DNA from: Craspedostauros australis
Lineage: Eukaryota; Bacillariophyta; Bacillariophyceae; Mastogloiales; Achnanthaceae
Assembly: GCA_026770025.1 (NCBI GenBank)
Contig: JAMXDE010000013.1
Span: 1,178,001 to 1,242,000, forward strand
Length of the DNA: 64,000 nt
Direction: 5' to 3'
The position numbers and the translations under genes were made by a program. Under the pieces are notes generated by a model. It was given only the letters and a program-made list of their open reading frames with translations. It did no database searches and was not told the origin of the DNA. Shown here one piece after another: positions 1 through 64,000 of this stretch; position 1 is the first letter of the stretch, and the number at the start of each line of letters is the position of its first letter.

Positions 1-1812
1 ATCATGCTGTAGGTGGAGGTGCTTGTGAACGCAAAGCGGCGGTGGACGAACCACAGATGGTCACCCTGGCCACAGGTGAGTCCATCCACAGGCAGATCCC
101 ACACCATGTCTGCCCAACGCTGTTTCACATTCTTGGATGCCGCAGCCCCAACACCAGTTGTGCCAAGGGGAGTTTGGGATATGGCAGCTCTGACTGCTGA
201 GGATCGTGTTGGATTGACAGTGCACGTTTGGAAGAAATGTGGGTAGTGTGGAGATCTTGGATTGCTCCCATACTTGTCCTCCACCATGTCTTGGTACTTT
301 TGTTGGTCGCTGGCATTGGTGAGGGTGAGGTCCCACTCGAAGCCACTCGATCTTGTGGAGAGTGCAAGTACAGTTTGTTCGTTGAGACGGTATCCATAGC
401 ATGTCAATTGACGTTTGCCAATGCTGTTGGTGACAGTGCTATGCACCATCCTTGGCCCCTTCCTCCCAATATTCATCTGGAGTGCACCCTTGCCAATGGA
501 TGGGCCGAAGGTGAATGGTAGATATCCAGCTCGCATGTATGTACCCTCCAGATTGGCACCCCTAGTAGTGAGGAAGACGGTAGTGCTGTAGCAGTTGTAT
601 CCTCGATCTGTCATGAGGGTTAGATTTCGAAAAGAACCATCTGGCTCTTTTAGTTGGGTGAACAACCGATAGGTGTCGTCATCCAACCCATCTCGGCAAG
701 CGGCCAACCCCACAACAAGTCCAGAAGCAGACTGGACAAGAGTGTTCAGAGTTAATCTGAAGGAATGTAGAAGACGGAAACGAGACGGAGGCCTGGGGTG
801 AGGAATTGAAATATGAAATGGAGATGCCACCCCTCTGCAACAAAACACACAATGCTGTTTGTCACTTACCCATTACAATTTGCATGAGTATGTCTCATGC
901 CAAGCAGATAGCTGCTCTCTGCACGGCTGCTGCAATAGACCTTGTCATCATCCAATGTGACGATCCGATTCGGGCAACAATGACGAAGACAAAGAATCTC
1001 AAGTGTCATGTTGAAAGCCCTTTCCAATTCGGTCCAAACAAAGTGATGGCCAGTCCGAGAGGCAGGGTTTCCATTGCGTCGAATACGATCCCAAAGATTA
1101 ATGTAGTGCTGTCTGGTGGGAAAGCTGGGAAGCGTGGCAGCATTTCCGCCATTGTAGAGCCAACGAATGGTGCAGCCTTCCACCATCTGTGATGTGATGG
1201 CATAGAGGAACTCCATGTACTCAGGATATGAGAAACCCAGCCCGCTTGGGCCAAATGCACGGATGAAAATGGGAGATGTGGGACCCAGCACATCGTGGAC
1301 CAAGTCATGGGGTGTTGGCATGTATGGTGGAGACCCAGGAGGACTCTTGGGGAAGCGTTGCAAGACAGCTGTTCGCAGTGAACAAATCTCTTCCTTTGCA
1401 TGGAGGAGAGCGAGCTTGTGCGTTTCTCCAACAGTCACTGTCGTTGTATGGTCGTAGGCCGAGAGCACCTTCCACTCCACAGAGATCTCCCTACTCCCCT
1501 TCTTGGGAGGGAGGACGATGCGATGGCTGTAGCCAGGAAGCGAGCACGGTTAGACTCCAAAATCGCCAACAGGATCTGGAGGCACCACTGTAGGCACTGC
1601 ACCTTCATCATCACTGTTGACACAGATGCCATCTCCTTCTTCTTCATGGGTGCGCTTGCCTGCATCACCCGTTCCATCATCCAAAACATGTCCAAAGGGA
1701 TGAAGCTGCTGGGATGGAGAGACATTGCCATGGCCGGTTTTGCAAGTGGAGTGGAAGCTATGGGCAAGTCGTCATTGGCATTGGGAGCATCAGGTGGAAG
1801 AGAAGATGCCAT
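1..1812 (-). pseudogene. Transposase-like gene, decayed, C-terminus beyond window
   Basis: A long minus-strand coding stretch runs from about 1812 to the window edge. One frame is open from position 1 up to the 3' splice site at 834. A 35-nt GT-AG intron (835-869, starting GTAAGTG and ending TTGCAG) joins it in phase to the frame at 870-1480. Upstream exon material carries an in-frame TAA near 1541, and a frame change is needed near 1720-1760 to reach the only good ATG (1812). Visible motifs are LDDDKVY, then about 110 residues later LMTDRGYN, then GANLEGTYMR and FPFTFG-like LPFTFG. This acidic pattern resembles DDE-type transposase-like families I associate with oomycetes and algae, but I cannot name the superfamily. 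The stop and frame change suggest a dead copy. It lies inside the element whose right end is at 2208. Confidence 0.5.
835..869 (-). other. 35-nt intron in transposase-like gene
   Basis: Minus-strand sequence starts GTAAGTGAC and ends TTTTGTTGCAG. Removing it joins two open frames in the correct phase (GG|A = Gly) and bypasses the TAA that otherwise closes the upstream frame at 866-868. It is far shorter than the 252-475 nt introns of the host genes in this window. Confidence 0.65.
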
Positions 1813-2076
1813 GATGAAGGTGACGTATCGAAGAAGGCAAGCTGGAAGAAGAAGGCAGTATGGGGGATGCTGCGAATGATAAGCAAGGAGGTGCGAGGTT
1901 GATGATGGGATGAAATGAACCACAGCAGGCAAGGAGGTTGGAGAGGGAGGGTTGTTGCCATCTGGAGGAAAGCGAAGAAACAATGACGATGAAGAAAATC
2001 TTGGAGGAGAAGATGTCAGAACGAAGAGCTGGCAGAGTTTCTTTTAGTCGAAGTATTCGACCGCAAAATCCTATCG

Positions 2077-2208
2077 TGGAGATTTATCACGTGGAACTGA
2101 AAATTGTCTCCTCAGACCGGATTTTGGCGAACCTCCGGGTAACTTTGTCTCCTGAGCCCAAAATGGCCATTTTTGGTCTCCCCAGACAGAATCTCTCTTT
2201 ATGGATAT
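2077..2208. mobile_element. Right terminus of DNA transposon 1
   Basis: The block ends at ...ATGGATAT (2201-2208). It carries three related 12-mers of the type GTCTCCYSAGMC at 2106-2117, 2147-2158 and 2176-2187, the string CTCCGGGTAACTT at 2133-2145, and a CGTGGAGATTTATCACG block at the inner edge. The same layout with the same distances to the terminus is found at the right end of the element ending at 38528, so I assign both to one family. The left terminus is outside the window, and the transposase-like gene at 1-1812 is probably its cargo. Confidence 0.6.
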
Positions 2209-3130
2209 TGCTGTTTGGTGACCATCCAATGAGAAGTGGTCTGTGGCGCTTGTTTTGTTCGAGATCGTGGAACGGGAAATCGATCGTGACTCGCACCCGT
2301 CTTTGGCGAACACTGACATCTGTGAGGATGTTTTCCAAATACGATGCGGTGTCAACACAAGCGACCCCTGGAACAACGGTCGAGGAACCAGGACGGCAAC
2401 GTGTGCACCATGGTGGACGGATTGTTTATTCCGGCCATGGCACGAAACGTCCTGGGGGTGTTGTTGGCCAATGGCGACAGCTCAAGCGAGTGATCCAGTA
2501 ACATGCGGCATGAGTCAGACGCCAAAACAAGGAGATAAGTGCACCGCATGGCACGTGTATGGTCGGAACAGAGGGGCAGGAAAGCACCAACATCGCAAAG
2601 ACAACAAGATCACCGCCTCCGTTCCATGCGACCGCACGTCGACCATGCCAGCAAGAACGAGCTCAAGATCTGGTGCAAGCCCAAGTGCAAGTACCCTGCG
2701 TCACGTCGCGGCCTCTGTTGACAGCGGGAGCGTGTGGGTGTGACGATAACTCTTCACGTACGACCTGCAACCTATGTACCATACGAGCAGAGCAGTGGGC
2801 GCAACATCAACGACCACAACAAACGAAAGCAAAGTGAGGCGACTGAGAGGAAAAGACAGAAGAACAAGACCATCCAAATCTTGAGCACTTGCTCCGTTCG
2901 TCTCTTTCCTTCCATTGTTCCTTCCGTCGTTCCTCCCATTGTTCATCGATCCACAATCACTCTGGTGTTGCAATTGTGATTGTTCTTGTTCCAGGATCAG
3001 CGTTGTGAGATCGCACTGCTCAGACGCCATCGCTGGTTTGTAGCCGAAAGGACGTCTCGTGATCCCATCCATCGCCGAAACACGCGGTGCCATAGGTCGC
3101 ACCATACCACAGGTCGCACCATACGGCACG
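2209..3130. other. Intergenic, no supportable gene
   Basis: Short open frames exist here on both strands, but they lack recognisable domains or consistent composition. I see no gene. The right part is presumably the upstream region of the gene starting at 3131. Confidence 0.5.
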
Positions 3131-4276
3131 ATGCTAATCCAAGCCTGTGTACGGACCACGGACGAAGCGAAGAACGTTTCGAATGCAGAACGGAGTCGGT
3201 CACGGCATGATAGCAAGCGCGTGTTGACATCAGTGCGAGCCACGTTGCCATCAGCATCCAAGGCCAAGATCAGGTCGACGCCGTTGCCATCGACATCGAT
3301 GTCCGGTTGCAAGAGTGAGCCTGCACCACGGTCATCATCGTCTCCATCATCACCGTCAACGACGTCAACGTCAGCGACGGAAGACGTGCACAGCGAAAGG
3401 GAGTCATCTGGGGAGGATGAAACCTTGGCTTGGGATCAGCTGGATTCGGAAAGCGGGGCGAGCGATGATGTGGGGTGTGATAACTTCATCGCTGGTCTCG
3501 TTTCGGGCTCATCGCAATCGTTGCCCGCCAGCCGCGGTGGTGCCGTTCACGGCAACGCACGTCAACCCAACAGCAGCAGATCATTGTCAGTCAGGGGGAA
3601 GATGGTGCGGTTCTTGGAGCCCACGCCAGACATGGCATCACCGTCCACGACAGGTTCGAAGTCATCCTCAACATCCAAGTCCTCGAAAACAGCAAAATCG
3701 AAACCAAGAACGTCTGCTATGCGCGCGCGAGGAGGCGACGAGGCTCTCCTCACCCCGTCAGACACGCCGGCCGCTGCTGCCGCCACCATTGAGGACGACG
3801 ACGGCGGCGCGCGAAAACAACGACGGCGCAGGTCCAAGCTGTGGTGGACCAAGAAGGAACAAAGGCAGATCTTCCTGGACATCCAGGTCCTGATGATCAA
3901 GGCGGCGCAATCTCATCCAGCGTTGCAAGTCCGGCCGTTCCGCGTGCTGTTCGATCCCAGCATACCATCCGACACGAAGAGCAGGATCGCGAAGGAGTTC
4001 TTCAAGCAGCCGGAGGAGATGAGAGGTCTGGAGACCTTGCTGGATCCCAGCATCATCCAGCACCGCAAGAAGTACATCCAGCAGGTCCTGTCTGCGCAGT
4101 CGAAGATCCCGAAGGTCCTGGAACCGGTCCACAGGGCCACCCTCCTCTCCAAGTACTCCCAGAAACTCAGCAACACTGCAAGGACCTGGGCGAGGTTGCT
4201 GGGCCTCCACGATGCCATCCTCCAGGAACACAGAAAGCGCGAAGCGAGGCACAGCGATGTTCGGCAACAACCATGA
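3131..4276 (+). CDS. EMRGLE-domain protein of unknown function
   Basis: The product is 381 aa from the ATG at 3131; a second in-frame ATG at 3299 could be the true start. The first 240 residues are Ser/Thr-rich and probably disordered, with an acidic patch and KSSSTSKSSKTAKSK-type low complexity. The C-terminal third is folded-looking: LWWTKKEQRQIFLDIQ, then EEMRGLETLLDP, then an Arg/Lys-rich helix ending in VLSAQ. I recall this 'W..ke...i......e.RGLE......R......VL..Q' pattern from many proteins of unknown function in diatom genomes (established knowledge, from memory). No catalytic motif is visible. It precedes the peptidase gene by 497 bp on the same strand. Function is not assigned. Confidence 0.75.
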   Translation: MLIQACVRTTDEAKNVSNAERSRSRHDSKRVLTSVRATLPSASKAKIRSTPLPSTSMSGCKSEPAPRSSSSPSSPSTTSTSATEDVHSERESSGEDETLAWDQLDSESGASDDVGCDNFIAGLVSGSSQSLPASRGGAVHGNARQPNSSRSLSVRGKMVRFLEPTPDMASPSTTGSKSSSTSKSSKTAKSKPRTSAMRARGGDEALLTPSDTPAAAAATIEDDDGGARKQRRRRSKLWWTKKEQRQIFLDIQVLMIKAAQSHPALQVRPFRVLFDPSIPSDTKSRIAKEFFKQPEEMRGLETLLDPSIIQHRKKYIQQVLSAQSKIPKVLEPVHRATLLSKYSQKLSNTARTWARLLGLHDAILQEHRKREARHSDVRQQP

Positions 4277-4773
4277 CAATGCCTGCGACAGAGCCACCAA
4301 GAATGATGCCAACAATGGCAAACGAGTATTATAGCTATAACGCTCTAGAGACACGCACACACGCACCAGCTATTATCAACGCCTACTCGCACCGCTCTAG
4401 CTCGCACGAGTGCAGCCTGGGAGCGGCCAGCGTCATCGTACCGGCGGAATCCATCTTCTTGTTCTTGCTCGTCTCTGGACAGCTGCATTCGGTGCGTCAC
4501 CGTCCTTTGGGCGCCGGTCGCAGCACGAACCGTCACACTTTTTGGTATCTTTGAATGACACTGCAACCTGCCGGTCCAACAGATTCCGCTCCTCTCTGGA
4601 TCTGTTCCTTTGCTGTGTGTGACGACATCAGCAACATCACACAAGCACCTATCAGCACCTGTCTCATACTCGTACGGCTTCTCCTCCAGTGATACTTAGG
4701 CTCATACTGACACGCACACACATGCGCACACACACATGCGCATACGCATACTCATACATACACAACCGCAAAG
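4277..4773 (+). promoter_or_regulatory. Intergenic and likely 5' region of the MIP-like gene
   Basis: No gene seen. It contains a TACTCGTAC motif at 4667-4675, of the recurrent type described in the findings. A CA-rich stretch with repeated CACACATGCG (about 4710-4760) sits just before the start codon at 4774. Transcription start is not determinable by eye. Confidence 0.4.
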
Positions 4774-7092
4774 ATGCTTGGCGGATCAGTTCCCCGCCTT
4801 CCATCCCTGCGAAGACTTGCGACAGCGCTGAGATGCTCCACGACGCATGCTTCCTCGTTGTCAATATCAGCAACAGCAACAGCAACAGCGACAGCCACAC
4901 GACACTTTGCGGATGCTCATGTTGCTTTGAACAGCGAGAAGTGGGGACTTGCGCATCGGACAACTGGGCGCACACGTGCGGCAGCCAGCATCTCTGTCAT
5001 CTCATCACGCAGAACCCATTCCACTCATGCGGACGCAGCCAAGCGCGGTCAAACTGGCCTCTTCTCCATCAGCGGCCTCGTGACGACCGACGACTTCACG
5101 AGGATGGCGAACGAAGCAGAGACGTCGTGCGATGCGATGCGAGAGGAACTGGCCGCGCAAGTTTCATCCCAATCGGTGCCGTCGTCCTTGGCGCACGCCA
5201 AATCCATGCTCTTTCAGCTGGATCAGATCTCCAGAACGGTCTGCAACGTCATCGATGCAGCCGAGCTGTGCAGATCCGCCCACTCGTCTCCCGAATGGCG
5301 TGGCACGGCGCAGATCGTCTTCGAGCAGCTGGGCGCCTACATCGCGACGCTCAATGGCGACATGCACCTGTACCAGGCCTTGGTGCAGGTCACAGCATCG
5401 TCCTACTTTGCCGAACTGGACGAAGAGGAACAGCGCTTCGCCGTTCTGCTGAAGCAAGAATTTGAGCTCGAGGGAATTCACCTCTCGGATGAGGATCGCG
5501 TCCAGGCGCAGCACAATCACAGGATGGTCGGTGAGGTCGAGACGAGCTTCATGCAGAACATCACGAACGCGGCCGATACCTGCCAGCTCGACGCCTCGTT
5601 GGTGGAGAACCTCATCCCCAGAGCAGCCCTGGTGGCCAATGGTGCCGTTTACTCCGATGATGGCAAGCACGTCATGACGGACGTCGCCTCGCCCATCGCT
5701 CACACCATCGCTGGATTCGCGAAGGATTCAGAACTGCGCCGGCAAGTCCACCACGCAATGAACACGGCCGTCCCAGCGAATTTGCAGGTCCTGGAGGATC
5801 TGCGACAGCTGCGACACGAGTCGTCAGTGCATTTAGGATTCGAGTCGTACGCGCATCGATTCCTCCAAGACAAGATGGCCAAATCGCCACAGAAGGCCAT
5901 CGCGTTCCTCGACTCCGTGCAGCAGCAGATATCTCCGATGTATCAGCAAGAAATGGCCGTCCTGCAGCAAGCCAAGCAGCATATGGAGGGAACTGCGTCG
6001 GAGACAGCTGCGATCAACGCGTGGGATATCAAGTACTACGTCAAATTGATGAAGTCGCAGAAGCAGTTCGGCGGTCTGGATCCTGCCTCGTTGGCGCCGT
6101 ACCTCAACCTCGACAACTGCATCTCCACGCTGCAGTTCCTCGTCGACACATTGTTCAATATCCAAATGAGAGAAGAGGTCATGGCGGACGCGGAGCGGTG
6201 GGATGGACACAACAACAGCAGCAATGGCAATGGCAATGGCAATGGGCGATCGCAGGACTCCATCAAGAAGTTCGTCTTCATGGATGCCGAATCGGAGAAG
6301 ATGCTCGGGACGATTTATCTCGATCTGCACCCCAGAGAGGGCAAGTACACTCACGCGGCTCACTTCACCGTGCAATGCGGTTGCTTGGCAGATGCCGAAA
6401 CGAATGAGTTCCAGCTACCCATCGTCGCGCTGGTGTGCAACATGAACTCTGGCGCCGCAAGCTTCTCCACGCATTCCGAGGTCGAGACCCTGTTCCATGA
6501 ATTCGGACACGCCCTGCACTCGCTGCTGAGCCGCACCAAGTTCCAGCATTTGTCTGGCACGAGAGGTTCCTTGGACTTTGTCGAGACGCCATCGCATCTA
6601 TTGGAGCACTTTGTGTGGGATGAAAGGACGCTGTCGCAACATCTGGCGAAAAACCGTGATGGAGCCCCTATTCCACCGGATGTCTTGGCCTCGCTGGTGC
6701 AGTCCAGGAATGCATTTCGTCACGTTGAGATGCAGAATCAGGTCGTGCTGTCCATGTTCGATCAGCATGTGTTCTCTGCACCACCGACCAAAGGCAGCGA
6801 CTCCACGTCCACGCAGACGCTGTGGAAATCGCTGCACGAACAAGCCAACGTCCCGCTCGCCCGAGGGACGCACCATTACACCTCCGTGGGACATCTCATT
6901 ACATACGGTGCCGGATACTACGGCTACCTCTTCGCCCAAACCTTCGCTGACAATATTTGGAAGCACCTGTTTGAGAAGTCCCCCTTTGACCGCTCATCGG
7001 GCGAGGCGCTGTGGAAGAAGATGCTCCAGCATGGCGGTAGCAGAGACCCAGGCATCATATTAGAGGATATCCTGGAGGATAAGACGGCGTAG
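4774..7092 (+). CDS. OCT1: Mitochondrial intermediate peptidase-like M3 metallopeptidase
   Basis: A 772-aa intronless member of the M3 (thimet oligopeptidase) family, closest by eye to mitochondrial intermediate peptidase (MIPEP/Oct1), which removes an octapeptide from some imported precursors. The zinc site is intact: HEFGH at residues 575-579 in LFHEFGHALHSLL, with the third ligand Glu604 in FVETPSHLLEHF, exactly 25 residues after the second His as the family requires. The N-terminus is basic, Ser/Ala/Arg-rich and lacks acidic residues for about 45 residues, as expected for a mitochondrial presequence. Length fits the family (about 700-800 aa). The C-terminal HHYTSVGHLITYGAGYYGYL segment matches the substrate-binding loop region. 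A Gly/Asn-rich insert lies near residues 478-492. Assignment to MIP rather than another M3 member is inference. Confidence 0.93.
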   Translation: MLGGSVPRLPSLRRLATALRCSTTHASSLSISATATATATATRHFADAHVALNSEKWGLAHRTTGRTRAAASISVISSRRTHSTHADAAKRGQTGLFSISGLVTTDDFTRMANEAETSCDAMREELAAQVSSQSVPSSLAHAKSMLFQLDQISRTVCNVIDAAELCRSAHSSPEWRGTAQIVFEQLGAYIATLNGDMHLYQALVQVTASSYFAELDEEEQRFAVLLKQEFELEGIHLSDEDRVQAQHNHRMVGEVETSFMQNITNAADTCQLDASLVENLIPRAALVANGAVYSDDGKHVMTDVASPIAHTIAGFAKDSELRRQVHHAMNTAVPANLQVLEDLRQLRHESSVHLGFESYAHRFLQDKMAKSPQKAIAFLDSVQQQISPMYQQEMAVLQQAKQHMEGTASETAAINAWDIKYYVKLMKSQKQFGGLDPASLAPYLNLDNCISTLQFLVDTLFNIQMREEVMADAERWDGHNNSSNGNGNGNGRSQDSIKKFVFMDAESEKMLGTIYLDLHPREGKYTHAAHFTVQCGCLADAETNEFQLPIVALVCNMNSGAASFSTHSEVETLFHEFGHALHSLLSRTKFQHLSGTRGSLDFVETPSHLLEHFVWDERTLSQHLAKNRDGAPIPPDVLASLVQSRNAFRHVEMQNQVVLSMFDQHVFSAPPTKGSDSTSTQTLWKSLHEQANVPLARGTHHYTSVGHLITYGAGYYGYLFAQTFADNIWKHLFEKSPFDRSSGEALWKKMLQHGGSRDPGIILEDILEDKTA

Positions 7093-7396
7093 AATGCTAA
7101 AACAAACCAATCATACAGCGTGGGAGCTCTTCCCTACGAGAACGAAGCACCACAGCGATCAGCAGATTGGCTGTGACACGATGAGACGTGTGATGGTGCT
7201 ACATAGTACAGTAGTACTGGTATGTCACTTGTTTGATTATCATCGCAGCGAGTACCAGTACCAGGACTTATTCCTATTGTGCTGTACACGGTAACTGAAA
7301 GTACGAGTGTGATTGGCACTTCTACGAGCAGAGACCAGGCATGTTCCTGCTCCTGTCTGTACCATACCAGTAAATGCCCTGCGCGAACCATCGCTG
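7093..7396. other. Intergenic between convergent genes
   Basis: The 304 bp separate the 3' ends of the MIP-like gene and the DUF6824 gene. It is rich in GTAC-type strings (GCGAGTACCAGTACCAGG near 7249). No gene seen. Confidence 0.5.
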
Positions 7397-9715
7397 CTAA
7401 CCCGGCATGTACGGATGCTGCCTCGTGCCATCGTCGGCCCCCGTGCCATGATTTTGGAGCGACTCGTCGATGCCGTCATTCATGACGCGCCGGATCATCT
7501 GCGCCGTGCCCTCCCTCAGTGCCTGACCGCATTTGGAGACGGCCTTCTCGTCACCCACCTCGAAGTACGCATGCGCGGAATCGTTCTCGTCGTCACGTTT
7601 GAGGAAGCGGCCCTTCTTGGATCGCACAAAGTTGCACAAGTATCGAGCCAGGGCTCCCTTATCCCCCTTCGGCGCCGTGCAGTAGGCCATGCGGTACTTT
7701 CGGACGAGCTCGCGGAACTTGATGTTTCCGGGGTTGCTGTTGGTCAAGCCACCTCTGCCGAGCAGCACGTCGTTCGGACTGACCTCCGATGGAACGACCG
7801 GACGGGCCTTGTCGTAGTCCTCCTTGATTTCTGGCATCTTGTCTGCCTCCGCAAGCTCGGACCATGCCTGTGGCGGGGTGTACTCTTGGTATCGCACCTT
7901 GGTGCTGAGGTGTTGCGTTTTGGGACGTCCCTTGGGGCTCTTGTTCGCCGGCTCCGCGGCCGTGCCACTGGGTGCCTTCATAGCTCCTTCTTCCAGAGCC
8001 TTTGGAACGGCCGGCACCGTCTCGTCGTCCTCGCCACCACGTCGCGGGGAATTGTTCGACTTGGCGGTGGGAAAGTTAGATGGTGTGGTTGCTTGGCCCG
8101 CCAAAGCTGCCGCTCCTGCCGCTACCTGCTGAGCCGCCGTCAATTGTTGAGCCGCCGTCAATTGTTGAGCCACCGCCAATTGCTGAGTCGGTGTCAATTC
8201 CGCCCTTGCCATCATTTCGGGTGCATGGTGAATGATATGCTCCGGCAAACGCGGCGCAACAAAGCGCGGCACGGGCGACGTACCCTCATGCGGCGGCGCA
8301 GCGTGGAATATCTGCGGCGGCGCACCGTTGAGCATGGCGTTCGCAACATGAGGCTGCGCACCAAGCGCGGGATGAAATGCGGCTAACCCCGGTGGTGCCG
8401 CTGTCACGAACGCGGGATCCATCTTGGCCCGCAACATCGCTTCCAACTGCAGCCGCTGGTGACGTTCCGCCTCGAGCTCTCTTTGCAGTTGCAGAGCACG
8501 ATGACCGGCGTAAGGGATGAATGACGACGGCCTGTCAAGAGGCGCGGCCGACTGTGCGAGCCGCGGCGCTCCATTCTCCATGGCAAGCATGGCGAAATCG
8601 TGCGACTCCGGATACGGTGGCACTCCGAACGAAGCCGGCGGCGGTGGCGCAGCGCAAGGTGGTGCCGGGGGCGGCAGAACCAGCGGCGATTCGTGCGCAT
8701 CATCAAACTGCGATCTGGCGACTTGCTGATTCTTCCTCTTGCGACCGATGCGGATCTTTCCATCTTTGTCCAGTTTGACTGCGGACTTAGCGATATCGTT
8801 GGCCAATCTGATTTTCTTCGCGGTATGTGTAGTCCCGTACGCCTCGCTGGGTTTGGCCAGTCGCATCGCGCCACGAGCGAAGAGCGCCTCGGCTTGCAGG
8901 AGCTGCAACCTCTGATGCTCGGCCGCCAGTGGATGGACAAAGTTGGCCGCAGCATTGGGAGGAGGCAGTTGCATCTCAGGAGACTGCTTACTCGCTTGGG
9001 CCATGGTGAACAACGCTGCCGCATTCGCGTTGTTGGCGAGAGGAAAGTGCGCGTGATTGGGATCTTGCGCGAGGATCCTTTGCAACGTGGCCTGCGCATC
9101 GAGCTCGGCCTGAGCCTCCAGCTGCGCATGCTTCTGCTGCGTTGCGGTCGCTGCGTCGTCGCCCGGTTTGCGCTTGCCGCGCTTGTGCTTCTTTTGGCGC
9201 AACTTGGGATGCATGTCCTTCTTTCTGGTCTTGGCATGGTTGGCATGGTTGACGCGGTTGGCGCTGTCATTGTCGCTCATGGCAACAGCACTGGCATCAT
9301 CCGAATCGTCGTCTGCAGCGGGCGCCTCCTGCTGCTGCGATGTCGTTGCCGAACCGTTGCGACCGCCTCCCTTGGGAGTCCCCGCCTGCGCGTGATGCGA
9401 AGAAGCGGACGCGGAGGCAGGTTTCGAACTTGAGGATTGGGCCGCCTCGCGAAGGTGTTGCTGACCGTCCTTCCTGCTTGCGCGCTCGGTCTCGGCGCCA
9501 TTGGATTCAGGCTGCGGCCTCTCGTCGCGGCGCATGGCCGGTTCATCTGCCGAGGCCGGCGCCTTTGCTGCCGCAGCGGGGGAATCCGATGCGGACTCGG
9601 CGTCCTCCTTGGCAGGCTGCTCCGTCAGGTTGCTGAACTGGAGCAGAGCCAGAGTCGCATCCTGTTCTTGGTTGTTCATTGCGGATCCCTTTTGCGTCGC
9701 AACCTGCACGCTCAT
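7397..9715 (-). CDS. DUF6824-domain protein, Gln/Ala-rich
   Basis: The product is 772 aa from the ATG at 9715; another Met 12 codons downstream is possible. Most of the protein is low-complexity: Ala/Ser/Glu-rich N-terminus, a basic KKDMHPKLRQKKHKRGKRK stretch that may be a nuclear signal, Pro-rich segments, and a short imperfect repeat of AAQQLT near 8120-8190. The folded part is at the C-terminus, about 8 kb down to 7.45 kb: NDVLLGRGGLTNSNPGN, then RYLCNFVRSKKGRFLKR, then YFEVGDEKAVSKCGQALREG. This is the DUF6824 type (N-D-V-L-x-G-R-G-G...G-N...F), known chiefly from diatoms and suspected to be DNA-associated. Role unknown. A transcription-related function is only inference from composition and basic residues. 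Confidence 0.85.
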   Translation of the reverse strand: MSVQVATQKGSAMNNQEQDATLALLQFSNLTEQPAKEDAESASDSPAAAAKAPASADEPAMRRDERPQPESNGAETERASRKDGQQHLREAAQSSSSKPASASASSHHAQAGTPKGGGRNGSATTSQQQEAPAADDDSDDASAVAMSDNDSANRVNHANHAKTRKKDMHPKLRQKKHKRGKRKPGDDAATATQQKHAQLEAQAELDAQATLQRILAQDPNHAHFPLANNANAAALFTMAQASKQSPEMQLPPPNAAANFVHPLAAEHQRLQLLQAEALFARGAMRLAKPSEAYGTTHTAKKIRLANDIAKSAVKLDKDGKIRIGRKRKNQQVARSQFDDAHESPLVLPPPAPPCAAPPPPASFGVPPYPESHDFAMLAMENGAPRLAQSAAPLDRPSSFIPYAGHRALQLQRELEAERHQRLQLEAMLRAKMDPAFVTAAPPGLAAFHPALGAQPHVANAMLNGAPPQIFHAAPPHEGTSPVPRFVAPRLPEHIIHHAPEMMARAELTPTQQLAVAQQLTAAQQLTAAQQVAAGAAALAGQATTPSNFPTAKSNNSPRRGGEDDETVPAVPKALEEGAMKAPSGTAAEPANKSPKGRPKTQHLSTKVRYQEYTPPQAWSELAEADKMPEIKEDYDKARPVVPSEVSPNDVLLGRGGLTNSNPGNIKFRELVRKYRMAYCTAPKGDKGALARYLCNFVRSKKGRFLKRDDENDSAHAYFEVGDEKAVSKCGQALREGTAQMIRRVMNDGIDESLQNHGTGADDGTRQHPYMPG

Positions 9716-11023
9716 GTCTCCGCAAGCAGCTGTATCGGTGCTTGTATGATTAGTACCCCAGCAGAGAGTGCAGCACCACGAGCAGCTCGTACAGTATGAT
9801 GTTCTGCAACTGCTCTGCGACTGCTCTGCGACTATCCGTGTGTGGTCCAAGGGTCTCCACGTGTGCGCTCGTGCGGTATGTACTATTATGTACTATTATG
9901 TACTATTAGCGTGCTCGTGTTTGAATGGTATTATTTGAATGGTATTATTTGTGCGACGGGTCTTCCACAGATGCGTGCAATGAAGCACTCGCGCTCGTTC
10001 GAGCCACTCAGGAGGTGTTGCCGAGTCGTTGGGTGGAAGGAGGAATGGACAAGTCACACAAGGGGATGGAACGGAGGCCTCCCTTGCCACCTTTGCCTCC
10101 TCAGAGTGTTCGTACCCTGCAGAGCCCGATTTATTCGTACTTGTGTCCGTGGAACAGGGTCGTCCACTCCTCCTGACAAACTTCACGCCTCGTCTCTTTC
10201 CCACTTCCACAAGCGCGGCCGCCCACGACAACACATCGCCCACACTGCACAAAATCGCCCACGCAGTACCGCCAAGCCACATCGACAAAGATCCTCCCCA
10301 CCGCAGTCGTTTTTGTGACTCATACTTTAGCCCCAGCATGAACATCAATGATCACGTCCATGTACATGATTTTCTGACACTTCACACAACTACTTCTGAG
10401 GATAACAACCGATCATTTCTCCGCCTTGAATTTGTCTGTGACTCATCACTGTGAATCACAAACAGGATTCCTCCTGGTTCCACACAATTTGTTCAGTTAC
10501 CGCGACTGAGATTGCAAACCCACAACACGACCAATCACTGCGGCCACACCGTCACACCAAAACGGTCCCGTTTAGCCACGGGTGATGTCTGGGAATAGGA
10601 GGCGTGACGGCCACGTGCGCTGTTGCTACAAGCATTCTGCCACCATTACTGCTATACTATGATCACACGATGGCACAGCACACTCCGCTCCACTCTCCCA
10701 ACACTCTCTCACAACACCAAAGATGACAATAGATTGTAGTTTATTGTATTAACAGCAAAAGGCCAGACCACTACCCCGTGTTCTGGAAACTCCTTTGCGT
10801 GCGGTTTCGAGCTGTGCTGTGCTGTCTCTCTCTCGCTGTCTCTGCAGCGAGACAGGAAGGGAGCACCACCCACCCAAAGCAAATTGACCATCTAGTCGTA
10901 TTCATTACGCGACGCTGGTCTTCATCTAACGATCCAGAGAGTGCTGCACTTGTATAATACGTTCCAACACGGCACATGCGTCGCATCCGATACCATGCTG
11001 CGACTCCTTACATACCAGTATGC
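9716..11023. other. Intergenic with short tandem repeats; likely promoter of the DUF6824 gene
   Basis: No supportable gene. Immediately upstream of the DUF6824 gene there are three perfect copies of the 10-mer TATGTACTAT (9877-9906), followed by a 14-nt unit TTTGAATGGTATTA repeated twice (about 9920-9949). The rest (about 9950-11023) has no pattern I can interpret; it includes the 3' flank of the SET gene. Confidence 0.5.
9877..9906 (+). repeat. Three tandem 10-mers TATGTACTAT
   Basis: Exact threefold repeat read directly from the sequence. It lies about 160 bp upstream of the DUF6824 start codon. Confidence 0.9.
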
Positions 11024-14000
11024 TCAGCTCTTGCGCTTCTTGGGGAATGACGATGTGATGTTCAGAATGTCATCAACATTGTACAGGTCATCCGTGCCAA
11101 CCTCGGACGGCGCCGCCGACGTGGCCGCCAGCAGCATCGCCTTGCGCTTGATGCCCTTTTCGTGCTCCCGCATCTCGTCGTCCTTCCTCTTCGCGTCGCC
11201 CATCACGCTGCCCTTCAGCGACATCCAGTCCTCGACGAAGTGTCTGCGGAACAACGTGGAATCGCTGTTGCTCACAAACTCGGCCATGTACGGATGGTTC
11301 AGAGCCTGCGATGCCGAGATGCGCTCTTTCGGGTCCATCTTCAGCATCTCGCTGATCAGATCGATCGCCCCCTGGTAGGTGCGACGGTCGTTCTCGTCCA
11401 TGTGGAACATCCGCTCGATGTTGCGCTTGTACTTCTTCTCCCCCTTGATTTGGCCGTAGTACGGAAACCTCGTGAGGTCTCGAAATTGCTTCTTCGACGG
11501 CGTCCCGGCGACCTTGCAGATCGCGCGCATCATGGACTCGCGATCCCGGTGCGTGAAGGGGGGCCTGCGGAGAAGGAGATGGGCCAGCAGACATCCCATC
11601 GCCCACACGTCCGTCTCCATGGTGTGCTTCGGCGAACCAAGCAACATCTCGGGGGCCTCGTAAGGGCTGCTCATGGGTCCCTTGTCCTCACCGGATCTGG
11701 ACTTCTTGATCTTCCTGTGTCGCTCCTTGTCATTCTCGCAAAGCTTCACCGGATCAGCGTGGGCGTCTTCATCGCTGCAGACAGTCGATCGATACAGGTT
11801 GGCAATCTTGACAACCCCGCTGTGGTCGACAACGATCTGATCGCTGGCCAGATTCCGTAGCAGGACGTTGTTGGAGTGACAGTGAGCCAAGGCCGAGATC
11901 AGATCGTGGAACCAGGACACCAAAATCACCGGGCTGAGATGTTTACGCTCGTTTCCACCACCATCACCACCACCAACATCACCGACCGCAGAGTCACAGG
12001 GCTTCTTTCTGGCCATGAATTTTTGCAGGATGAACGGACTTGGCTGGAACAGCAGATGCGGACCGCTCAGCATGTCCTTGCGCCGCCGTTCCTTCTGTGC
12101 GGCAAGCTCATTCTCCTCGCTCGTTCTGGTCAAAGAGAAAATGTCTTCCTCGATGGATCGGCTGATATCTTTGCCGGCATGCTTCGCGCTTGGATTGCTG
12201 TCGTTGTTATCGTTCTTGCTGGCGGCGTCCGCGATGGCCACAGGGAGCACGAAGTTGGGATGGCCGCATGGCGATCGGATGAGTTTGTGCAGGCTGTTGA
12301 GGAGCTGCATCTCCTGAAGAGCGTAGGAAGAAAATCCCATTTGCTGCACGCTGTCATTCTTACGTGGTTGCACTCGTGCTGCATCCTTCTTCGGCCTCCC
12401 CCTTTCCTTCAGGAAGGCAAGCTCTCTCTTCGACATCTTCTCAGGTGGCCAGCGCTGTAATGACACCGCCATGTGCCGCTCTTTCGGCTTCGACGTGCCC
12501 TTTCCCAACTTGTTCAGAGTGGGCAGGTCGGTCGATGTACTGGCGAAGGCGTTGGAGATTTCTGAGAGTGCATCGAATTCTTGTCCGTTGGCTGTCCTCA
12601 CCAAGAACATGTCGCAGATGGAGCCCGACGAACTCTGTCCCAACCGAGGCGGTATCCACCATCTCATCCCGACATTCCGAAGGTGCTGCTCCGCAACTTT
12701 TGCTGGCAGTGCGCACTTTCCGCCCGTCTTGCGTCCCCAGCTCTGATCGTCGACAAGGCTCGACTGAACCGTCCCCAGCCAACCGTCGGACGTCCCGATG
12801 TCCTCCATGCACAGCAGCCCCGCCCAAAGCTTGGACTGCATGATCGTATCGTTGGGCCCGTTTGATTCGGCATCTCTCGCATCCGACAGGCCATGCCCTT
12901 GGCGCCTCTTCACGGTCTCCTGCAGCAAGTGCTCTGCGATGGCCAGCGATCTCCACGATCCCTCCAACACGATATCTTCTGACACACCATCCGGGTTCTT
13001 CTCCACCATGATGTTGCACCCGCTCTCGGCAATGACACCATCCATCTCAGGGATGATGCAGGACTTGACCAGGTCTCGCGGAAGGCCAAGAAACGCCCTT
13101 CGTTTCCTGGCGCGGGTGCTCGTGACCCAGTACCTCATCTCAGCTTGGGTGGACCTCACGGGGCCACCAATGGCTCCCGTGATGCCGCGTGTCATGCAGT
13201 CGAAGCAGATATTGCTGATCATGGGCAGCATATTTGATAGCTGCTTTCTGGCAGACGCATCGCGCAGCTGCTGATGGACGGGGCTCTTCTTCGAAATGAA
13301 AGCTGTCGTATTCACGAACGCAGCGATTGTTTCTGCCACTTGATGGACCTTGACGGGTACCAATCTTAGCACAAGAAACATATTTTCGAGATTCACCTGC
13401 ATGAAGGCAAGGGCTGCAGCGAACACGTATTCGGCGCCATGCTTCAGCCATACTGCGGGGCCGGAAGCGAGGATCGGGGAACTGCAGACGAAGCGCAGCG
13501 CCGACTTTGCAGTCTTCTCGTTCGCGATGTTGGCGTTCGGACTGGCGGCGGCATCAACCATCCAGTCAAGTCCTTTCCAGAACACGTCGTAATCGAGAGT
13601 AGCGAGAATCTCCTTTTCTGCCGCCACGACTCTTTCAGCCAGCACCGATACTTCCTCCTTTGCCGAATCGAAGAGACTGCCAGGGTAGAAGATGGCGTAC
13701 GCAGCTTCCAGGACCTGCTCCAGCGTCTTCCAACGGACCAGTTTCTGCGACTTGTTCGCGATGAAGAGGCATGCCAACTCGAAGTCTTTTATCCGCAAGG
13801 CAGATCGCTGCTCGATGGTTTGCTTCGTTACGCTGAGGTATCGATAAAAGATGATGACGGCATGAACGGCGACGGTTGGTTTGTGGTCCAACGTATCAAC
13901 AATGTCGGCGATTTCCACGCATGCATTCGACACGACCCGCCCGTCGAATGGCGATCCTTGCTGCATCGAGGGCGATGGCGCGACCGAGCTGTGATTTGGC

Positions 14001-16546
14001 ACTGCGTGGCCGTCGTTTGCTTGCGAAGGAGAACCGGATGATTTGGTCGGTGCCTGATGGGCCAGAGTCCAATCACGCCCAAACATCCAAGCGTGCTTTC
14101 GAATGCCGTGATCGCGGTACGTTTCGACTTGCAACCGAATCAGCTCTTCTGCGAGCGAAGCCCGGTCTTGCTCTGACATCGAGTCAACTGCATTGTCACC
14201 GTCAATTACCACCGGTCTTTCAGCCCCCTTCCCATCCACTCGCAGATGGTCGCCTGTCATCGAGTCGACGGATACAGACGCCCCAGTGACTTTGTGGACC
14301 AAATCGAAGAAAGCGCCGCCGTTTCTCATCATGTACGGCTGGTAAATTCTGTCCGCGCCCAGGTGGAGGTACCTGACACCCCTCGACAGCTCAGCTGCCC
14401 GTGTGCTGATCAAGGTCCAGATCTTCGGTACTTCCTTGGGGTCGCAGCCGAAGTACACCTTGCGTGGCCCGAGCGGGTCAGATTCAGCGACGCGCCTGTT
14501 GGCAGTGTCGATCCGTCCCTTGTCGGATGGGACTTGCACCCATATGCTGCACCGCTGGGTGGTCTCGAAGGAAGCAAAGAATGGGGCCTTGCTCTTCAGA
14601 TCTTCACTGACGCCCTGCGCTCGTCGGTCCCGAACCTGCTTGAGCCCATTGCCTCCTCCTGATGTGTGCGATGATCCGCTACCCATGAGGAGATCAAGCT
14701 GCGAGTGAGTTAGCGATCCACCGAGGAAGCCCAGGTCTTTGTAGATGTTGTGCGCTGTTTTGGGCGTCTTCTTTTCGCCGCAGCAGTGCAACACCTGCGT
14801 CCACAGATGCTCCTTGGCCATGTCGAGGTCCGAAAGCAAGGTCGCCTCTACCAGGAGTCTCGCAATCAGCTTGCTCTTGGATTCGGACGGTGCGAACGCG
14901 ATGCTCACATTGCGGCATCGATCTCGTATGGCCGGCATTCGCAGATTGACGTCTGCGACTATTGATCGGGGCATGATCAATTCGGCCGTGAATTTGCGCT
15001 GGCCGGTTGATCCATCGCCCTTGTCTCCTGCAGCAAGCGAATCCGCCGGATTCTTGGCGATGCCATTCGATTGCTCCTTCTCCGCCTTCTGGAACCACTC
15101 CGCCCAATACTCCTGCGTCTTGGTCAGGATGTTCATTGCTCGTATCACATCCGACCCAAACACGAGGACCTTCCACACCGACCCGTCGGTCGATTGTTCC
15201 AGCGCCTTGAACTTCTCCACCTCCTCTGGCGTCGTAGGACCCAGCGGAGGTTTGCACATCTGCGTGACCGAGATGGTCACCTGGCACTTGCGGCGACAGT
15301 CGTCGATGACATTGAGCTCGTCGAATTTTTCCTTGATGGGAGTTTGGACGAATATGTGGGTCTTGTTGGGAAGGTTGCCAGTGAGGTTGGACGCGGTCAG
15401 GAGACTCTTTGTGAGCGTCGGGGCGGCCTTAATCTTTTTGCTGATGATGAATTGCTCAGCTTGTTCGTCCAGTATCATCCAATCCTCATTCTTGAGGTCC
15501 TCCCAAACCTCTTCATGATCGTGCCGGTACATGACAAGATGCATCCTGTTGTCCGGGTTGTACTGCGTGACGTCTCCCCAAAAGTACTGCTGGGTCTCCT
15601 TGCTGAAGATCTGGATGGATCGGTTGATGATCTCCTTCCCCGGCTGCTGCAGGAACGGCTTCTTCCAATGCGCGGACAGACTGGCCTCGAGCTGCTCCTC
15701 CTCCAGCGACTTTGGCAGTTCGAGCGTTCCGCGACACGTCGGTGCCCCGCAGTGACACTTGGTGGGCGCCCTTCCCCGGCGCAGCTCCCATTGGTAATCG
15801 AACGACAACTCCGTCCCAGCAGCGATGTCCGTTTTGGCGACGATGGCATTTCGATTGATGCCTCGGACCTTCCATTTCTCAACCAGGCAGTTCGGCTCGC
15901 AGGAATGGTTGATGTACCTCGCGATGCCTCCCTTGTGCCGAGCATCGAGATACGTGGTGTTGTCCAGCGACATGATGTAGAGCTTGCGCTCATTGCGGTA
16001 GGTTCGGAATAGGCGGTTGACGTAGGATTTTGGAATGGCCCTGCCGACGTACTCGGTGAGGAGGTCCCCCTTCTTGGTGTCCTCCAAGACCTTGAGACCG
16101 AGGCCCTTTTTCTCGGTTTCGAATAACTTGAGCGGCTTCCACTGCTTGTTTTGCAGGCGTTTGTTCCCGCAGTACTGGCCAGTGGGGCAGCTGGGCCCGC
16201 ATTCCTCCATGCAGGCGTAGAGTTCGCAATCTCCGTCGAGGCAGCATATCTCGACGTGGCCGTCCTCCGAATCGTCGCTTCTGATCGGGATGCAGCTGCA
16301 CTGATCGCCCATGGGATCCGAGCGTGGGCGCCTCATCATCTCGCCGACCATCTGGCTGTCGGGCACGTCGTTGGCCCATTCGACCTCGTCGACTAGTATG
16401 AAGTCTCTTTCCTTCTGCTTGATCATGTCTTCGTTGTGCCGCCTCAGCTCTTCCAAGTCAAAAGGTTTCGGGGGAGTTGCGGGCGAATCCGTTGTCGGTG
16501 GTGGGGGCGGAGGGGGCGGGGATTCATCTTCTGGTTGAGACGTCAT
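11024..16546 (-). CDS. SET histone methyltransferase fused to cyclin fold and CDK12-like pseudokinase
   Basis: The product is 1840 aa from the ATG at 16546 (upstream in-frame start codons are GTG). Domain order: Pro-rich N-terminus; Cys-rich AWS about 83-128; SET about 135-253 with NHSCEPNC at 213-220 and FDYQW; post-SET CHCGAPTCRG about 264-273. This is the SETD2/NSD/ASH1-like H3K36 class. A WGDVT segment (about 321-370) may be Tudor/PWWP-like. KH-like segments follow around 395-480 and 1150-1210 (tentative). A cyclin fold is at about 871-992 (VAVHAVIIFYRYLSV, then FELACLFIANKSQKL, then EKEILATLDYDVFW). A CDK-type kinase fold is at about 1340-1757; its FPYYGQIKGEKKYKRNI resembles the CDK12/13/Ctk1 subfamily. 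The kinase lacks catalytic residues: Lys to Ser1362, HRD to LRN (Asn1565), DFG to NLY (Asn1583). There is one uninterrupted frame. Likely nuclear, on elongating RNA polymerase II (inference). Confidence 0.9.
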   Translation of the reverse strand: MTSQPEDESPPPPPPPPTTDSPATPPKPFDLEELRRHNEDMIKQKERDFILVDEVEWANDVPDSQMVGEMMRRPRSDPMGDQCSCIPIRSDDSEDGHVEICCLDGDCELYACMEECGPSCPTGQYCGNKRLQNKQWKPLKLFETEKKGLGLKVLEDTKKGDLLTEYVGRAIPKSYVNRLFRTYRNERKLYIMSLDNTTYLDARHKGGIARYINHSCEPNCLVEKWKVRGINRNAIVAKTDIAAGTELSFDYQWELRRGRAPTKCHCGAPTCRGTLELPKSLEEEQLEASLSAHWKKPFLQQPGKEIINRSIQIFSKETQQYFWGDVTQYNPDNRMHLVMYRHDHEEVWEDLKNEDWMILDEQAEQFIISKKIKAAPTLTKSLLTASNLTGNLPNKTHIFVQTPIKEKFDELNVIDDCRRKCQVTISVTQMCKPPLGPTTPEEVEKFKALEQSTDGSVWKVLVFGSDVIRAMNILTKTQEYWAEWFQKAEKEQSNGIAKNPADSLAAGDKGDGSTGQRKFTAELIMPRSIVADVNLRMPAIRDRCRNVSIAFAPSESKSKLIARLLVEATLLSDLDMAKEHLWTQVLHCCGEKKTPKTAHNIYKDLGFLGGSLTHSQLDLLMGSGSSHTSGGGNGLKQVRDRRAQGVSEDLKSKAPFFASFETTQRCSIWVQVPSDKGRIDTANRRVAESDPLGPRKVYFGCDPKEVPKIWTLISTRAAELSRGVRYLHLGADRIYQPYMMRNGGAFFDLVHKVTGASVSVDSMTGDHLRVDGKGAERPVVIDGDNAVDSMSEQDRASLAEELIRLQVETYRDHGIRKHAWMFGRDWTLAHQAPTKSSGSPSQANDGHAVPNHSSVAPSPSMQQGSPFDGRVVSNACVEIADIVDTLDHKPTVAVHAVIIFYRYLSVTKQTIEQRSALRIKDFELACLFIANKSQKLVRWKTLEQVLEAAYAIFYPGSLFDSAKEEVSVLAERVVAAEKEILATLDYDVFWKGLDWMVDAAASPNANIANEKTAKSALRFVCSSPILASGPAVWLKHGAEYVFAAALAFMQVNLENMFLVLRLVPVKVHQVAETIAAFVNTTAFISKKSPVHQQLRDASARKQLSNMLPMISNICFDCMTRGITGAIGGPVRSTQAEMRYWVTSTRARKRRAFLGLPRDLVKSCIIPEMDGVIAESGCNIMVEKNPDGVSEDIVLEGSWRSLAIAEHLLQETVKRRQGHGLSDARDAESNGPNDTIMQSKLWAGLLCMEDIGTSDGWLGTVQSSLVDDQSWGRKTGGKCALPAKVAEQHLRNVGMRWWIPPRLGQSSSGSICDMFLVRTANGQEFDALSEISNAFASTSTDLPTLNKLGKGTSKPKERHMAVSLQRWPPEKMSKRELAFLKERGRPKKDAARVQPRKNDSVQQMGFSSYALQEMQLLNSLHKLIRSPCGHPNFVLPVAIADAASKNDNNDSNPSAKHAGKDISRSIEEDIFSLTRTSEENELAAQKERRRKDMLSGPHLLFQPSPFILQKFMARKKPCDSAVGDVGGGDGGGNERKHLSPVILVSWFHDLISALAHCHSNNVLLRNLASDQIVVDHSGVVKIANLYRSTVCSDEDAHADPVKLCENDKERHRKIKKSRSGEDKGPMSSPYEAPEMLLGSPKHTMETDVWAMGCLLAHLLLRRPPFTHRDRESMMRAICKVAGTPSKKQFRDLTRFPYYGQIKGEKKYKRNIERMFHMDENDRRTYQGAIDLISEMLKMDPKERISASQALNHPYMAEFVSNSDSTLFRRHFVEDWMSLKGSVMGDAKRKDDEMREHEKGIKRKAMLLAATSAAPSEVGTDDLYNVDDILNITSSFPKKRKS

Positions 16547-18139
16547 TGTTGCTCGCTTCGCCTCGCTTTTTGCGGATGATGGTTGGCCGTCCCTTCGATT
16601 TCGAGTAGTTTGGTTTGATTTCAGCAGCCGCAGACCACGGACCACAGACCTTCACACACAGACGTTCACTGGATGGCTTCTTTCGGTGCGACGAATGTGT
16701 GATGTTTGTGATGTATAATATGTGCTGTATGGTAAGATATGTGATGGGCGTGGAGTGTCACCAATGCTCTGTGGTGTAATATGTGCGAGGATGGTGTATT
16801 CTGGATGGTGCTTTGGCTGCAATAAATCGCTCCAATGCTGGGCCGTGCTGGGCAATGTTGCGGATGTGATGTATGATAGATGTGATGCGGATGTAATGAC
16901 AGTGGCGGTGGCAACTCTGGGGTTGGATGGTGGACTCTGAGAAGTAGAGCATGGAATGACTTTCGTCGAGGCAATGCGACTCTGCTGCCACTGTCTGATG
17001 CGGCTGATGTGGTTGTCACAAGTCTCCCACCGACGTGATTGCTGTTGGACCAGAGTCCCTCGTGCTGATAGTCGTAGTCGTACCAGCGACACTGACGTCA
17101 ATGCTCGGAGGGAGGACGCGTTCGGGTATGGTACCTGTGCCAATTGATTGGCAGCGTCTATGTCTGTCGAATTTCAGGTGCACCTCGTGATACAAAACGT
17201 GGAATCAATGACCTGCTGTCTGGTGTGCAGCCTGTCCTGTCGTCTCAAAGAGGTGCCGCGGATTCTGTTGCTTTCGATTTCGGTGTGGCGATCAGTCACC
17301 GTTTTTGTGTTTGAGGACCATCAACCAAGCAACGAAGCAACGAAGTAGCGAAGCAACCAAAACAGAGACAGAGAGGCATCGACAACACCCACGGAACAAG
17401 GCAACATCCATCGCCTCCAATCGTGTCGTTGGCGTGTTGGGCATTTATTTGTTGTGTCGTTTCGATCGATTCATTGGATGACGGACAGAAGGCCAGACTC
17501 TGCCGCCAAAAAAGAAGTGTTTCGTGGTTTGTCTGTGTTTGTGACTTCGCCATCGCCCTTCCTCCAAGCAGTGGCTGTCTTGTGCCTTGTCACGGTTTTC
17601 TTGTGATCGCGATGGCTCTGGTGTTGGATCCAACCCAGGTGAGATGACAATGACCAAAGGGGGGAGAGGGAGGAAGCACCTGAACACCCAGTGCACTGCA
17701 GAGGACAGATTTATGATTGTCTGTTCCGATCTATCTGCCCATCCATCCATCCATCCATCCATCCATCCGACGAACCACAACTACACTAGCTCGGAAGAAG
17801 CCGACGGATCTTGGTGTATTCTCTCGTGCAAGCACAAGCGAAGAGCATCAACATCGGTATCGACAACAACATCGACAACAACATCGACATCGGCAGAAGA
17901 CAGCTTCCAAGTCACTTCGCCGAAGAGTGACAATCCGGACCAACCGACAGAGCCTGTTCACTCCAACCGACGTGTACTCCAACCCATGCAACTCTGCACT
18001 CTCTAGAGAGTACCACACGTACCATACTCTGCTCTGCTCCACCATACTCCACTCTACATCACCCGACTCTACATTACCCAACTCTACGTTGCTCGACTCG
18101 CACTGGCACGGTATCAGCCACCCAAGCATTATACCCGCC
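16547..18139. promoter_or_regulatory. Divergent intergenic region between SET fusion and p24 genes
   Basis: No gene seen. The two flanking genes start head to head, so this 1.6 kb must hold both promoters. It contains a (CCAT)n microsatellite at about 17738-17768. No core promoter element is convincing by eye. Confidence 0.4.
17738..17768 (+). repeat. (CCAT)n microsatellite
   Basis: About seven and a half uninterrupted copies of the tetranucleotide, upstream of the p24 gene. Confidence 0.9.
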
Positions 18140-18991
18140 ATGACCATCTCACCAACACAAAGTCAGCACAAACGCGGTCAACGGCGTGAAGCCTCGCAGC
18201 CACTGTCACAGACCCAGTCAAAGTCACCGCCAAAGTCACCGTCAATGATCCAGTCGCAGCACATCCCTCGCTCCCGCCGCCAAAGGTATCAACGCGGCCG
18301 CGGCCGTCACAATTCCCCGCTTCGATCCCTGCTGTGCTCGACGCTCATCCTGCTCATGGCGTGGCTGCTGCCCAAGTCGCAGGCGTCGATCGTCATATCG
18401 TTGCCACCCGAAGAGGAGGAATGCCTTGTCATCGTCCTCAACCCAGACAAGCCATGCAACATTGAAGGCACCTTCGAATTGCTCGATGATGGATTGACGC
18501 CCGATCCCGTGGTCGTGAATCTGGGTGACACCGAGACTGGCCGGATGCTGTACCGATCACCGCGTCGCGTGCGCAACGGCAAGTTCTCCATCACGCCGGA
18601 ACCGCACCAGCGAAGGATCTCCATCTGCGTCCAGAACGGATCACGCTTCGGCGACAGACGCTCATCCAGCGCATACGCACCCGCGTCGGATCATCTGCAG
18701 AGGACGATCGGTCTCCATTGGTCCGTGACGCCACGCAAGATACACAAGGAGATTCTAGACACCAACGACAAGCTGCTCATGAGGGCCGAATCGTTGAACT
18801 CCAGACTCGACGGCCTGCTCAACCATCAGGAGTACATGCGCGTCAGGGAGGGGAAGCATCGGGATCTCGTGGAATCCACCTTCGATCAGCTGCTCGTCTG
18901 GGTGTGCGCGGAGGTCATTCTGCTCATCGTCATTGCAATCGGACAGGTTCTGTACTTTCGGAGATTCCTGGAGAGGCGTCACTACATGTAA
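18140..18991 (+). CDS. p24/emp24 family cargo receptor (TMED-like)
   Basis: The product is 283 aa from the ATG at 18140, or 248 aa from the in-frame ATG at 18245. After a basic, Gln/Ser-rich N-terminal extension there is a signal-anchor-like hydrophobic stretch (LLCSTLILLMAWLLPKSQAS), then a GOLD domain with the family pattern EECLVIVLN...CNIEGTFELLDDG and HQRRISICVQNGS (two Cys that could pair), then a heptad-rich coiled coil. A single C-terminal membrane helix (LLVWVCAEVILLIVIAIGQVL) is followed by a short cytosolic tail YFRRFLERRHYM with dibasic residues. This layout is diagnostic of p24 proteins, which cycle between ER and Golgi in COPII and COPI vesicles. The N-terminal extension before the signal peptide is unusually long, so the later start may be the real one. 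Confidence 0.88.
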   Translation: MTISPTQSQHKRGQRREASQPLSQTQSKSPPKSPSMIQSQHIPRSRRQRYQRGRGRHNSPLRSLLCSTLILLMAWLLPKSQASIVISLPPEEEECLVIVLNPDKPCNIEGTFELLDDGLTPDPVVVNLGDTETGRMLYRSPRRVRNGKFSITPEPHQRRISICVQNGSRFGDRRSSSAYAPASDHLQRTIGLHWSVTPRKIHKEILDTNDKLLMRAESLNSRLDGLLNHQEYMRVREGKHRDLVESTFDQLLVWVCAEVILLIVIAIGQVLYFRRFLERRHYM

Positions 18992-19306
18992 ACAATTAAT
19001 GTGTATGCCCGCTACAGACGCTGATGCCATGTCCTACTACCAGTATTACACCATGCTCGGTTGATATTGTATGTGACAGAGATTCACTTTTCGCTTTGGA
19101 TCTTCGATTTTCTCCACTCTACCATATGTACTCTACTCTGCTCTATTGGACGATCTATTCGAGACGTAGTGACTTCTCGCTGCTACATAGCTGTTGGTTC
19201 ATGACGGTTATGACACGCGTTGACACGCTGTTCCCCACCATCTACCTACCTAGCAACACGTCACGTCACGTCAAGCCATACCACGCTACGCCATGTGCTC
19301 CGGCAG
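18992..19306. other. Intergenic between convergent genes
   Basis: The 315 bp separate the 3' ends of the p24 and GT31 genes. Only ACTCTAC-type simple motifs are seen. Confidence 0.5.
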
Positions 19307-21037
19307 TCATACTTCATCGAGCGACATTTGCTTTGGCATGGTATGACAAAGTCGCTGCTGGTCAGGATCCAAGTTGTGCCCAACCACGAAGTAATGGTGG
19401 TAGACACACACGGACTGGCCAGCATCCGTCATGAATCCTTCTGCGTCCACATAGACAACATGTCCCAGCCCTGCCTCCGATATTCCATGCCCGAGTCTCG
19501 CGTTGCCGTTATCGAGATTTGTATCGCCAGACTGACGAGCACCGCGTATCGGGCCTTGGTGTGTCAGCTTGGCAGCTTCTGCCGGTTCTGTTTCTGACGG
19601 ACTTGCCGCATCATCCACCCAGATGCCAAGTGCCGCATCTTCTCCTTGGAATCGATGCAGGCTGTTGATGTGGGAAGCCAAGTAGGTCGCGATGGGACGT
19701 GAAATGATGTGACCCGCGCTTCCCTTGGGCCACTTGGGATAAAACGGATGTGGAAAGTCCTCCATCTGCTCTGCCCATTTGCCAGTGCGCTGTACTTTGG
19801 CGTTCGACACTAGCTTGCCAATCACCGTGGGCTCAGAAAAGTCGTGGCTTGTGAGGAATCTGGTCATGTCGTCCATTCGCACAAACGTATCGTCGTCGAC
19901 CTTCACGAACCACTGAAAGTGATTCTGCTGGTCACCATGCTTGCATGCTGCTTGGACTGCCCATCGGTAAGCATGCAACAACTTTTCGGCGAGGCCGCGG
20001 TAGTGCTCCACGTGGGGAACCTCTATGAGATCGTTGAACTCCAGCTGCTCTTCGATCAGCAATCGTCTATCGTGGTCAATGCATGGGTCACTCTCGTTTC
20101 CATTGCCGTTGTGGTGCTCATTTCTGCCGGCACTTGTCTTTGCACTCACATCCACGCTGCCACGGACTTGATGCCCATCAGTTCGTGTAGACGATCGGAA
20201 TGCAGCCAAGATCGAGGACTCCGCTGGATCCTCTTCGGCATGGCGGTTGCGTCTGTGGCAATTGGAATGGCCTACAACGAAGAACACGTTCGACCTTCCT
20301 TCGCCCCAAGTTTCACGGATGGCTTGCCTTCGGATGAAGTTCTTCTGATCTGAGAGCACGAGGACCACTGCGTTTGCCATCCCATCTTCGGTGGCGACAT
20401 CGCATGTTGGAGGTGGGAGGAATGTGCTTCGCTCTCGAAATGGGTCGGAATTCTCGTGATGCTGGTCATCAAGATGATGATGGTACTCTTGGGCTCCGTT
20501 GCTTCTAGTAGTACGCGCAGTGTCTGCCTTGACCGCCATGTGCTTGATGTGATCGTACGTCGCATCTAAGCCTCGGCGAAAAGGTGACAGTTCTTCTGCA
20601 TCGTTGTCCGCATTGTTGTCTGCACCAGCTGGAGGAACATCGTTGCGTTTCATGTTGTCGTCCATCGCTTGTGGATGGAGGCTTGTGCGAACAGGATTGA
20701 TTCTGCGCTCGCCGTTCTTGAGCAATCGTTGATTCTTTCTGATAAGAGGATAGCTGCCTGGACTCGCTGTCTTGGTTTGTGCCGCCTCATTGCGATCGAC
20801 CGCGCCAACTGATACCTTCATGAACATGAACATGAACGTGAACATCACCAGGCACAGCGCAACCACAACAGCAATTCGGAGTGCAACCCACGATACCTTT
20901 CGCCCAGCAGCACGATCGATGCCATTGCTGGTCGCCGCCTTGCGCGTTCGCTTGAAGTGCCACCCAGGCGACCTGGAGGCCACGCGGGCTCCGGTGCCGG
21001 CAATCGATCGATGCCTCGATTTCGCATCAGCCGTCAT
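19307..21037 (-). CDS. GT31-family beta-1,3-glycosyltransferase, type II membrane protein
   Basis: The product is 576 aa. A basic cytosolic N-terminus is followed by one membrane anchor (about residues 51-72, VALRIAVVVALCLVMFTFMF) and a low-complexity stem to about residue 200. The catalytic domain shows the GT31 order: RRQAIRETWGEG near the start, the DDD metal-binding motif in VKVDDDTFV (residues 381-383), YPKWPKGSAGHIIS, and QGEDAALGIWVDD. Such enzymes add galactose or N-acetylhexosamine in beta-1,3 linkage to glycans in the Golgi lumen. The acceptor cannot be deduced. There is an insertion of low-complexity Asn/Gly/Asp residues late in the domain. Intronless. Confidence 0.9.
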   Translation of the reverse strand: MTADAKSRHRSIAGTGARVASRSPGWHFKRTRKAATSNGIDRAAGRKVSWVALRIAVVVALCLVMFTFMFMFMKVSVGAVDRNEAAQTKTASPGSYPLIRKNQRLLKNGERRINPVRTSLHPQAMDDNMKRNDVPPAGADNNADNDAEELSPFRRGLDATYDHIKHMAVKADTARTTRSNGAQEYHHHLDDQHHENSDPFRERSTFLPPPTCDVATEDGMANAVVLVLSDQKNFIRRQAIRETWGEGRSNVFFVVGHSNCHRRNRHAEEDPAESSILAAFRSSTRTDGHQVRGSVDVSAKTSAGRNEHHNGNGNESDPCIDHDRRLLIEEQLEFNDLIEVPHVEHYRGLAEKLLHAYRWAVQAACKHGDQQNHFQWFVKVDDDTFVRMDDMTRFLTSHDFSEPTVIGKLVSNAKVQRTGKWAEQMEDFPHPFYPKWPKGSAGHIISRPIATYLASHINSLHRFQGEDAALGIWVDDAASPSETEPAEAAKLTHQGPIRGARQSGDTNLDNGNARLGHGISEAGLGHVVYVDAEGFMTDAGQSVCVYHHYFVVGHNLDPDQQRLCHTMPKQMSLDEV

Positions 21038-21779
21038 CTGGCAATGGCATTTGCTCTTGCCTTTGCTCTTGCCTTTGCTCTTGCCTTTGCGTTTATGTTT
21101 GCACCTGCATCTGTATCAAGAGATCGAAAGCTGCGCTTCTTCTACCGCAGAAAGCAAGCGTGATGCCGAAATGGTCCACTGCGACGGTCTGTGGATAGCA
21201 TTACACTCTTCGAGTATTGGTGTGCGCGAGTATAGTCGTATGGTAGCAGCAGAGCCCAGCCGATGAGGGAACCAAGGTCGGAGAAGGGGCGAATGAGAAA
21301 AGATCCGTCGGAGAAATGCGCAGAACACGAACAAGGAATTCGTCCTCCTTGGAGGAACAACTCCAGTCTTGTGTTGACTCACGAGTCATTGACGCGGGCG
21401 CGTTGGTGTCGTGGGAATCGTTGTGCATGTGCCCTCGCAGGCAACGGCGAATGGCGGAACCTCCTTGTTGGCATCTTGGGCATGGCAAATGAGATACATA
21501 CTATACGCACGTACGAGTACGTACTAGAGTACCATACAATGCATTGGTACCTTCCAGGATCAGAGCATTTGGTAGCTCTGCAATAGCAGTGCAGTATTGT
21601 GTACAATATTTCCCAGAGGCGGGGCAGCAAAGTTATTTGGTCGTTCTTGTGCGAGCTATGGTGGATCTAAGCGCAAAGGACGAACCACGCATAGGAAGCT
21701 TGGATCACTTCTCTGCTGCACAAGTTGCAAACCATACACGAAAGAAGATACAATAGCATTTACGCTTCCTGTTTGGAGT
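21038..21779. promoter_or_regulatory. Upstream region of the GT31 gene and 3' flank of the J-domain gene
   Basis: No gene seen. Just upstream of the GT31 start there are three copies of a 12-nt CTCTTGCCTTTG-type unit (about 21053-21091). A GTACGAGTACGTAC motif at 21511-21524 belongs to the recurrent class listed in the findings. Confidence 0.45.
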
Positions 21780-22616
21780 TTAAAACCGCCTTCGACGCCT
21801 CCTCACAACGCTGGACGAGTTAGTCTCTTTCACTTCGCCTGCGTCAAGGCGAAGCATCGCAGAGGAATCCCCGCCGGTCTTGACGGCAGACGTGACCATC
21901 TTCGCAAGCGTCCACATTCCTCCGTCGCGGTCCAGGCCGACCGCCATGTTGTCCGTCATGCTGGCAACTTCCTTCATGGTCTCTGGATCCAAGTCCATGT
22001 GGAACGGCGTCTCGTGCCCTGTCTCATTCTTGAACCACGAGTCGAAGTTGCTCAGCGAGTCCTCGTCCTTTTCCTTCTCCGACTTCAGGATGGCGATGCC
22101 GTCGTCGCCTTCCACGAGAGATTCGAATGCGATGCGGGCCGCGATGAAGACCTCCCTCATCTTGTCCTGCTCCGCTTCGTCCTCCGTCGACGAGGTGTCT
22201 GGATGGTTCTGCATTGCGATTTTGAGAAATTTCCCCTTGACTTCCTTGTACTTCATCCCTCTCTTGATGCGCAGCACTTTGAACGGGTTCCTGACCTTCC
22301 TCTTTTTCTGCTTCCTCCGAGAGTCGAAGTGGCGCTTCTGGACGAGCGCTGCCGCACCACCGGTCGCTGGCGACGGCTGAAAGCTCGGTTGCCAACTCGT
22401 CATCTCCATCCTATCGAGAGGTACCATGCTGCGATTCACCGACGCGGCTGATATCAGCCGACTTGACGGCATCGAGGTCATGCAGAGTCGCTTTGATTGC
22501 GCTTGCAATGACGCGCCCGACGCCAAACGACTTCCTCTTGACATGCACGACCTTTCCATGCCCTCTCTCCAGACGAACATTCGAAGTGACAAAGATTGTC
22601 TCATCGCAGGATTCAT
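21780..22616 (-). CDS. J-domain (DnaJ-like) protein, probably mitochondrial
   Basis: The frame has ATGs at 22772 and 22616; I prefer 22616 (278 aa), because it gives a basic, hydroxylated N-terminus without acidic residues, as in mitochondrial presequences. The J domain is recognisable: NPFKVLRIKRGMKYKEVKGKF, then a helix ending in the invariant HPD (residues 190-192 of the longer reading), then KMREVFIAARIAFESL. The HPD tripeptide stimulates the ATPase of Hsp70 partners. The C-terminal half (Asp/Glu-rich, then basic RRRRRR at the very end) has no zinc finger, so it is a class C J protein. It starts head to head with the gamma-CA-like gene. Specific Hsp70 partner and client are unknown. Confidence 0.8.
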   Translation of the reverse strand: MNPAMRQSLSLRMFVWREGMERSCMSRGSRLASGASLQAQSKRLCMTSMPSSRLISAASVNRSMVPLDRMEMTSWQPSFQPSPATGGAAALVQKRHFDSRRKQKKRKVRNPFKVLRIKRGMKYKEVKGKFLKIAMQNHPDTSSTEDEAEQDKMREVFIAARIAFESLVEGDDGIAILKSEKEKDEDSLSNFDSWFKNETGHETPFHMDLDPETMKEVASMTDNMAVGLDRDGGMWTLAKMVTSAVKTGGDSSAMLRLDAGEVKETNSSSVVRRRRRRF

Positions 22617-23273
22617 TCTTGCGATCGGAACAAAGGAGGGAGAATCGCGTCGAGTCGAGTCGAGGAGAGTATGGAAGTTGGAGTGCGCTGATACTATTTG
22701 ATCAATGAAGTGACCAACCGGTTGGCCCGATGTGTTGGTGTTGCGCAAGTATTGTCTGCTTGGTTGTGCCATGTTGTTGCACGCGCTCGTACTTGGTCGT
22801 CATCTGCCGCTGCTGATTTTGTTTGTTTTGACGCATTTTCGCCTCCTTGACACGAAAAGCCACACGCTGAATTCGGAGAGATGACAAAAAATGAAACAGT
22901 CGTTGATGCGCATTCGATTAACTGGACCAAACCTATCGTCATCATGACCCGTTGGATTACACCGTCGGCAACAACAACGCGAAACAACAAGATTTCGTGG
23001 ACGCTTTGGTGATGATGTGTGTTCGTGACAAACGGAGCGACTCCAACGACAGCAACAACAACCACAGCAGCAAAGGAGGGGAACAACAACAACGATAACA
23101 ACAGCAACCAACGAAACAAGCGAGCAAGCAAGAAATCAAGCATCCAAACCAACGAAGGAGGACACCGAGGAGAGAACTGCAACAACCTGTTCCTCCATCT
23201 CCCTTTCTATTGGTGATACCGAGAGTGCACGGATACTCGAAGACTGCCCATCGATCGATAAGCAGCTGAAGAC
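22617..23273. promoter_or_regulatory. Divergent promoter region between J-domain and gamma-CA-like genes
   Basis: No gene seen. It is rich in CAA/AAC runs (about 23040-23130), probably in the 5' untranslated region of the gamma-CA-like gene. Both flanking proteins look mitochondrial, so a shared bidirectional promoter is possible. Confidence 0.4.
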
Positions 23274-24457
23274 ATGTCGAGCAAAGTCTTGCAAAGCCAT
23301 ATCGCTCGTGGATTCCGCGAGGCCGGAGCCTTTCTGCGAAAGGAGAATGGCGGCGAGGTGAGCATCTTCATGGCCGAACGGGCGCAGTGTTATGCACAAA
23401 TACAGTTGATGTGTGCGCATCGGAAACTACGTCATGATTGTGTCCCTTCAAGAGCATTTCTACGAATGTTCTCTCCAATCCAGCGGCCTCGTCTCTCCAA
23501 ATCGAGACTGGATCTGGAACAGTTCGGGAATTAATTCTGCGACAGCAGCCTGTCTGCCGACTAGTATTGGCAGCTGCTTGTCTCTTGATACCTACGAGTG
23601 CGGACCTGACTGCCTCCTAGATGTTTCTGTGTTGTCATTGTAATACAACTCCATCTTCACGATGATGATCAGCGCTTGCAACTCGGATTGCTCCATTCAC
23701 GCACTCACTCACGCACGCACTCACTGACTCACTACGATGCACGCCATATTTCGTTGCGCATCCGATCTATTGCGCCGCACGGATCATGGCATGACGATCG
23801 TGCATACCACAAACAAATATGTGGCCGCAGATCTTCTCGAGGCACCGGCCAAAGATGACCTTCCTCGGCCAGAGCCCATTCGTCACTAACGACACCTTCA
23901 TCGCCCCGACCGCATCTGTCATCGGAGAGGTCACCAACTGGGACCAATCGAGCGTGTGGTACGGAGCCGTCGTCAGGGCTGACAAGCAGCATCCAATCAC
24001 GATCGGATTCACGTCGAGCATCGGTGAGGGCAGCGTCGTCAGCACTCTCCCCAAGAACGGAACGCTCAAGACGGGCTTCCCACCAGTCTGCCATGTCGGC
24101 CATTACGTCACTGTGGGCGCTGGTTCGGTCTTGAAGAGCTGCCGCATCGACGATCTCGTGACCATCGGCGAGAAGTGCACCATCCTTGAGGGAAGCTTGG
24201 TCGAGGCGAACGTAATACTCGAACCAGGCACCGTCGTACCTCCGTACGCCAGAATCCCATCCGGCCAGAAGTGGGGCGGAAACCCAGCCAAGTTCGTTGC
24301 GAACCTGTCCCCGGAAGAGCAGGAAGGCATCAAGACGACCGCCACCGAGATCCACCAAAAAGCCAAGGAGCACATCTTGGACTTCCTCCCTGTCGGCAAC
24401 ACTTATCTACATTTGGAGGAGCTCGAAAAGCAGCAGGTGGACACGAAGCAAGGATAA
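23274..24457 (+). CDS. Gamma-carbonic anhydrase-like protein (two exons)
   Basis: Exons are 23274-23357 and 23831-24457, separated by a 473-nt GT-AG intron (GAG|GTGAGC...CCGCAG|ATC, phase 0); the product is 236 aa. Exon 1 supplies HIARGFREAGAFLRK, which matches the typical amphipathic N-terminus of mitochondrial gamma-CAs, and exon 2 begins IFSRHRP as in that family. The left-handed beta-helix hexapeptides follow (FVTNDTFIAPTASVIGEV, VWYGAVVRAD), ending in IPSGQKWGGNPAKFV. In plants and protists these proteins form a trimer on the matrix arm of complex I. The three zinc-ligand His positions are replaced (Ser in SVVS, Ala in VTVGAGS, Lys in SVLKSC), so this is probably a catalytically inactive gamma-CA-like subunit. 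A dynactin p25-like protein is a less likely alternative, given the GGNPAKF tail. Confidence 0.87.
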
Positions 24458-24832
24458 ACTTAATGTATGGAAACTCGGCAAGCAACCACCTGGGTTCCAT
24501 GCGATTTTCGTGTAGCTCTGTATGCCAACCATAACACTCGGAGTATGCAGGTCTTTGTAGGTGCCATGACACAAAGGTTTGCTGAATGACGCCGTTTTCT
24601 GTGTGCTGCAATCGGATACTTGCAGAATGGCATTCTCTGGCCTTCTGGTAAACATGGGGACCAGCACACCTCATCTGAACACTATCGTACCTTCATGATT
24701 AGCCACAGAAAAGGTGTGATACCTATACTCTAGGGAATCGCCGCTCCCTTTGATCTGATTGATTCACTGTCGCGTACGCATGCTTGATTGCTTGCTGTTG
24801 AATACCAATTATGCTGTTACAAAATCCATATT
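24458..24832. other. 3' flank of gamma-CA-like gene up to the retrotransposon
   Basis: No gene seen. It runs into the target-site duplication at 24833. Confidence 0.5.
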
Positions 24833-24847
24833 ATTCTACTTTTCACC
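24833..24847 (+). repeat. Target-site duplication, left copy
   Basis: The 15-mer ATTCTACTTTTCACC occurs here and again at 33418-33432, exactly flanking the retrotransposon. Confidence 0.9.
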
Positions 24848-24936
24848 ATAGTTTCGGAATTCCGGCAAACAAAACAGCAAACAAGAAAACTCTAAAATAG
24901 TACCAACTGACAGCAGACAACACGACGGCAAACACG

Positions 24937-27546
24937 ATGGCAAGCGAAGGTTTGACCATGATGGAGCTCGAAAACGGCACGCCGCCCGACCGAAATGGCG
25001 ACGATACCGAGACTCTCCAGCAAGGACTCACAACCCTCGGGGAACCACCTCATCGTAGCTGTGTGACAGGGAGAAGAGCGGAGTCAAATGGGCCAGAAAT
25101 GAGCACACCAACCCCAGATGAGTATACACTCGAATACCGACCAAGAACAAGCACGTGGAAAACCACGGAGAGGAAGTACGGCGATGACATTGAGCCATTT
25201 ACGAAGGCCAACGGCCCTCACTCCATTGACTACATGGCAGGTCAAATGTGGAGTGCGAGAGCAAAGTGGTACGGCAGAAGTGAGACGGAGGCATCGGCAG
25301 CCAACCCAACCGCCAAGGAATGGGAGATGTTCTTCCGCCGCGTACTCAATGGCAGACACACTCAGTACGGGCCCATGAGCTTGCCGTCCGACGACCCAAG
25401 ACGCCGGCGGGTGTCAATGGCCATCATGCGACTGGCATCCACAGACCCAAGGAAAGTGTTCAAGGTCAATGGAGACGGATGCATCAGCTCGTGCAGCAGA
25501 CCAGCTCGAGCCTGGGAGGCAGCAAAACGGGTGCTCGGCACGAACTACGACATTGGCACAGCGCCGGCAGCAGACGCACTCTCAGAGTCATCCAACCACA
25601 CAGCGTCATCAGACCAACGCCTGACGCCACGTGCCGCCAGCATTGATGCAAGTGAAGGACCGCCCTTGCCATCACATGGAGCGAAGCCAACCAAGCGCAC
25701 CAGGATATCTTCGTTGCCCACAGGCCAGGCAGCAATTGCCGGCACCAACATCAACAGGTTCGCCCTGCTGAGTGACGACAAGCCCGATACACAACCAGCA
25801 CCAGAAACACCAGCGCAACCGCGAACCCGCCAACCAGCAGGCAACCGCCGGAACAGCGATAGTCTGGAAACGAACGCTCAGACAGCGGCCAAACCTCCGT
25901 CTGCGTGGCCACGAGCGGCAGGAGTCACATTTGACAATGCCAACCTCGAGACAGCCGTCGAAACGGCATCTGTGGAGTCAGACACCAGCCAGATCCTCAT
26001 AGGGCAGCCCAGCCTACAGCATACCACGAGGTTCATGTTCAAAGTCAAGGCGGACCAAACGGAGCCAGACACAACCAAGGCACTCAGAGACAGGATCGTG
26101 GCATGGTTCAGCCAGGTCCAAATCGTGGATCCGTCGGCTGGTATACTTCCATGGAAGGAGTCTCCGGAGGAGAGAGGGTACATCCAACATTCAGGTCAAG
26201 TTCCCACCGACCTCAAGGAGCTCCGCACCTTTTTCAAGGGGCTCAGGGCATCGACGATGGAAAGCGGGTTGACTTACACCAACGTGCGCATCACCACCGA
26301 CATGCACCCCACCAACATCACGGCCGAACGCAACGCGGAGATGAATCCCTACTACTACAAACATCAAGAGGGCCTCTACATCAACACTCTTCAGGTGGAG
26401 AATACCAAGGAAATCGGGTTCCTCTTGTACTCGGGCGGATTCAACGATGTTAAAGGCACGATGGAACTTCTCAACCAGGAATTTCGAAGGCGCCACAAAA
26501 ACACAAGAGTGGGTGGCAAACTCAAGAACTTGGTGGTGGTGTGCGACAAAACCAGGGAGGCTTACCAGAAGAGTGGTAAGCACTGGACAATGCAACCGTG
26601 GAGGGCGATCAAAGTGGAGACGGAAAGTTCACAGGCAGCCATTGCGGTCGAAAGGCTGTGCGACCTGCTCAATGAGGATGACAACAGGCCGGCAGGCGTT
26701 CGCATCAGGTTCCTCCCCGAGGCCAGATACGAACAGATGACGGAGAAGAAGCGGCGCCACAGAGGCATGCTGATCCAGAAACATCAAGCAGTGCTGACCA
26801 GCCTCAAATACGTCAACACGTCAGGCGTGGCCAAACTGGACGATCCAGTCCATGGCGACAACCGCGAACACATCACCCTCAGATCACATCTCATGAGCAT
26901 GAAGGATGCCGACGGGAAGCAGATCTTCCAGAGCCTGGACATGGCGAGGGCCCACGACGATCAGCTCATCGCACACGTCTTCGAGGAGAGTATGGCACAA
27001 GCGTCAGCCATCATGAGTCTGCTCCCAGCCATCGCGCGTATCGAGCTTGGAGTCAAGACGGAGAAATGGTTCAGCCCTGACGCCTGGTATGCCAACCTCA
27101 ATGTCACGTACGACGCAGAGACGAAAGAGTACAATGCTCCCGACAACAGCAAGCTGGAGCACCTCCTCGAAGAAGAGTTTCCTGCCAGTGTGGTGATCAC
27201 AAATCTCCCGACGGAACTGCTCGACAAGCCAAGTTATAGGCCCGCAGCCCTGGACTATCGAAGCCTGTTCGGCAGCGGCACCACTATCGGGTCGCACATG
27301 ACAATGCATTCGGCAGTCACTGGTGTTCCGGGGTCTGGGGACGCCGAATCCATCGCCACGACAGCATCCGAGCAGCGCCGAGAAGCCACCCGGGCAGCAG
27401 CCTTGGAGCAAGAACGCCAGCGCAAGGAGTCACTCAACAACGCCAGGCTGGAGATCCAACGAGCGGAAATCGACAAATTGCGAGCGGAGTTGGAGAAGCA
27501 TCAAGGCAACGCCGACCCCGGGGCCGGGGCACCTCCGCCATGTTAG
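24937..27546 (+). CDS. Retrotransposon ORF1 protein
   Basis: The product is 869 aa, intact. The N-terminal 360 residues are low-complexity, rich in Thr, Ala, Pro and Asn. The central 400 residues look folded: TRFMFKVKADQTEPDT, later GILPWKESPEE, TFFKGLRAST and EIGFLLYSGGFNDVKGTM. I recall this arrangement from gag-like proteins of diatom retroelements (memory, not verified). The C-terminus is an Arg/Glu/Ala-rich helix likely to form a coiled coil (about 815-860), which fits the trimerising role of many LINE ORF1 proteins. I see no CCHC zinc knuckle. Its stop codon overlaps the ORF2 start in the string ATGTTAG. Confidence 0.8.
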   Translation: MASEGLTMMELENGTPPDRNGDDTETLQQGLTTLGEPPHRSCVTGRRAESNGPEMSTPTPDEYTLEYRPRTSTWKTTERKYGDDIEPFTKANGPHSIDYMAGQMWSARAKWYGRSETEASAANPTAKEWEMFFRRVLNGRHTQYGPMSLPSDDPRRRRVSMAIMRLASTDPRKVFKVNGDGCISSCSRPARAWEAAKRVLGTNYDIGTAPAADALSESSNHTASSDQRLTPRAASIDASEGPPLPSHGAKPTKRTRISSLPTGQAAIAGTNINRFALLSDDKPDTQPAPETPAQPRTRQPAGNRRNSDSLETNAQTAAKPPSAWPRAAGVTFDNANLETAVETASVESDTSQILIGQPSLQHTTRFMFKVKADQTEPDTTKALRDRIVAWFSQVQIVDPSAGILPWKESPEERGYIQHSGQVPTDLKELRTFFKGLRASTMESGLTYTNVRITTDMHPTNITAERNAEMNPYYYKHQEGLYINTLQVENTKEIGFLLYSGGFNDVKGTMELLNQEFRRRHKNTRVGGKLKNLVVVCDKTREAYQKSGKHWTMQPWRAIKVETESSQAAIAVERLCDLLNEDDNRPAGVRIRFLPEARYEQMTEKKRRHRGMLIQKHQAVLTSLKYVNTSGVAKLDDPVHGDNREHITLRSHLMSMKDADGKQIFQSLDMARAHDDQLIAHVFEESMAQASAIMSLLPAIARIELGVKTEKWFSPDAWYANLNVTYDAETKEYNAPDNSKLEHLLEEEFPASVVITNLPTELLDKPSYRPAALDYRSLFGSGTTIGSHMTMHSAVTGVPGSGDAESIATTASEQRREATRAAALEQERQRKESLNNARLEIQRAEIDKLRAELEKHQGNADPGAGAPPPC

Positions 27547-30500
27547 CAAGCACCGCAAGCCGCGCGCAGACCAGCCGGCAAAGCGACAGGCACAGACTCA
27601 TGGGTCGATCAGGCACGGAAGAGGTGGTCAACCAATTCACCCCAGTTGGCGGCGACTCGCAACACAAAGCGCCAGGACACATAAGGGTGGCAGCCCTCAA
27701 CCTCAGCGGTCTCCCCGTCGACGCCACAGATCCCAAGTACCAGGATCTCTGGGAGACAGTTCGCCGTCATCACGTGGACATAGCGCTCCTGACGGAGGTG
27801 GGCATCAACTGGAGCAAGGTGCCCAGGCACATGCATCTGCACGAGCTCGTACAAAAGAACATCCCTCAGTCGCGCACAACTACGTCTCACAACAGGCACA
27901 ATGCTACTCGAGTGCGCCAGTGGGGAGGGACTGCGATCATGATCCAAGGCAGCACCAGAGGGCGCATACTGTCGTCAACGTCTGACACGCACAATTGGGG
28001 CAGATGGACCAGCATACTGCTACAGGGCAAAGGCGGCATCAAAGTACGCCTGGTGTCGACATACGTGGCCAACAAGTCGACCAAGACACCAGGCACAGTA
28101 TACAATCAGCTGGCGGCCAATGCAGCCGCAGAAGGCATCGACGCAGACCCTATCAGTCTACACATGCAAGAACTGCAACAACAAGTCCACCTCTGGTGTC
28201 AAGCCGGCGAGACGGTGATACTCGGAGGGGACATCAACATGGACGTGCGTGCGTCAAAGATGAGCACTATGTTATCGGAGGAAGGGTTGCACGAAGTGTT
28301 TTCGAGTCAGCACCAGACGCCGACGGCCACCCAAATCCGCAACCGCAACAACATGCAAATCGACGGAATCTGGACCTCGCAAGAAGCTACAGCCACGCAG
28401 TCAGGGGCCACACCATACGGCTGTTGGGACCACCGCATGATATGGGCCGACTTCTCGGCCACTCATCTCTTGGGACAGGGCAACACGCCTACGCAACCGT
28501 TCCGGGGGCGCCGGCTCCAGCTACAAAGCCCGACGACAGTCAACAGGTATCTGGAGGAATATGCCAAGGCGGCGCAACAACTCCGGCTCCTGGAACGAGC
28601 TATGGCCTTGGAGCAGTCCATATCGGATCAGCCTCTCACTGCCCATCAGTCGGCGACCATCGAAAGAATAGACGCAGACCGCACCAAGGCCATGCTCCGA
28701 GCCGAGCGGGGATGTCGAAAGGTTCGCATGAGGAAGGTCCCCTACTCGCCTTTGGTGGCCCGAATACAGAAGGCCCACAAATTCTGGACAGAGTCTATTA
28801 GGCGCAGACAGGGCCACAAAGTGAAAGGATCGACCATCGACCGACTAAAAAAACAAGCACAGCTCTGCCAAGTCCGCACGAAGGGCATGAGCATCGCTGG
28901 GATGACAATGGAGCGCAACCGAATGTGGAAACAACTAAAGCAAGAGAAGAAAATGGCCGCGCAGCATCGGGTGGATTTTCTGCAGTCCAACGCGGAGTTC
29001 GTCGAGCACAGCGGGGGCAACCCAGAAAAGTACAAGCGGCAACTCGTGGAGAGGGAAGAGACACGGGCGAGATTCCGACGCATCAAACACGCTCTGGCCG
29101 GTTCCGCCCTCGACTCTCAGGTCACGATGGTTGTCCACGACGGTCCTGGCGGCGATGGGCGTGTGCTCACAGAGCCAGAGGAGGTGGCCAAGGCATGTTG
29201 CGAAACCAACATCGCGAAATATCAAGCCGCATGGTCCTCCGATCTCTGCGTGGGAAGGGTCAGCCGCAAAGTCGGGAGGTACGGCACATCCCCGGCGGCG
29301 GACGCAATCATCGAAGGGCTGGTGCCTTCGCAAGTCCGAACAGGTACAGCGGAACTGCTGCACGCCTTACGCAGATCGCCCCAAGCCACCCCGTGGGCAC
29401 CAATGGATACCGTCATCTCCACGGAAGACCATGTGGAAGGGTGGCGCAAGATCAAAGAGCGCACATCATCCGGGCCGTCAGGCATTCACTTTGGTTGCTG
29501 GAAGGCCAACACCAAAGACCCTCAGCTCGCGGCGATCGATGCCATCATGAGGTCCATCCCATATCGCACAGGCTACAGCCTTAGCAGGTGGCAGCAGTGC
29601 ACCGACGTGCAGCTGTGCAAACAGCCGGGCAACCTCAGTGTCACAAAGACCAGAACCATCGGGCTGATGGAGGGAGACTTCAACATGAACACGAGACAGC
29701 TGGGGCGGACCGCCCGCAGACATGCAGAAGCCAACTCAACCATTGCTGCAGAACAATACGGCAGCTGCCAAATGCACACGGCGCAAGAAGTCCTGGTCAA
29801 CGTGTGCCTGACCGACGACATCATGCGGATCTCCGGGCGCGACGCTGCGGTGTGCTCCAATGATGCCAAAGGATGCTACGACCGCATTTCCCACCCGGCG
29901 TTCGGGATGGCGTTGCGCCGGCAAGGCACACCTCGGCAACCTATTGACAGCGTTCTGTGCACCCTGCAGAACATGCGGCACAGGATCAGCATGGGATCGT
30001 GGGTCTCCCTGACAAGCTACTCCGGCACTCACCTCCCGCGGCCCATCCAAGGCTTGGTCCAAGGGTTAGGAGTGGCCCCCACAGGGTGGCTGCTAATCAG
30101 CTTGGCACTCATAGAACGAATGCAAGCCAAAGGGTTTGGATTCACGTACGGAGAAACAGCGGATGCAATGCAACGGCTCGTCTGCTTCGCGTATGTGGAT
30201 GACACAAACCTGGTCCACACGCTGAGGTCGCGTGATATTCCGTCCCAGTGCCGGGAATTCCAGTCGGTGGTTTCGCAATGGGAGTCCATGCTGACAGCCT
30301 CAGGGGGTTGCCTCGCGCCGGAGAAGAGCTTCTGGCAGCTCGTCAGGTTCAAATGGAGCAACAGTTGATGGAGCTACGACAAGTCGTGGCGTCCACACGA
30401 CATCCGAATGAAAGGAGCAAATGGGGAGGACCAAGTGTTGCGCCATGCGCCGGTCCACCAGGCCAGCAAGTACCTTGGCATGATGCAGCGGCGGGACAGG

Positions 30501-33238
30501 AACCAGACTGAGCATGCGGCATATCTCCAAGGGAAGGCTGAGGCGTGGGCGGCGCACATTCGGACGGCCCGCATCTCCAAGCAAGACACCGAAGTTGCGC
30601 TCAAGGCAGTTCTTTGGCCAGCGCTCGAATACTCCCTGGCAGCCACTACTCTCACGCAGGGCCAGTGCGAAAGCATCATGAGGCCGGCGCTCATGACGGC
30701 GCTCCCGCACATGGGGATCGTCCGAACCATCGCGAGGCAATACGTCCATGGGCCCAGGAAGCTCAACGGCCTGGCCATCCCGCACTTGTTCACGGTCCAG
30801 TGCAAGGCACACCTGGCGATGATCTGGCGTCACTTCGAAGCCCAGACCACCACGGGCAGCCTGCTCCGCGCATTGTTGCTGCAGTTTCAGCTATGGGCAG
30901 GCACGTTGGACCAGCTGCAAGCCCAACAGCACCGCTGGCAATGCTGGACCGCTCATTCTTGGTGGTCCAGCACCATCTGCAAGCCCAACAGCACCGCTGG
31001 CAACGCTGGACCGCTCATTCTTGGTGGTCCAGCACCATCTGCATGATGACTGAGAACGGATTGACAGTCCATCAGGTTGCACCGACACTCACGATGCCTC
31101 GCGAAGGTGATGGGACCATCATGGAGGCCTTCTGGGAACGGGGCGCTGATGAAGGTGACCTCTGCAAGGCCAATGCAGTGCGCGTGCACCTTCGGGCTTT
31201 CTGGGTGTCAGACATCTGCGACGCGGCTGGCACCGGCATCCACCCAGTGGTTGCCCAGCACCGTCGAGCTCCAAGGATCCAGGAGGACCTTGTTTGGCCA
31301 GCGGCGGTGCCTCCTTCGCGCCAGGCGTGGGCAGCCTGGGACAACATGGTCCGCACTCTCCTCGTCGATGACAGACCAGGCATGATCCTGCGCAAGCCGC
31401 TTGGCAAGTGGAAACACCTCCGGAAGTTTCGGGTGGTACAGGACGAAGACGGGTCGGTATGGTGGCGGTGCTCCGGATCTCCACTTCAACGGGTCCAGAC
31501 ATTGGAGTTTCGGTGTCGCCGCGTCGGTGGCAGGGCTGGCATGGATGTCGACGAATACCGGGGGTTGGCGACGGTGGTGTCTATGGGGGCGGAAGTTGCG
31601 CAGCGACGCCCACACTCCCTATACGAGCACATTGCGCAGCTTGGGGGGCTGGCAGCGGCCATGCTTAAGCAAGTACGTATCCACGGTTCGGCGCGGGCCA
31701 TCGCCGACTCCATCGTGCGCGGGACGTGTGTGGCATGCTGTGACGCCTCTGCCAAGGACCAGCGTGGGTCCGCGGCCGCGGTCATACAGGACCGGCTTGT
31801 CGAGCCTACCGCGGGAATTCTCATCCAGTCGGAAGTCCCGGAAGGCTCGCGAGTGATGGACTCCAACCGTGCAGAAACGGCGGGAGTGCTCCTCACGATG
31901 CAGTTCCTGAAAGCGTTTGCACAGTGGGCGCAGGTGCAGGGGTCCGCTACTATAGCATGCGACAGTATGCAAGCGATCAGGGCAAGCACGCGGGCACAAC
32001 TCCTCCAAGCCGACGACAACGACTACGACTTGCGCAGCGAGATCCAGCATGTTCTGCGGACGTCAGCGGTTTGCTGCGAGGTCCAGCACGTCAAAGGCCA
32101 TGCCGACTCCCAACTCGGTCACCAAATCTCGGCGTGGGAGGTCCTGAACGTGGTGGCGGATCACGAGGCTGGCCAGCAGTGGCAAGCAACGGACGCCGCA
32201 GGGGCATGGGGCACGGTGCAAGGCAACCCCAAGTCCACGGGTTGGGCAGTGCGTGCTGGGGGTGACTGGCTGTCTGAAGCCAGCTACCATGCGGTATCGG
32301 ACGCGACGATGACCGCCAAACTGCGACTCAAATGGCGCCAGCGGTGGGGGTCGTTGGACAGATATTCGGTGGACTGGGCACCGCTCCAGAAGGTGATGAG
32401 CACATGGAGAGGCGGCAAGCAACGCACCATACTCAAGCTGGCGTCGGGTAATGCGGCGACTGGCAGAAACATGTGCCGGCGCCAGCAATCTGACCGGACG
32501 GCTTGCCCCTGCTGCGGGTGTGTTGAAACCAATCAGCATGTGATGCAGTGCAAGAGCACTGCAAGTCAAGAGCTCTGGGACGCGTGCATCCAGCGCGTAC
32601 GTCACATCATACAGCCGCCCAGGGTCAAGCGAGATGCAGCTCAACTTTTGGTCAAAGCCCTACGCGTGCTGCGGCAAGGAGGCGCCCCACCCCAAGGCAT
32701 CCGGCGGTCTACCACTCTGGCCATCGAAGTTGCGCAGCATGGAGTTGGATGGGACGGCCTTCTGTGGGGTGCATGGTCGGTGGAGTGGATCCGCCATAGC
32801 CCGAACCCCCAGCCATCTTCCAACCGCCGGCGACAGGTCTTCTGGCAGGCGGAGGTCACTCACGAGCTGTGGCACATGGCGCTCCAACAGTGGGCAAGCC
32901 GCAACCACGCGCTGCACGATGCAGGCGAGCGCAGCATGATGTCGCAGCGCATGCACTCATATTGCCGTGCCTTGCTTGAATTGCCATCGGCATCTGTTCC
33001 CCGCCACCTCCGCCAGCTGGCTCAGCACCTTCCCGACGCTGAACCCCGGAAAGCCGAGTGGCTTTTGTCCATGCTACACGGCATGCCACACGTGCAGGCC
33101 ACTGTTCCGCCCGAGCAGATGGCATGGCTGCGTCGTCGAGCCGCCAGCCATGACGAACCTACAACCCAGCCAGCGGCGCCCACTTTCCCCCCGCGCCGGC
33201 CCTCCAACCAGCAAGTGCGACTAGCAAGCCTGGCGTAG
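27540..33238 (+). pseudogene. Retrotransposon ORF2: endonuclease, reverse transcriptase, RNase H (disrupted)
   Basis: One long coding unit with two lesions: an in-frame TGA at 30366-30368 and a frame change caused by a 62-bp tandem duplication (30915-31038). APE-type endonuclease, residues about 48-305: AALNLSGLP, LLTEVG (Glu86), ILGGDINMD, IDGIWTS and DHRMIWADF. Reverse transcriptase, about 640-940: SSGPSGIHFG, motif A NDAKGCYDRI, PIQGLVQGLGVAPTGW, and catalytic AYVDDTNLV (YVDD rather than the usual YADD). After the lesions comes a ribonuclease H with CCDASAKD (about 31737), NRAETAG, ACDSMQA and KGHADSQ, then a CPCCGC...H...C finger near 32500-32552. The C-terminal region contains LWHMALQQWASRNHALH. 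The TGA interrupts KWSN.*.WSYDKSW, so the frame clearly continues beyond it. This copy is probably not autonomous now. Confidence 0.88.
30915..31038 (+). repeat. 62-bp tandem duplication that shifts the ORF2 frame
   Basis: Copies at 30915-30976 and 30977-31038 differ at one base (AAT versus AAC in GGCAAYGCTGG). Because 62 is not a multiple of three, the duplication moves translation out of frame; removing one copy restores a continuous frame into the RNase H region. Confidence 0.93.
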
Positions 33239-33417
33239 TCGTTCCCTCGAGGTCTGGTCAGCCAGCTCAAAATCAATATGCAACACAATCACACAGCACG
33301 GCTAGCCCTGCTGCACCAGTCCGTTCCCGCTGCATGACGCATGTAGAACAAACGAGGCGGCTCAAAAGCGCCTTCGGCGCATAGTAATAACTATAGTCTT
33401 TGTGTTACAACAACAAC

Positions 33418-33432
33418 ATTCTACTTTTCACC
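33418..33432 (+). repeat. Target-site duplication, right copy
   Basis: Identical to the 15-mer at 24833-24847. Confidence 0.9.
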
Positions 33433-34028
33433 GATCCGTGTTAGGGCTCAATGGATTCTCTCCAGAGTTATCGCCGCAGATGGTAACGGAATGAGGTTCA
33501 TACGCACCGTGGCGATGGACGATCGCTCCAGTGCAGACTTTCTCAAATTGAATTTGCCGACTTGGTTGTTATGGCATGATTGTGCGAACATCAGATTATT
33601 CGTGTGAACATCACTGTACCCCGTACATACTTCAATTTGATTTGGGTTCGAAAGAGGTTCATGTAATGGTACACTCTTGTACAAGCATGATCGAGGAGCG
33701 CAATAGCATTGTATTCTATTATATAATAGAATATGACGATACTTGCAGAGTGTTGAGGTTTCAATTTTTGTTTCGTTTTATCCAAAAGCGCGGTGGAGCT
33801 CGACAAGAAAGGAGGCAGGAAGGCATGGCGCATCTCGATTTGATAAAGGTCGGAAGCATGTGACGTACGAGCACGCATGGAGTATGCGAGAGTGAATGCA
33901 AGGAGACTGTCCGGAGCAATGAATGATGGGCATCATTGATGATGATATTGCCACCAAAAACGCCCTGCCTCATATATGGCGACGACGCGGCTTCAAGTAC
34001 GCGCCGCCTGTGGACTCCCATCTGTGCC
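33433..34028. other. Intergenic, no supportable gene
   Basis: AT-rich in part, with a short palindromic TATTATATAATA near 33718-33729. No gene seen; it includes the 3' flank of the minus-strand gene that ends at 34029. Confidence 0.45.
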
Positions 34029-34763
34029 TCACTTCTCATCGCCTGAGTCTCCGCTCGCATGATTTTCTTTCTCTTCCTTTTCTCCCTCTTTCTCGTCCTT
34101 CTGTTCATCTGTCTCACGCTGCTGTTGCAGCTGCTGTTGCTCTTCCTCGTCATCCTCGTCGTCATCAGTTTCCTGAAGATCTTCTTCATCAAGCGATTTG
34201 GATTGTCTCCTTTCGTTGATCGCGCTCATCGACTGCTGTATCAATTGTTCTTGCGTCTCCGTTTGGCATTCCATCACGTCCTCAAAGCCTTCATCGATGG
34301 TCCGCAAGGAGCGACGCAGCACTTCCCTCTGCCGCTTGATCTCATCCTCCAACGACAACGGCTTCTTCCTGCGACCCAGCACGTTGAGGTACCAAGGCCT
34401 TCTGCCTGCCCTCCTGCGACCCTTCGTTGGAGCACGCTCTTCCTCAACTTCAATTCCAGCCAGGGCGTCGTCGGCGGCATCATTCGCGCCCGCGCCACCG
34501 TTGGCATCGTTCTGCGAATCCAAGCTCTGGGCAGAACCGTTCATCGATGACATCATGTAATCATCTTCCGTCGACGACACCACGGCCTGCAGCAGCTCGT
34601 GCCGGAGCTGCTCCTCTGCGAAGGTGAGGCGGCTGATTTCCGCACGGACATCGTCATCATCCACCGGGTCAGCAGCGATGGAGCCCCGACGCCGCGAGTA
34701 GTACTTGTTCCGCCGAGCAGCTTCTGCTCCGCTGGGCTGCTGATGCATCTCGACTTCCGTCAT
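34029..34763 (-). CDS. Acidic protein of unknown function
   Basis: The product is 244 aa and not recognised. The N-terminus has RRNKYYSRRRGSIAADP, followed by an acidic helix EEQLRHELLQAVVSS. A basic segment KGRRRAGRRPWYLNVLGRRKKPL comes next, then a predicted coiled coil (LEDEIKRQREVLRRSLRTIDEGFEDVMECQTETQEQL, split here for description only as a helical region). The tail is very acidic, Glu/Gln/Asp-rich and ends in GDSGDEK. No signal peptide or membrane segment. The composition suggests a nuclear or scaffold protein, but that is only inference. The lack of stops and the patterned basic/acidic blocks argue that it is a real gene. Confidence 0.6.
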   Translation of the reverse strand: MTEVEMHQQPSGAEAARRNKYYSRRRGSIAADPVDDDDVRAEISRLTFAEEQLRHELLQAVVSSTEDDYMMSSMNGSAQSLDSQNDANGGAGANDAADDALAGIEVEEERAPTKGRRRAGRRPWYLNVLGRRKKPLSLEDEIKRQREVLRRSLRTIDEGFEDVMECQTETQEQLIQQSMSAINERRQSKSLDEEDLQETDDDEDDEEEQQQLQQQRETDEQKDEKEGEKEEKENHASGDSGDEK

Positions 34764-35816
34764 TTGCGCCGTGGCAGTGTCGCTGTGAGCACTTGCGTGC
34801 GTACGTACGTAAGTAAGTATGCTGTACAGAGTATGCAGAGTACTCTACAGATATTCGTAACGCACTGCGCGGTATATAATCGTATGTGTGTGCGTTCTGG
34901 GCTTCCGAGATCAACCTCTCAGCACCGACAACGAGTTTAGCGTCCGTGACAACGATCACTCCTGCACGCAGGTGAGCAGGCACCAAGTGAAGCGGAATTG
35001 AGCTGCTGCTGCGTCTTGGTCGTTGAGCTGGCTCCAGACGATTTGATCTGAGGCGCTGCTATCCAGTGGCTTGAGTACTAATACTCGTGTCGTGGACTCT
35101 TCTTTGTTTTCTTCTTTGCGTTGTTGTCTTTGTGTAAGAGTTGTTCGTGCAATCTCTCTCTCTGTTGCCGTTCCTGCTTCTCTTGTGGTTCAGTGTATTC
35201 TTGCGGAACGACCACCAGCCTTCCTTTTTCTCTTTCGTTTGAATTTGTGTGTGATTTTGTGTGTGATTTTGTGTGTGATTTTGTGTGTATTGTTCGTGCA
35301 TCCATGACATGCACAAGGCACGCACAACTCGCAGGAGGTGTTCTCTTTGTGTCTTGTTCGATGAAGGCATGCTCGGGTCCACCCGGTCATTTTGGATTCT
35401 CCGCGCAGATCAATTGTGTCCAAGTCCACGACTAAACCAGTGTAGTCTTGGGGCCGAAATGTCATGTTGAGCGCAAATGGCGTGGGCAGCTCTTCTGTGC
35501 CCAACCCGCCGTCTCTATCTCCAAGCGCCCAATCCCGAGATAGCGCTCAGCCATTCTAATAGTCCTTCATGTTCATGGCACCTGCGAGCTGTTGGCGCCT
35601 CTCCGAACGAGCTACATGTACTCCCACTTCGCCATGATACTCGCACACAAGTACACATACACCTAACTCGACAGATTTGTAAAGGCATGCTATGAGGTAT
35701 TCTATAATATTATATAATAGAATATTATATTATTCGACCTAGCGCTCGTGTGGGCATGATCGCGACTGGCAACTTGTATCATACGCACGTATGCATACGT
35801 CTTAATTACATGCTCC
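34764..35816. other. Intergenic with 12-nt tandem repeat, no supportable gene
   Basis: Contains about 3.7 copies of a TGTGTGTGATTT unit (35245-35289) and a GTACGTACGTAAGTAAGTA string near 34800 close to the gene at 34763. No gene seen; short frames have no domain signal. Confidence 0.5.
35245..35289 (+). repeat. 12-nt tandem repeat TGTGTGTGATTT
   Basis: Nearly four consecutive copies read directly. Confidence 0.85.
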
Positions 35817-38528
35817 ATATCCATGGAGAATTTTCGTCGCGATAATGGGAACAATTTGCGTCAGGATGCAAGTTTTGGCCCTTTTCTGGAATTGTTGCAT
35901 CCTGACGCAAATTCTGATTTTGTGTGGAGATTTAACACGACGAGAAAATGGTCGCGACTTGTTGGACTCACAGCCAAAAAACTCCCTCCGTCTTGTGCGG
36001 ACTTCCTTCGTGTTATTTTCTTGGCTTCCGTCTCGTGTTATTTTCGCGAGGTGTTCAGTGTGTTCTCTACATCAAGCACATACTCCAGAGGATGCTATTG
36101 TTTGCAGTGATCATGAGGATGCCAACTATAGTTTGTTGGTACCAACTAGTAGTAGCACTACTATGACAGCATAAACATGGTGTTTTGTTTGGCTGTCCGG
36201 TGTCTTATGTCTACTCGATTACATGTATTTCTTCGCGTGTCGATAGGACCTACAGTTCTTTCTGTTCATACTCCACGCCGTATGATACAGCTCCAGGCAG
36301 CTTCACATGACATCAGTGTCTCATTCATTCCTTGCGAGGTGAGATGTATGTCTTGGTTTGTGTCTGCATCTGTGTTGCTTCCTCCTTCCATTGGGTCCCA
36401 ACCTCATGAGATGTTCCCATCGAATCAAGATCGCCATCCATGTGCTTATCTTTCAAGTAAAGGTTGCTTGCTTCATTGAGAAACATGAATGTGTTAGTAC
36501 TCATGTGAATAAGATAACAACTGAGCAAGTCATGCAGTGTTGCCATCCAGCAGCGGTCGCAGAGAGGGAGAAGGCGAATGCAGAGTGGGGAGATGACATG
36601 CTGCAGGCAGGAGGAGATCCAGAGATGGCCCAAGAGCTGCTCTGCCAGCTGAGAAGTTGGAGCAACATAGATGACATGGAGCCAAGAGCACCAGCGCAAA
36701 TCCAAGAAGCAGTCAATGCCCAACAGGCGATCGGATGGGGTATGATGGTATGTGGGTGCTGGACGAGGCAGTGGAGGGCGATACAGGAGTCTGTGATGAT
36801 GGAGGAAGAGCTCTCAACGAAACCGACGAACTGGCGGGGCATATCCGTTTGAGGGCTGTAGGAGGTTCGATGGAAGGCGTGAGAAGCGCGCAAGTGTGTG
36901 CTGCACGACCAGAATGAACGCAAGCGCGCGGCAGCCCAGGAAAAAGAAGTATGAGCCAGGGTGAACAAGCAATGGGCAATCGGAGGTGGAGGTATCCTGG
37001 CCACAGACCAAGCTCTCATGACGAATGTAGTGAGAGTGGAGGTGGCGAGGTGGCCAGTGGATGCTTAGAGCCGGTGGGTGAAGCATGTGCAAGCAGCATG
37101 GATAACTGCCCAGGCGGTTGGGCAGCAACAACGTGCGACGATGCAGGAGAGAAGAGGAGTTAGCCAAGGGCTCACACACAAGGTTAGAGGGCAGCGATGA
37201 GAAACGGGTCTGTGCAAACGACGGTTATACGGGGCGTTGGAGGAAGGGCAAACAAACAACGGCGTGGAGCACGGATCAGTGCATGATATTAGTGAAAGAG
37301 CATAGCAGGCGCAAGCCGGATGCCCAGTGTGGTATGTTTGATGGCCCATGGTGCTGACAAACTGTGGTAGGATAGGTAGTGAGAGACACAGGGAAGTCAT
37401 TTCAGCGCAATCGGCCTTAGGCTCATTGTGGGTGGCCGAGACTACAGCCTCCAAGGCAACTTTGTACACGGAGGACATTCAGTGAGTTATTATTGTTCCT
37501 ATTAATGTGAATAAAAAGATGTACATGTGTGACAGCAGGATGGCAATCGGATTCACCCAGATTCTGGCCACACGCATGACCACTGCGAATGCAGATGCCT
37601 TCCCACGCATCAGTTTCTGTTGACAAAAGGGAGATCACTTGACAATGGTGCGGATGCACATACCGTCAAACATGATTTGCTTCTTTTGTATGTATGCCTC
37701 ATGTGGTCTTGGAACTGAACTCCGCAAAGGAAGAACATCCATGTCTTTGTTGGTGCAAACTCTTGGGTGAGATCCTGTTTTGCGGCGGGGATGCGCTGAG
37801 TGTTGGAAGTCCAAATCTGGTAAGCACAAGTGTGAGGACAAATGAAGGATCATCCCTTTTGATTTGAAGCCATACGGAATGAACGAGAGCCTTGGACTTG
37901 CGTGACAAACAAGTGGTCGATGATCAATATACGGAGGCGAATCGTCGTGCAGAAGGCATAACCTATGTATCCCAACCAGCACAACAGATAACACAGAACT
38001 GATGGGTGACTGGAGGCACTCTTTGAACACAGAAGTAGCAAACATAGGCAGGAAAGCTTGCAAGGAGAATGGTAGGTTCACAACAGCAAGGAGGACGACG
38101 GAGCCTGATAAGAACACATCTAACTCCTTTCCTCCTCTACGCAAGCAGGAGAGTATGCAAGAGGCAATGAATGCGATTTACAACACATAGCATCACTAGT
38201 GTATACATTGCAACATTGAGAGAGTTGTTTCGATACTATTGTTGCTGGATGTGGAGCACAGATAAGATTTGCATCCATCAGTACAAAACAACACGGTAAA
38301 ACACACAGTATTTGTCCAAAAGCACAGGCGACAAATGACGACATTGAACGTTTTTTTTCTGCGAGTGTTCGAGTGAGTCAGATCCTGTTTTGCTCCGTGT
38401 TAAATCTCCACGTTAAGTTATTTTTTGCATCCTGACGCAACAAATTGAGAATCTCCGGGTGACTTGCGTCAGGATGCAAAAAATGGGCGTTTTTGCACCC
38501 TGACGCAAAAAAATTTCTCCATGGATAT
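35817..38528. mobile_element. DNA transposon 2, hairpin-rich terminal inverted repeats
   Basis: This 2712-bp element has ends that are inverted copies of each other: ATATCCATGGAGAA at both termini and GTGGAGATTTAACACG at the inner edge (35924 region and 38393 region). The 12-mer GCGTCAGGATGC occurs in either orientation at 35859-35870, 35897-35908, 38427-38438, 38466-38477 and, with one change, 38495-38506. Adjacent opposite copies can form hairpins. No clear target-site duplication is seen. The interior has only a short decayed frame at about 36358-36852 (+) with an IGW...W...Q pattern; no transposase core is recognised, so it may be non-autonomous. It ends 41 bp from the stop codon of the CHD gene. 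Confidence 0.75.
36358..36852 (+). pseudogene. Decayed ORF fragment within transposon 2
   Basis: A 164-codon frame whose first codons may not be genuine. From about residue 45 on, it reads like a real protein fragment: AVAEREKANAEWGDDMLQAGG, then AQIQEAVNAQQAIGWGMMV and TRQWRAIQ. The Q..IGW......W...Q pattern is one I associate with tails of algal transposon proteins. It ends abruptly, and neighbouring frames look like shifted continuations. Not assigned to a family. Confidence 0.35.
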
Positions 38529-38569
38529 TATTATGCGTACTCTACTCTCTAGTAATTTCCTGACTCGAT

Positions 38570-41500
38570 TCAATCTCGTGGCCAACCACCATGATCAAAC
38601 ATGGGGATGTTGGCGAACAGCTCATCGTCTGCCTTGATGAGCCCACTGCTGACGGCTTGGCTGCAAATGCGCACGAGCCGCCGCTCGATGCTGGAGGGAG
38701 AGGGGAATGATTCCGCATGGTTGCTCACCCATGAGTTGATGTCGTCCGAAGGACAGGAGTCAATGATGACGGACGGTACGCAGTTGTTGTCACCGACGAA
38801 GGAGGACTCGATATGATCAACGATGTTCTTGTGGTGAAACGCCCCGCCTTGGTCCCGGCCATCCCGGTCGGAGACCAGCGCGAAGATTCCGCGAGTGGTG
38901 GTATGGAGAAGCAACGCTGCATCATGAAGCGTCGGATCCCACCACGCCGGAAGTCCATGCATGGAGTCGGGAACGTCCGGTTGTTCAGCCAGCTTCAATA
39001 CGTCATCAAGCGAGCTCGCGGCATCGAAGATGCCGTGGATTGACTTGGACATCCGCACCCGCCTCAACAATACGTACGAATTGCGAACGGCCTCGATGGA
39101 GTGACCGCCCAAAGACAGACACGGGTCAGGCAGGGGGCATTGGGGATGAGTGTCGTATTCAGGATACAGGCTGATGCCCACTCCTGTTAGATATTCTCCC
39201 CGACTGCCTCGAGTTTGGACAGTCTGGTTGCTGTTCCCAACCAGGCACAACCTGAGACATTGAGGAAGCAAGTAGGTTTTCGCGTATCTCATCATCTCGT
39301 CGCCAGATGGGATCAATTCGCTGCCAGTTCCCGGACCCAGCCTCGCAATGACGGCGGAACGAAAGTTCTCCCATGAGAAACGTCCAACATCGCCAGCTGC
39401 ATCATATGCGCCAGTGCGCCTCTTCAAATGCGCGCGAAGAGAATTCAACAAGCCTGTGGAAATGGCTTGTCTGTCAATGCCATCGCGGCTGCCACCCTCA
39501 TCCGAGTCTTCACGTCCACGTTCACGTTCACCTTCATGCCCCTCACCATCGCCATGGTGGGTGCCAGCATTGTTCCCTGGGGTGTATGGCCAGCCGTAGC
39601 ACAGCAACGCAGCGCAAATGCTTGCTCGCAGACGAGCATTCTGTGCAAAGATGGTTGGGACATCCATCGTTCCGTTCTTGAAGCTGCCATCGCCACTGCC
39701 ACTGCCACTCGCAATGTCCGTGCTTTCGTCTTCGCTCTGTTCCTTGGCAACCGGCACCAACGAGGTGTCGATTCCACGTTTCGTCGCATTGTGCGATGGG
39801 CTCGACCTATTGCTGTCGGTTGCGACAGCTTTCCAACTTTCCACGATATCAATGGTGTGACCGTCAGTGTAGGCCAACGCACCGATGGCATACCTGGTGA
39901 GGTTCATCGGCACTCCCACTCCACGGTGGAATCTTGGAGCATCGGCGCCATACGCAATCTGGTGCAATTCTGCACTTGCTGCGCCGTTGGTGAAGTCACT
40001 GCCATCATTCAAGCTTCGATGATTCGTCGCGCATTGTGATCCGCTGAAACCAATGCCATGCTTGGCATCCAATTGCTCCATGTACGCATTTCCCACGTTT
40101 GGGCCGTGCAGACTCATGACTGTCGCTGTCCAAATCTCCCGATGCACGGCAATGGATGCCTTCAACTTCTCATTAGATGTGACATGTGTCACGAGACCAC
40201 GCTCTTCTCGATTGCTTTGTTTGCGGTCGTGATGAAGCCGCCCTTCAATGGCTGATACGACGTCGGCAAGCCGAAGATCGAGCAATCGTCCGTCGGGCAT
40301 CATCAAATCGATTCTCTGGCTCGGAGCTGTTGTTGCTGCTGCCGCTCCTGCACTTGCTGCCTTCGGATGTCCTTCCGCGCGTTTCTTCGTCGAGGATTGC
40401 GACGTTGGCATATCAGGTTTCATTTTCTTTCGTGCGGCCGTTTGTTGCCTGCTGCTGTCCGTCCCTTTTGATGTCGAATTGCGCTGGCCCAGATCGATTG
40501 CGCTCCCAGTGTTGCCGCCGACCCCATCAGCTCCGGCTCCTTGACAGCCAATTTTGACGATCTGCTCTCTCAATTTTCTCAGGGTGACGAAATCGGACCA
40601 GTTCTGCTTGCGCGTGCCAGCAGCAACAGTCGTAGTCGCGGCAGCAGGGAGAGGAGAAGGCGGAACCTTCGTACTGGAAGACGCCACCGTGGCCGGGGCC
40701 GATGAAGGAACTGACGTTGCCGTTCCACCTTTTTCACGCAGCGCAACTGCATTCTTTTCGCGCTCCGCAGACGAAGCCGCCGCAGCAGCCACCGCGGCAT
40801 GAATTTCCTGCTGTGCCTTTGCCTTGGCATTCACGAGAGCGTTATCGAACACATGCTTGATGGATGTAGTGATCGACGAGAGGTTCAGATGAGCCTGTCT
40901 GCAGCATGCATCTTGAGTTAGGCACGTCGTGGCTCTGGATTGGAATGGTAACGAAGTATCATGCATCATCGCATCGTAGTTGCCCAGGCCGTGCACAAAA
41001 GTGCCGACCACTATGCCAATATCGCAGCCTCTGTCCCACCAGCAAACTGGAGGAGGATCCTGGACTGTCTTTGGGACATGGAGGGCCAGGGCGAGAATGA
41101 GCTCTTCCGTGGTGACGAGCCTGATCTTGAGGTCGATGTCCAAAGAGCTGACCTCACTGATGGGGCAGCCGCGCTTTCCAAGCTCTTCGTACCCGAAGGA
41201 CCCAAGTATGTCGTCAAGCACAATGTTGATGATGTGGTGTATGCGCGTGAGGATGAATATCCGGCGCAAGATGCGCAGGCCTGCACCTCCTCGCATTGTT
41301 TGCAGTAGGGATGGATCTGTGAGAACTGCGGGGAGTCGCAGTGTCTTGCGGCCTCCGTCGACTTCCTCGAACAGTTGCAAAGCTGTTGAAACCGCATTCG
41401 CAATCCAAACTCTTTCGACTGGATCCGATCCACCGATGGTTCGAAGCAAGAGTTCTTGATCAGGTTGCGTTGGAGACGCATGGAGTTTCGTCAGTAACGA

Positions 41501-44500
41501 CACTCCGACCTGCAGAGATACATGATAGAAGTCTGAACAGCGAAGGAAGGAATGTTGCATGCGTTCCGTCCGACCGAATGTATATGTGCGTGTGCATGAC
41601 TCGATGGTACGAGCACGCGGGAAGATCCAAATTGGGGAAGGATAACAAAGGGTGAGAGAACCATGACAGACCTTTGTCACACTGCACCATCACTATCATA
41701 TCATCGTTATCGCCACCGATAGCACCACCAGCATTGTACCCATTTCTATCGATCGACTCGAATCTATCGACTGAGTCCATTTCGGCATGTGCGTACTCGT
41801 ACTGGTACTGTCGGTATGGTATGGCGAATCCACGAAAGACGGCATCCTTTGATCGAAAGACTTACATGATCTCAAAAACACTTCGATGTCTTGAATGGGG
41901 ACGCTTGTGAGGCTGGATTCGTGTCGGATCTTACAGAAACGGGAGAAACCGAACCTCAGAAAGGCTGCCGTCACTCGGTGAAACTGGGGCAACTCCCATG
42001 CCTGCCTGAATCTCTCCGTGGCTGGGTTTTCATTCTTGGCTCTGCGCATCATGCGTTTGCGATCCATGGATTTCTTGGGCTTCTTTTGTTTCGCATCCTT
42101 GCTGATCTTCTTCTTCGGGGTGGATCCTAGTTGGCTTGTCTTCTCACCTGACATCGCTCTTTGCAGCGACTCTGTATCCGAGCTCTTCTGTGCTTGTCTG
42201 AGAATGCCTTTCTGTCCCTGCTTGTGCGCCAATTTCTGCGCTTTCTTGGCCATCTCCGCACTGCGAAGTTCCTCCCTCTCCCGTTTCTTCTTGTTCTTTG
42301 CATCCTGCTTCTTTTGCAACTTCTCAAGCCGAAGTTGTTCCTTCTCTTCCTTCTCTTGCTGCTTCAGGAAAGCGATCTTATCCTGCTTCCTTTGCTCTAT
42401 CTCGACGTACTCGGCATACGGGTCGAACTGCTGGACTTGCTTTCTGCTGCGTTTGACGCCGTCATCAAGCATCTGAGCGACGTCCTCGGGAGTCTCAACA
42501 GGCGCATCGAAGCCGACAGCCTTGGACCAAAAGTCTGGATCGTCCAAGTCGACATCCTTCTCACCGTCTCGCGTGTCAGCAACGAAGCTTGCTTTGCTGA
42601 AGCTTCCCAATCCTGAACTACCCATGCCACCACCTTGCTGGGCTCCATAGACGATCTTCTTGGAGCTCTTGGCAAGGAGTTGGTCGATGTTCGATTCCAT
42701 GAATTTCTCCGCGTCCTTGTCATCATCATCCCGGAACACGTCGTACGCCCCCCTCTTGAGCAACTCGTCGATCTCCTTCGCCTGTGCTTCCTTCTCGCTC
42801 TTCGCTTTCGGCTTGCTCCCATCACCCTGATCATTCTGCTCTCTGCTCTGCGACAGGACGGCTCGTTCCAGACCGAGCTTCATGCTTGTGCAATGGAACA
42901 TGTGCATTTCATAGGTTTTGGCGGTGAGAAGGCGATACACACGAACGGCTCTGGTTTGCCCGATTCGGTGAGCTCGGGCCATCGCTTGGAGATCATTTTG
43001 TGGGTTCCAGTCGCTGTCGAAGATGATGACAATATCGGCCGCTGTCAAGTTCAACCCAAGCCCTCCCGCCCGAGTGCTTAGCAACATGACGAAGCGTTTG
43101 CAAGTCTTCCTCGTGAATCGGTCGACGGCCGCGGCTCTCGCCGAAGACGAGGTGGATCCGTCCAGCCGCTCGTAGCGGTACTTCATTATCTTCAGCAGCT
43201 CTTCCAACAGGTTGAGCACCCGCACCATCTGGCTGAAGATCAGCACCTTGTGCCCGTTTTGGAACAGTTTCGGGAGGAGCTTGGACATGAGGACCATCTT
43301 ACCGGACGACTTGATCAGCTGCTCGCCGAAGAGCTTCACGTAATCAACAGGCTGGGACGCAGCGTCTTCAGGTTTCTGCGATGCCTGAAGGGCCGTTGCC
43401 GCATCGGCCAGGATCCGTTCCTCCGCCCCTCGAACCAAGTAGGGGTGATTGCAGCATTTGCGGAGCTCCATCATGACGTTCATGAGACTCGGAGCATTGC
43501 TCGGTTTGGAACCCTTGAAGAGGAAGCCGGTGTTCCTTTCGTAGATGGCCTTGTAGTACTTCTTCTGGATGGGCGTCAACGTGACTTCCAGGATGGTTTC
43601 CTCCTTCGGTGGCAGCGACTTCTCGACATCTTCCTTCACGCGACGCAACAAGTACGGCTTCAGCAAGGAATGGAGCTCACCCACCTGCTCCGCATCTCGA
43701 AGTTCCCCGAACTTCTCCAAAAAGTCTTCCTTGGACCTGAATGCTTCCCGATCGGCAAAATGCAAGAGTGCCCACAGCTCTTCTGTCGCATTCGCCAACG
43801 GTGTGCCAGTGAGCAAAAGGCAGAAATCGCGAGGAACCGATGACAACTCATCGAAGAGCTTTGACTTTGAGTTCTTCAGCCGGTGGGCTTCGTCGACGAT
43901 GAGTGCACGCCAACGTATACTTGAGATCGTTGCGATATCTTTGAGCACGACCTCGTATGTTGTGATCATGATGTGGAACTTCGTGACGTGCTGTCGCCGT
44001 AGCTTTGTCGAGCGTTCTTTGGACACGTATGGCGGCATGTAGTGAAACTCATGTTCGGCCAGGAATGCTCTTGCATCTGCGGAACCGTGGTACAGAAGGA
44101 TGTTAAGATCTGGCGCCCAAGATGTGGCTTCGGACTTCCATTGCCCGATGAGTGATAACGGAGCAACGACGAGGAACGGTCCGCGAAGACCCAGCATCGG
44201 GTTGTCCTGCAGCTGCTTCAGGAAGCATAGTGACTGGATCGTTTTCCCCAAACCCATTTCATCCGCCAGGATGCATGAGCGGTGATTCCACCAATTGAAG
44301 AGCAGCCAGTTCACTCCTTCAAGCTGATAACTCCTCAGCCGGAACCCTTCGCCTTCGTCCTGCCGGTGGACCAACTTGGCCTCTCCGTTGCTGTCCTTCT
44401 CCATCATGCCACGGGGACGCTCTGATATTCCAAACCTGGGTGATTCCTTAATCTTGCGGAAATCTCGAATGCTCGGATGCGCTTTGTTAACAGCGCGCTG

Positions 44501-46564
44501 GATTATCTCCGCTGGGGGCGGCTGCTGTCGAACCCAGAAATTCTCAGCCTCGTCCACCCCATCTCGCTTGATGTCTCTCCAGTACTCCCATGTTACCTCC
44601 GCGTACGGGAGGCCTTTCCATTTGACGATGTATCGCACGTTATCCTCCGGATCCCACGCAACCCCCTTGTGGATGCTGAGTAAGTTGCGGTGAGAATTCC
44701 ACTTGTCGATGTCTTTCGAATGGGTCTCGACGAGATCGCCCTTGTCGCTCTCGCTCTTGCCATCAATGATACTGCTGCTGCTGTTGCTGTCGTTGTTGGC
44801 GTTGCTATCGCTATTCTCGTCGCCGTTGTCTGGATGCGGCTCCGTTGGGGCCTCGGAGATCTCCCCGTCTTTGCTTTGGGCTGGGCTAGAGCTCGACAAA
44901 TCCTGCGGTTGGCCCTCGCTTTGTTCCGTTTCCAGATTTGCGGTTCTCTGTTTCGCAAAGATCGTTACATCCATATCGGTTTCGTCGCAAGACATTATGC
45001 GTTCAACTTCCAAATGTGTTGGTGAAAAATATTCCGAAGCATGATCGCTTTCGTCAATGGGGTCACCTGGTGGTATCCCAGCTTCATTCTTCGTTAGTTG
45101 CTTGTCATAACCCGGATGGGCTGTCGATAGGACCGCCCGTTCCTCTCTGGTCACCTTCTTCCAGTCCTTTCCGAGCGCGATCTCCTGAGCTTGCGCAAAG
45201 CGTCTCAGCTTTTGTCGGGCTGTGTTGTTGGACTGGTCGAACTTGATGAGATCTGTGCTTCTTTCCCAACAAGCATGGAGATGTGAACGCCCTCGCCATT
45301 TGACCAGATACACCTCTTCGAGGTTGTTGGCGTCACCTTGGTCTGCGACAGGCTTGATTCGGAACTTTGGTCGGCCGTTCGTGTCTTCGAACTCTTTTGC
45401 GCATGCCAAAAGCAAGACGATCGGGCACTTCGTAGGATTGAGTCTGGAGATCTCAATCCGTACCGACGGGTCGTTCCACACCATTGGATGCGCGATGGCA
45501 TTGTACTGCAGCCGATGCGCCTCAGCGGCATCGATGGTTGGAGACGAGGTTGGTGGATCGGCATGATCTCCCGGGATATTCTCTGGTATCCATTCGAGTT
45601 CAGTGACAACCCTGCAGTTCCACGCCAATGGCTTTTCCATGACGAAGATGTGGTTGAAGCATTCTCTGGAGTGCCACAAAGTCGTCAGCATGCCGAGGGG
45701 CGGACTATCCAGCGTTGCATTCGAGACGAGTGCTGTTGCCATCTGCTTTGACTTTGGCTGGCCAGCGGATCCAGAAGACCCCGCCATCCAAGCTTGATCG
45801 CCACCGGCATCGTCCGACTGGGCGCTCCCATCGCCATTTCCGTGCTGCTGACGATCGTCGGAGGAGCCAACCTCATGAGTGGAACCGATGCTGCTGCGGT
45901 TCGCTCGGGCAGAATTCGACCGGGCGAGCTTCAGAGTCTTTCTTTTCTTGAGTGACTTGGATTTGGCTGGTTCTCCAAAGTCGTCTTCATCGTCTTCGGA
46001 CGAATCCGTGAGGAAGTCGTCCGAGTCAGTCTCCTGGGTCTCCTGGTAGATGGGCCGTTGTCTCTCCGAAATTCTGCCAGACGCTCGCGACTTGTTGCGG
46101 CCCCAGTCAATGTACAGGCCTTTTAACGACAACCGTACAACGAAGGGCTGCTCTGACAGCACGCTCACAACAGAATGCTTCCGCTTTGCAGGGGTTTGCG
46201 TCGGCATCATCGCGGCTGCATTTGGCGGTGGGTGGGTCGGCGGGAGTGATGGTTTGCGCGGGATCGACATCGACATTGACGATCCGCCTGTCGCATTTTC
46301 CTTGGTGGTTGGAACTGCGGATGTCTGCATCTTCGTCGGAATTGTCAGAGTGATGCTCGGGGGCCGACGCTGCGATGCTGACGTTGATGTAGCCGCTGGA
46401 TGTCGCGGAATCTTCATCGACACCGCATCGCCCGAAGCTCGTCGGTCTGCGCCGGGCGGCGGCGGTCTGGACCGTTGTTTCTTGGGAATGGCTCCCATCA
46501 TGAAGGATGTTGCCGGCTTGTCGTGCGCATCCTTGTCGGTGTCTTTGTCTCTGTTGGGATTCAT
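38570..46564 (-). CDS. CHD-type chromodomain helicase, two exons
   Basis: Exons are 46564-41866 and 41532-38570, joined across a 333-nt intron (TCAT|GTAAGT...TGTTCAG|AC) in matching phase; the total is divisible by three and gives about 2553 aa. The ATG at 46564 is the first in-frame ATG. Two chromodomains lie near residues 420-480 (VYLVKWRGRSHLHACWE) and 640-700 (YIVKWKGLPYAEVTWEYW). The SNF2 ATPase has GLGKT (773-775 for GKT), DEAH (891-894), and a helicase C lobe with RAGGLGLNL and ARAHRIGQ. Then come a FRDDDDKD segment typical of CHDs and Lys/Glu coiled coils. Exon 2 encodes SANT/SLIDE-like pieces with WWDRGCDIGIVVGTFVHGLGNY and AWWDPTLHDAALLLH, recalling the C-termini of CHD6-9. Role: ATP-dependent nucleosome remodelling in the nucleus. 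The subfamily III assignment is inference. Confidence 0.92.
41533..41865 (-). other. Intron of the CHD gene
   Basis: GTAAGTC at the 5' splice site and CGCTGTTCAG at the 3' site. Without splicing, the upstream frame ends in about 55 residues of unlikely low-complexity sequence. The intron contains a GTACTCGTAC motif at 41793-41802. Confidence 0.85.
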
Positions 46565-47568
46565 GGTTGCGAGACGCCACGAAGAGAGGGGCAACTGCCG
46601 CTCTCAGCACGCACTTGTGGTGACCGGCAGAGGTTGGTGCTTTGTGGTATCTGTACGAGCTACGGGTCCAATACGGACATAGAAGTACGAGTACGACTGT
46701 GTGTGCTACGACCTATGTATCGCAGTAGGTATGTCGGTGGACTTCGAATAGGATGATGTGCTGGGCTGGGTGCATTCAGCGCGACCTCCGAACAACTGTG
46801 TGTGGCATTCGTATACAGCAGTATGGAGCGGCTGTTGCGATGGTGCTCTTCGCTGATCTGGTGCTACAGGACGAGCACGCGAAATCGCATTGATGCGGCA
46901 GTGCGATTGTGAGCGGTGCCTCGGGTTGCCTCCGTTTGTGCTGGCTGCCATCCTTTGCTGTGGTCGCTGCAGGCTTCGCAGTGGAAACTGTACCGTGGCT
47001 CTCGTAGCCGATCTTGTTCCGCCATTGTCGCAATCCGGAAACCACACATCTCTGTGTTTGCGTGTTTGTGCCTTTGAGGGTTTCGATTGTTGCGCTTGTG
47101 GTCGGGAATCATTAATCCCGCTAAATTAATTGTATATTTGATGGATGTCGCACCTCCCATTGGTTTTGTTTTGGTTGTGTCTGTGTTTGTCGTTGTTCGT
47201 TGTTCGTTGTTGGTTGGGGCCTCACAGAGGCCGCCAAGGCATAATCATTGCTCTGCATCTACTACGACTACTCCAGCATATGCAATAGAATGTATAATAT
47301 CTTTGTACCACACTATTCCATGATGAAGTATTGCACCACGCAAAAAGTCCATGCTGTGATGCTGGTGCGCTGATGGTTTCGAATGCACAGGTTGTGCTAA
47401 TATCATCGTCGCTTGTCGCTTGTCGCGATCATCATCTCTCCAGAGAGTACGACACTTGCCTTCGTTGCACCTGGTCCTTGGAATGAAAGAATAATCGCAG
47501 ATTGACGAACATGTGCCCACTCTACTCTCATGGTACTCGTACGAGTATATACTCCATGATGCTCCGTC
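46565..47568. promoter_or_regulatory. Upstream region of CHD gene and 3' flank of sulfotransferase gene
   Basis: No gene seen. It includes GTACGAGTAC at 46685-46694, about 120 bp before the CHD start codon, and the 14-bp palindrome TACTCGTACGAGTA at 47534-47547, 22 bp beyond the sulfotransferase stop codon. Confidence 0.45.
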
Positions 47569-49552
47569 CTACGTTGGAGCTCGCGTGGATGACGGGAAGA
47601 GGTCATCGATACATCGGAAACCGCAACCTTCTTCAAATGCGTAGCACTGCTGTTTCGATTCTTCGATCTGCAGCACTCCGTCGGAAGAACATGGAAAGAC
47701 GGGCGAGCACTGTTTCATGGTTCGTGCTCGCGCCTTGCGATACTCAACCAAGGCTTTTGCAAAGATTTCTCTGCCCAGCCGATCAATCGTCTTTTCCAGC
47801 GATGCGTTAGCAGCAGCGTGAAAAATGTAGTCCCCGTAGTGCTCCGCCCAAAATGAGTCGGACTTGGTAAAGTTCTCGACGGCCGGGATGGGTTGGTACG
47901 ATTGTATCTTCACGCAAGCGGCTGACTTCCTTCTTCCATTCTGTTGCTTCTTCCTGAACCCGTAGATGCCGGAGATTTTCGACGAGAATGCAATAATGTC
48001 GGTCGTGTCGAGTCCAAGCACTAACTGCAAGGCAACCAGTGATTCGTCCATGCGCTCGACAGTCCCGATGAAGTCGTAGCTCTCCACCACACGTTTCACA
48101 CGTTCCTGCAATCCCAGCGGATCGATGATATTCGCAGGTTGCGACGGATGCCACGCGCTCGACTCATCGCTGACCTGGATCATGGCGTATTGGAGCTGGA
48201 AGCCACCGCGACCCTCAGACGTCCCACCGTAGTGTAAATCCTTATTCTGCATCACCGACATCACAGAGCCAGGATCGGCAAGCATGTCGGGAGTCGTAGC
48301 AAATTGAGAGGCCGCCCTTGAGAGAGACCGAGAAAGCGGATCGCGAACAAGCGTCCAAAGGAAGCTGAGCGGGTCGCGCCTGCGATAATAAAAGCCGGGG
48401 ACGTTGCCGTCATGCCTGATGCAAGACTGTGTGAAATTGTGCCTCTTGGCGAAGTTGACGGCGATTCGTTTGTTGATCCCAGCCAGTGTCCTGCCATGTC
48501 CGTTTCATGTTTCATGTTTTGTGTGCGGTATCGGTGCGTGCGTGAGTGGATGTTGGCCCATTTACCAGTGCCGGTTTGTTGCGTTAGTGTCACGATTTGC
48601 TTGCGTAGAGTATGTGCGTTTGCATGTTCATTGGCATTCGCTGAGTGGCACCACGAACCCCCTACGGGTGGAGACACAAGTATCTATAGGGACGTGCGAA
48701 TTACAGTGCATCATCATGTGCGTTCTGTTTCTCTAGTTGCCACTTCCTGCGACAGCTGCAAAGTCGTCGGCTGCATTACTTCTCCTGCAAACCAAAACTC
48801 TGACAAAACTTACGTGGATGCTGCGCGAGGAATCTTCAAGTAGCACAGTCCCATGGGTCTGACCCATCAAATCGTAGGATAATCGAATGGGTATAGTTTG
48901 TGGTGCACAAGCTCAACGACGAGCGTGACGTATGGGGGCGAGAGGTGTCAGCATCAATGCGGTAACGTAATCGCGCTCAGCTTCCTCCTCCTACTTTGCT
49001 GCACTGAAGAAGATTTCAGACCACCAAGGGTGGCGACTGGCTGCGGCTGCGATTGCGATGAACCCACACACAATGAAAACGATTGAAGGTACGCATTCTG
49101 TCACTCACACCCGACATCTCACATCCCACACCCCATCATATCACCACGCTGTTCTGGGTTCACCTCTGTACGAGTAGAATAGCGAAAGTGCTCTGTCGGA
49201 ACAACAACATCGAAGTCTTCCGATTGTCTGCGCAACTGAATGCACCGTCAACTCCTCAAGAGTATGAATCTGCCACTCACTCTCCCTTGTTTTGCTCGTA
49301 TTTGAGTGAAGCATCGATGCACCATTTTTTGTAGCTGACCTCCGGAAATGATCTTGATAGGTCCATGCCGACATGCTCCAAGTGCTGTTGGCGCATCTGC
49401 ACGATGGCAGGCACCTTCTCCATTGTTGTTGACGGACCGTTTGATCCCGAAGACGAACCGCCAGGGTTGCTGAGGAAGATATTCGAGAAGACAAGGGAGA
49501 TCGCAAGGATGCACGCCGCCGTGGTCCTGATGCACTCTTTGCAGCGTATCAT
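47569..49552 (-). CDS. Sulfotransferase-like type II membrane protein, three exons
   Basis: Exons are 49552-49281, 48858-48814 (only 45 nt) and 48490-47569, with introns of 422 and 323 nt (GTGAGT...GGTCAG and GTAAGT...ATGGCAG). Phases agree (2, 2) and the sum gives 412 aa. The N-terminus has one signal anchor (TAACILAISLVFSNIFL, residues about 11-28). The tiny exon completes the PAPS 5'-phosphosulfate loop-like motif IPRAASTTLAGINK; about 45 residues later FLWTLVRDPLSRSLS fits the 3'-phosphate-binding motif. The segment FIGTVERMDESLVALQLVLGL is typical of carbohydrate sulfotransferase-like proteins common in algae. Probably a Golgi enzyme sulfating polysaccharide or glycoprotein glycans. Acceptor unknown. 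Confidence 0.85.
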
Positions 49553-50334
49553 TTTGATGGTGCTGGCTGCAGCGCGAGGTGATCCCGATGATCCATCAAC
49601 AACGAATTGACATCAGCTCTCTTGGGATGAAGGGGGTTGCATCGAGCGGGGGTGTACATCCAAACAACTCTCCTCTCTGTCTCTATCTCTTTGCCATATA
49701 TTAGTATGTGTATGGTATGTTGCATGCCTCCGATGCATTTGTGGATTCAGGCTGGAGCCGCAACCGCAACCACAATGGCGTCACACGCCAGAGGAGACAG
49801 AGGTGTCCATTGTGCTCATCGTGCTTCTCCATGCAGACGTGTTCGCAGCTACCCCACAATGCATGGGGGGAGAACGACAAACCGAGAAGCGAAATGTCTG
49901 GATCTTTCATCGGTCATTTCGACTTGACACCAAACAACCACGAATAGTCTAGAGAATAGTCTAGAATACTCGAATGAACTCGATGACGAGCACGGAGAAG
50001 TGGTTGCGGAATCCTCTCCACGTTCGATGTACTCCTCCAGGTGCGGTACTCTGTCTGCCTCTCTCTCTCTCTCTCTCTCTTGAGAGTGTTCTTGCTGGTT
50101 TAGTTTGTACATGGAAGCAAGAACGCCAGATAGTACCATCCTCACAACGTGCCAAGTGCTCTTCCTGTGTGGGGTGGATTCAATCTGACCTGCGCCTTGG
50201 TCGAACACCCCAAATCTCCAGAGCACCAAGAGTCATCATGGAGTGGCGTCAGGAGGGAAGACTTATTTGAGTATAATACGTACGAGTATGTACAAAGTAA
50301 GGACGCTGCTCAAGATGATTGATTTGGCACCTGC
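49553..50334. other. Intergenic, no supportable gene
   Basis: Holds the upstream region of the sulfotransferase gene and the 3' flank of the SET gene. A (CT)n run lies at about 50060-50081, and CGTACGAGTA at 50279-50288. Confidence 0.5.
50060..50081 (+). repeat. (CT)n microsatellite
   Basis: Uninterrupted CT dinucleotides. A similar run lies at 51386-51411 inside intron 4 of the adjacent SET gene. Confidence 0.9.
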
Positions 50335-53300
50335 TCACTGCTTCCAGGCAGCGGGGACCATTTCGTCGGGTATCCCAATCTCCCTTCGAAATGCTACCGA
50401 CATGTGCATGTCGGTGGAATATGGCACATCCGCAAAACTGATTGCGCTCCGAGGAACGTCTTCGATAACATAATCCTCTTCGCCCTCGTATTTGTCCCAT
50501 CGATCTTTTGCCATCTTGGTGATGCGCACCTCGTACAGCATGCCGTCGCCTTCATATTCCACGCGATCCACAACGTTGCAAGGATACCCATAATCGTTGA
50601 GCGAATCCCATTTCATCTTGTCCATGTGGTCCTCCCAAGTTTCATCGTCCAGCAATCTGTAATGACACCTGAGTTGCAGATTTTCTGGGTAGGGATCGAA
50701 GAAACATTCGTCTTCGGTTCTCAGCGGCACGTCGTACATGATTCTGTTCCATTCATATGCACTGACGTAGCGTTCAGCCATGGTATCCACACGTCCACCC
50801 CAAGCTTCTTGGTGTGCCAGCCACGCCGCTTCCCATTCGTCTCCATAGTCCAAGAAGAGCTCTTCGCCGTCCTGTATGTCTCTCGTGGCCACGTAATCAA
50901 ATCCCAACCTTGACCTGACCTCCTTTGCCATTTCGTTCGGTCTGAAGCTGAGCCACTCGTCACGTTGATTGGATGTCCCATCCTCGGCCCATCGTATCTG
51001 GACATTTGCAAGGGTCTTATTGTGATTGATGTAATTGATCCCGACTCCGTACGGGCATAGCAGAACCGAGGATTCTCGATGACCGAAGCAGTAGTTCAAA
51101 AGAAGCTGGTGCCGAGTTGATTCATCGCTTTGTTGCTGCCCGTCCTGCTCATTCAGCCCAACTTGCTGCTGGGTCATCATCAGTAGCTCTCGTTTCGGAT
51201 AGTGGTGTAACTGCGTTCCCCATGGTGGACAAAATAAGTGCATGGATACATGCGCACAATCACAGAAATATGTACATCAGGGATGGAGTGAGGAGAGGTA
51301 CATTCCGTCTGGGATGCATCATCGATCAATCGAGCACGTGCAATATGCAACATCGGCGCAGCAAGTAGTCGTGGTAGCCAACTCGCTCTCTCTCTCTCTC
51401 TCTCTCTCAAGAGCACGAGTACGAGTACGAGTACACCATGGTGCTCCACGTATGCCCATTGGTACGAGTACGAGTGCACTTGTATTTCGAGAACAAGGAG
51501 TCACGAACAGTACGCGTACCATGCAAATACGTACCGGCGATCCCGTGATAACTGTGCCCTTCGGCAGATTCCTTTTTGCGAAAGCTCCCCGCCCTGCATC
51601 CGGGATGGTAGAATCCTTGGGGATGATATGATCCACGCACTTTGCATTCTCGTTCAACCATTCGATGGAGCGTGTCGCAGCTGGTTGATGAGTGGCGCCG
51701 ATATCCTTCTCTACCGCCAAGAGACCCTCTTCGAAGGTGGGCGGGATTGCATTCGCGGTTCGTGTCTTCCAGATCTTACGAAAATCCAAGAGCAAAGAGT
51801 ACAGATTGGCAAGTACTGGCTGCTCGTGCATGGAATGCTTGTCTGCAATTTCTCCAAATGCATTTACCACACTCTGTGCGACGCGATAGTTGGGTGGCAG
51901 AGGGATGTGGCTGAAGTGCTCACGGGATCGGAACCTGTTGTCGTCGCCGTAATGATCGTCGGTGATATGGAGAAATCGACGCAGGATACCGAGTAAGAGT
52001 GCATTCCATCTCCGCAGGTTGTGGTGGAGGGCCACAATTGGTGAGTCATAGCAGAGTGGCATGCACGAAGTACGATGATCGCAGCATGAGACGGCCGCTG
52101 CTCCAACGCCACGTCGGCCCAAGCACGAATAGGACACAGCCCACCAACCACTTAGAGATGCAAGGAAAGGGTCACCACCAACACCAACACCAACACCAAC
52201 ACCAGCAGTAGCGGCAAAATAGTTGGGACATCGCAGCCCCTGTTACAAGAAGACACCACTCCGAACTCACCAGCTTTCGCCATAGGACTTGAACAGTTCG
52301 CCTCCGACGGGAACATCTCGTATAACCCGCGTTGTTCCATTGGTGTACGGTGATATAGCACCAGCACCAGGACTTGTCGATCGATGAATGCTCCCGACAT
52401 CGTACTCCGGAATCGCCTTCGCGACGTTGAGGAGTGCCATGTTGCAATTCTGTAGGACCAAGAGATGTGAGAAGATAGCAATTTTGCATCATGGAGGTTC
52501 CGCATGGCAATTGCAGCGCATGAGAATTCTAGAGATCCATCCGTCCACTACGCCAATTATTGCGGTCTTGGTAGCGGGTTCTCGCCGTCCGGCACGGCGC
52601 AATCCAATTCAGTTCCAACGCATAAACATATAGAGTCGAGTATTGCCTATCCTCCTCCGCCGCAACAACATGTTTCTCAACGTCTTCGTACCCGAACTTA
52701 CAACGACACAGTCCAAGCCAGGGCATAATGCCTCAATGTCCCCAGTGGCACTTTCCATCTTCATCCCCATGACTTCTCCTGCGCGGTTGCCATTCGGGGC
52801 GACGCGTCAGTGTTGGCATCATGCAGATCGTATCAGTGCGTGGTCGGAAAGTGGAACAGATATGCGAGTGAATGACCGGGTGAGTGTTGGCGGCGTACTG
52901 TCGCGTACGCAAGTTGAATCTGCATTGCTTCACCAACATGACAATGCAATCGAGCAAGCCTGCGTGCGCTATCCCATGACTCCACGAGTAGTCTCCCGTC
53001 GAACGGGAACGCCCAAGCCCGGATGAAAAGCTGCATCGTGCTCTACTCTACATTGGTGTGCCGCGCATGAATAGCATATAATTGCGTCTATGAGGATAAA
53101 TGCAGCACTCCATGCACCGGTGTCAGCCGTGCCATTGAAGCCATCCTCTTCTGCAGCCGTCCTCGTTCTTCGTTCAGGCAATTGTACCATACTCCACCAG
53201 TCTGGACTCGTACATGGTGGTACTTGTGCATGCTTGTGCATACTCGGACGTACCTCCCCACACGTAGTCCTCGAATGGGTTGAACCGAGGATGCTGGTTG

Positions 53301-53641
53301 TGTGTCGAATAGTCCACGATGGGAATGCAGACGTCGCCGTGGCCAACTTCGTCGCCAATCTTCAGGTCGATCCCTGTGAATATTCCCAACCCAGCGCCTG
53401 GGATCGTCGACTCTCCGATGTACATCCCGCACTCCAGTGGCTCTGGCTGCTGAGGATGAGCAAAGGCTTGAGCCGCCTGCTGTACCATCAGCCATAGCAT
53501 CACCAGTCCCATCGATTCGGAACCGTGCCCATGCTTCTGCGGGTGATCTCGTCGCTTCGCTCGAATCGACATGGTGTCGTTTGTGCAGGTCCGATGAGCT
53601 GAGCGATGGGATCGTGCACGGACCCTTTCTGGACGAGCCAT
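50335..53641 (-). CDS. SET-domain protein with signal peptide, five exons
   Basis: Exons are 53641-53254, 52778-52702, 52449-52271, 51934-51535 and 51210-50335; introns are 475, 252, 336 and 324 nt, all GT-AG, and all four junctions agree in phase. This gives 639 aa from 53641 or 616 aa from the ATG at 53572. A signal peptide follows a basic start (MGLVMLWLMVQQAAQAFA). Two SET-like openings are seen: IGESTIPGAGLGIFTGIDLKIGD and STIPDAGRGAFAKRNLPKG. The first module continues with LCPGLDCVVNCNMALLNV, then ISPYTNGTTRVIRDVPVGGE and ELFKSYGESW. The second has CPYGVGINYINHNKTLANVQIRW and IQDGEELFLDYGDEWEAAW, with the NH and DYG motifs of the SET core. This family is frequent in diatoms. A signal peptide on a SET protein implies ER or organellar entry, so the substrate may not be a histone. 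Confidence 0.85.
51386..51411 (+). repeat. (CT)n microsatellite in SET gene intron 4
   Basis: Dinucleotide run followed by CAAGAGCACGAGTACGAG, that is, next to a GTACGAGTAC cluster. Confidence 0.9.
52173..52206 (+). repeat. (CACCAA)n microsatellite in SET gene intron 3
   Basis: About five copies of the hexanucleotide within the 336-nt intron. Confidence 0.9.
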
Positions 53642-53902
53642 GGTTTCAGCGAAGCCGCACTGCCGCCTGCAACCGCAACGCTTCTCCAGAGTGTAACTGC
53701 AGAGAATCCCTCAACCATCCACTGCACCCGTGCAGAGTATAGTATGAGTCTGCTTGCTATCTCGCTATCTCGCTAGGTATCTCTTTCCCACTTGAAGCCT
53801 TTGGTGGTGGATAATGATGGCGAGGATGGCGAGGGAGATGTTGGAGAAGTTCATCAACCGGTCGATCGATTTGCGTCCACAAAAGAGAACAACAGATTTC
53901 GG
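53642..53902. other. Upstream region of the SET gene
   Basis: Short gap between the SET gene start and transposon 3. A CTCGCTATCT repeat lies near 53761-53774. No gene. Confidence 0.4.
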
Positions 53903-53910
53903 CCCTTGGA

Positions 53911-56900
53911 GGTTGCCGTATAGTTGGATATCACACCGAAAACTTCGGTATGCTCAAGAACCTGACGTATGCACGACAGACGACCAATGTCGACCTGAAG
54001 TCTACCCAAGGTTAGACTTCTGAACATGTAGTCTCGAGTTTGATTAGCACAAAAGTGTACATCGTACTTAGGCACGCACTCGGTTGCACTGCTCCACGTT
54101 AAAATCATACTTCCATCGCATGTTCCTCCACCGTAAAATCACCTGAACTTCTTATTTTTGAGTGTACTGGATGGCAAAGAACATCGATGGCCTCCTTCTC
54201 ATTGCTACATTCACACTTCTTGCACCGGTTGACATCGTTGAGTGGAATAACAAATAGGCCAATGATTGTGAGATGCCTGCTTCAAGGTTGGCTATTCGTC
54301 GAAAACAAGTAATCGAGACAGCTATGCGAATCATGGTATCGATAGCATTGAAGATGTTTGCAATCAGAGTTCTATCTTCGAACGCTGGACATGTAAGGCA
54401 CCACCCGGATCGGTCAGCATTGACCATGGTATTGAAGCTACTACACATATGGAACAACTTGAGCTGCATTCGCTCTCTGACATTTGACAACTGAGCTGTT
54501 TCGAATGTTTGTCACGGATATTCTCTGCACGTTTTCTCTTTGTTGCCACGCGGACGAGAGACCAGACTCTCCATACTACATACAATGGAGAAGGGGTGTT
54601 GTGACAGACATGCAATACCCTTGCTGCATGCGATCGCCTGGTGATGAATTGTCTTCCAAATCACAAGATACGCGAAGCACAGCGGGTTCCACTCTATCCC
54701 GATACCCCTTTTGTCTGGCGCAATCGTTGGCTGTGGTCGCAACAGTTCGTGGCGGTCGCTGGTTCATAGGCACACTACATGTTCGTAGATTCCCTGTGGC
54801 TTCGACATTGCCGATGTGAGATTGCACGACTACATGGCCGCACGGGAAAGGTGTCTGAACAGGTCTTGTTGCTAACACACCACATCACACGTAACACACA
54901 ACGCAAGCGCACCATGTTGCAGTGCCGAACAAACATGTCCGTCACATAATTTGTTCCTTGCTGATGGTCATTATGTGTGGGCATTGATGATAGCGGAGAT
55001 AAACGCAATGAAAATAATTGTTGTCACAAGCACCTGTTGTGACCATGACAAATGTCTCGTGGTCGTGCATCTGCGAACAAAATTCCAACTTAGTACATCA
55101 ATGTACAGAAAGACGGTCATTCTTCGCCGACACCAGTTCGCACAACGACCCCCACTTCTGTCCGTTACCATCAAGCCAGTGTCAAGTTCATGCACGCGTT
55201 GTTGGAGAATGGCTGTCTGCTACTTCGTGTTTCTTGGACGCGTGGAATGTCAGTGTGCCGCGCCTTTCCAACACACTGCGTGAGGAAGACGATGTCGTTG
55301 CAACATCCGACCAAAGTCGTACCTCCGTCGGATCATGTCATCTCAACAACCAACCTACGTCATCTGACGTCCGATCAATGTTTGACCGATGTTTGACTGA
55401 AGTGAAGGTGAAGTATGACATTGCGGTGGCAGGGTTTTCCACGTTTCGAAGGCGCAACTTGCCACCCCCCTCTGCAGTCACTGAGTATGATTAGTTTGCA
55501 ACTAGACACATAGAATAACCAAGGAAGGCCTCCCCTATCACGTAATGGCGCTTTTGTTGCCATTAATATTATAATTATCTCTACAGAGGGTGTCTAAATT
55601 TGCGTGATTAGCCTTACTTCTCGCAAAAATGTCAATAACGGTTGTAACATGTCAGACATACATCATACTGATGTATGATGTTTGTCGGCTGATTGCATAC
55701 TGACGTCGGATGTTGATCAGCTTGCTGTGCATGCTGGTCCGACCAACGTCGTACGATGTCAACTGGACTTCATCGCGACATGACTGTTTGTCACAACAGC
55801 GCACATGTGTCTGTCTTGTGCGGAAACATGCAGGCATACACAACATCAACGAAGCAACGATGTTCATCATCCTCGTGGTAGCAAACGAGTTGTTCTTGCG
55901 TGAGACATGTCCGTTCTGTTCCACACCAAAGAAGGACAACAATTAATCATTCACATCTCGCCATCACCGCAGCGGAGGATTCGCCACACACAAGGTTGAG
56001 CGGAAACTGGCATTCTCTTGCGGTTTGACATTCGATGGCAGTCATGGCAAACCAACAGAAGAAAAAGTACTTTATCTTTACGATCAGGTAGTTTGCATTG
56101 TTTTCTGTCAATAGTCATAGGTCTGCAGTGGTGGGCGATCACGATTTGCGCATGTCATTTGGGCGCGGAACGGGGGCAGCCCAACAAGAGCGGAACTGCG
56201 CACGTGTCTGTGTACTGGGCGCTATCAAGCCAACACCAGAAAGGGGGATGCGCGCAAGATCTATTATCCGCAACATCACAAGCAACATCGACTACCAGAC
56301 AGATGTATCACCAGGCAACTACATTTGCGGTACGGCTGCGAATGACCACGAGCAGCACTCCTCTCTAACAACGCTGTACTCTAGACACGACCATTCGTAT
56401 TCTGGTGAAACAGTAGGACAACAGTCATCTTACGAGACACCGCGATGAACACGACAGCGGGCTGGTTCCTTCGCAACCACTGTTGTGTGTTTTGCAGTCC
56501 TCAGTCGCACAAGATGGTCCGTTCGCATGTGTTGTTGCCACCTGTTTACGCAGACAACTCCGCTTCCGTAGGTGATGGCGCCGTGGCGGTCACAGTGACA
56601 TTCCCCCAACCACTGATGCAATGGCTGTTGTGTGGTTCACTCAAGAATGATACAAGCATTGTGCGGGTACGGTTTGACTTGGCATTTCCTCTGTGTTGTG
56701 TCAAGACATTTTTGGTCCGGCAAAACCACGGTCCGATTGTATGACGTTTTGTGTTTCACTTGATTTGCTTGTGTTCGATGGATTCTGGCACAGCATCATT
56801 CTGCACAACCATTGGCGTGGCGGTGATGTGCGTTCCCTCAAACATGATGTGGTTGGCCACACAGAGAACTCCTATCAATCAACACATCGGATGATGATGG

Positions 56901-57157
56901 TGCTGTTGATGTTGTGGTGGAAATCATGAAACACATCCTACTTTGGTCAGCAGTTCGAAACCAAGGATCTCCTCTCGAACAGATATTCATCGAACGTACT
57001 AACGGACATGATGTAGGACCAACATTGGATGACGCCGAAGTACACGATGTCCGATATGCGCACAACTGCTAACTGAAGTACGATCATGTGAATCCGAAAT
57101 CGAACAATACCGCATAATGTCCGCTATTCTGTGTAATATCGCAACTATACGGCAACC
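53911..57157. mobile_element. DNA transposon 3 with terminal inverted repeats, possibly Merlin-like
   Basis: Inverted repeats face each other: GGTTGCCGTATAGTTG-GATATCACAC at 53911 and its complement at 57131-57157 (one base inserted, one changed). Flanks are CCCTTGGA (53903-53910) and TCCTTGGA (57158-57165), an 8-bp duplication with one difference. An 8-bp duplication with GG termini fits the Merlin superfamily. The interior has only broken frames; a + strand fragment at about 56100-56450 reads GDHDLRMSFGRG, then VCVLGAIKP, then SPGNYI and HDHSYSG, loosely like an ISXO2/Merlin DDE core, and FLRETCPFCSTPKK near 55903 could be its zinc finger. The superfamily is tentative; the element boundary is solid. 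Confidence 0.65.
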
Positions 57158-57800
57158 TCCTTGGAGGGAGACATTTTGGTCCTGCTTGTGAGTGATTGAA
57201 ACGACCCACACGATCCGTTCGACCGAGGTTGATGTGTTGCCAATGCGTGCGTGTCGCGGGCTGACACCAAAAGATCTCTCCGTGCCACTTCACCCATGGC
57301 CACCACCGCCACCACCGCTGCCACCAACCCGCCGTGACGATGACGAAGACGGAAACGTGGGCGACGCTCCGCTGCGCCGAGACCCGACAGCGCAGCCGAA
57401 AGCGATCTTTCGACGCGTCATCCTTGTTGCTGTTGTGATGTGATTCATCAAACCGCCAACCCATCATCCCATCATCCCATCAACCCGTCGCGACTGCCAG
57501 CCAACATCAACGACAACGAGCCCATCTGCCTTCTGTTGAACAACTGCAACCTTCGTATCAACACTTCGAAACGAACAAGGAACCAGCCGATCGACCCACT
57601 CCATTGCGGACCTCGCCAGCCGACAGCCCAATTGTCCGTTTTACATACTCCACTGTTGCACGTCAAACACACAAACGCACAAACGCACAAAACACCAAAG
57701 ATCACACAACCACAGTCAACGACACTGCTCTACTTATCCAACCATACCGCATCGTACCATACCACACATACCTACAATACCTACAATACCTACATACACC
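57158..57800 (+). promoter_or_regulatory. Upstream region of the FKBP gene
   Basis: No gene seen. Directly before the start codon, the unit CTACAATACC occurs in tandem (about 57772-57790). The region from 57440 on is CA-rich and purine-poor, as in a long 5' untranslated region. Confidence 0.4.
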
Positions 57801-58733
57801 ATGAGAACCGTCTTCGTCTTCCTCTTGATCTGCAGCGCCGTTAACGCATGGTCTCAGTCATCCGTCACCCGTGACAACTTCCTCAAGTCCGCCGTGGCCA
57901 CCGCTGGATCCTGGGCATTCGTCGGATCGCTCCCAGCCGTTGCCGAGACCCTTCCAAGCGGAGTGTCCTACACCATCAAGCAAACCGGCGATGGGCCAAA
58001 GCCAGACGTCGGCGAACTCGTCGCCATCCGATTCGCCGCGTTCGCAGGCGACAACAAGATCGACGACATCTTCGTAACGCCGGAGCCATACTACACACGC
58101 TTGGGATCGGGTGGTCTCATCAAGGGCGTTGAGCAAGTCCTTCCCATGATGCGCGTTGGAGACCGATGGGTCCTGACCGTTCCAGTGAGTCAATGAACAA
58201 CAAGCGTGTCGCATTGCGGGATCTTCCTCCTGTTTCTGACTTGTCGCTGCGCTCCAGCTCATTAAGATACTCTTGATGTGCATCACAGGTGGTCGATCCG
58301 CCTCAATTCCATCTTGCACAAGAGCGCACAAGTGGCGGATTGGCGGAGGAGGCCATCAATTGCTTGTGGCTGATGTGCCGGCAGACTGCAGGCTGTTCGT
58401 GATTTGCCATTTGTTGCATCGCCACCAGGGATTCCTGAGTATTGCGTACATGCCACATCACTCATTGGCACAGACATTCATCCAATCTCACAAACTGCCT
58501 CCACCCTACCCGTGCATGACTGCTTCCATTGCTCTTTTTCTATTTCATCGTCGCATCGTGCGAAATCTCCGGATCCACAGGGCGAGCTCGCCTTCGGCAA
58601 GAAGGGACGCCCGGCGTCTGCCGGAAAGCCAAGAATTCCATCAGATGCCACCATCATCTTCGATGTTGAAATCGTTGGACTCCCAGGCAAAGAAACGGAA
58701 CTCATCGACTTGATCGGAGATTTCGACGACTAG
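57801..58733 (+). CDS. FKBP-type peptidyl-prolyl isomerase, probably thylakoid lumen
   Basis: Exons are 57801-58184 and 58581-58733, with a 396-nt intron (TTCCA|GTGAGT...TCCACAG|GGC, phase 0), giving 178 aa. Targeting looks tripartite. A signal peptide MRTVFVFLLICSAVNA has an aromatic Trp right after the likely cleavage site, as required for secondary red plastids. A basic transit region follows, then a second hydrophobic stretch (FLKSAVATAGSWAFVGSL) ending in AVA, like a lumenal signal. The mature part begins LPSGVSYTIKQTGDGP and contains LGSGGLIKGVEQVLPMMRVGDRW and GELAFGKKG, then IPSDATIIFDVEIVGL, the normal FKBP core. It may assist folding or assembly of lumenal photosynthetic proteins. 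The exact active-site competence is not judged. Confidence 0.9.
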
Positions 58734-59926
58734 ACGAGCTTGGCACAAGTTTCATGCCGATATCGCTATAGCAACCCCCCTACTAGTACCCGTACGAATA
58801 TACCGCCTACTTACTCGAGTATCATTCAGATTGCCGCGCCATATGGGCAGTGATTGAAAGAGGAGACGATCCATCAATTATCTCGCCCGAAGAGCCCGTG
58901 TTGTCTGCAGCTCCGGACCATGATGGTACTCTTTTTTGTGTCTTCTCGATGCCGTTTGCCTTTTGTGACGGGCGTGAAGCCTCCGAGTACGATCTACAAT
59001 TCCCTTGTTGAACATCCGACCACTAATCACGTGCAGCTGACAAGATTCCATGTCCGTGCACATATTGGGTGTTGATGCTGTCCTGTCTCATCCTACATCC
59101 TTCAAGGCACCCAAGTTACATCACAAGGTGTGAACTTCTTGCTGATCATGTTTCATGCTCCAGAGAACTGCATTGGTGCCTCCACAATGCTTCTTCGCGG
59201 TGGACGAGGAGAAAGGCTATTCCACGATCTGTGTGAGGATGTGCAATAGTCAAGAGCCAAAAGGAAGCACCGCACCAGTCATCTGCATACTCTGCGCACA
59301 GCGAGCTCCAGAAGTTCCTCTCATCGATCAACTGAATAACAACTCTGACGGCGAGTGCTGCTGAGTCGGGCATCAGCGAAGTAAGTGTGTTCTCACCAAT
59401 GAGTACGGAGGGAGCCATCATAGGGTATTATATCGTACATCTCTCGTTCGTCTCCGAGCCAAGAACGACAAGTGCTCCGTGATGGAAACATCGCGTCTCA
59501 AAACGGGATTCGTAGTATCCAATCTTCATCCTGATTCGTATTTTGTCTGTCCGTCGAAAAGGCGAAGCATCCGAAAACGACCAATTCTGGCGAAGAACGC
59601 AAAGATTTCGTATCATCTGCCCCCCCCAACCATGCAAGCCTCCGCTGTCGAGACTGCGCAAAAGTGTGTCAGGAACCTCCCCTGGCCCCCTGATCTTTGG
59701 ACCTGTCACAAACAGCAGAACACGAGAGTGGGCGCAGCGACGCCACAAGCACAACCTGCAGCAACGCCTTCAGCATCTGCAGGATCCGTCGCGTCTCATT
59801 CGACCAGTACAAATACTGCCACCACTTCCCACTTCCCATACATATTACATGTACACACTAATGAATACTGATACTCGTCGTGCTCCACGACGTGCTGCCC
59901 GTTTGACGATTCACAGCTCGGAAGCG
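58734..59926. other. Intergenic, no supportable gene
   Basis: Between the FKBP and U32 genes. GTACCCGTACGAATA near 58786 is of the recurrent GTAC type. The open frame in phase with the U32 gene extends upstream of 59849 but lacks protein-like composition. Confidence 0.45.
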
Positions 59927-62900
59927 ATGTCGTTGTCCAAGCTGTGCGTTCTTTCGGTGCTTCTGGCACTGCAGGCTCATCGCATCCACGGCCTTGCGTT
60001 GCCATCTGATGCGCTCATCGACCGCAGGAAGTCGCCGGCGCTTTGGAGATACGACCTGCAACCGAAAGTGGAACATGGGCAGGGAATCCAAGACGGCGGT
60101 GATGACAGCGTGCCTGGCCAGAATGGTGAAAGTATGAAGCCAAGGAGGATCTTGACGGCCCCGCCCGAAGTGATGGCACCTGTCGGTGGATTCCCACAGC
60201 TTGAAGCCGCCATCGGCAACGGTGCGGATTCCGTGTACCTCGGACTGTCCGCATTCTCCGCACGCGCCAGAGCCACCAACTTTGATCCCGAAACCCAGCT
60301 TCCGAAAGCGGTGGCCATGGCCCATGATGCCAACGTCAAAGTGTACGTCGCCTTGAACACGCTGATATTCGATCACGAGCTGGTTGAGGTCGAGACTTTG
60401 GTTCGTCAGTGCGCTCGAGCGAAGGTTGATGCCCTGATCGTGCAGGACCTGGGCCTGGCGCGAATGGTGCGGGATATCGCGCCGTCCCTTGAGGTCCATG
60501 CATCAACGCAGCAAACAATCACGTCATCAGATGGCGCTGCCTTCATAGCGGAGTTGGTGGGGACAACGCGCGTCGTCCTGGGACGAGAGCTCTCGACGAA
60601 GGAAATTGATCTCATCACGGCCGATCTTGATGAAGGCATCGAAATTGAGACTTTCGTCCACGGCGCCCTCTGCGTCAGCTACAGCGGGCAATGCTTTTCC
60701 TCGGAAGCCTGGGGAGGACGCAGTGCTAATCGCGGACAGTGCGCGCAGGCGTGCCGGCTCCCATACGGCCTGATCGACAACGGCGAGCTGAAAGAGCTGG
60801 GTGACTTTTCGTATCTGCTGTCGCCCCAGGACTTGTGCGGGATCGATAGCGTTTCACAACTTGTTGAGAGTGGCGTCAGCTGCCTCAAGATTGAGGGACG
60901 ATTGAAGGACCCAGCATATGTCGCCGCCACAACGCGAGCCTATCGCAACGCCGTCGACGAAGCGTGGGAGGCGTACTGTGAGAAACACTTGCGAGGTACG
61001 AGCAGTCGTGCGGACATCAGCACTCACAAGCGAAGGCGCCTTGCATCGGACGAGATGGTGACGAAGGCAGAGCTTGCTCAGGTCTTCTCCCGAGGCCAGG
61101 ATGAAGACAACGACGGACTCACGCCCGGCTTCTTTGATGGTTCCAAGCATCAAACGCTGGTGCGTGGTCGGTCACCACGTCATCGTGGTGTTCATGTCGG
61201 CAGGGTGATCTCAAGTTCGTCGTGGAAGAATGGGTTGGCAATATCCACCGACGATGCAATCGATCTGAAGCGCGGGGATGGCATCGTTGTCGATCGAGGG
61301 ATGGCGCAAGATGAGGAACTTGGTGGTGCGATTTTCGACGTGATCCACGGCGCAAGCGGCTCCACGATTGTTCGATTCTCAAGAGATACTGAGAAACGAT
61401 GGAAGAAGCATGACGAAATGGCGAGAAAGGGGCTGCTTGATGGCAAGCCGTTGGCCCCAGCTGGCGCCCACGTCTGGAGGACAAACGATGCAGATGTTGA
61501 CAAGAAGATGCGGAGACTCAGTCAGTCTCCAGCTCCTCTGGGGCTGGTCACTGTCGCTGTCGTTGTCCGCGGAAAGCTCGGAGGAAGGCTTGTCGTGACG
61601 ATCAATGATGGATGTGGCAACATCGGTACTGGCATCTCGCAAGGCGATCTTGTTCCTGCAGAGAGGTCCGCTCTGTCTCTTCAAAGCATTTCCAAGGCCA
61701 TCGGCATGCTGGGGAATACAGGCTGGGTGCTTGAAGGAGATGCAAGTGTTGATGTGAGTGAGGTGGACGATGGTGTCTGGTGTCCAGTATCATGGATCAA
61801 GGAGGCCAGGCGTCAGGCAGTCGACGATTTGCAGAGTCAAATCGAGATGCTGACAGATGATCAAGAACACGATGAAGACATCAAGTCGCTCAACTCTCGC
61901 CCCCCGGAGCATGACGGAACTCCCACCACGGCCAAGCAGGAAGCCGAGGAACACGTCAGCTTGAGAATGTTGCGAGAACTCCACGCGCGAAGAACAGAGA
62001 TAGAGCAGCAGCCCTCCCACTCAGCATCCGAAAGTGCAATCGCCGAAACTGCAGACACAGTGGCGGCAAAGCAAAAACCGAACACAGAAGCCAAGCTCTC
62101 CGTCCTCGCGAGGAATTTCGACCAGGTTGATGCAATCTGCGTGATGGCGGAGGAAGGGCACGCAATCGATGAGATCGTCGTCGATTTTCTGGAAGTCGAC
62201 GGCATGCGCGATGCAGTTGCCAGAATCAGATCCGCTGGGGTAACCCCGGTGGTGGCAAGCCCAAGAATCATCAAGCCCGGCGAGTCAGGAATTTGGAGGA
62301 CTCTCCTCCGCCTCGAAGCCGACGGCCTCCTTGTCCGATCGGCAGGTCTCTTGTACCGGATGATGAAACTGGGTGGGCCTGGGAAGGAGCTAGAGGTTGG
62401 CGACGGCAACGGCAACAACAGGATTGTAAAGATCCCTCATCTCATCGGCGACTTCAGCTTGAACGCATCGAATGCAATCACCGCATGGGAGCTTCTGAAG
62501 TATGGGTGTGGGAGGATCACAGCAGCCTACGATCTGAGTGCCATGGCCATCTCGGAGATGCTGGACACGATGGGGGAAGACAACGCAGCGAGGGTGGAGC
62601 TCGTTGCGCACACTCACCTCCCCATCTTTCACACGGAGCACTGCGTATTTGCGCGATTCCTCACAAAGGGCGATTCCTACCTCGACTGTGGCCATGCATG
62701 CACGAGGCACAACATCCATCTTCGAGATCAAACGGGAGCGGATAATTTGGTTCTCGCCGACATGGGCTGCCGCAATACCGTATTCTCCGCACAGGCCCAA
62801 AGCGGAGTCCATTCGATGGCCGAGTGGGCAGACGCAGGCGCTCGGCACTTCCGTGTCGAACTGGTGGACGAATCTCCCGAAGACAGCCAGCTCATTGTCA

Positions 62901-63049
62901 GCGGCTACCTCTCAGTTCTTCAAGGCACGAGTAAACCAAAGCAGGTGTGGGAATCGTTGGAAACGGTCCGAGACAGCAACGGTAGAATGGGAGGAGTCTC
63001 GCATGGTTCCTTGAGGAACGTGGCCGAACGCCGAGCAGGCGAGCTGTAA
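59927..63049 (+). CDS. U32 peptidase-like protein (RlhA/TrhP-type RNA hydroxylation family)
   Basis: The product is 1040 aa from the ATG at 59927, chosen because it gives a signal peptide (LCVLSVLLALQAHRIHG); ATGs at 59849 and 59861 are in frame. The core begins PPEVMAPVGGFPQLEAAIGNGADSVYLGL and continues with VYVALNTLIFD and ALIVQDLGLARMVRD. Then come VHASTQQTITS and the U32 signature FVHGALCVSYSGQCFSS, with GGRSANRGQCAQACRLPY, whose cysteines are conserved in this family. Bacterial relatives RlhA and TrhP hydroxylate 23S rRNA or tRNA rather than cleave peptides. The C-terminal half resembles DUF3656 and the second U32 lobe (ITAAYDLSAMAISEML, HTEHCVFARFL, CGHAC). A charged low-complexity linker lies near 61850-62090. 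The signal peptide suggests plastid or ER delivery; plastid rRNA modification is a reasonable inference. Confidence 0.87.
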   Translation: MSLSKLCVLSVLLALQAHRIHGLALPSDALIDRRKSPALWRYDLQPKVEHGQGIQDGGDDSVPGQNGESMKPRRILTAPPEVMAPVGGFPQLEAAIGNGADSVYLGLSAFSARARATNFDPETQLPKAVAMAHDANVKVYVALNTLIFDHELVEVETLVRQCARAKVDALIVQDLGLARMVRDIAPSLEVHASTQQTITSSDGAAFIAELVGTTRVVLGRELSTKEIDLITADLDEGIEIETFVHGALCVSYSGQCFSSEAWGGRSANRGQCAQACRLPYGLIDNGELKELGDFSYLLSPQDLCGIDSVSQLVESGVSCLKIEGRLKDPAYVAATTRAYRNAVDEAWEAYCEKHLRGTSSRADISTHKRRRLASDEMVTKAELAQVFSRGQDEDNDGLTPGFFDGSKHQTLVRGRSPRHRGVHVGRVISSSSWKNGLAISTDDAIDLKRGDGIVVDRGMAQDEELGGAIFDVIHGASGSTIVRFSRDTEKRWKKHDEMARKGLLDGKPLAPAGAHVWRTNDADVDKKMRRLSQSPAPLGLVTVAVVVRGKLGGRLVVTINDGCGNIGTGISQGDLVPAERSALSLQSISKAIGMLGNTGWVLEGDASVDVSEVDDGVWCPVSWIKEARRQAVDDLQSQIEMLTDDQEHDEDIKSLNSRPPEHDGTPTTAKQEAEEHVSLRMLRELHARRTEIEQQPSHSASESAIAETADTVAAKQKPNTEAKLSVLARNFDQVDAICVMAEEGHAIDEIVVDFLEVDGMRDAVARIRSAGVTPVVASPRIIKPGESGIWRTLLRLEADGLLVRSAGLLYRMMKLGGPGKELEVGDGNGNNRIVKIPHLIGDFSLNASNAITAWELLKYGCGRITAAYDLSAMAISEMLDTMGEDNAARVELVAHTHLPIFHTEHCVFARFLTKGDSYLDCGHACTRHNIHLRDQTGADNLVLADMGCRNTVFSAQAQSGVHSMAEWADAGARHFRVELVDESPEDSQLIVSGYLSVLQGTSKPKQVWESLETVRDSNGRMGGVSHGSLRNVAERRAGEL

Positions 63050-64000
63050 TTGCTACTCAGGCTACTCTCCATACTCGGCATTAAGAATCGTGATGGGACT
63101 TGAGCAATGAGCGAGTGGAACGGGTTGAACGAGAATGCGGCAAGATACCAATTTCGTGCTCTCGCTTGTGAGTGGTTCTGATGAGTTGCACAACGATACT
63201 CATGTTGATGCGAATGCATGGCCCTTCGAAAAGAAAGGCTACGTTGCAGTCTTACATAGTCGTACATGTAGTACAATACGCGTAAAGCAAGTCACTAGAA
63301 ATCTATGTGTACAACGCAACGAACGTGTCTGTAGAAGCGTGAGCACGAATATATCACGAAAATATCACGTACTCTCGAGTATTCGTGCACTCTGTCCATC
63401 TTGAAACTCTGCGACAATGATCTCCACATCAGCTCATCGCGTACGCTGATACTCTACGACTACTGGTACGTATGCAAACGGCGGGATCAACGTGAACGCA
63501 ACGCAACGCAACGCAAAGGTCTTCTCCTGAGATATTCGACGAGAACACATTTTTGGGCTGTCGTTCTGACAACAGTGCTGCGCAAAACTGGATGTGCACC
63601 AAAGAGGATGACATCAACTATCGTGGACTCGAAGAATTAAATGCGAATGTAAAAAATAGGTTTGCTTTGATACTGCGATACTTTTACAGAAGGAACCAGT
63701 CCAAAGACTGCGAAGAACATAACCGACGCGAACAATTGTGAAATGCTGCTCATGCCAAAATCGAGGCATCGAGAGAGAAATGACTTGAGCAGGGCATGTC
63801 TTTTCAAGGAGTTGTGAAAACAATTGATACCGAGCAAGCAAATTGCGAACAGCAAAGGTGATAGAAATGAAAACAACAGCTGCTGCATCACATATCCGCA
63901 CAATGAGTTGTTTCCATACCACGTGTGAGCGCGATTCTTCCAGCCTGATGAAAGGTCACTACGGTTTCTACTCCGTTGTTGCTTTGTACTTTCACAAGCT
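63050..64000. other. Intergenic to window end, no supportable gene
   Basis: Short frames on both strands have no domain signal. A CGCAACGCAACGCAACGCAA run lies near 63497. Possible flank of a gene beyond the window. Confidence 0.4.

Follow-up and report, generated by a model that had tools for sequence, protein, structure and literature searches.

The diatom Craspedostauros australis encodes, in one long open reading frame, a protein that can be read with a little better than even confidence as a SETD2-type H3K36 enzyme carrying a non-catalytic C-terminal docking or regulatory module. This module would comprise a cyclin box of the transcription type, a KH fold, and a pseudokinase resembling CDK9/12. 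The frame (P0001) occupies positions 11024..16546 on the minus strand of the window, the 64,000-nucleotide stretch analyzed here, which corresponds to positions 1178001-1242000 of a contig labelled C11 in a searched genome assembly of 74.8 Mb and 90 contigs. It opens with an ATG at 16546, runs for 1840 codons, and closes with a stop codon at 11024-11026. The part attached to the methyltransferase probably steers that enzyme and does not phosphorylate, because its kinase has lost the catalytic residues.

The N-terminal AWS-SET-post-SET unit (15722..16321, minus strand; residues 76-275) is likely a SETD2-like enzyme. In the PDB, the whole protein is most similar to SETD2 chains (1.8e-39, residues 76-275), followed by ASH1L and NSD1-3, and the SET domain proper (15791-16105, minus strand; residues 148-252) is matched by Pfam SET at 1.5e-18. 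Human SETD2 and yeast Set2 share with P0001 the AWS-SET-post-SET order, the zinc cysteines, and the motif NHSCEPNC. Identity to SETD2 extends over 79 of 196 aligned residues, FDYQ is retained, and 12 of the 14 SETD2 cysteines are in place, including the seven AWS cysteines and the post-SET ones. The Pfam AWS model itself scores 12.1 bits on the protein, below its cut-off of 23.3. The best matches are reciprocal: P0001 leads to SETD2 in the PDB, and the human SETD2 unit leads in the genome to P0001, which tops seven matches: it scores 143.6 bits and the runner-up 80.9, a gap of 63 bits. By this search, which scores the best candidates only and does not prove it to be the sole one, P0001 is the clearest predicted Set2 of its genome and the only clear one. 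The original prediction of an H3K36-type unit is borne out by these matches and by the retained cysteines, and the protein presumably methylates H3K36.

In contrast to SETD2 and Set2, P0001 has a cyclin box, a KH fold, and a pseudo-CDK and is without an SRI match. The SRI domain is absent from the eight Pfam families listed for the protein at E <=10, a search in which HMMER filters may lose a divergent SRI; an SRI search of the genome returned no match, but its controls returned none either. SRI has been reported absent in C. elegans MET-1 (PMC10421102). Residues 319-346 (15509..15592, minus strand) are at most suggestive of a Tudor-like piece: on a 101-residue segment, Pfam PTM_DIR17_Tudor gives E 0.0064 and 16.7 bits, below its cut-off of 27.2.

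Residues 882-988 (13583..13903, minus strand) are supported as a cyclin box of the Cyclin_N type. Over the whole protein, Cyclin_N scores 22.1 bits, slightly below the cut-off of 23; on the segment of residues 850-1160 the score is 25.8 bits (E 9.4e-6), above the cut-off, as is that of the box in a Cyclin_N scan of the genome. L082, a cyclin L/T/K-type protein encoded in this genome (best PDB match cyclin L1, 6.1e-15), also scores 25.8 bits with Cyclin_N, so the P0001 score is typical of a divergent transcription-type cyclin in this genome. The predicted cyclin box is upheld by this match, but other tests of it are weaker. Comparison by hhalign gives 40.2% against a four-row profile of transcription cyclins and 4.4% against the A/B/D-type (mostly cell-cycle) cyclins of the genome. 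The hmmsearch score of the box on the transcription-cyclin profile is reached by 11 of 1487 scored shuffles (2000 made). The box has no PDB match at E <=10, and Pfam finds no Cyclin_C in either the whole protein or the segment. In a single-sequence model with a mean pLDDT of 43.3, the cyclin region is all helical, at a pLDDT mostly of 29-46. The conserved Lys and Glu of cyclins contact the CDK, and these residues fall opposite Lys932 (in ACLFIANK) and Glu977 (in AAEKEIL) in alignments that include L082. One of these, of 3 rows, aligns the linker badly and served solely for hhalign and for the Lys and Glu columns.

Other cyclin genes were seen in the same genome. Two of them, about 89 kb apart (L018 at C35:286058 and L019 at C35:375488), are identical in their displayed parts and apparently reflect a recent duplication. 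Two large frames with Cyclin_N matches, of 1652 and 1643 amino acids, lie in opposite orientation on one contig (C65:158193 and C65:188373). Considered as further fusions, these frames were set aside; the one viewed is cyclin-like, with long low-complexity stretches and no kinase by eye.

An intact elongation-type CDK12/13-like kinase is predicted at a separate locus (L035, C4:766557-767582), where the motifs HRDIKSSN and ADFG are intact and the best matches are CDK13 and CDK12. A second kinase grouping with CDK12 (L042/L053) is also present in the genome. The cyclin box might act in trans, recruiting or activating an intact CDK9/12-type kinase so that the methyltransferase brings the CTD kinase with it and the pseudokinase is a spare scaffold. 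Both of these kinases and the aligned Lys932 and Glu977 would suit such an arrangement, which is nonetheless unlikely: the box has a nearer partner in the pseudo-CDK of its own chain, its sequence is divergent, and no Cyclin_C match points to a second cyclin fold. The reading of the C-terminal part as a docking or regulatory module, with the box perhaps paired in cis, is preferred to recruitment in trans.

A single KH fold is supported near residues 1149-1218 (12893..13102, minus strand). The GxxG loop of KH domains usually binds RNA; it is missing here, where an alignment with hnRNP K KH3 places a gap and a replacement opposite the GKGG of that domain. KH-like segments had been proposed in the plural, and this one fold is what stands of them, as no KH was found by sequence in residues 682-869 and none is among the Pfam matches anywhere in the protein.

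The C-terminal kinase part (11276..12520, minus strand; residues ~1343-1757) is a predicted pseudokinase in which the CDK fold is kept and catalysis is lost. Pfam Pkinase matches the segment at 1.1e-24. Compared by hhalign with a profile built from six CDKs encoded in this genome, the domain reaches 99.8% from the alpha-C helix through to its end. The best PDB match is CDK12 (7e-22), with CDK13 next and PHO85 and others close behind. The stretch FPYYGQIKGEKKYKRN (11420..11467, minus strand; residues 1694-1709) aligns with LPYFNTMKPKKQYRRR of CDK12, so that the CDK fold with a CDK12-like stretch is found as it had been described. In its CDK fold, its CDK12-like stretch, and a cyclin box in the same chain, P0001 resembles human CDK12/CDK13-cyclin K and yeast Ctk1-Ctk2; it differs in its catalytically dead kinase, and in yeast and animals kinase and cyclin are separate proteins. 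In the P0001 domain, extra sequence is inserted in the N-lobe/hinge region and the activation segment is long. A single-sequence structure model of the kinase region has a mean pLDDT of 38.2; at such confidence, this model and that of the cyclin region speak neither for nor against the two proposed folds.

The catalytic loop is degenerate: FLHRDIKCSN of CDK12 is aligned with VLLRNLASDQ (11837..11866, minus strand; residues 1561-1570), in which HRD becomes LRN, Lys becomes Ala, and Asn becomes Gln. In the DFG region (KIANLYRS; 11786..11809, minus strand; residues 1580-1587), KLADFG of CDK12 is aligned with KIANLY, and DFG is replaced by NLY. The beta-3 Lys is replaced by Gln and the glycine loop is shortened in a MAFFT alignment with seven kinases encoded in this genome, the single alignment on which the N-lobe residue calls rest. 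Because every checked catalytic or ATP/Mg-binding residue is replaced, the kinase is judged catalytically dead. Residues retained are APE, the Asp of DxW, Glu1412 of alpha-C, and the Arg of DPKERI. As a control, the canonical HxD..K..N and DxG motifs occur in 25 of 30 genome kinase fragments retrieved with CDK12; the other five are the C-exon of L035 and the second piece of L059 (no loop match), L071 (HSDVKPEN and IDFG), and P0001 twice.

Assignment of the pseudokinase to a CDK12 subgroup was considered and is unsupported. The tree gives it a very long branch (5.09) and does not settle its placement; human CDK12 groups there with the genome kinases L042 and L035 (support 89/85). In a search of the genome with human CDK12, P0001 ranks 14th of 33. 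Among the kinases of its own genome, L033 gives the best local match to its kinase part (52.2 bits), closely followed by several more. NCBIfam returns only distant kinase and SET families for the protein, far below their cut-offs.

Divergence on this scale, the loss of all catalytic residues, and a KH fold without its GxxG loop would also suit the view that the C-terminal half is decaying, carried along since an old fusion and of little function. That is a rather improbable account. The frame remains intact for more than 1000 codons past the SET unit, with coding bias throughout, and the kinase part has kept residues of its structural fold while losing those of catalysis. Moreover, three Phytophthora species have kept a fusion that joins these two kinds of protein (PMC3019232).

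The frame and its coding signal support one continuous gene. A stop-free run of 1840 codons at the composition of the frame has a chance of ~1e-31, and GC is higher at the third codon position than at the second in all 80-codon blocks. A codon-usage coding score, with three Pfam-confirmed genes from the window as its training set, was computed for overlapping 50-codon windows in six frames. The score is positive for P0001 in 72 of 72 such windows, linkers included (lowest 3.4, median 14.4 bits), and the P0001 frame is the best of the six in 69; an antisense frame outscores it in three (651-700, 676-725, and 1101-1150). Both flanks, of 300 bases each, have negative scores in all three sense frames, and upstream of the ATG the frame is still open as far as a GTG at 16645. 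The single uninterrupted frame of the original prediction is confirmed in this sense, since it is open and has coding signal along its whole length, short of proof of a single transcript. A whole-protein search of the genome gives 17 matches, among which P0001 itself is the sole one longer than a domain and no second copy of the SET/cyclin/CDK combination occurs.

Two adjacent genes sharing an open frame by chance (a Set2 gene beside one for a pseudokinase or a cyclin), or a single gene interrupted by in-frame introns, would be a very improbable source of such a pattern. The gene is known from DNA sequence alone and the antisense frame is higher in three windows, which leaves these readings some room; the absence of a stop over 1840 codons and the positive score in every window, linkers too, argue against them. 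Hardly credible at all is the covalent linkage of three activities with an active CDK12-like kinase, as originally envisaged, which the CDK fold and FPYYGQIKGEKKYKRN would favor and which is rejected on the replaced HRD, catalytic Lys and Asn, DFG, and beta-3 Lys and the shortened glycine loop in the CDK12 and seven-kinase alignments. Since the kinase residues are lost, the three activities are reduced to one likely enzyme joined to a cyclin/KH/pseudo-CDK module.

Several other genes are found in the window. A protein with DUF6824 (E 3e-23), a domain typical of diatoms, is encoded next to P0001 at 7400-9850 on the minus strand, and Rfam has no match in positions 9800-17800. Endonuclease/exonuclease/phosphatase and reverse transcriptase domains share one frame at 27540-30365 on the plus strand, in the manner of a non-LTR retrotransposon; the long frames beside this one (24937-27543 and 30545-33235) have no Pfam match at E <=0.001. 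About 25 kb from the Set2 gene is the frame of a CHD-type remodeller (41699-46594, minus strand) with SNF2, Helicase_C, and two chromo stretches. Another gene with a SET domain, which an intron appears to interrupt, is located at 50335-52137 on the minus strand; its SET match in the genome search (C11:1228842-1229594, E 1.4e-7) has two TGA codons inside. Peptidase_U32 and a DUF3656 collagenase domain are combined in one frame at 59543-63046 on the plus strand.

The architecture of P0001 is already known in part, from a methyltransferase/dead-CDK fusion of Phytophthora (PMC3019232). In 2010, an N-terminal histone-lysine methyltransferase fused to an inactive CDK-like kinase was reported for P. 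infestans PITG_14137, with orthologues in P. ramorum and P. sojae, “but not other species” (PMC3019232). By its published description, PITG_14137 resembles P0001 in the order of methyltransferase and inactive kinase, and it differs in that the account of it drawn on here mentions no cyclin or KH part (PMC3019232). The suggestion that no description had been published consequently fails for the methyltransferase/inactive-CDK fusion and holds, within that account, for the cyclin and KH parts. The 2010 paper is the only one found on PITG_14137 in the open-access literature. Phytophthora also has four CDKs with C-terminal cyclin domains (e.g., PITG_21617) and a catalytic Asp-to-Asn replacement, described as not found in two diatoms (PMC3019232). 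These resemble P0001 in joining CDK and cyclin in one chain and in the Asp-to-Asn change; unlike in P0001, the kinase precedes the cyclin, and no SET domain is reported in the passages concerned (PMC3019232).

Among diatoms, the SETD2 homologues of several species have motifs IV-VII in common beyond AWS-SET-post-SET (PMC10421102). These homologues are like P0001 in adding further parts to the catalytic unit; the words “cyclin” and “kinase” are absent from the main text of that paper (PMC10421102). Work on H3K36 and PsKMT3 in P. sojae is cited in another paper (PMC12825968). A SET-cyclin-kinase protein was not found described in the open-access literature consulted, brown-alga papers included. 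Pattern searches for relatives of P0001 gave no match in IMG/VR and 17 in bacterial and archaeal genomes, none of them a relative; a CDK-profile search of IMG/VR gave 18 pattern matches, again none a relative. What is apparently new is the presence of such an architecture outside the oomycetes, with a cyclin box and a KH fold, in the clearest Set2 of its genome.

In the preferred reading of P0001 as a methyltransferase with a docking or regulatory module, the SET unit would methylate H3K36 and the cyclin box would perhaps pair with the pseudo-CDK in cis. The cyclin/KH/pseudo-CDK part would tether the protein to elongating RNA polymerase II or to nascent transcripts and so fill the role of the SRI domain of yeast Set2 and human SETD2, while the separately encoded intact CDK12/13-like kinase would phosphorylate in trans. 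SRI is the domain that recognizes the phosphorylated Pol II tail, and a short region of SETD2 binds SPT6 as well (PMC12572195); in yeast, RNA helps to retain Set2 and Ctk1 on chromatin (PMC5457138). The binding of SPT6 and the RNA-aided retention of Set2 imply that routes besides SRI exist. A co-transcriptional role for P0001 is plausible.

In the prevailing view, methylation of H3K36 in the wake of RNA polymerase II requires a CTD kinase to act first and Set2 then to read its product. A Set2 with its own cyclin box and a dead CDK suggests an alternative solution to the problem of targeting, and for this pseudokinase both a partner protein and a pathway can be guessed. A broader and more doubtful proposal is that this is a stramenopile-wide Set2, common to diatoms and oomycetes, in which the SRI reading of the Pol II tail has been replaced by an attached relic of an elongation kinase (cyclin box, dead CDK12-like kinase, and KH) that places the H3K36 writer on the elongation complex. 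If this tentative view were true, the coupling of Ctk1/CDK12 to Set2 that is known from genetics would be built into a single chain. Were the architecture common to diatoms and oomycetes, it would be an old stramenopile feature, and the link between elongation kinase and methyltransferase would become testable in a tractable diatom.
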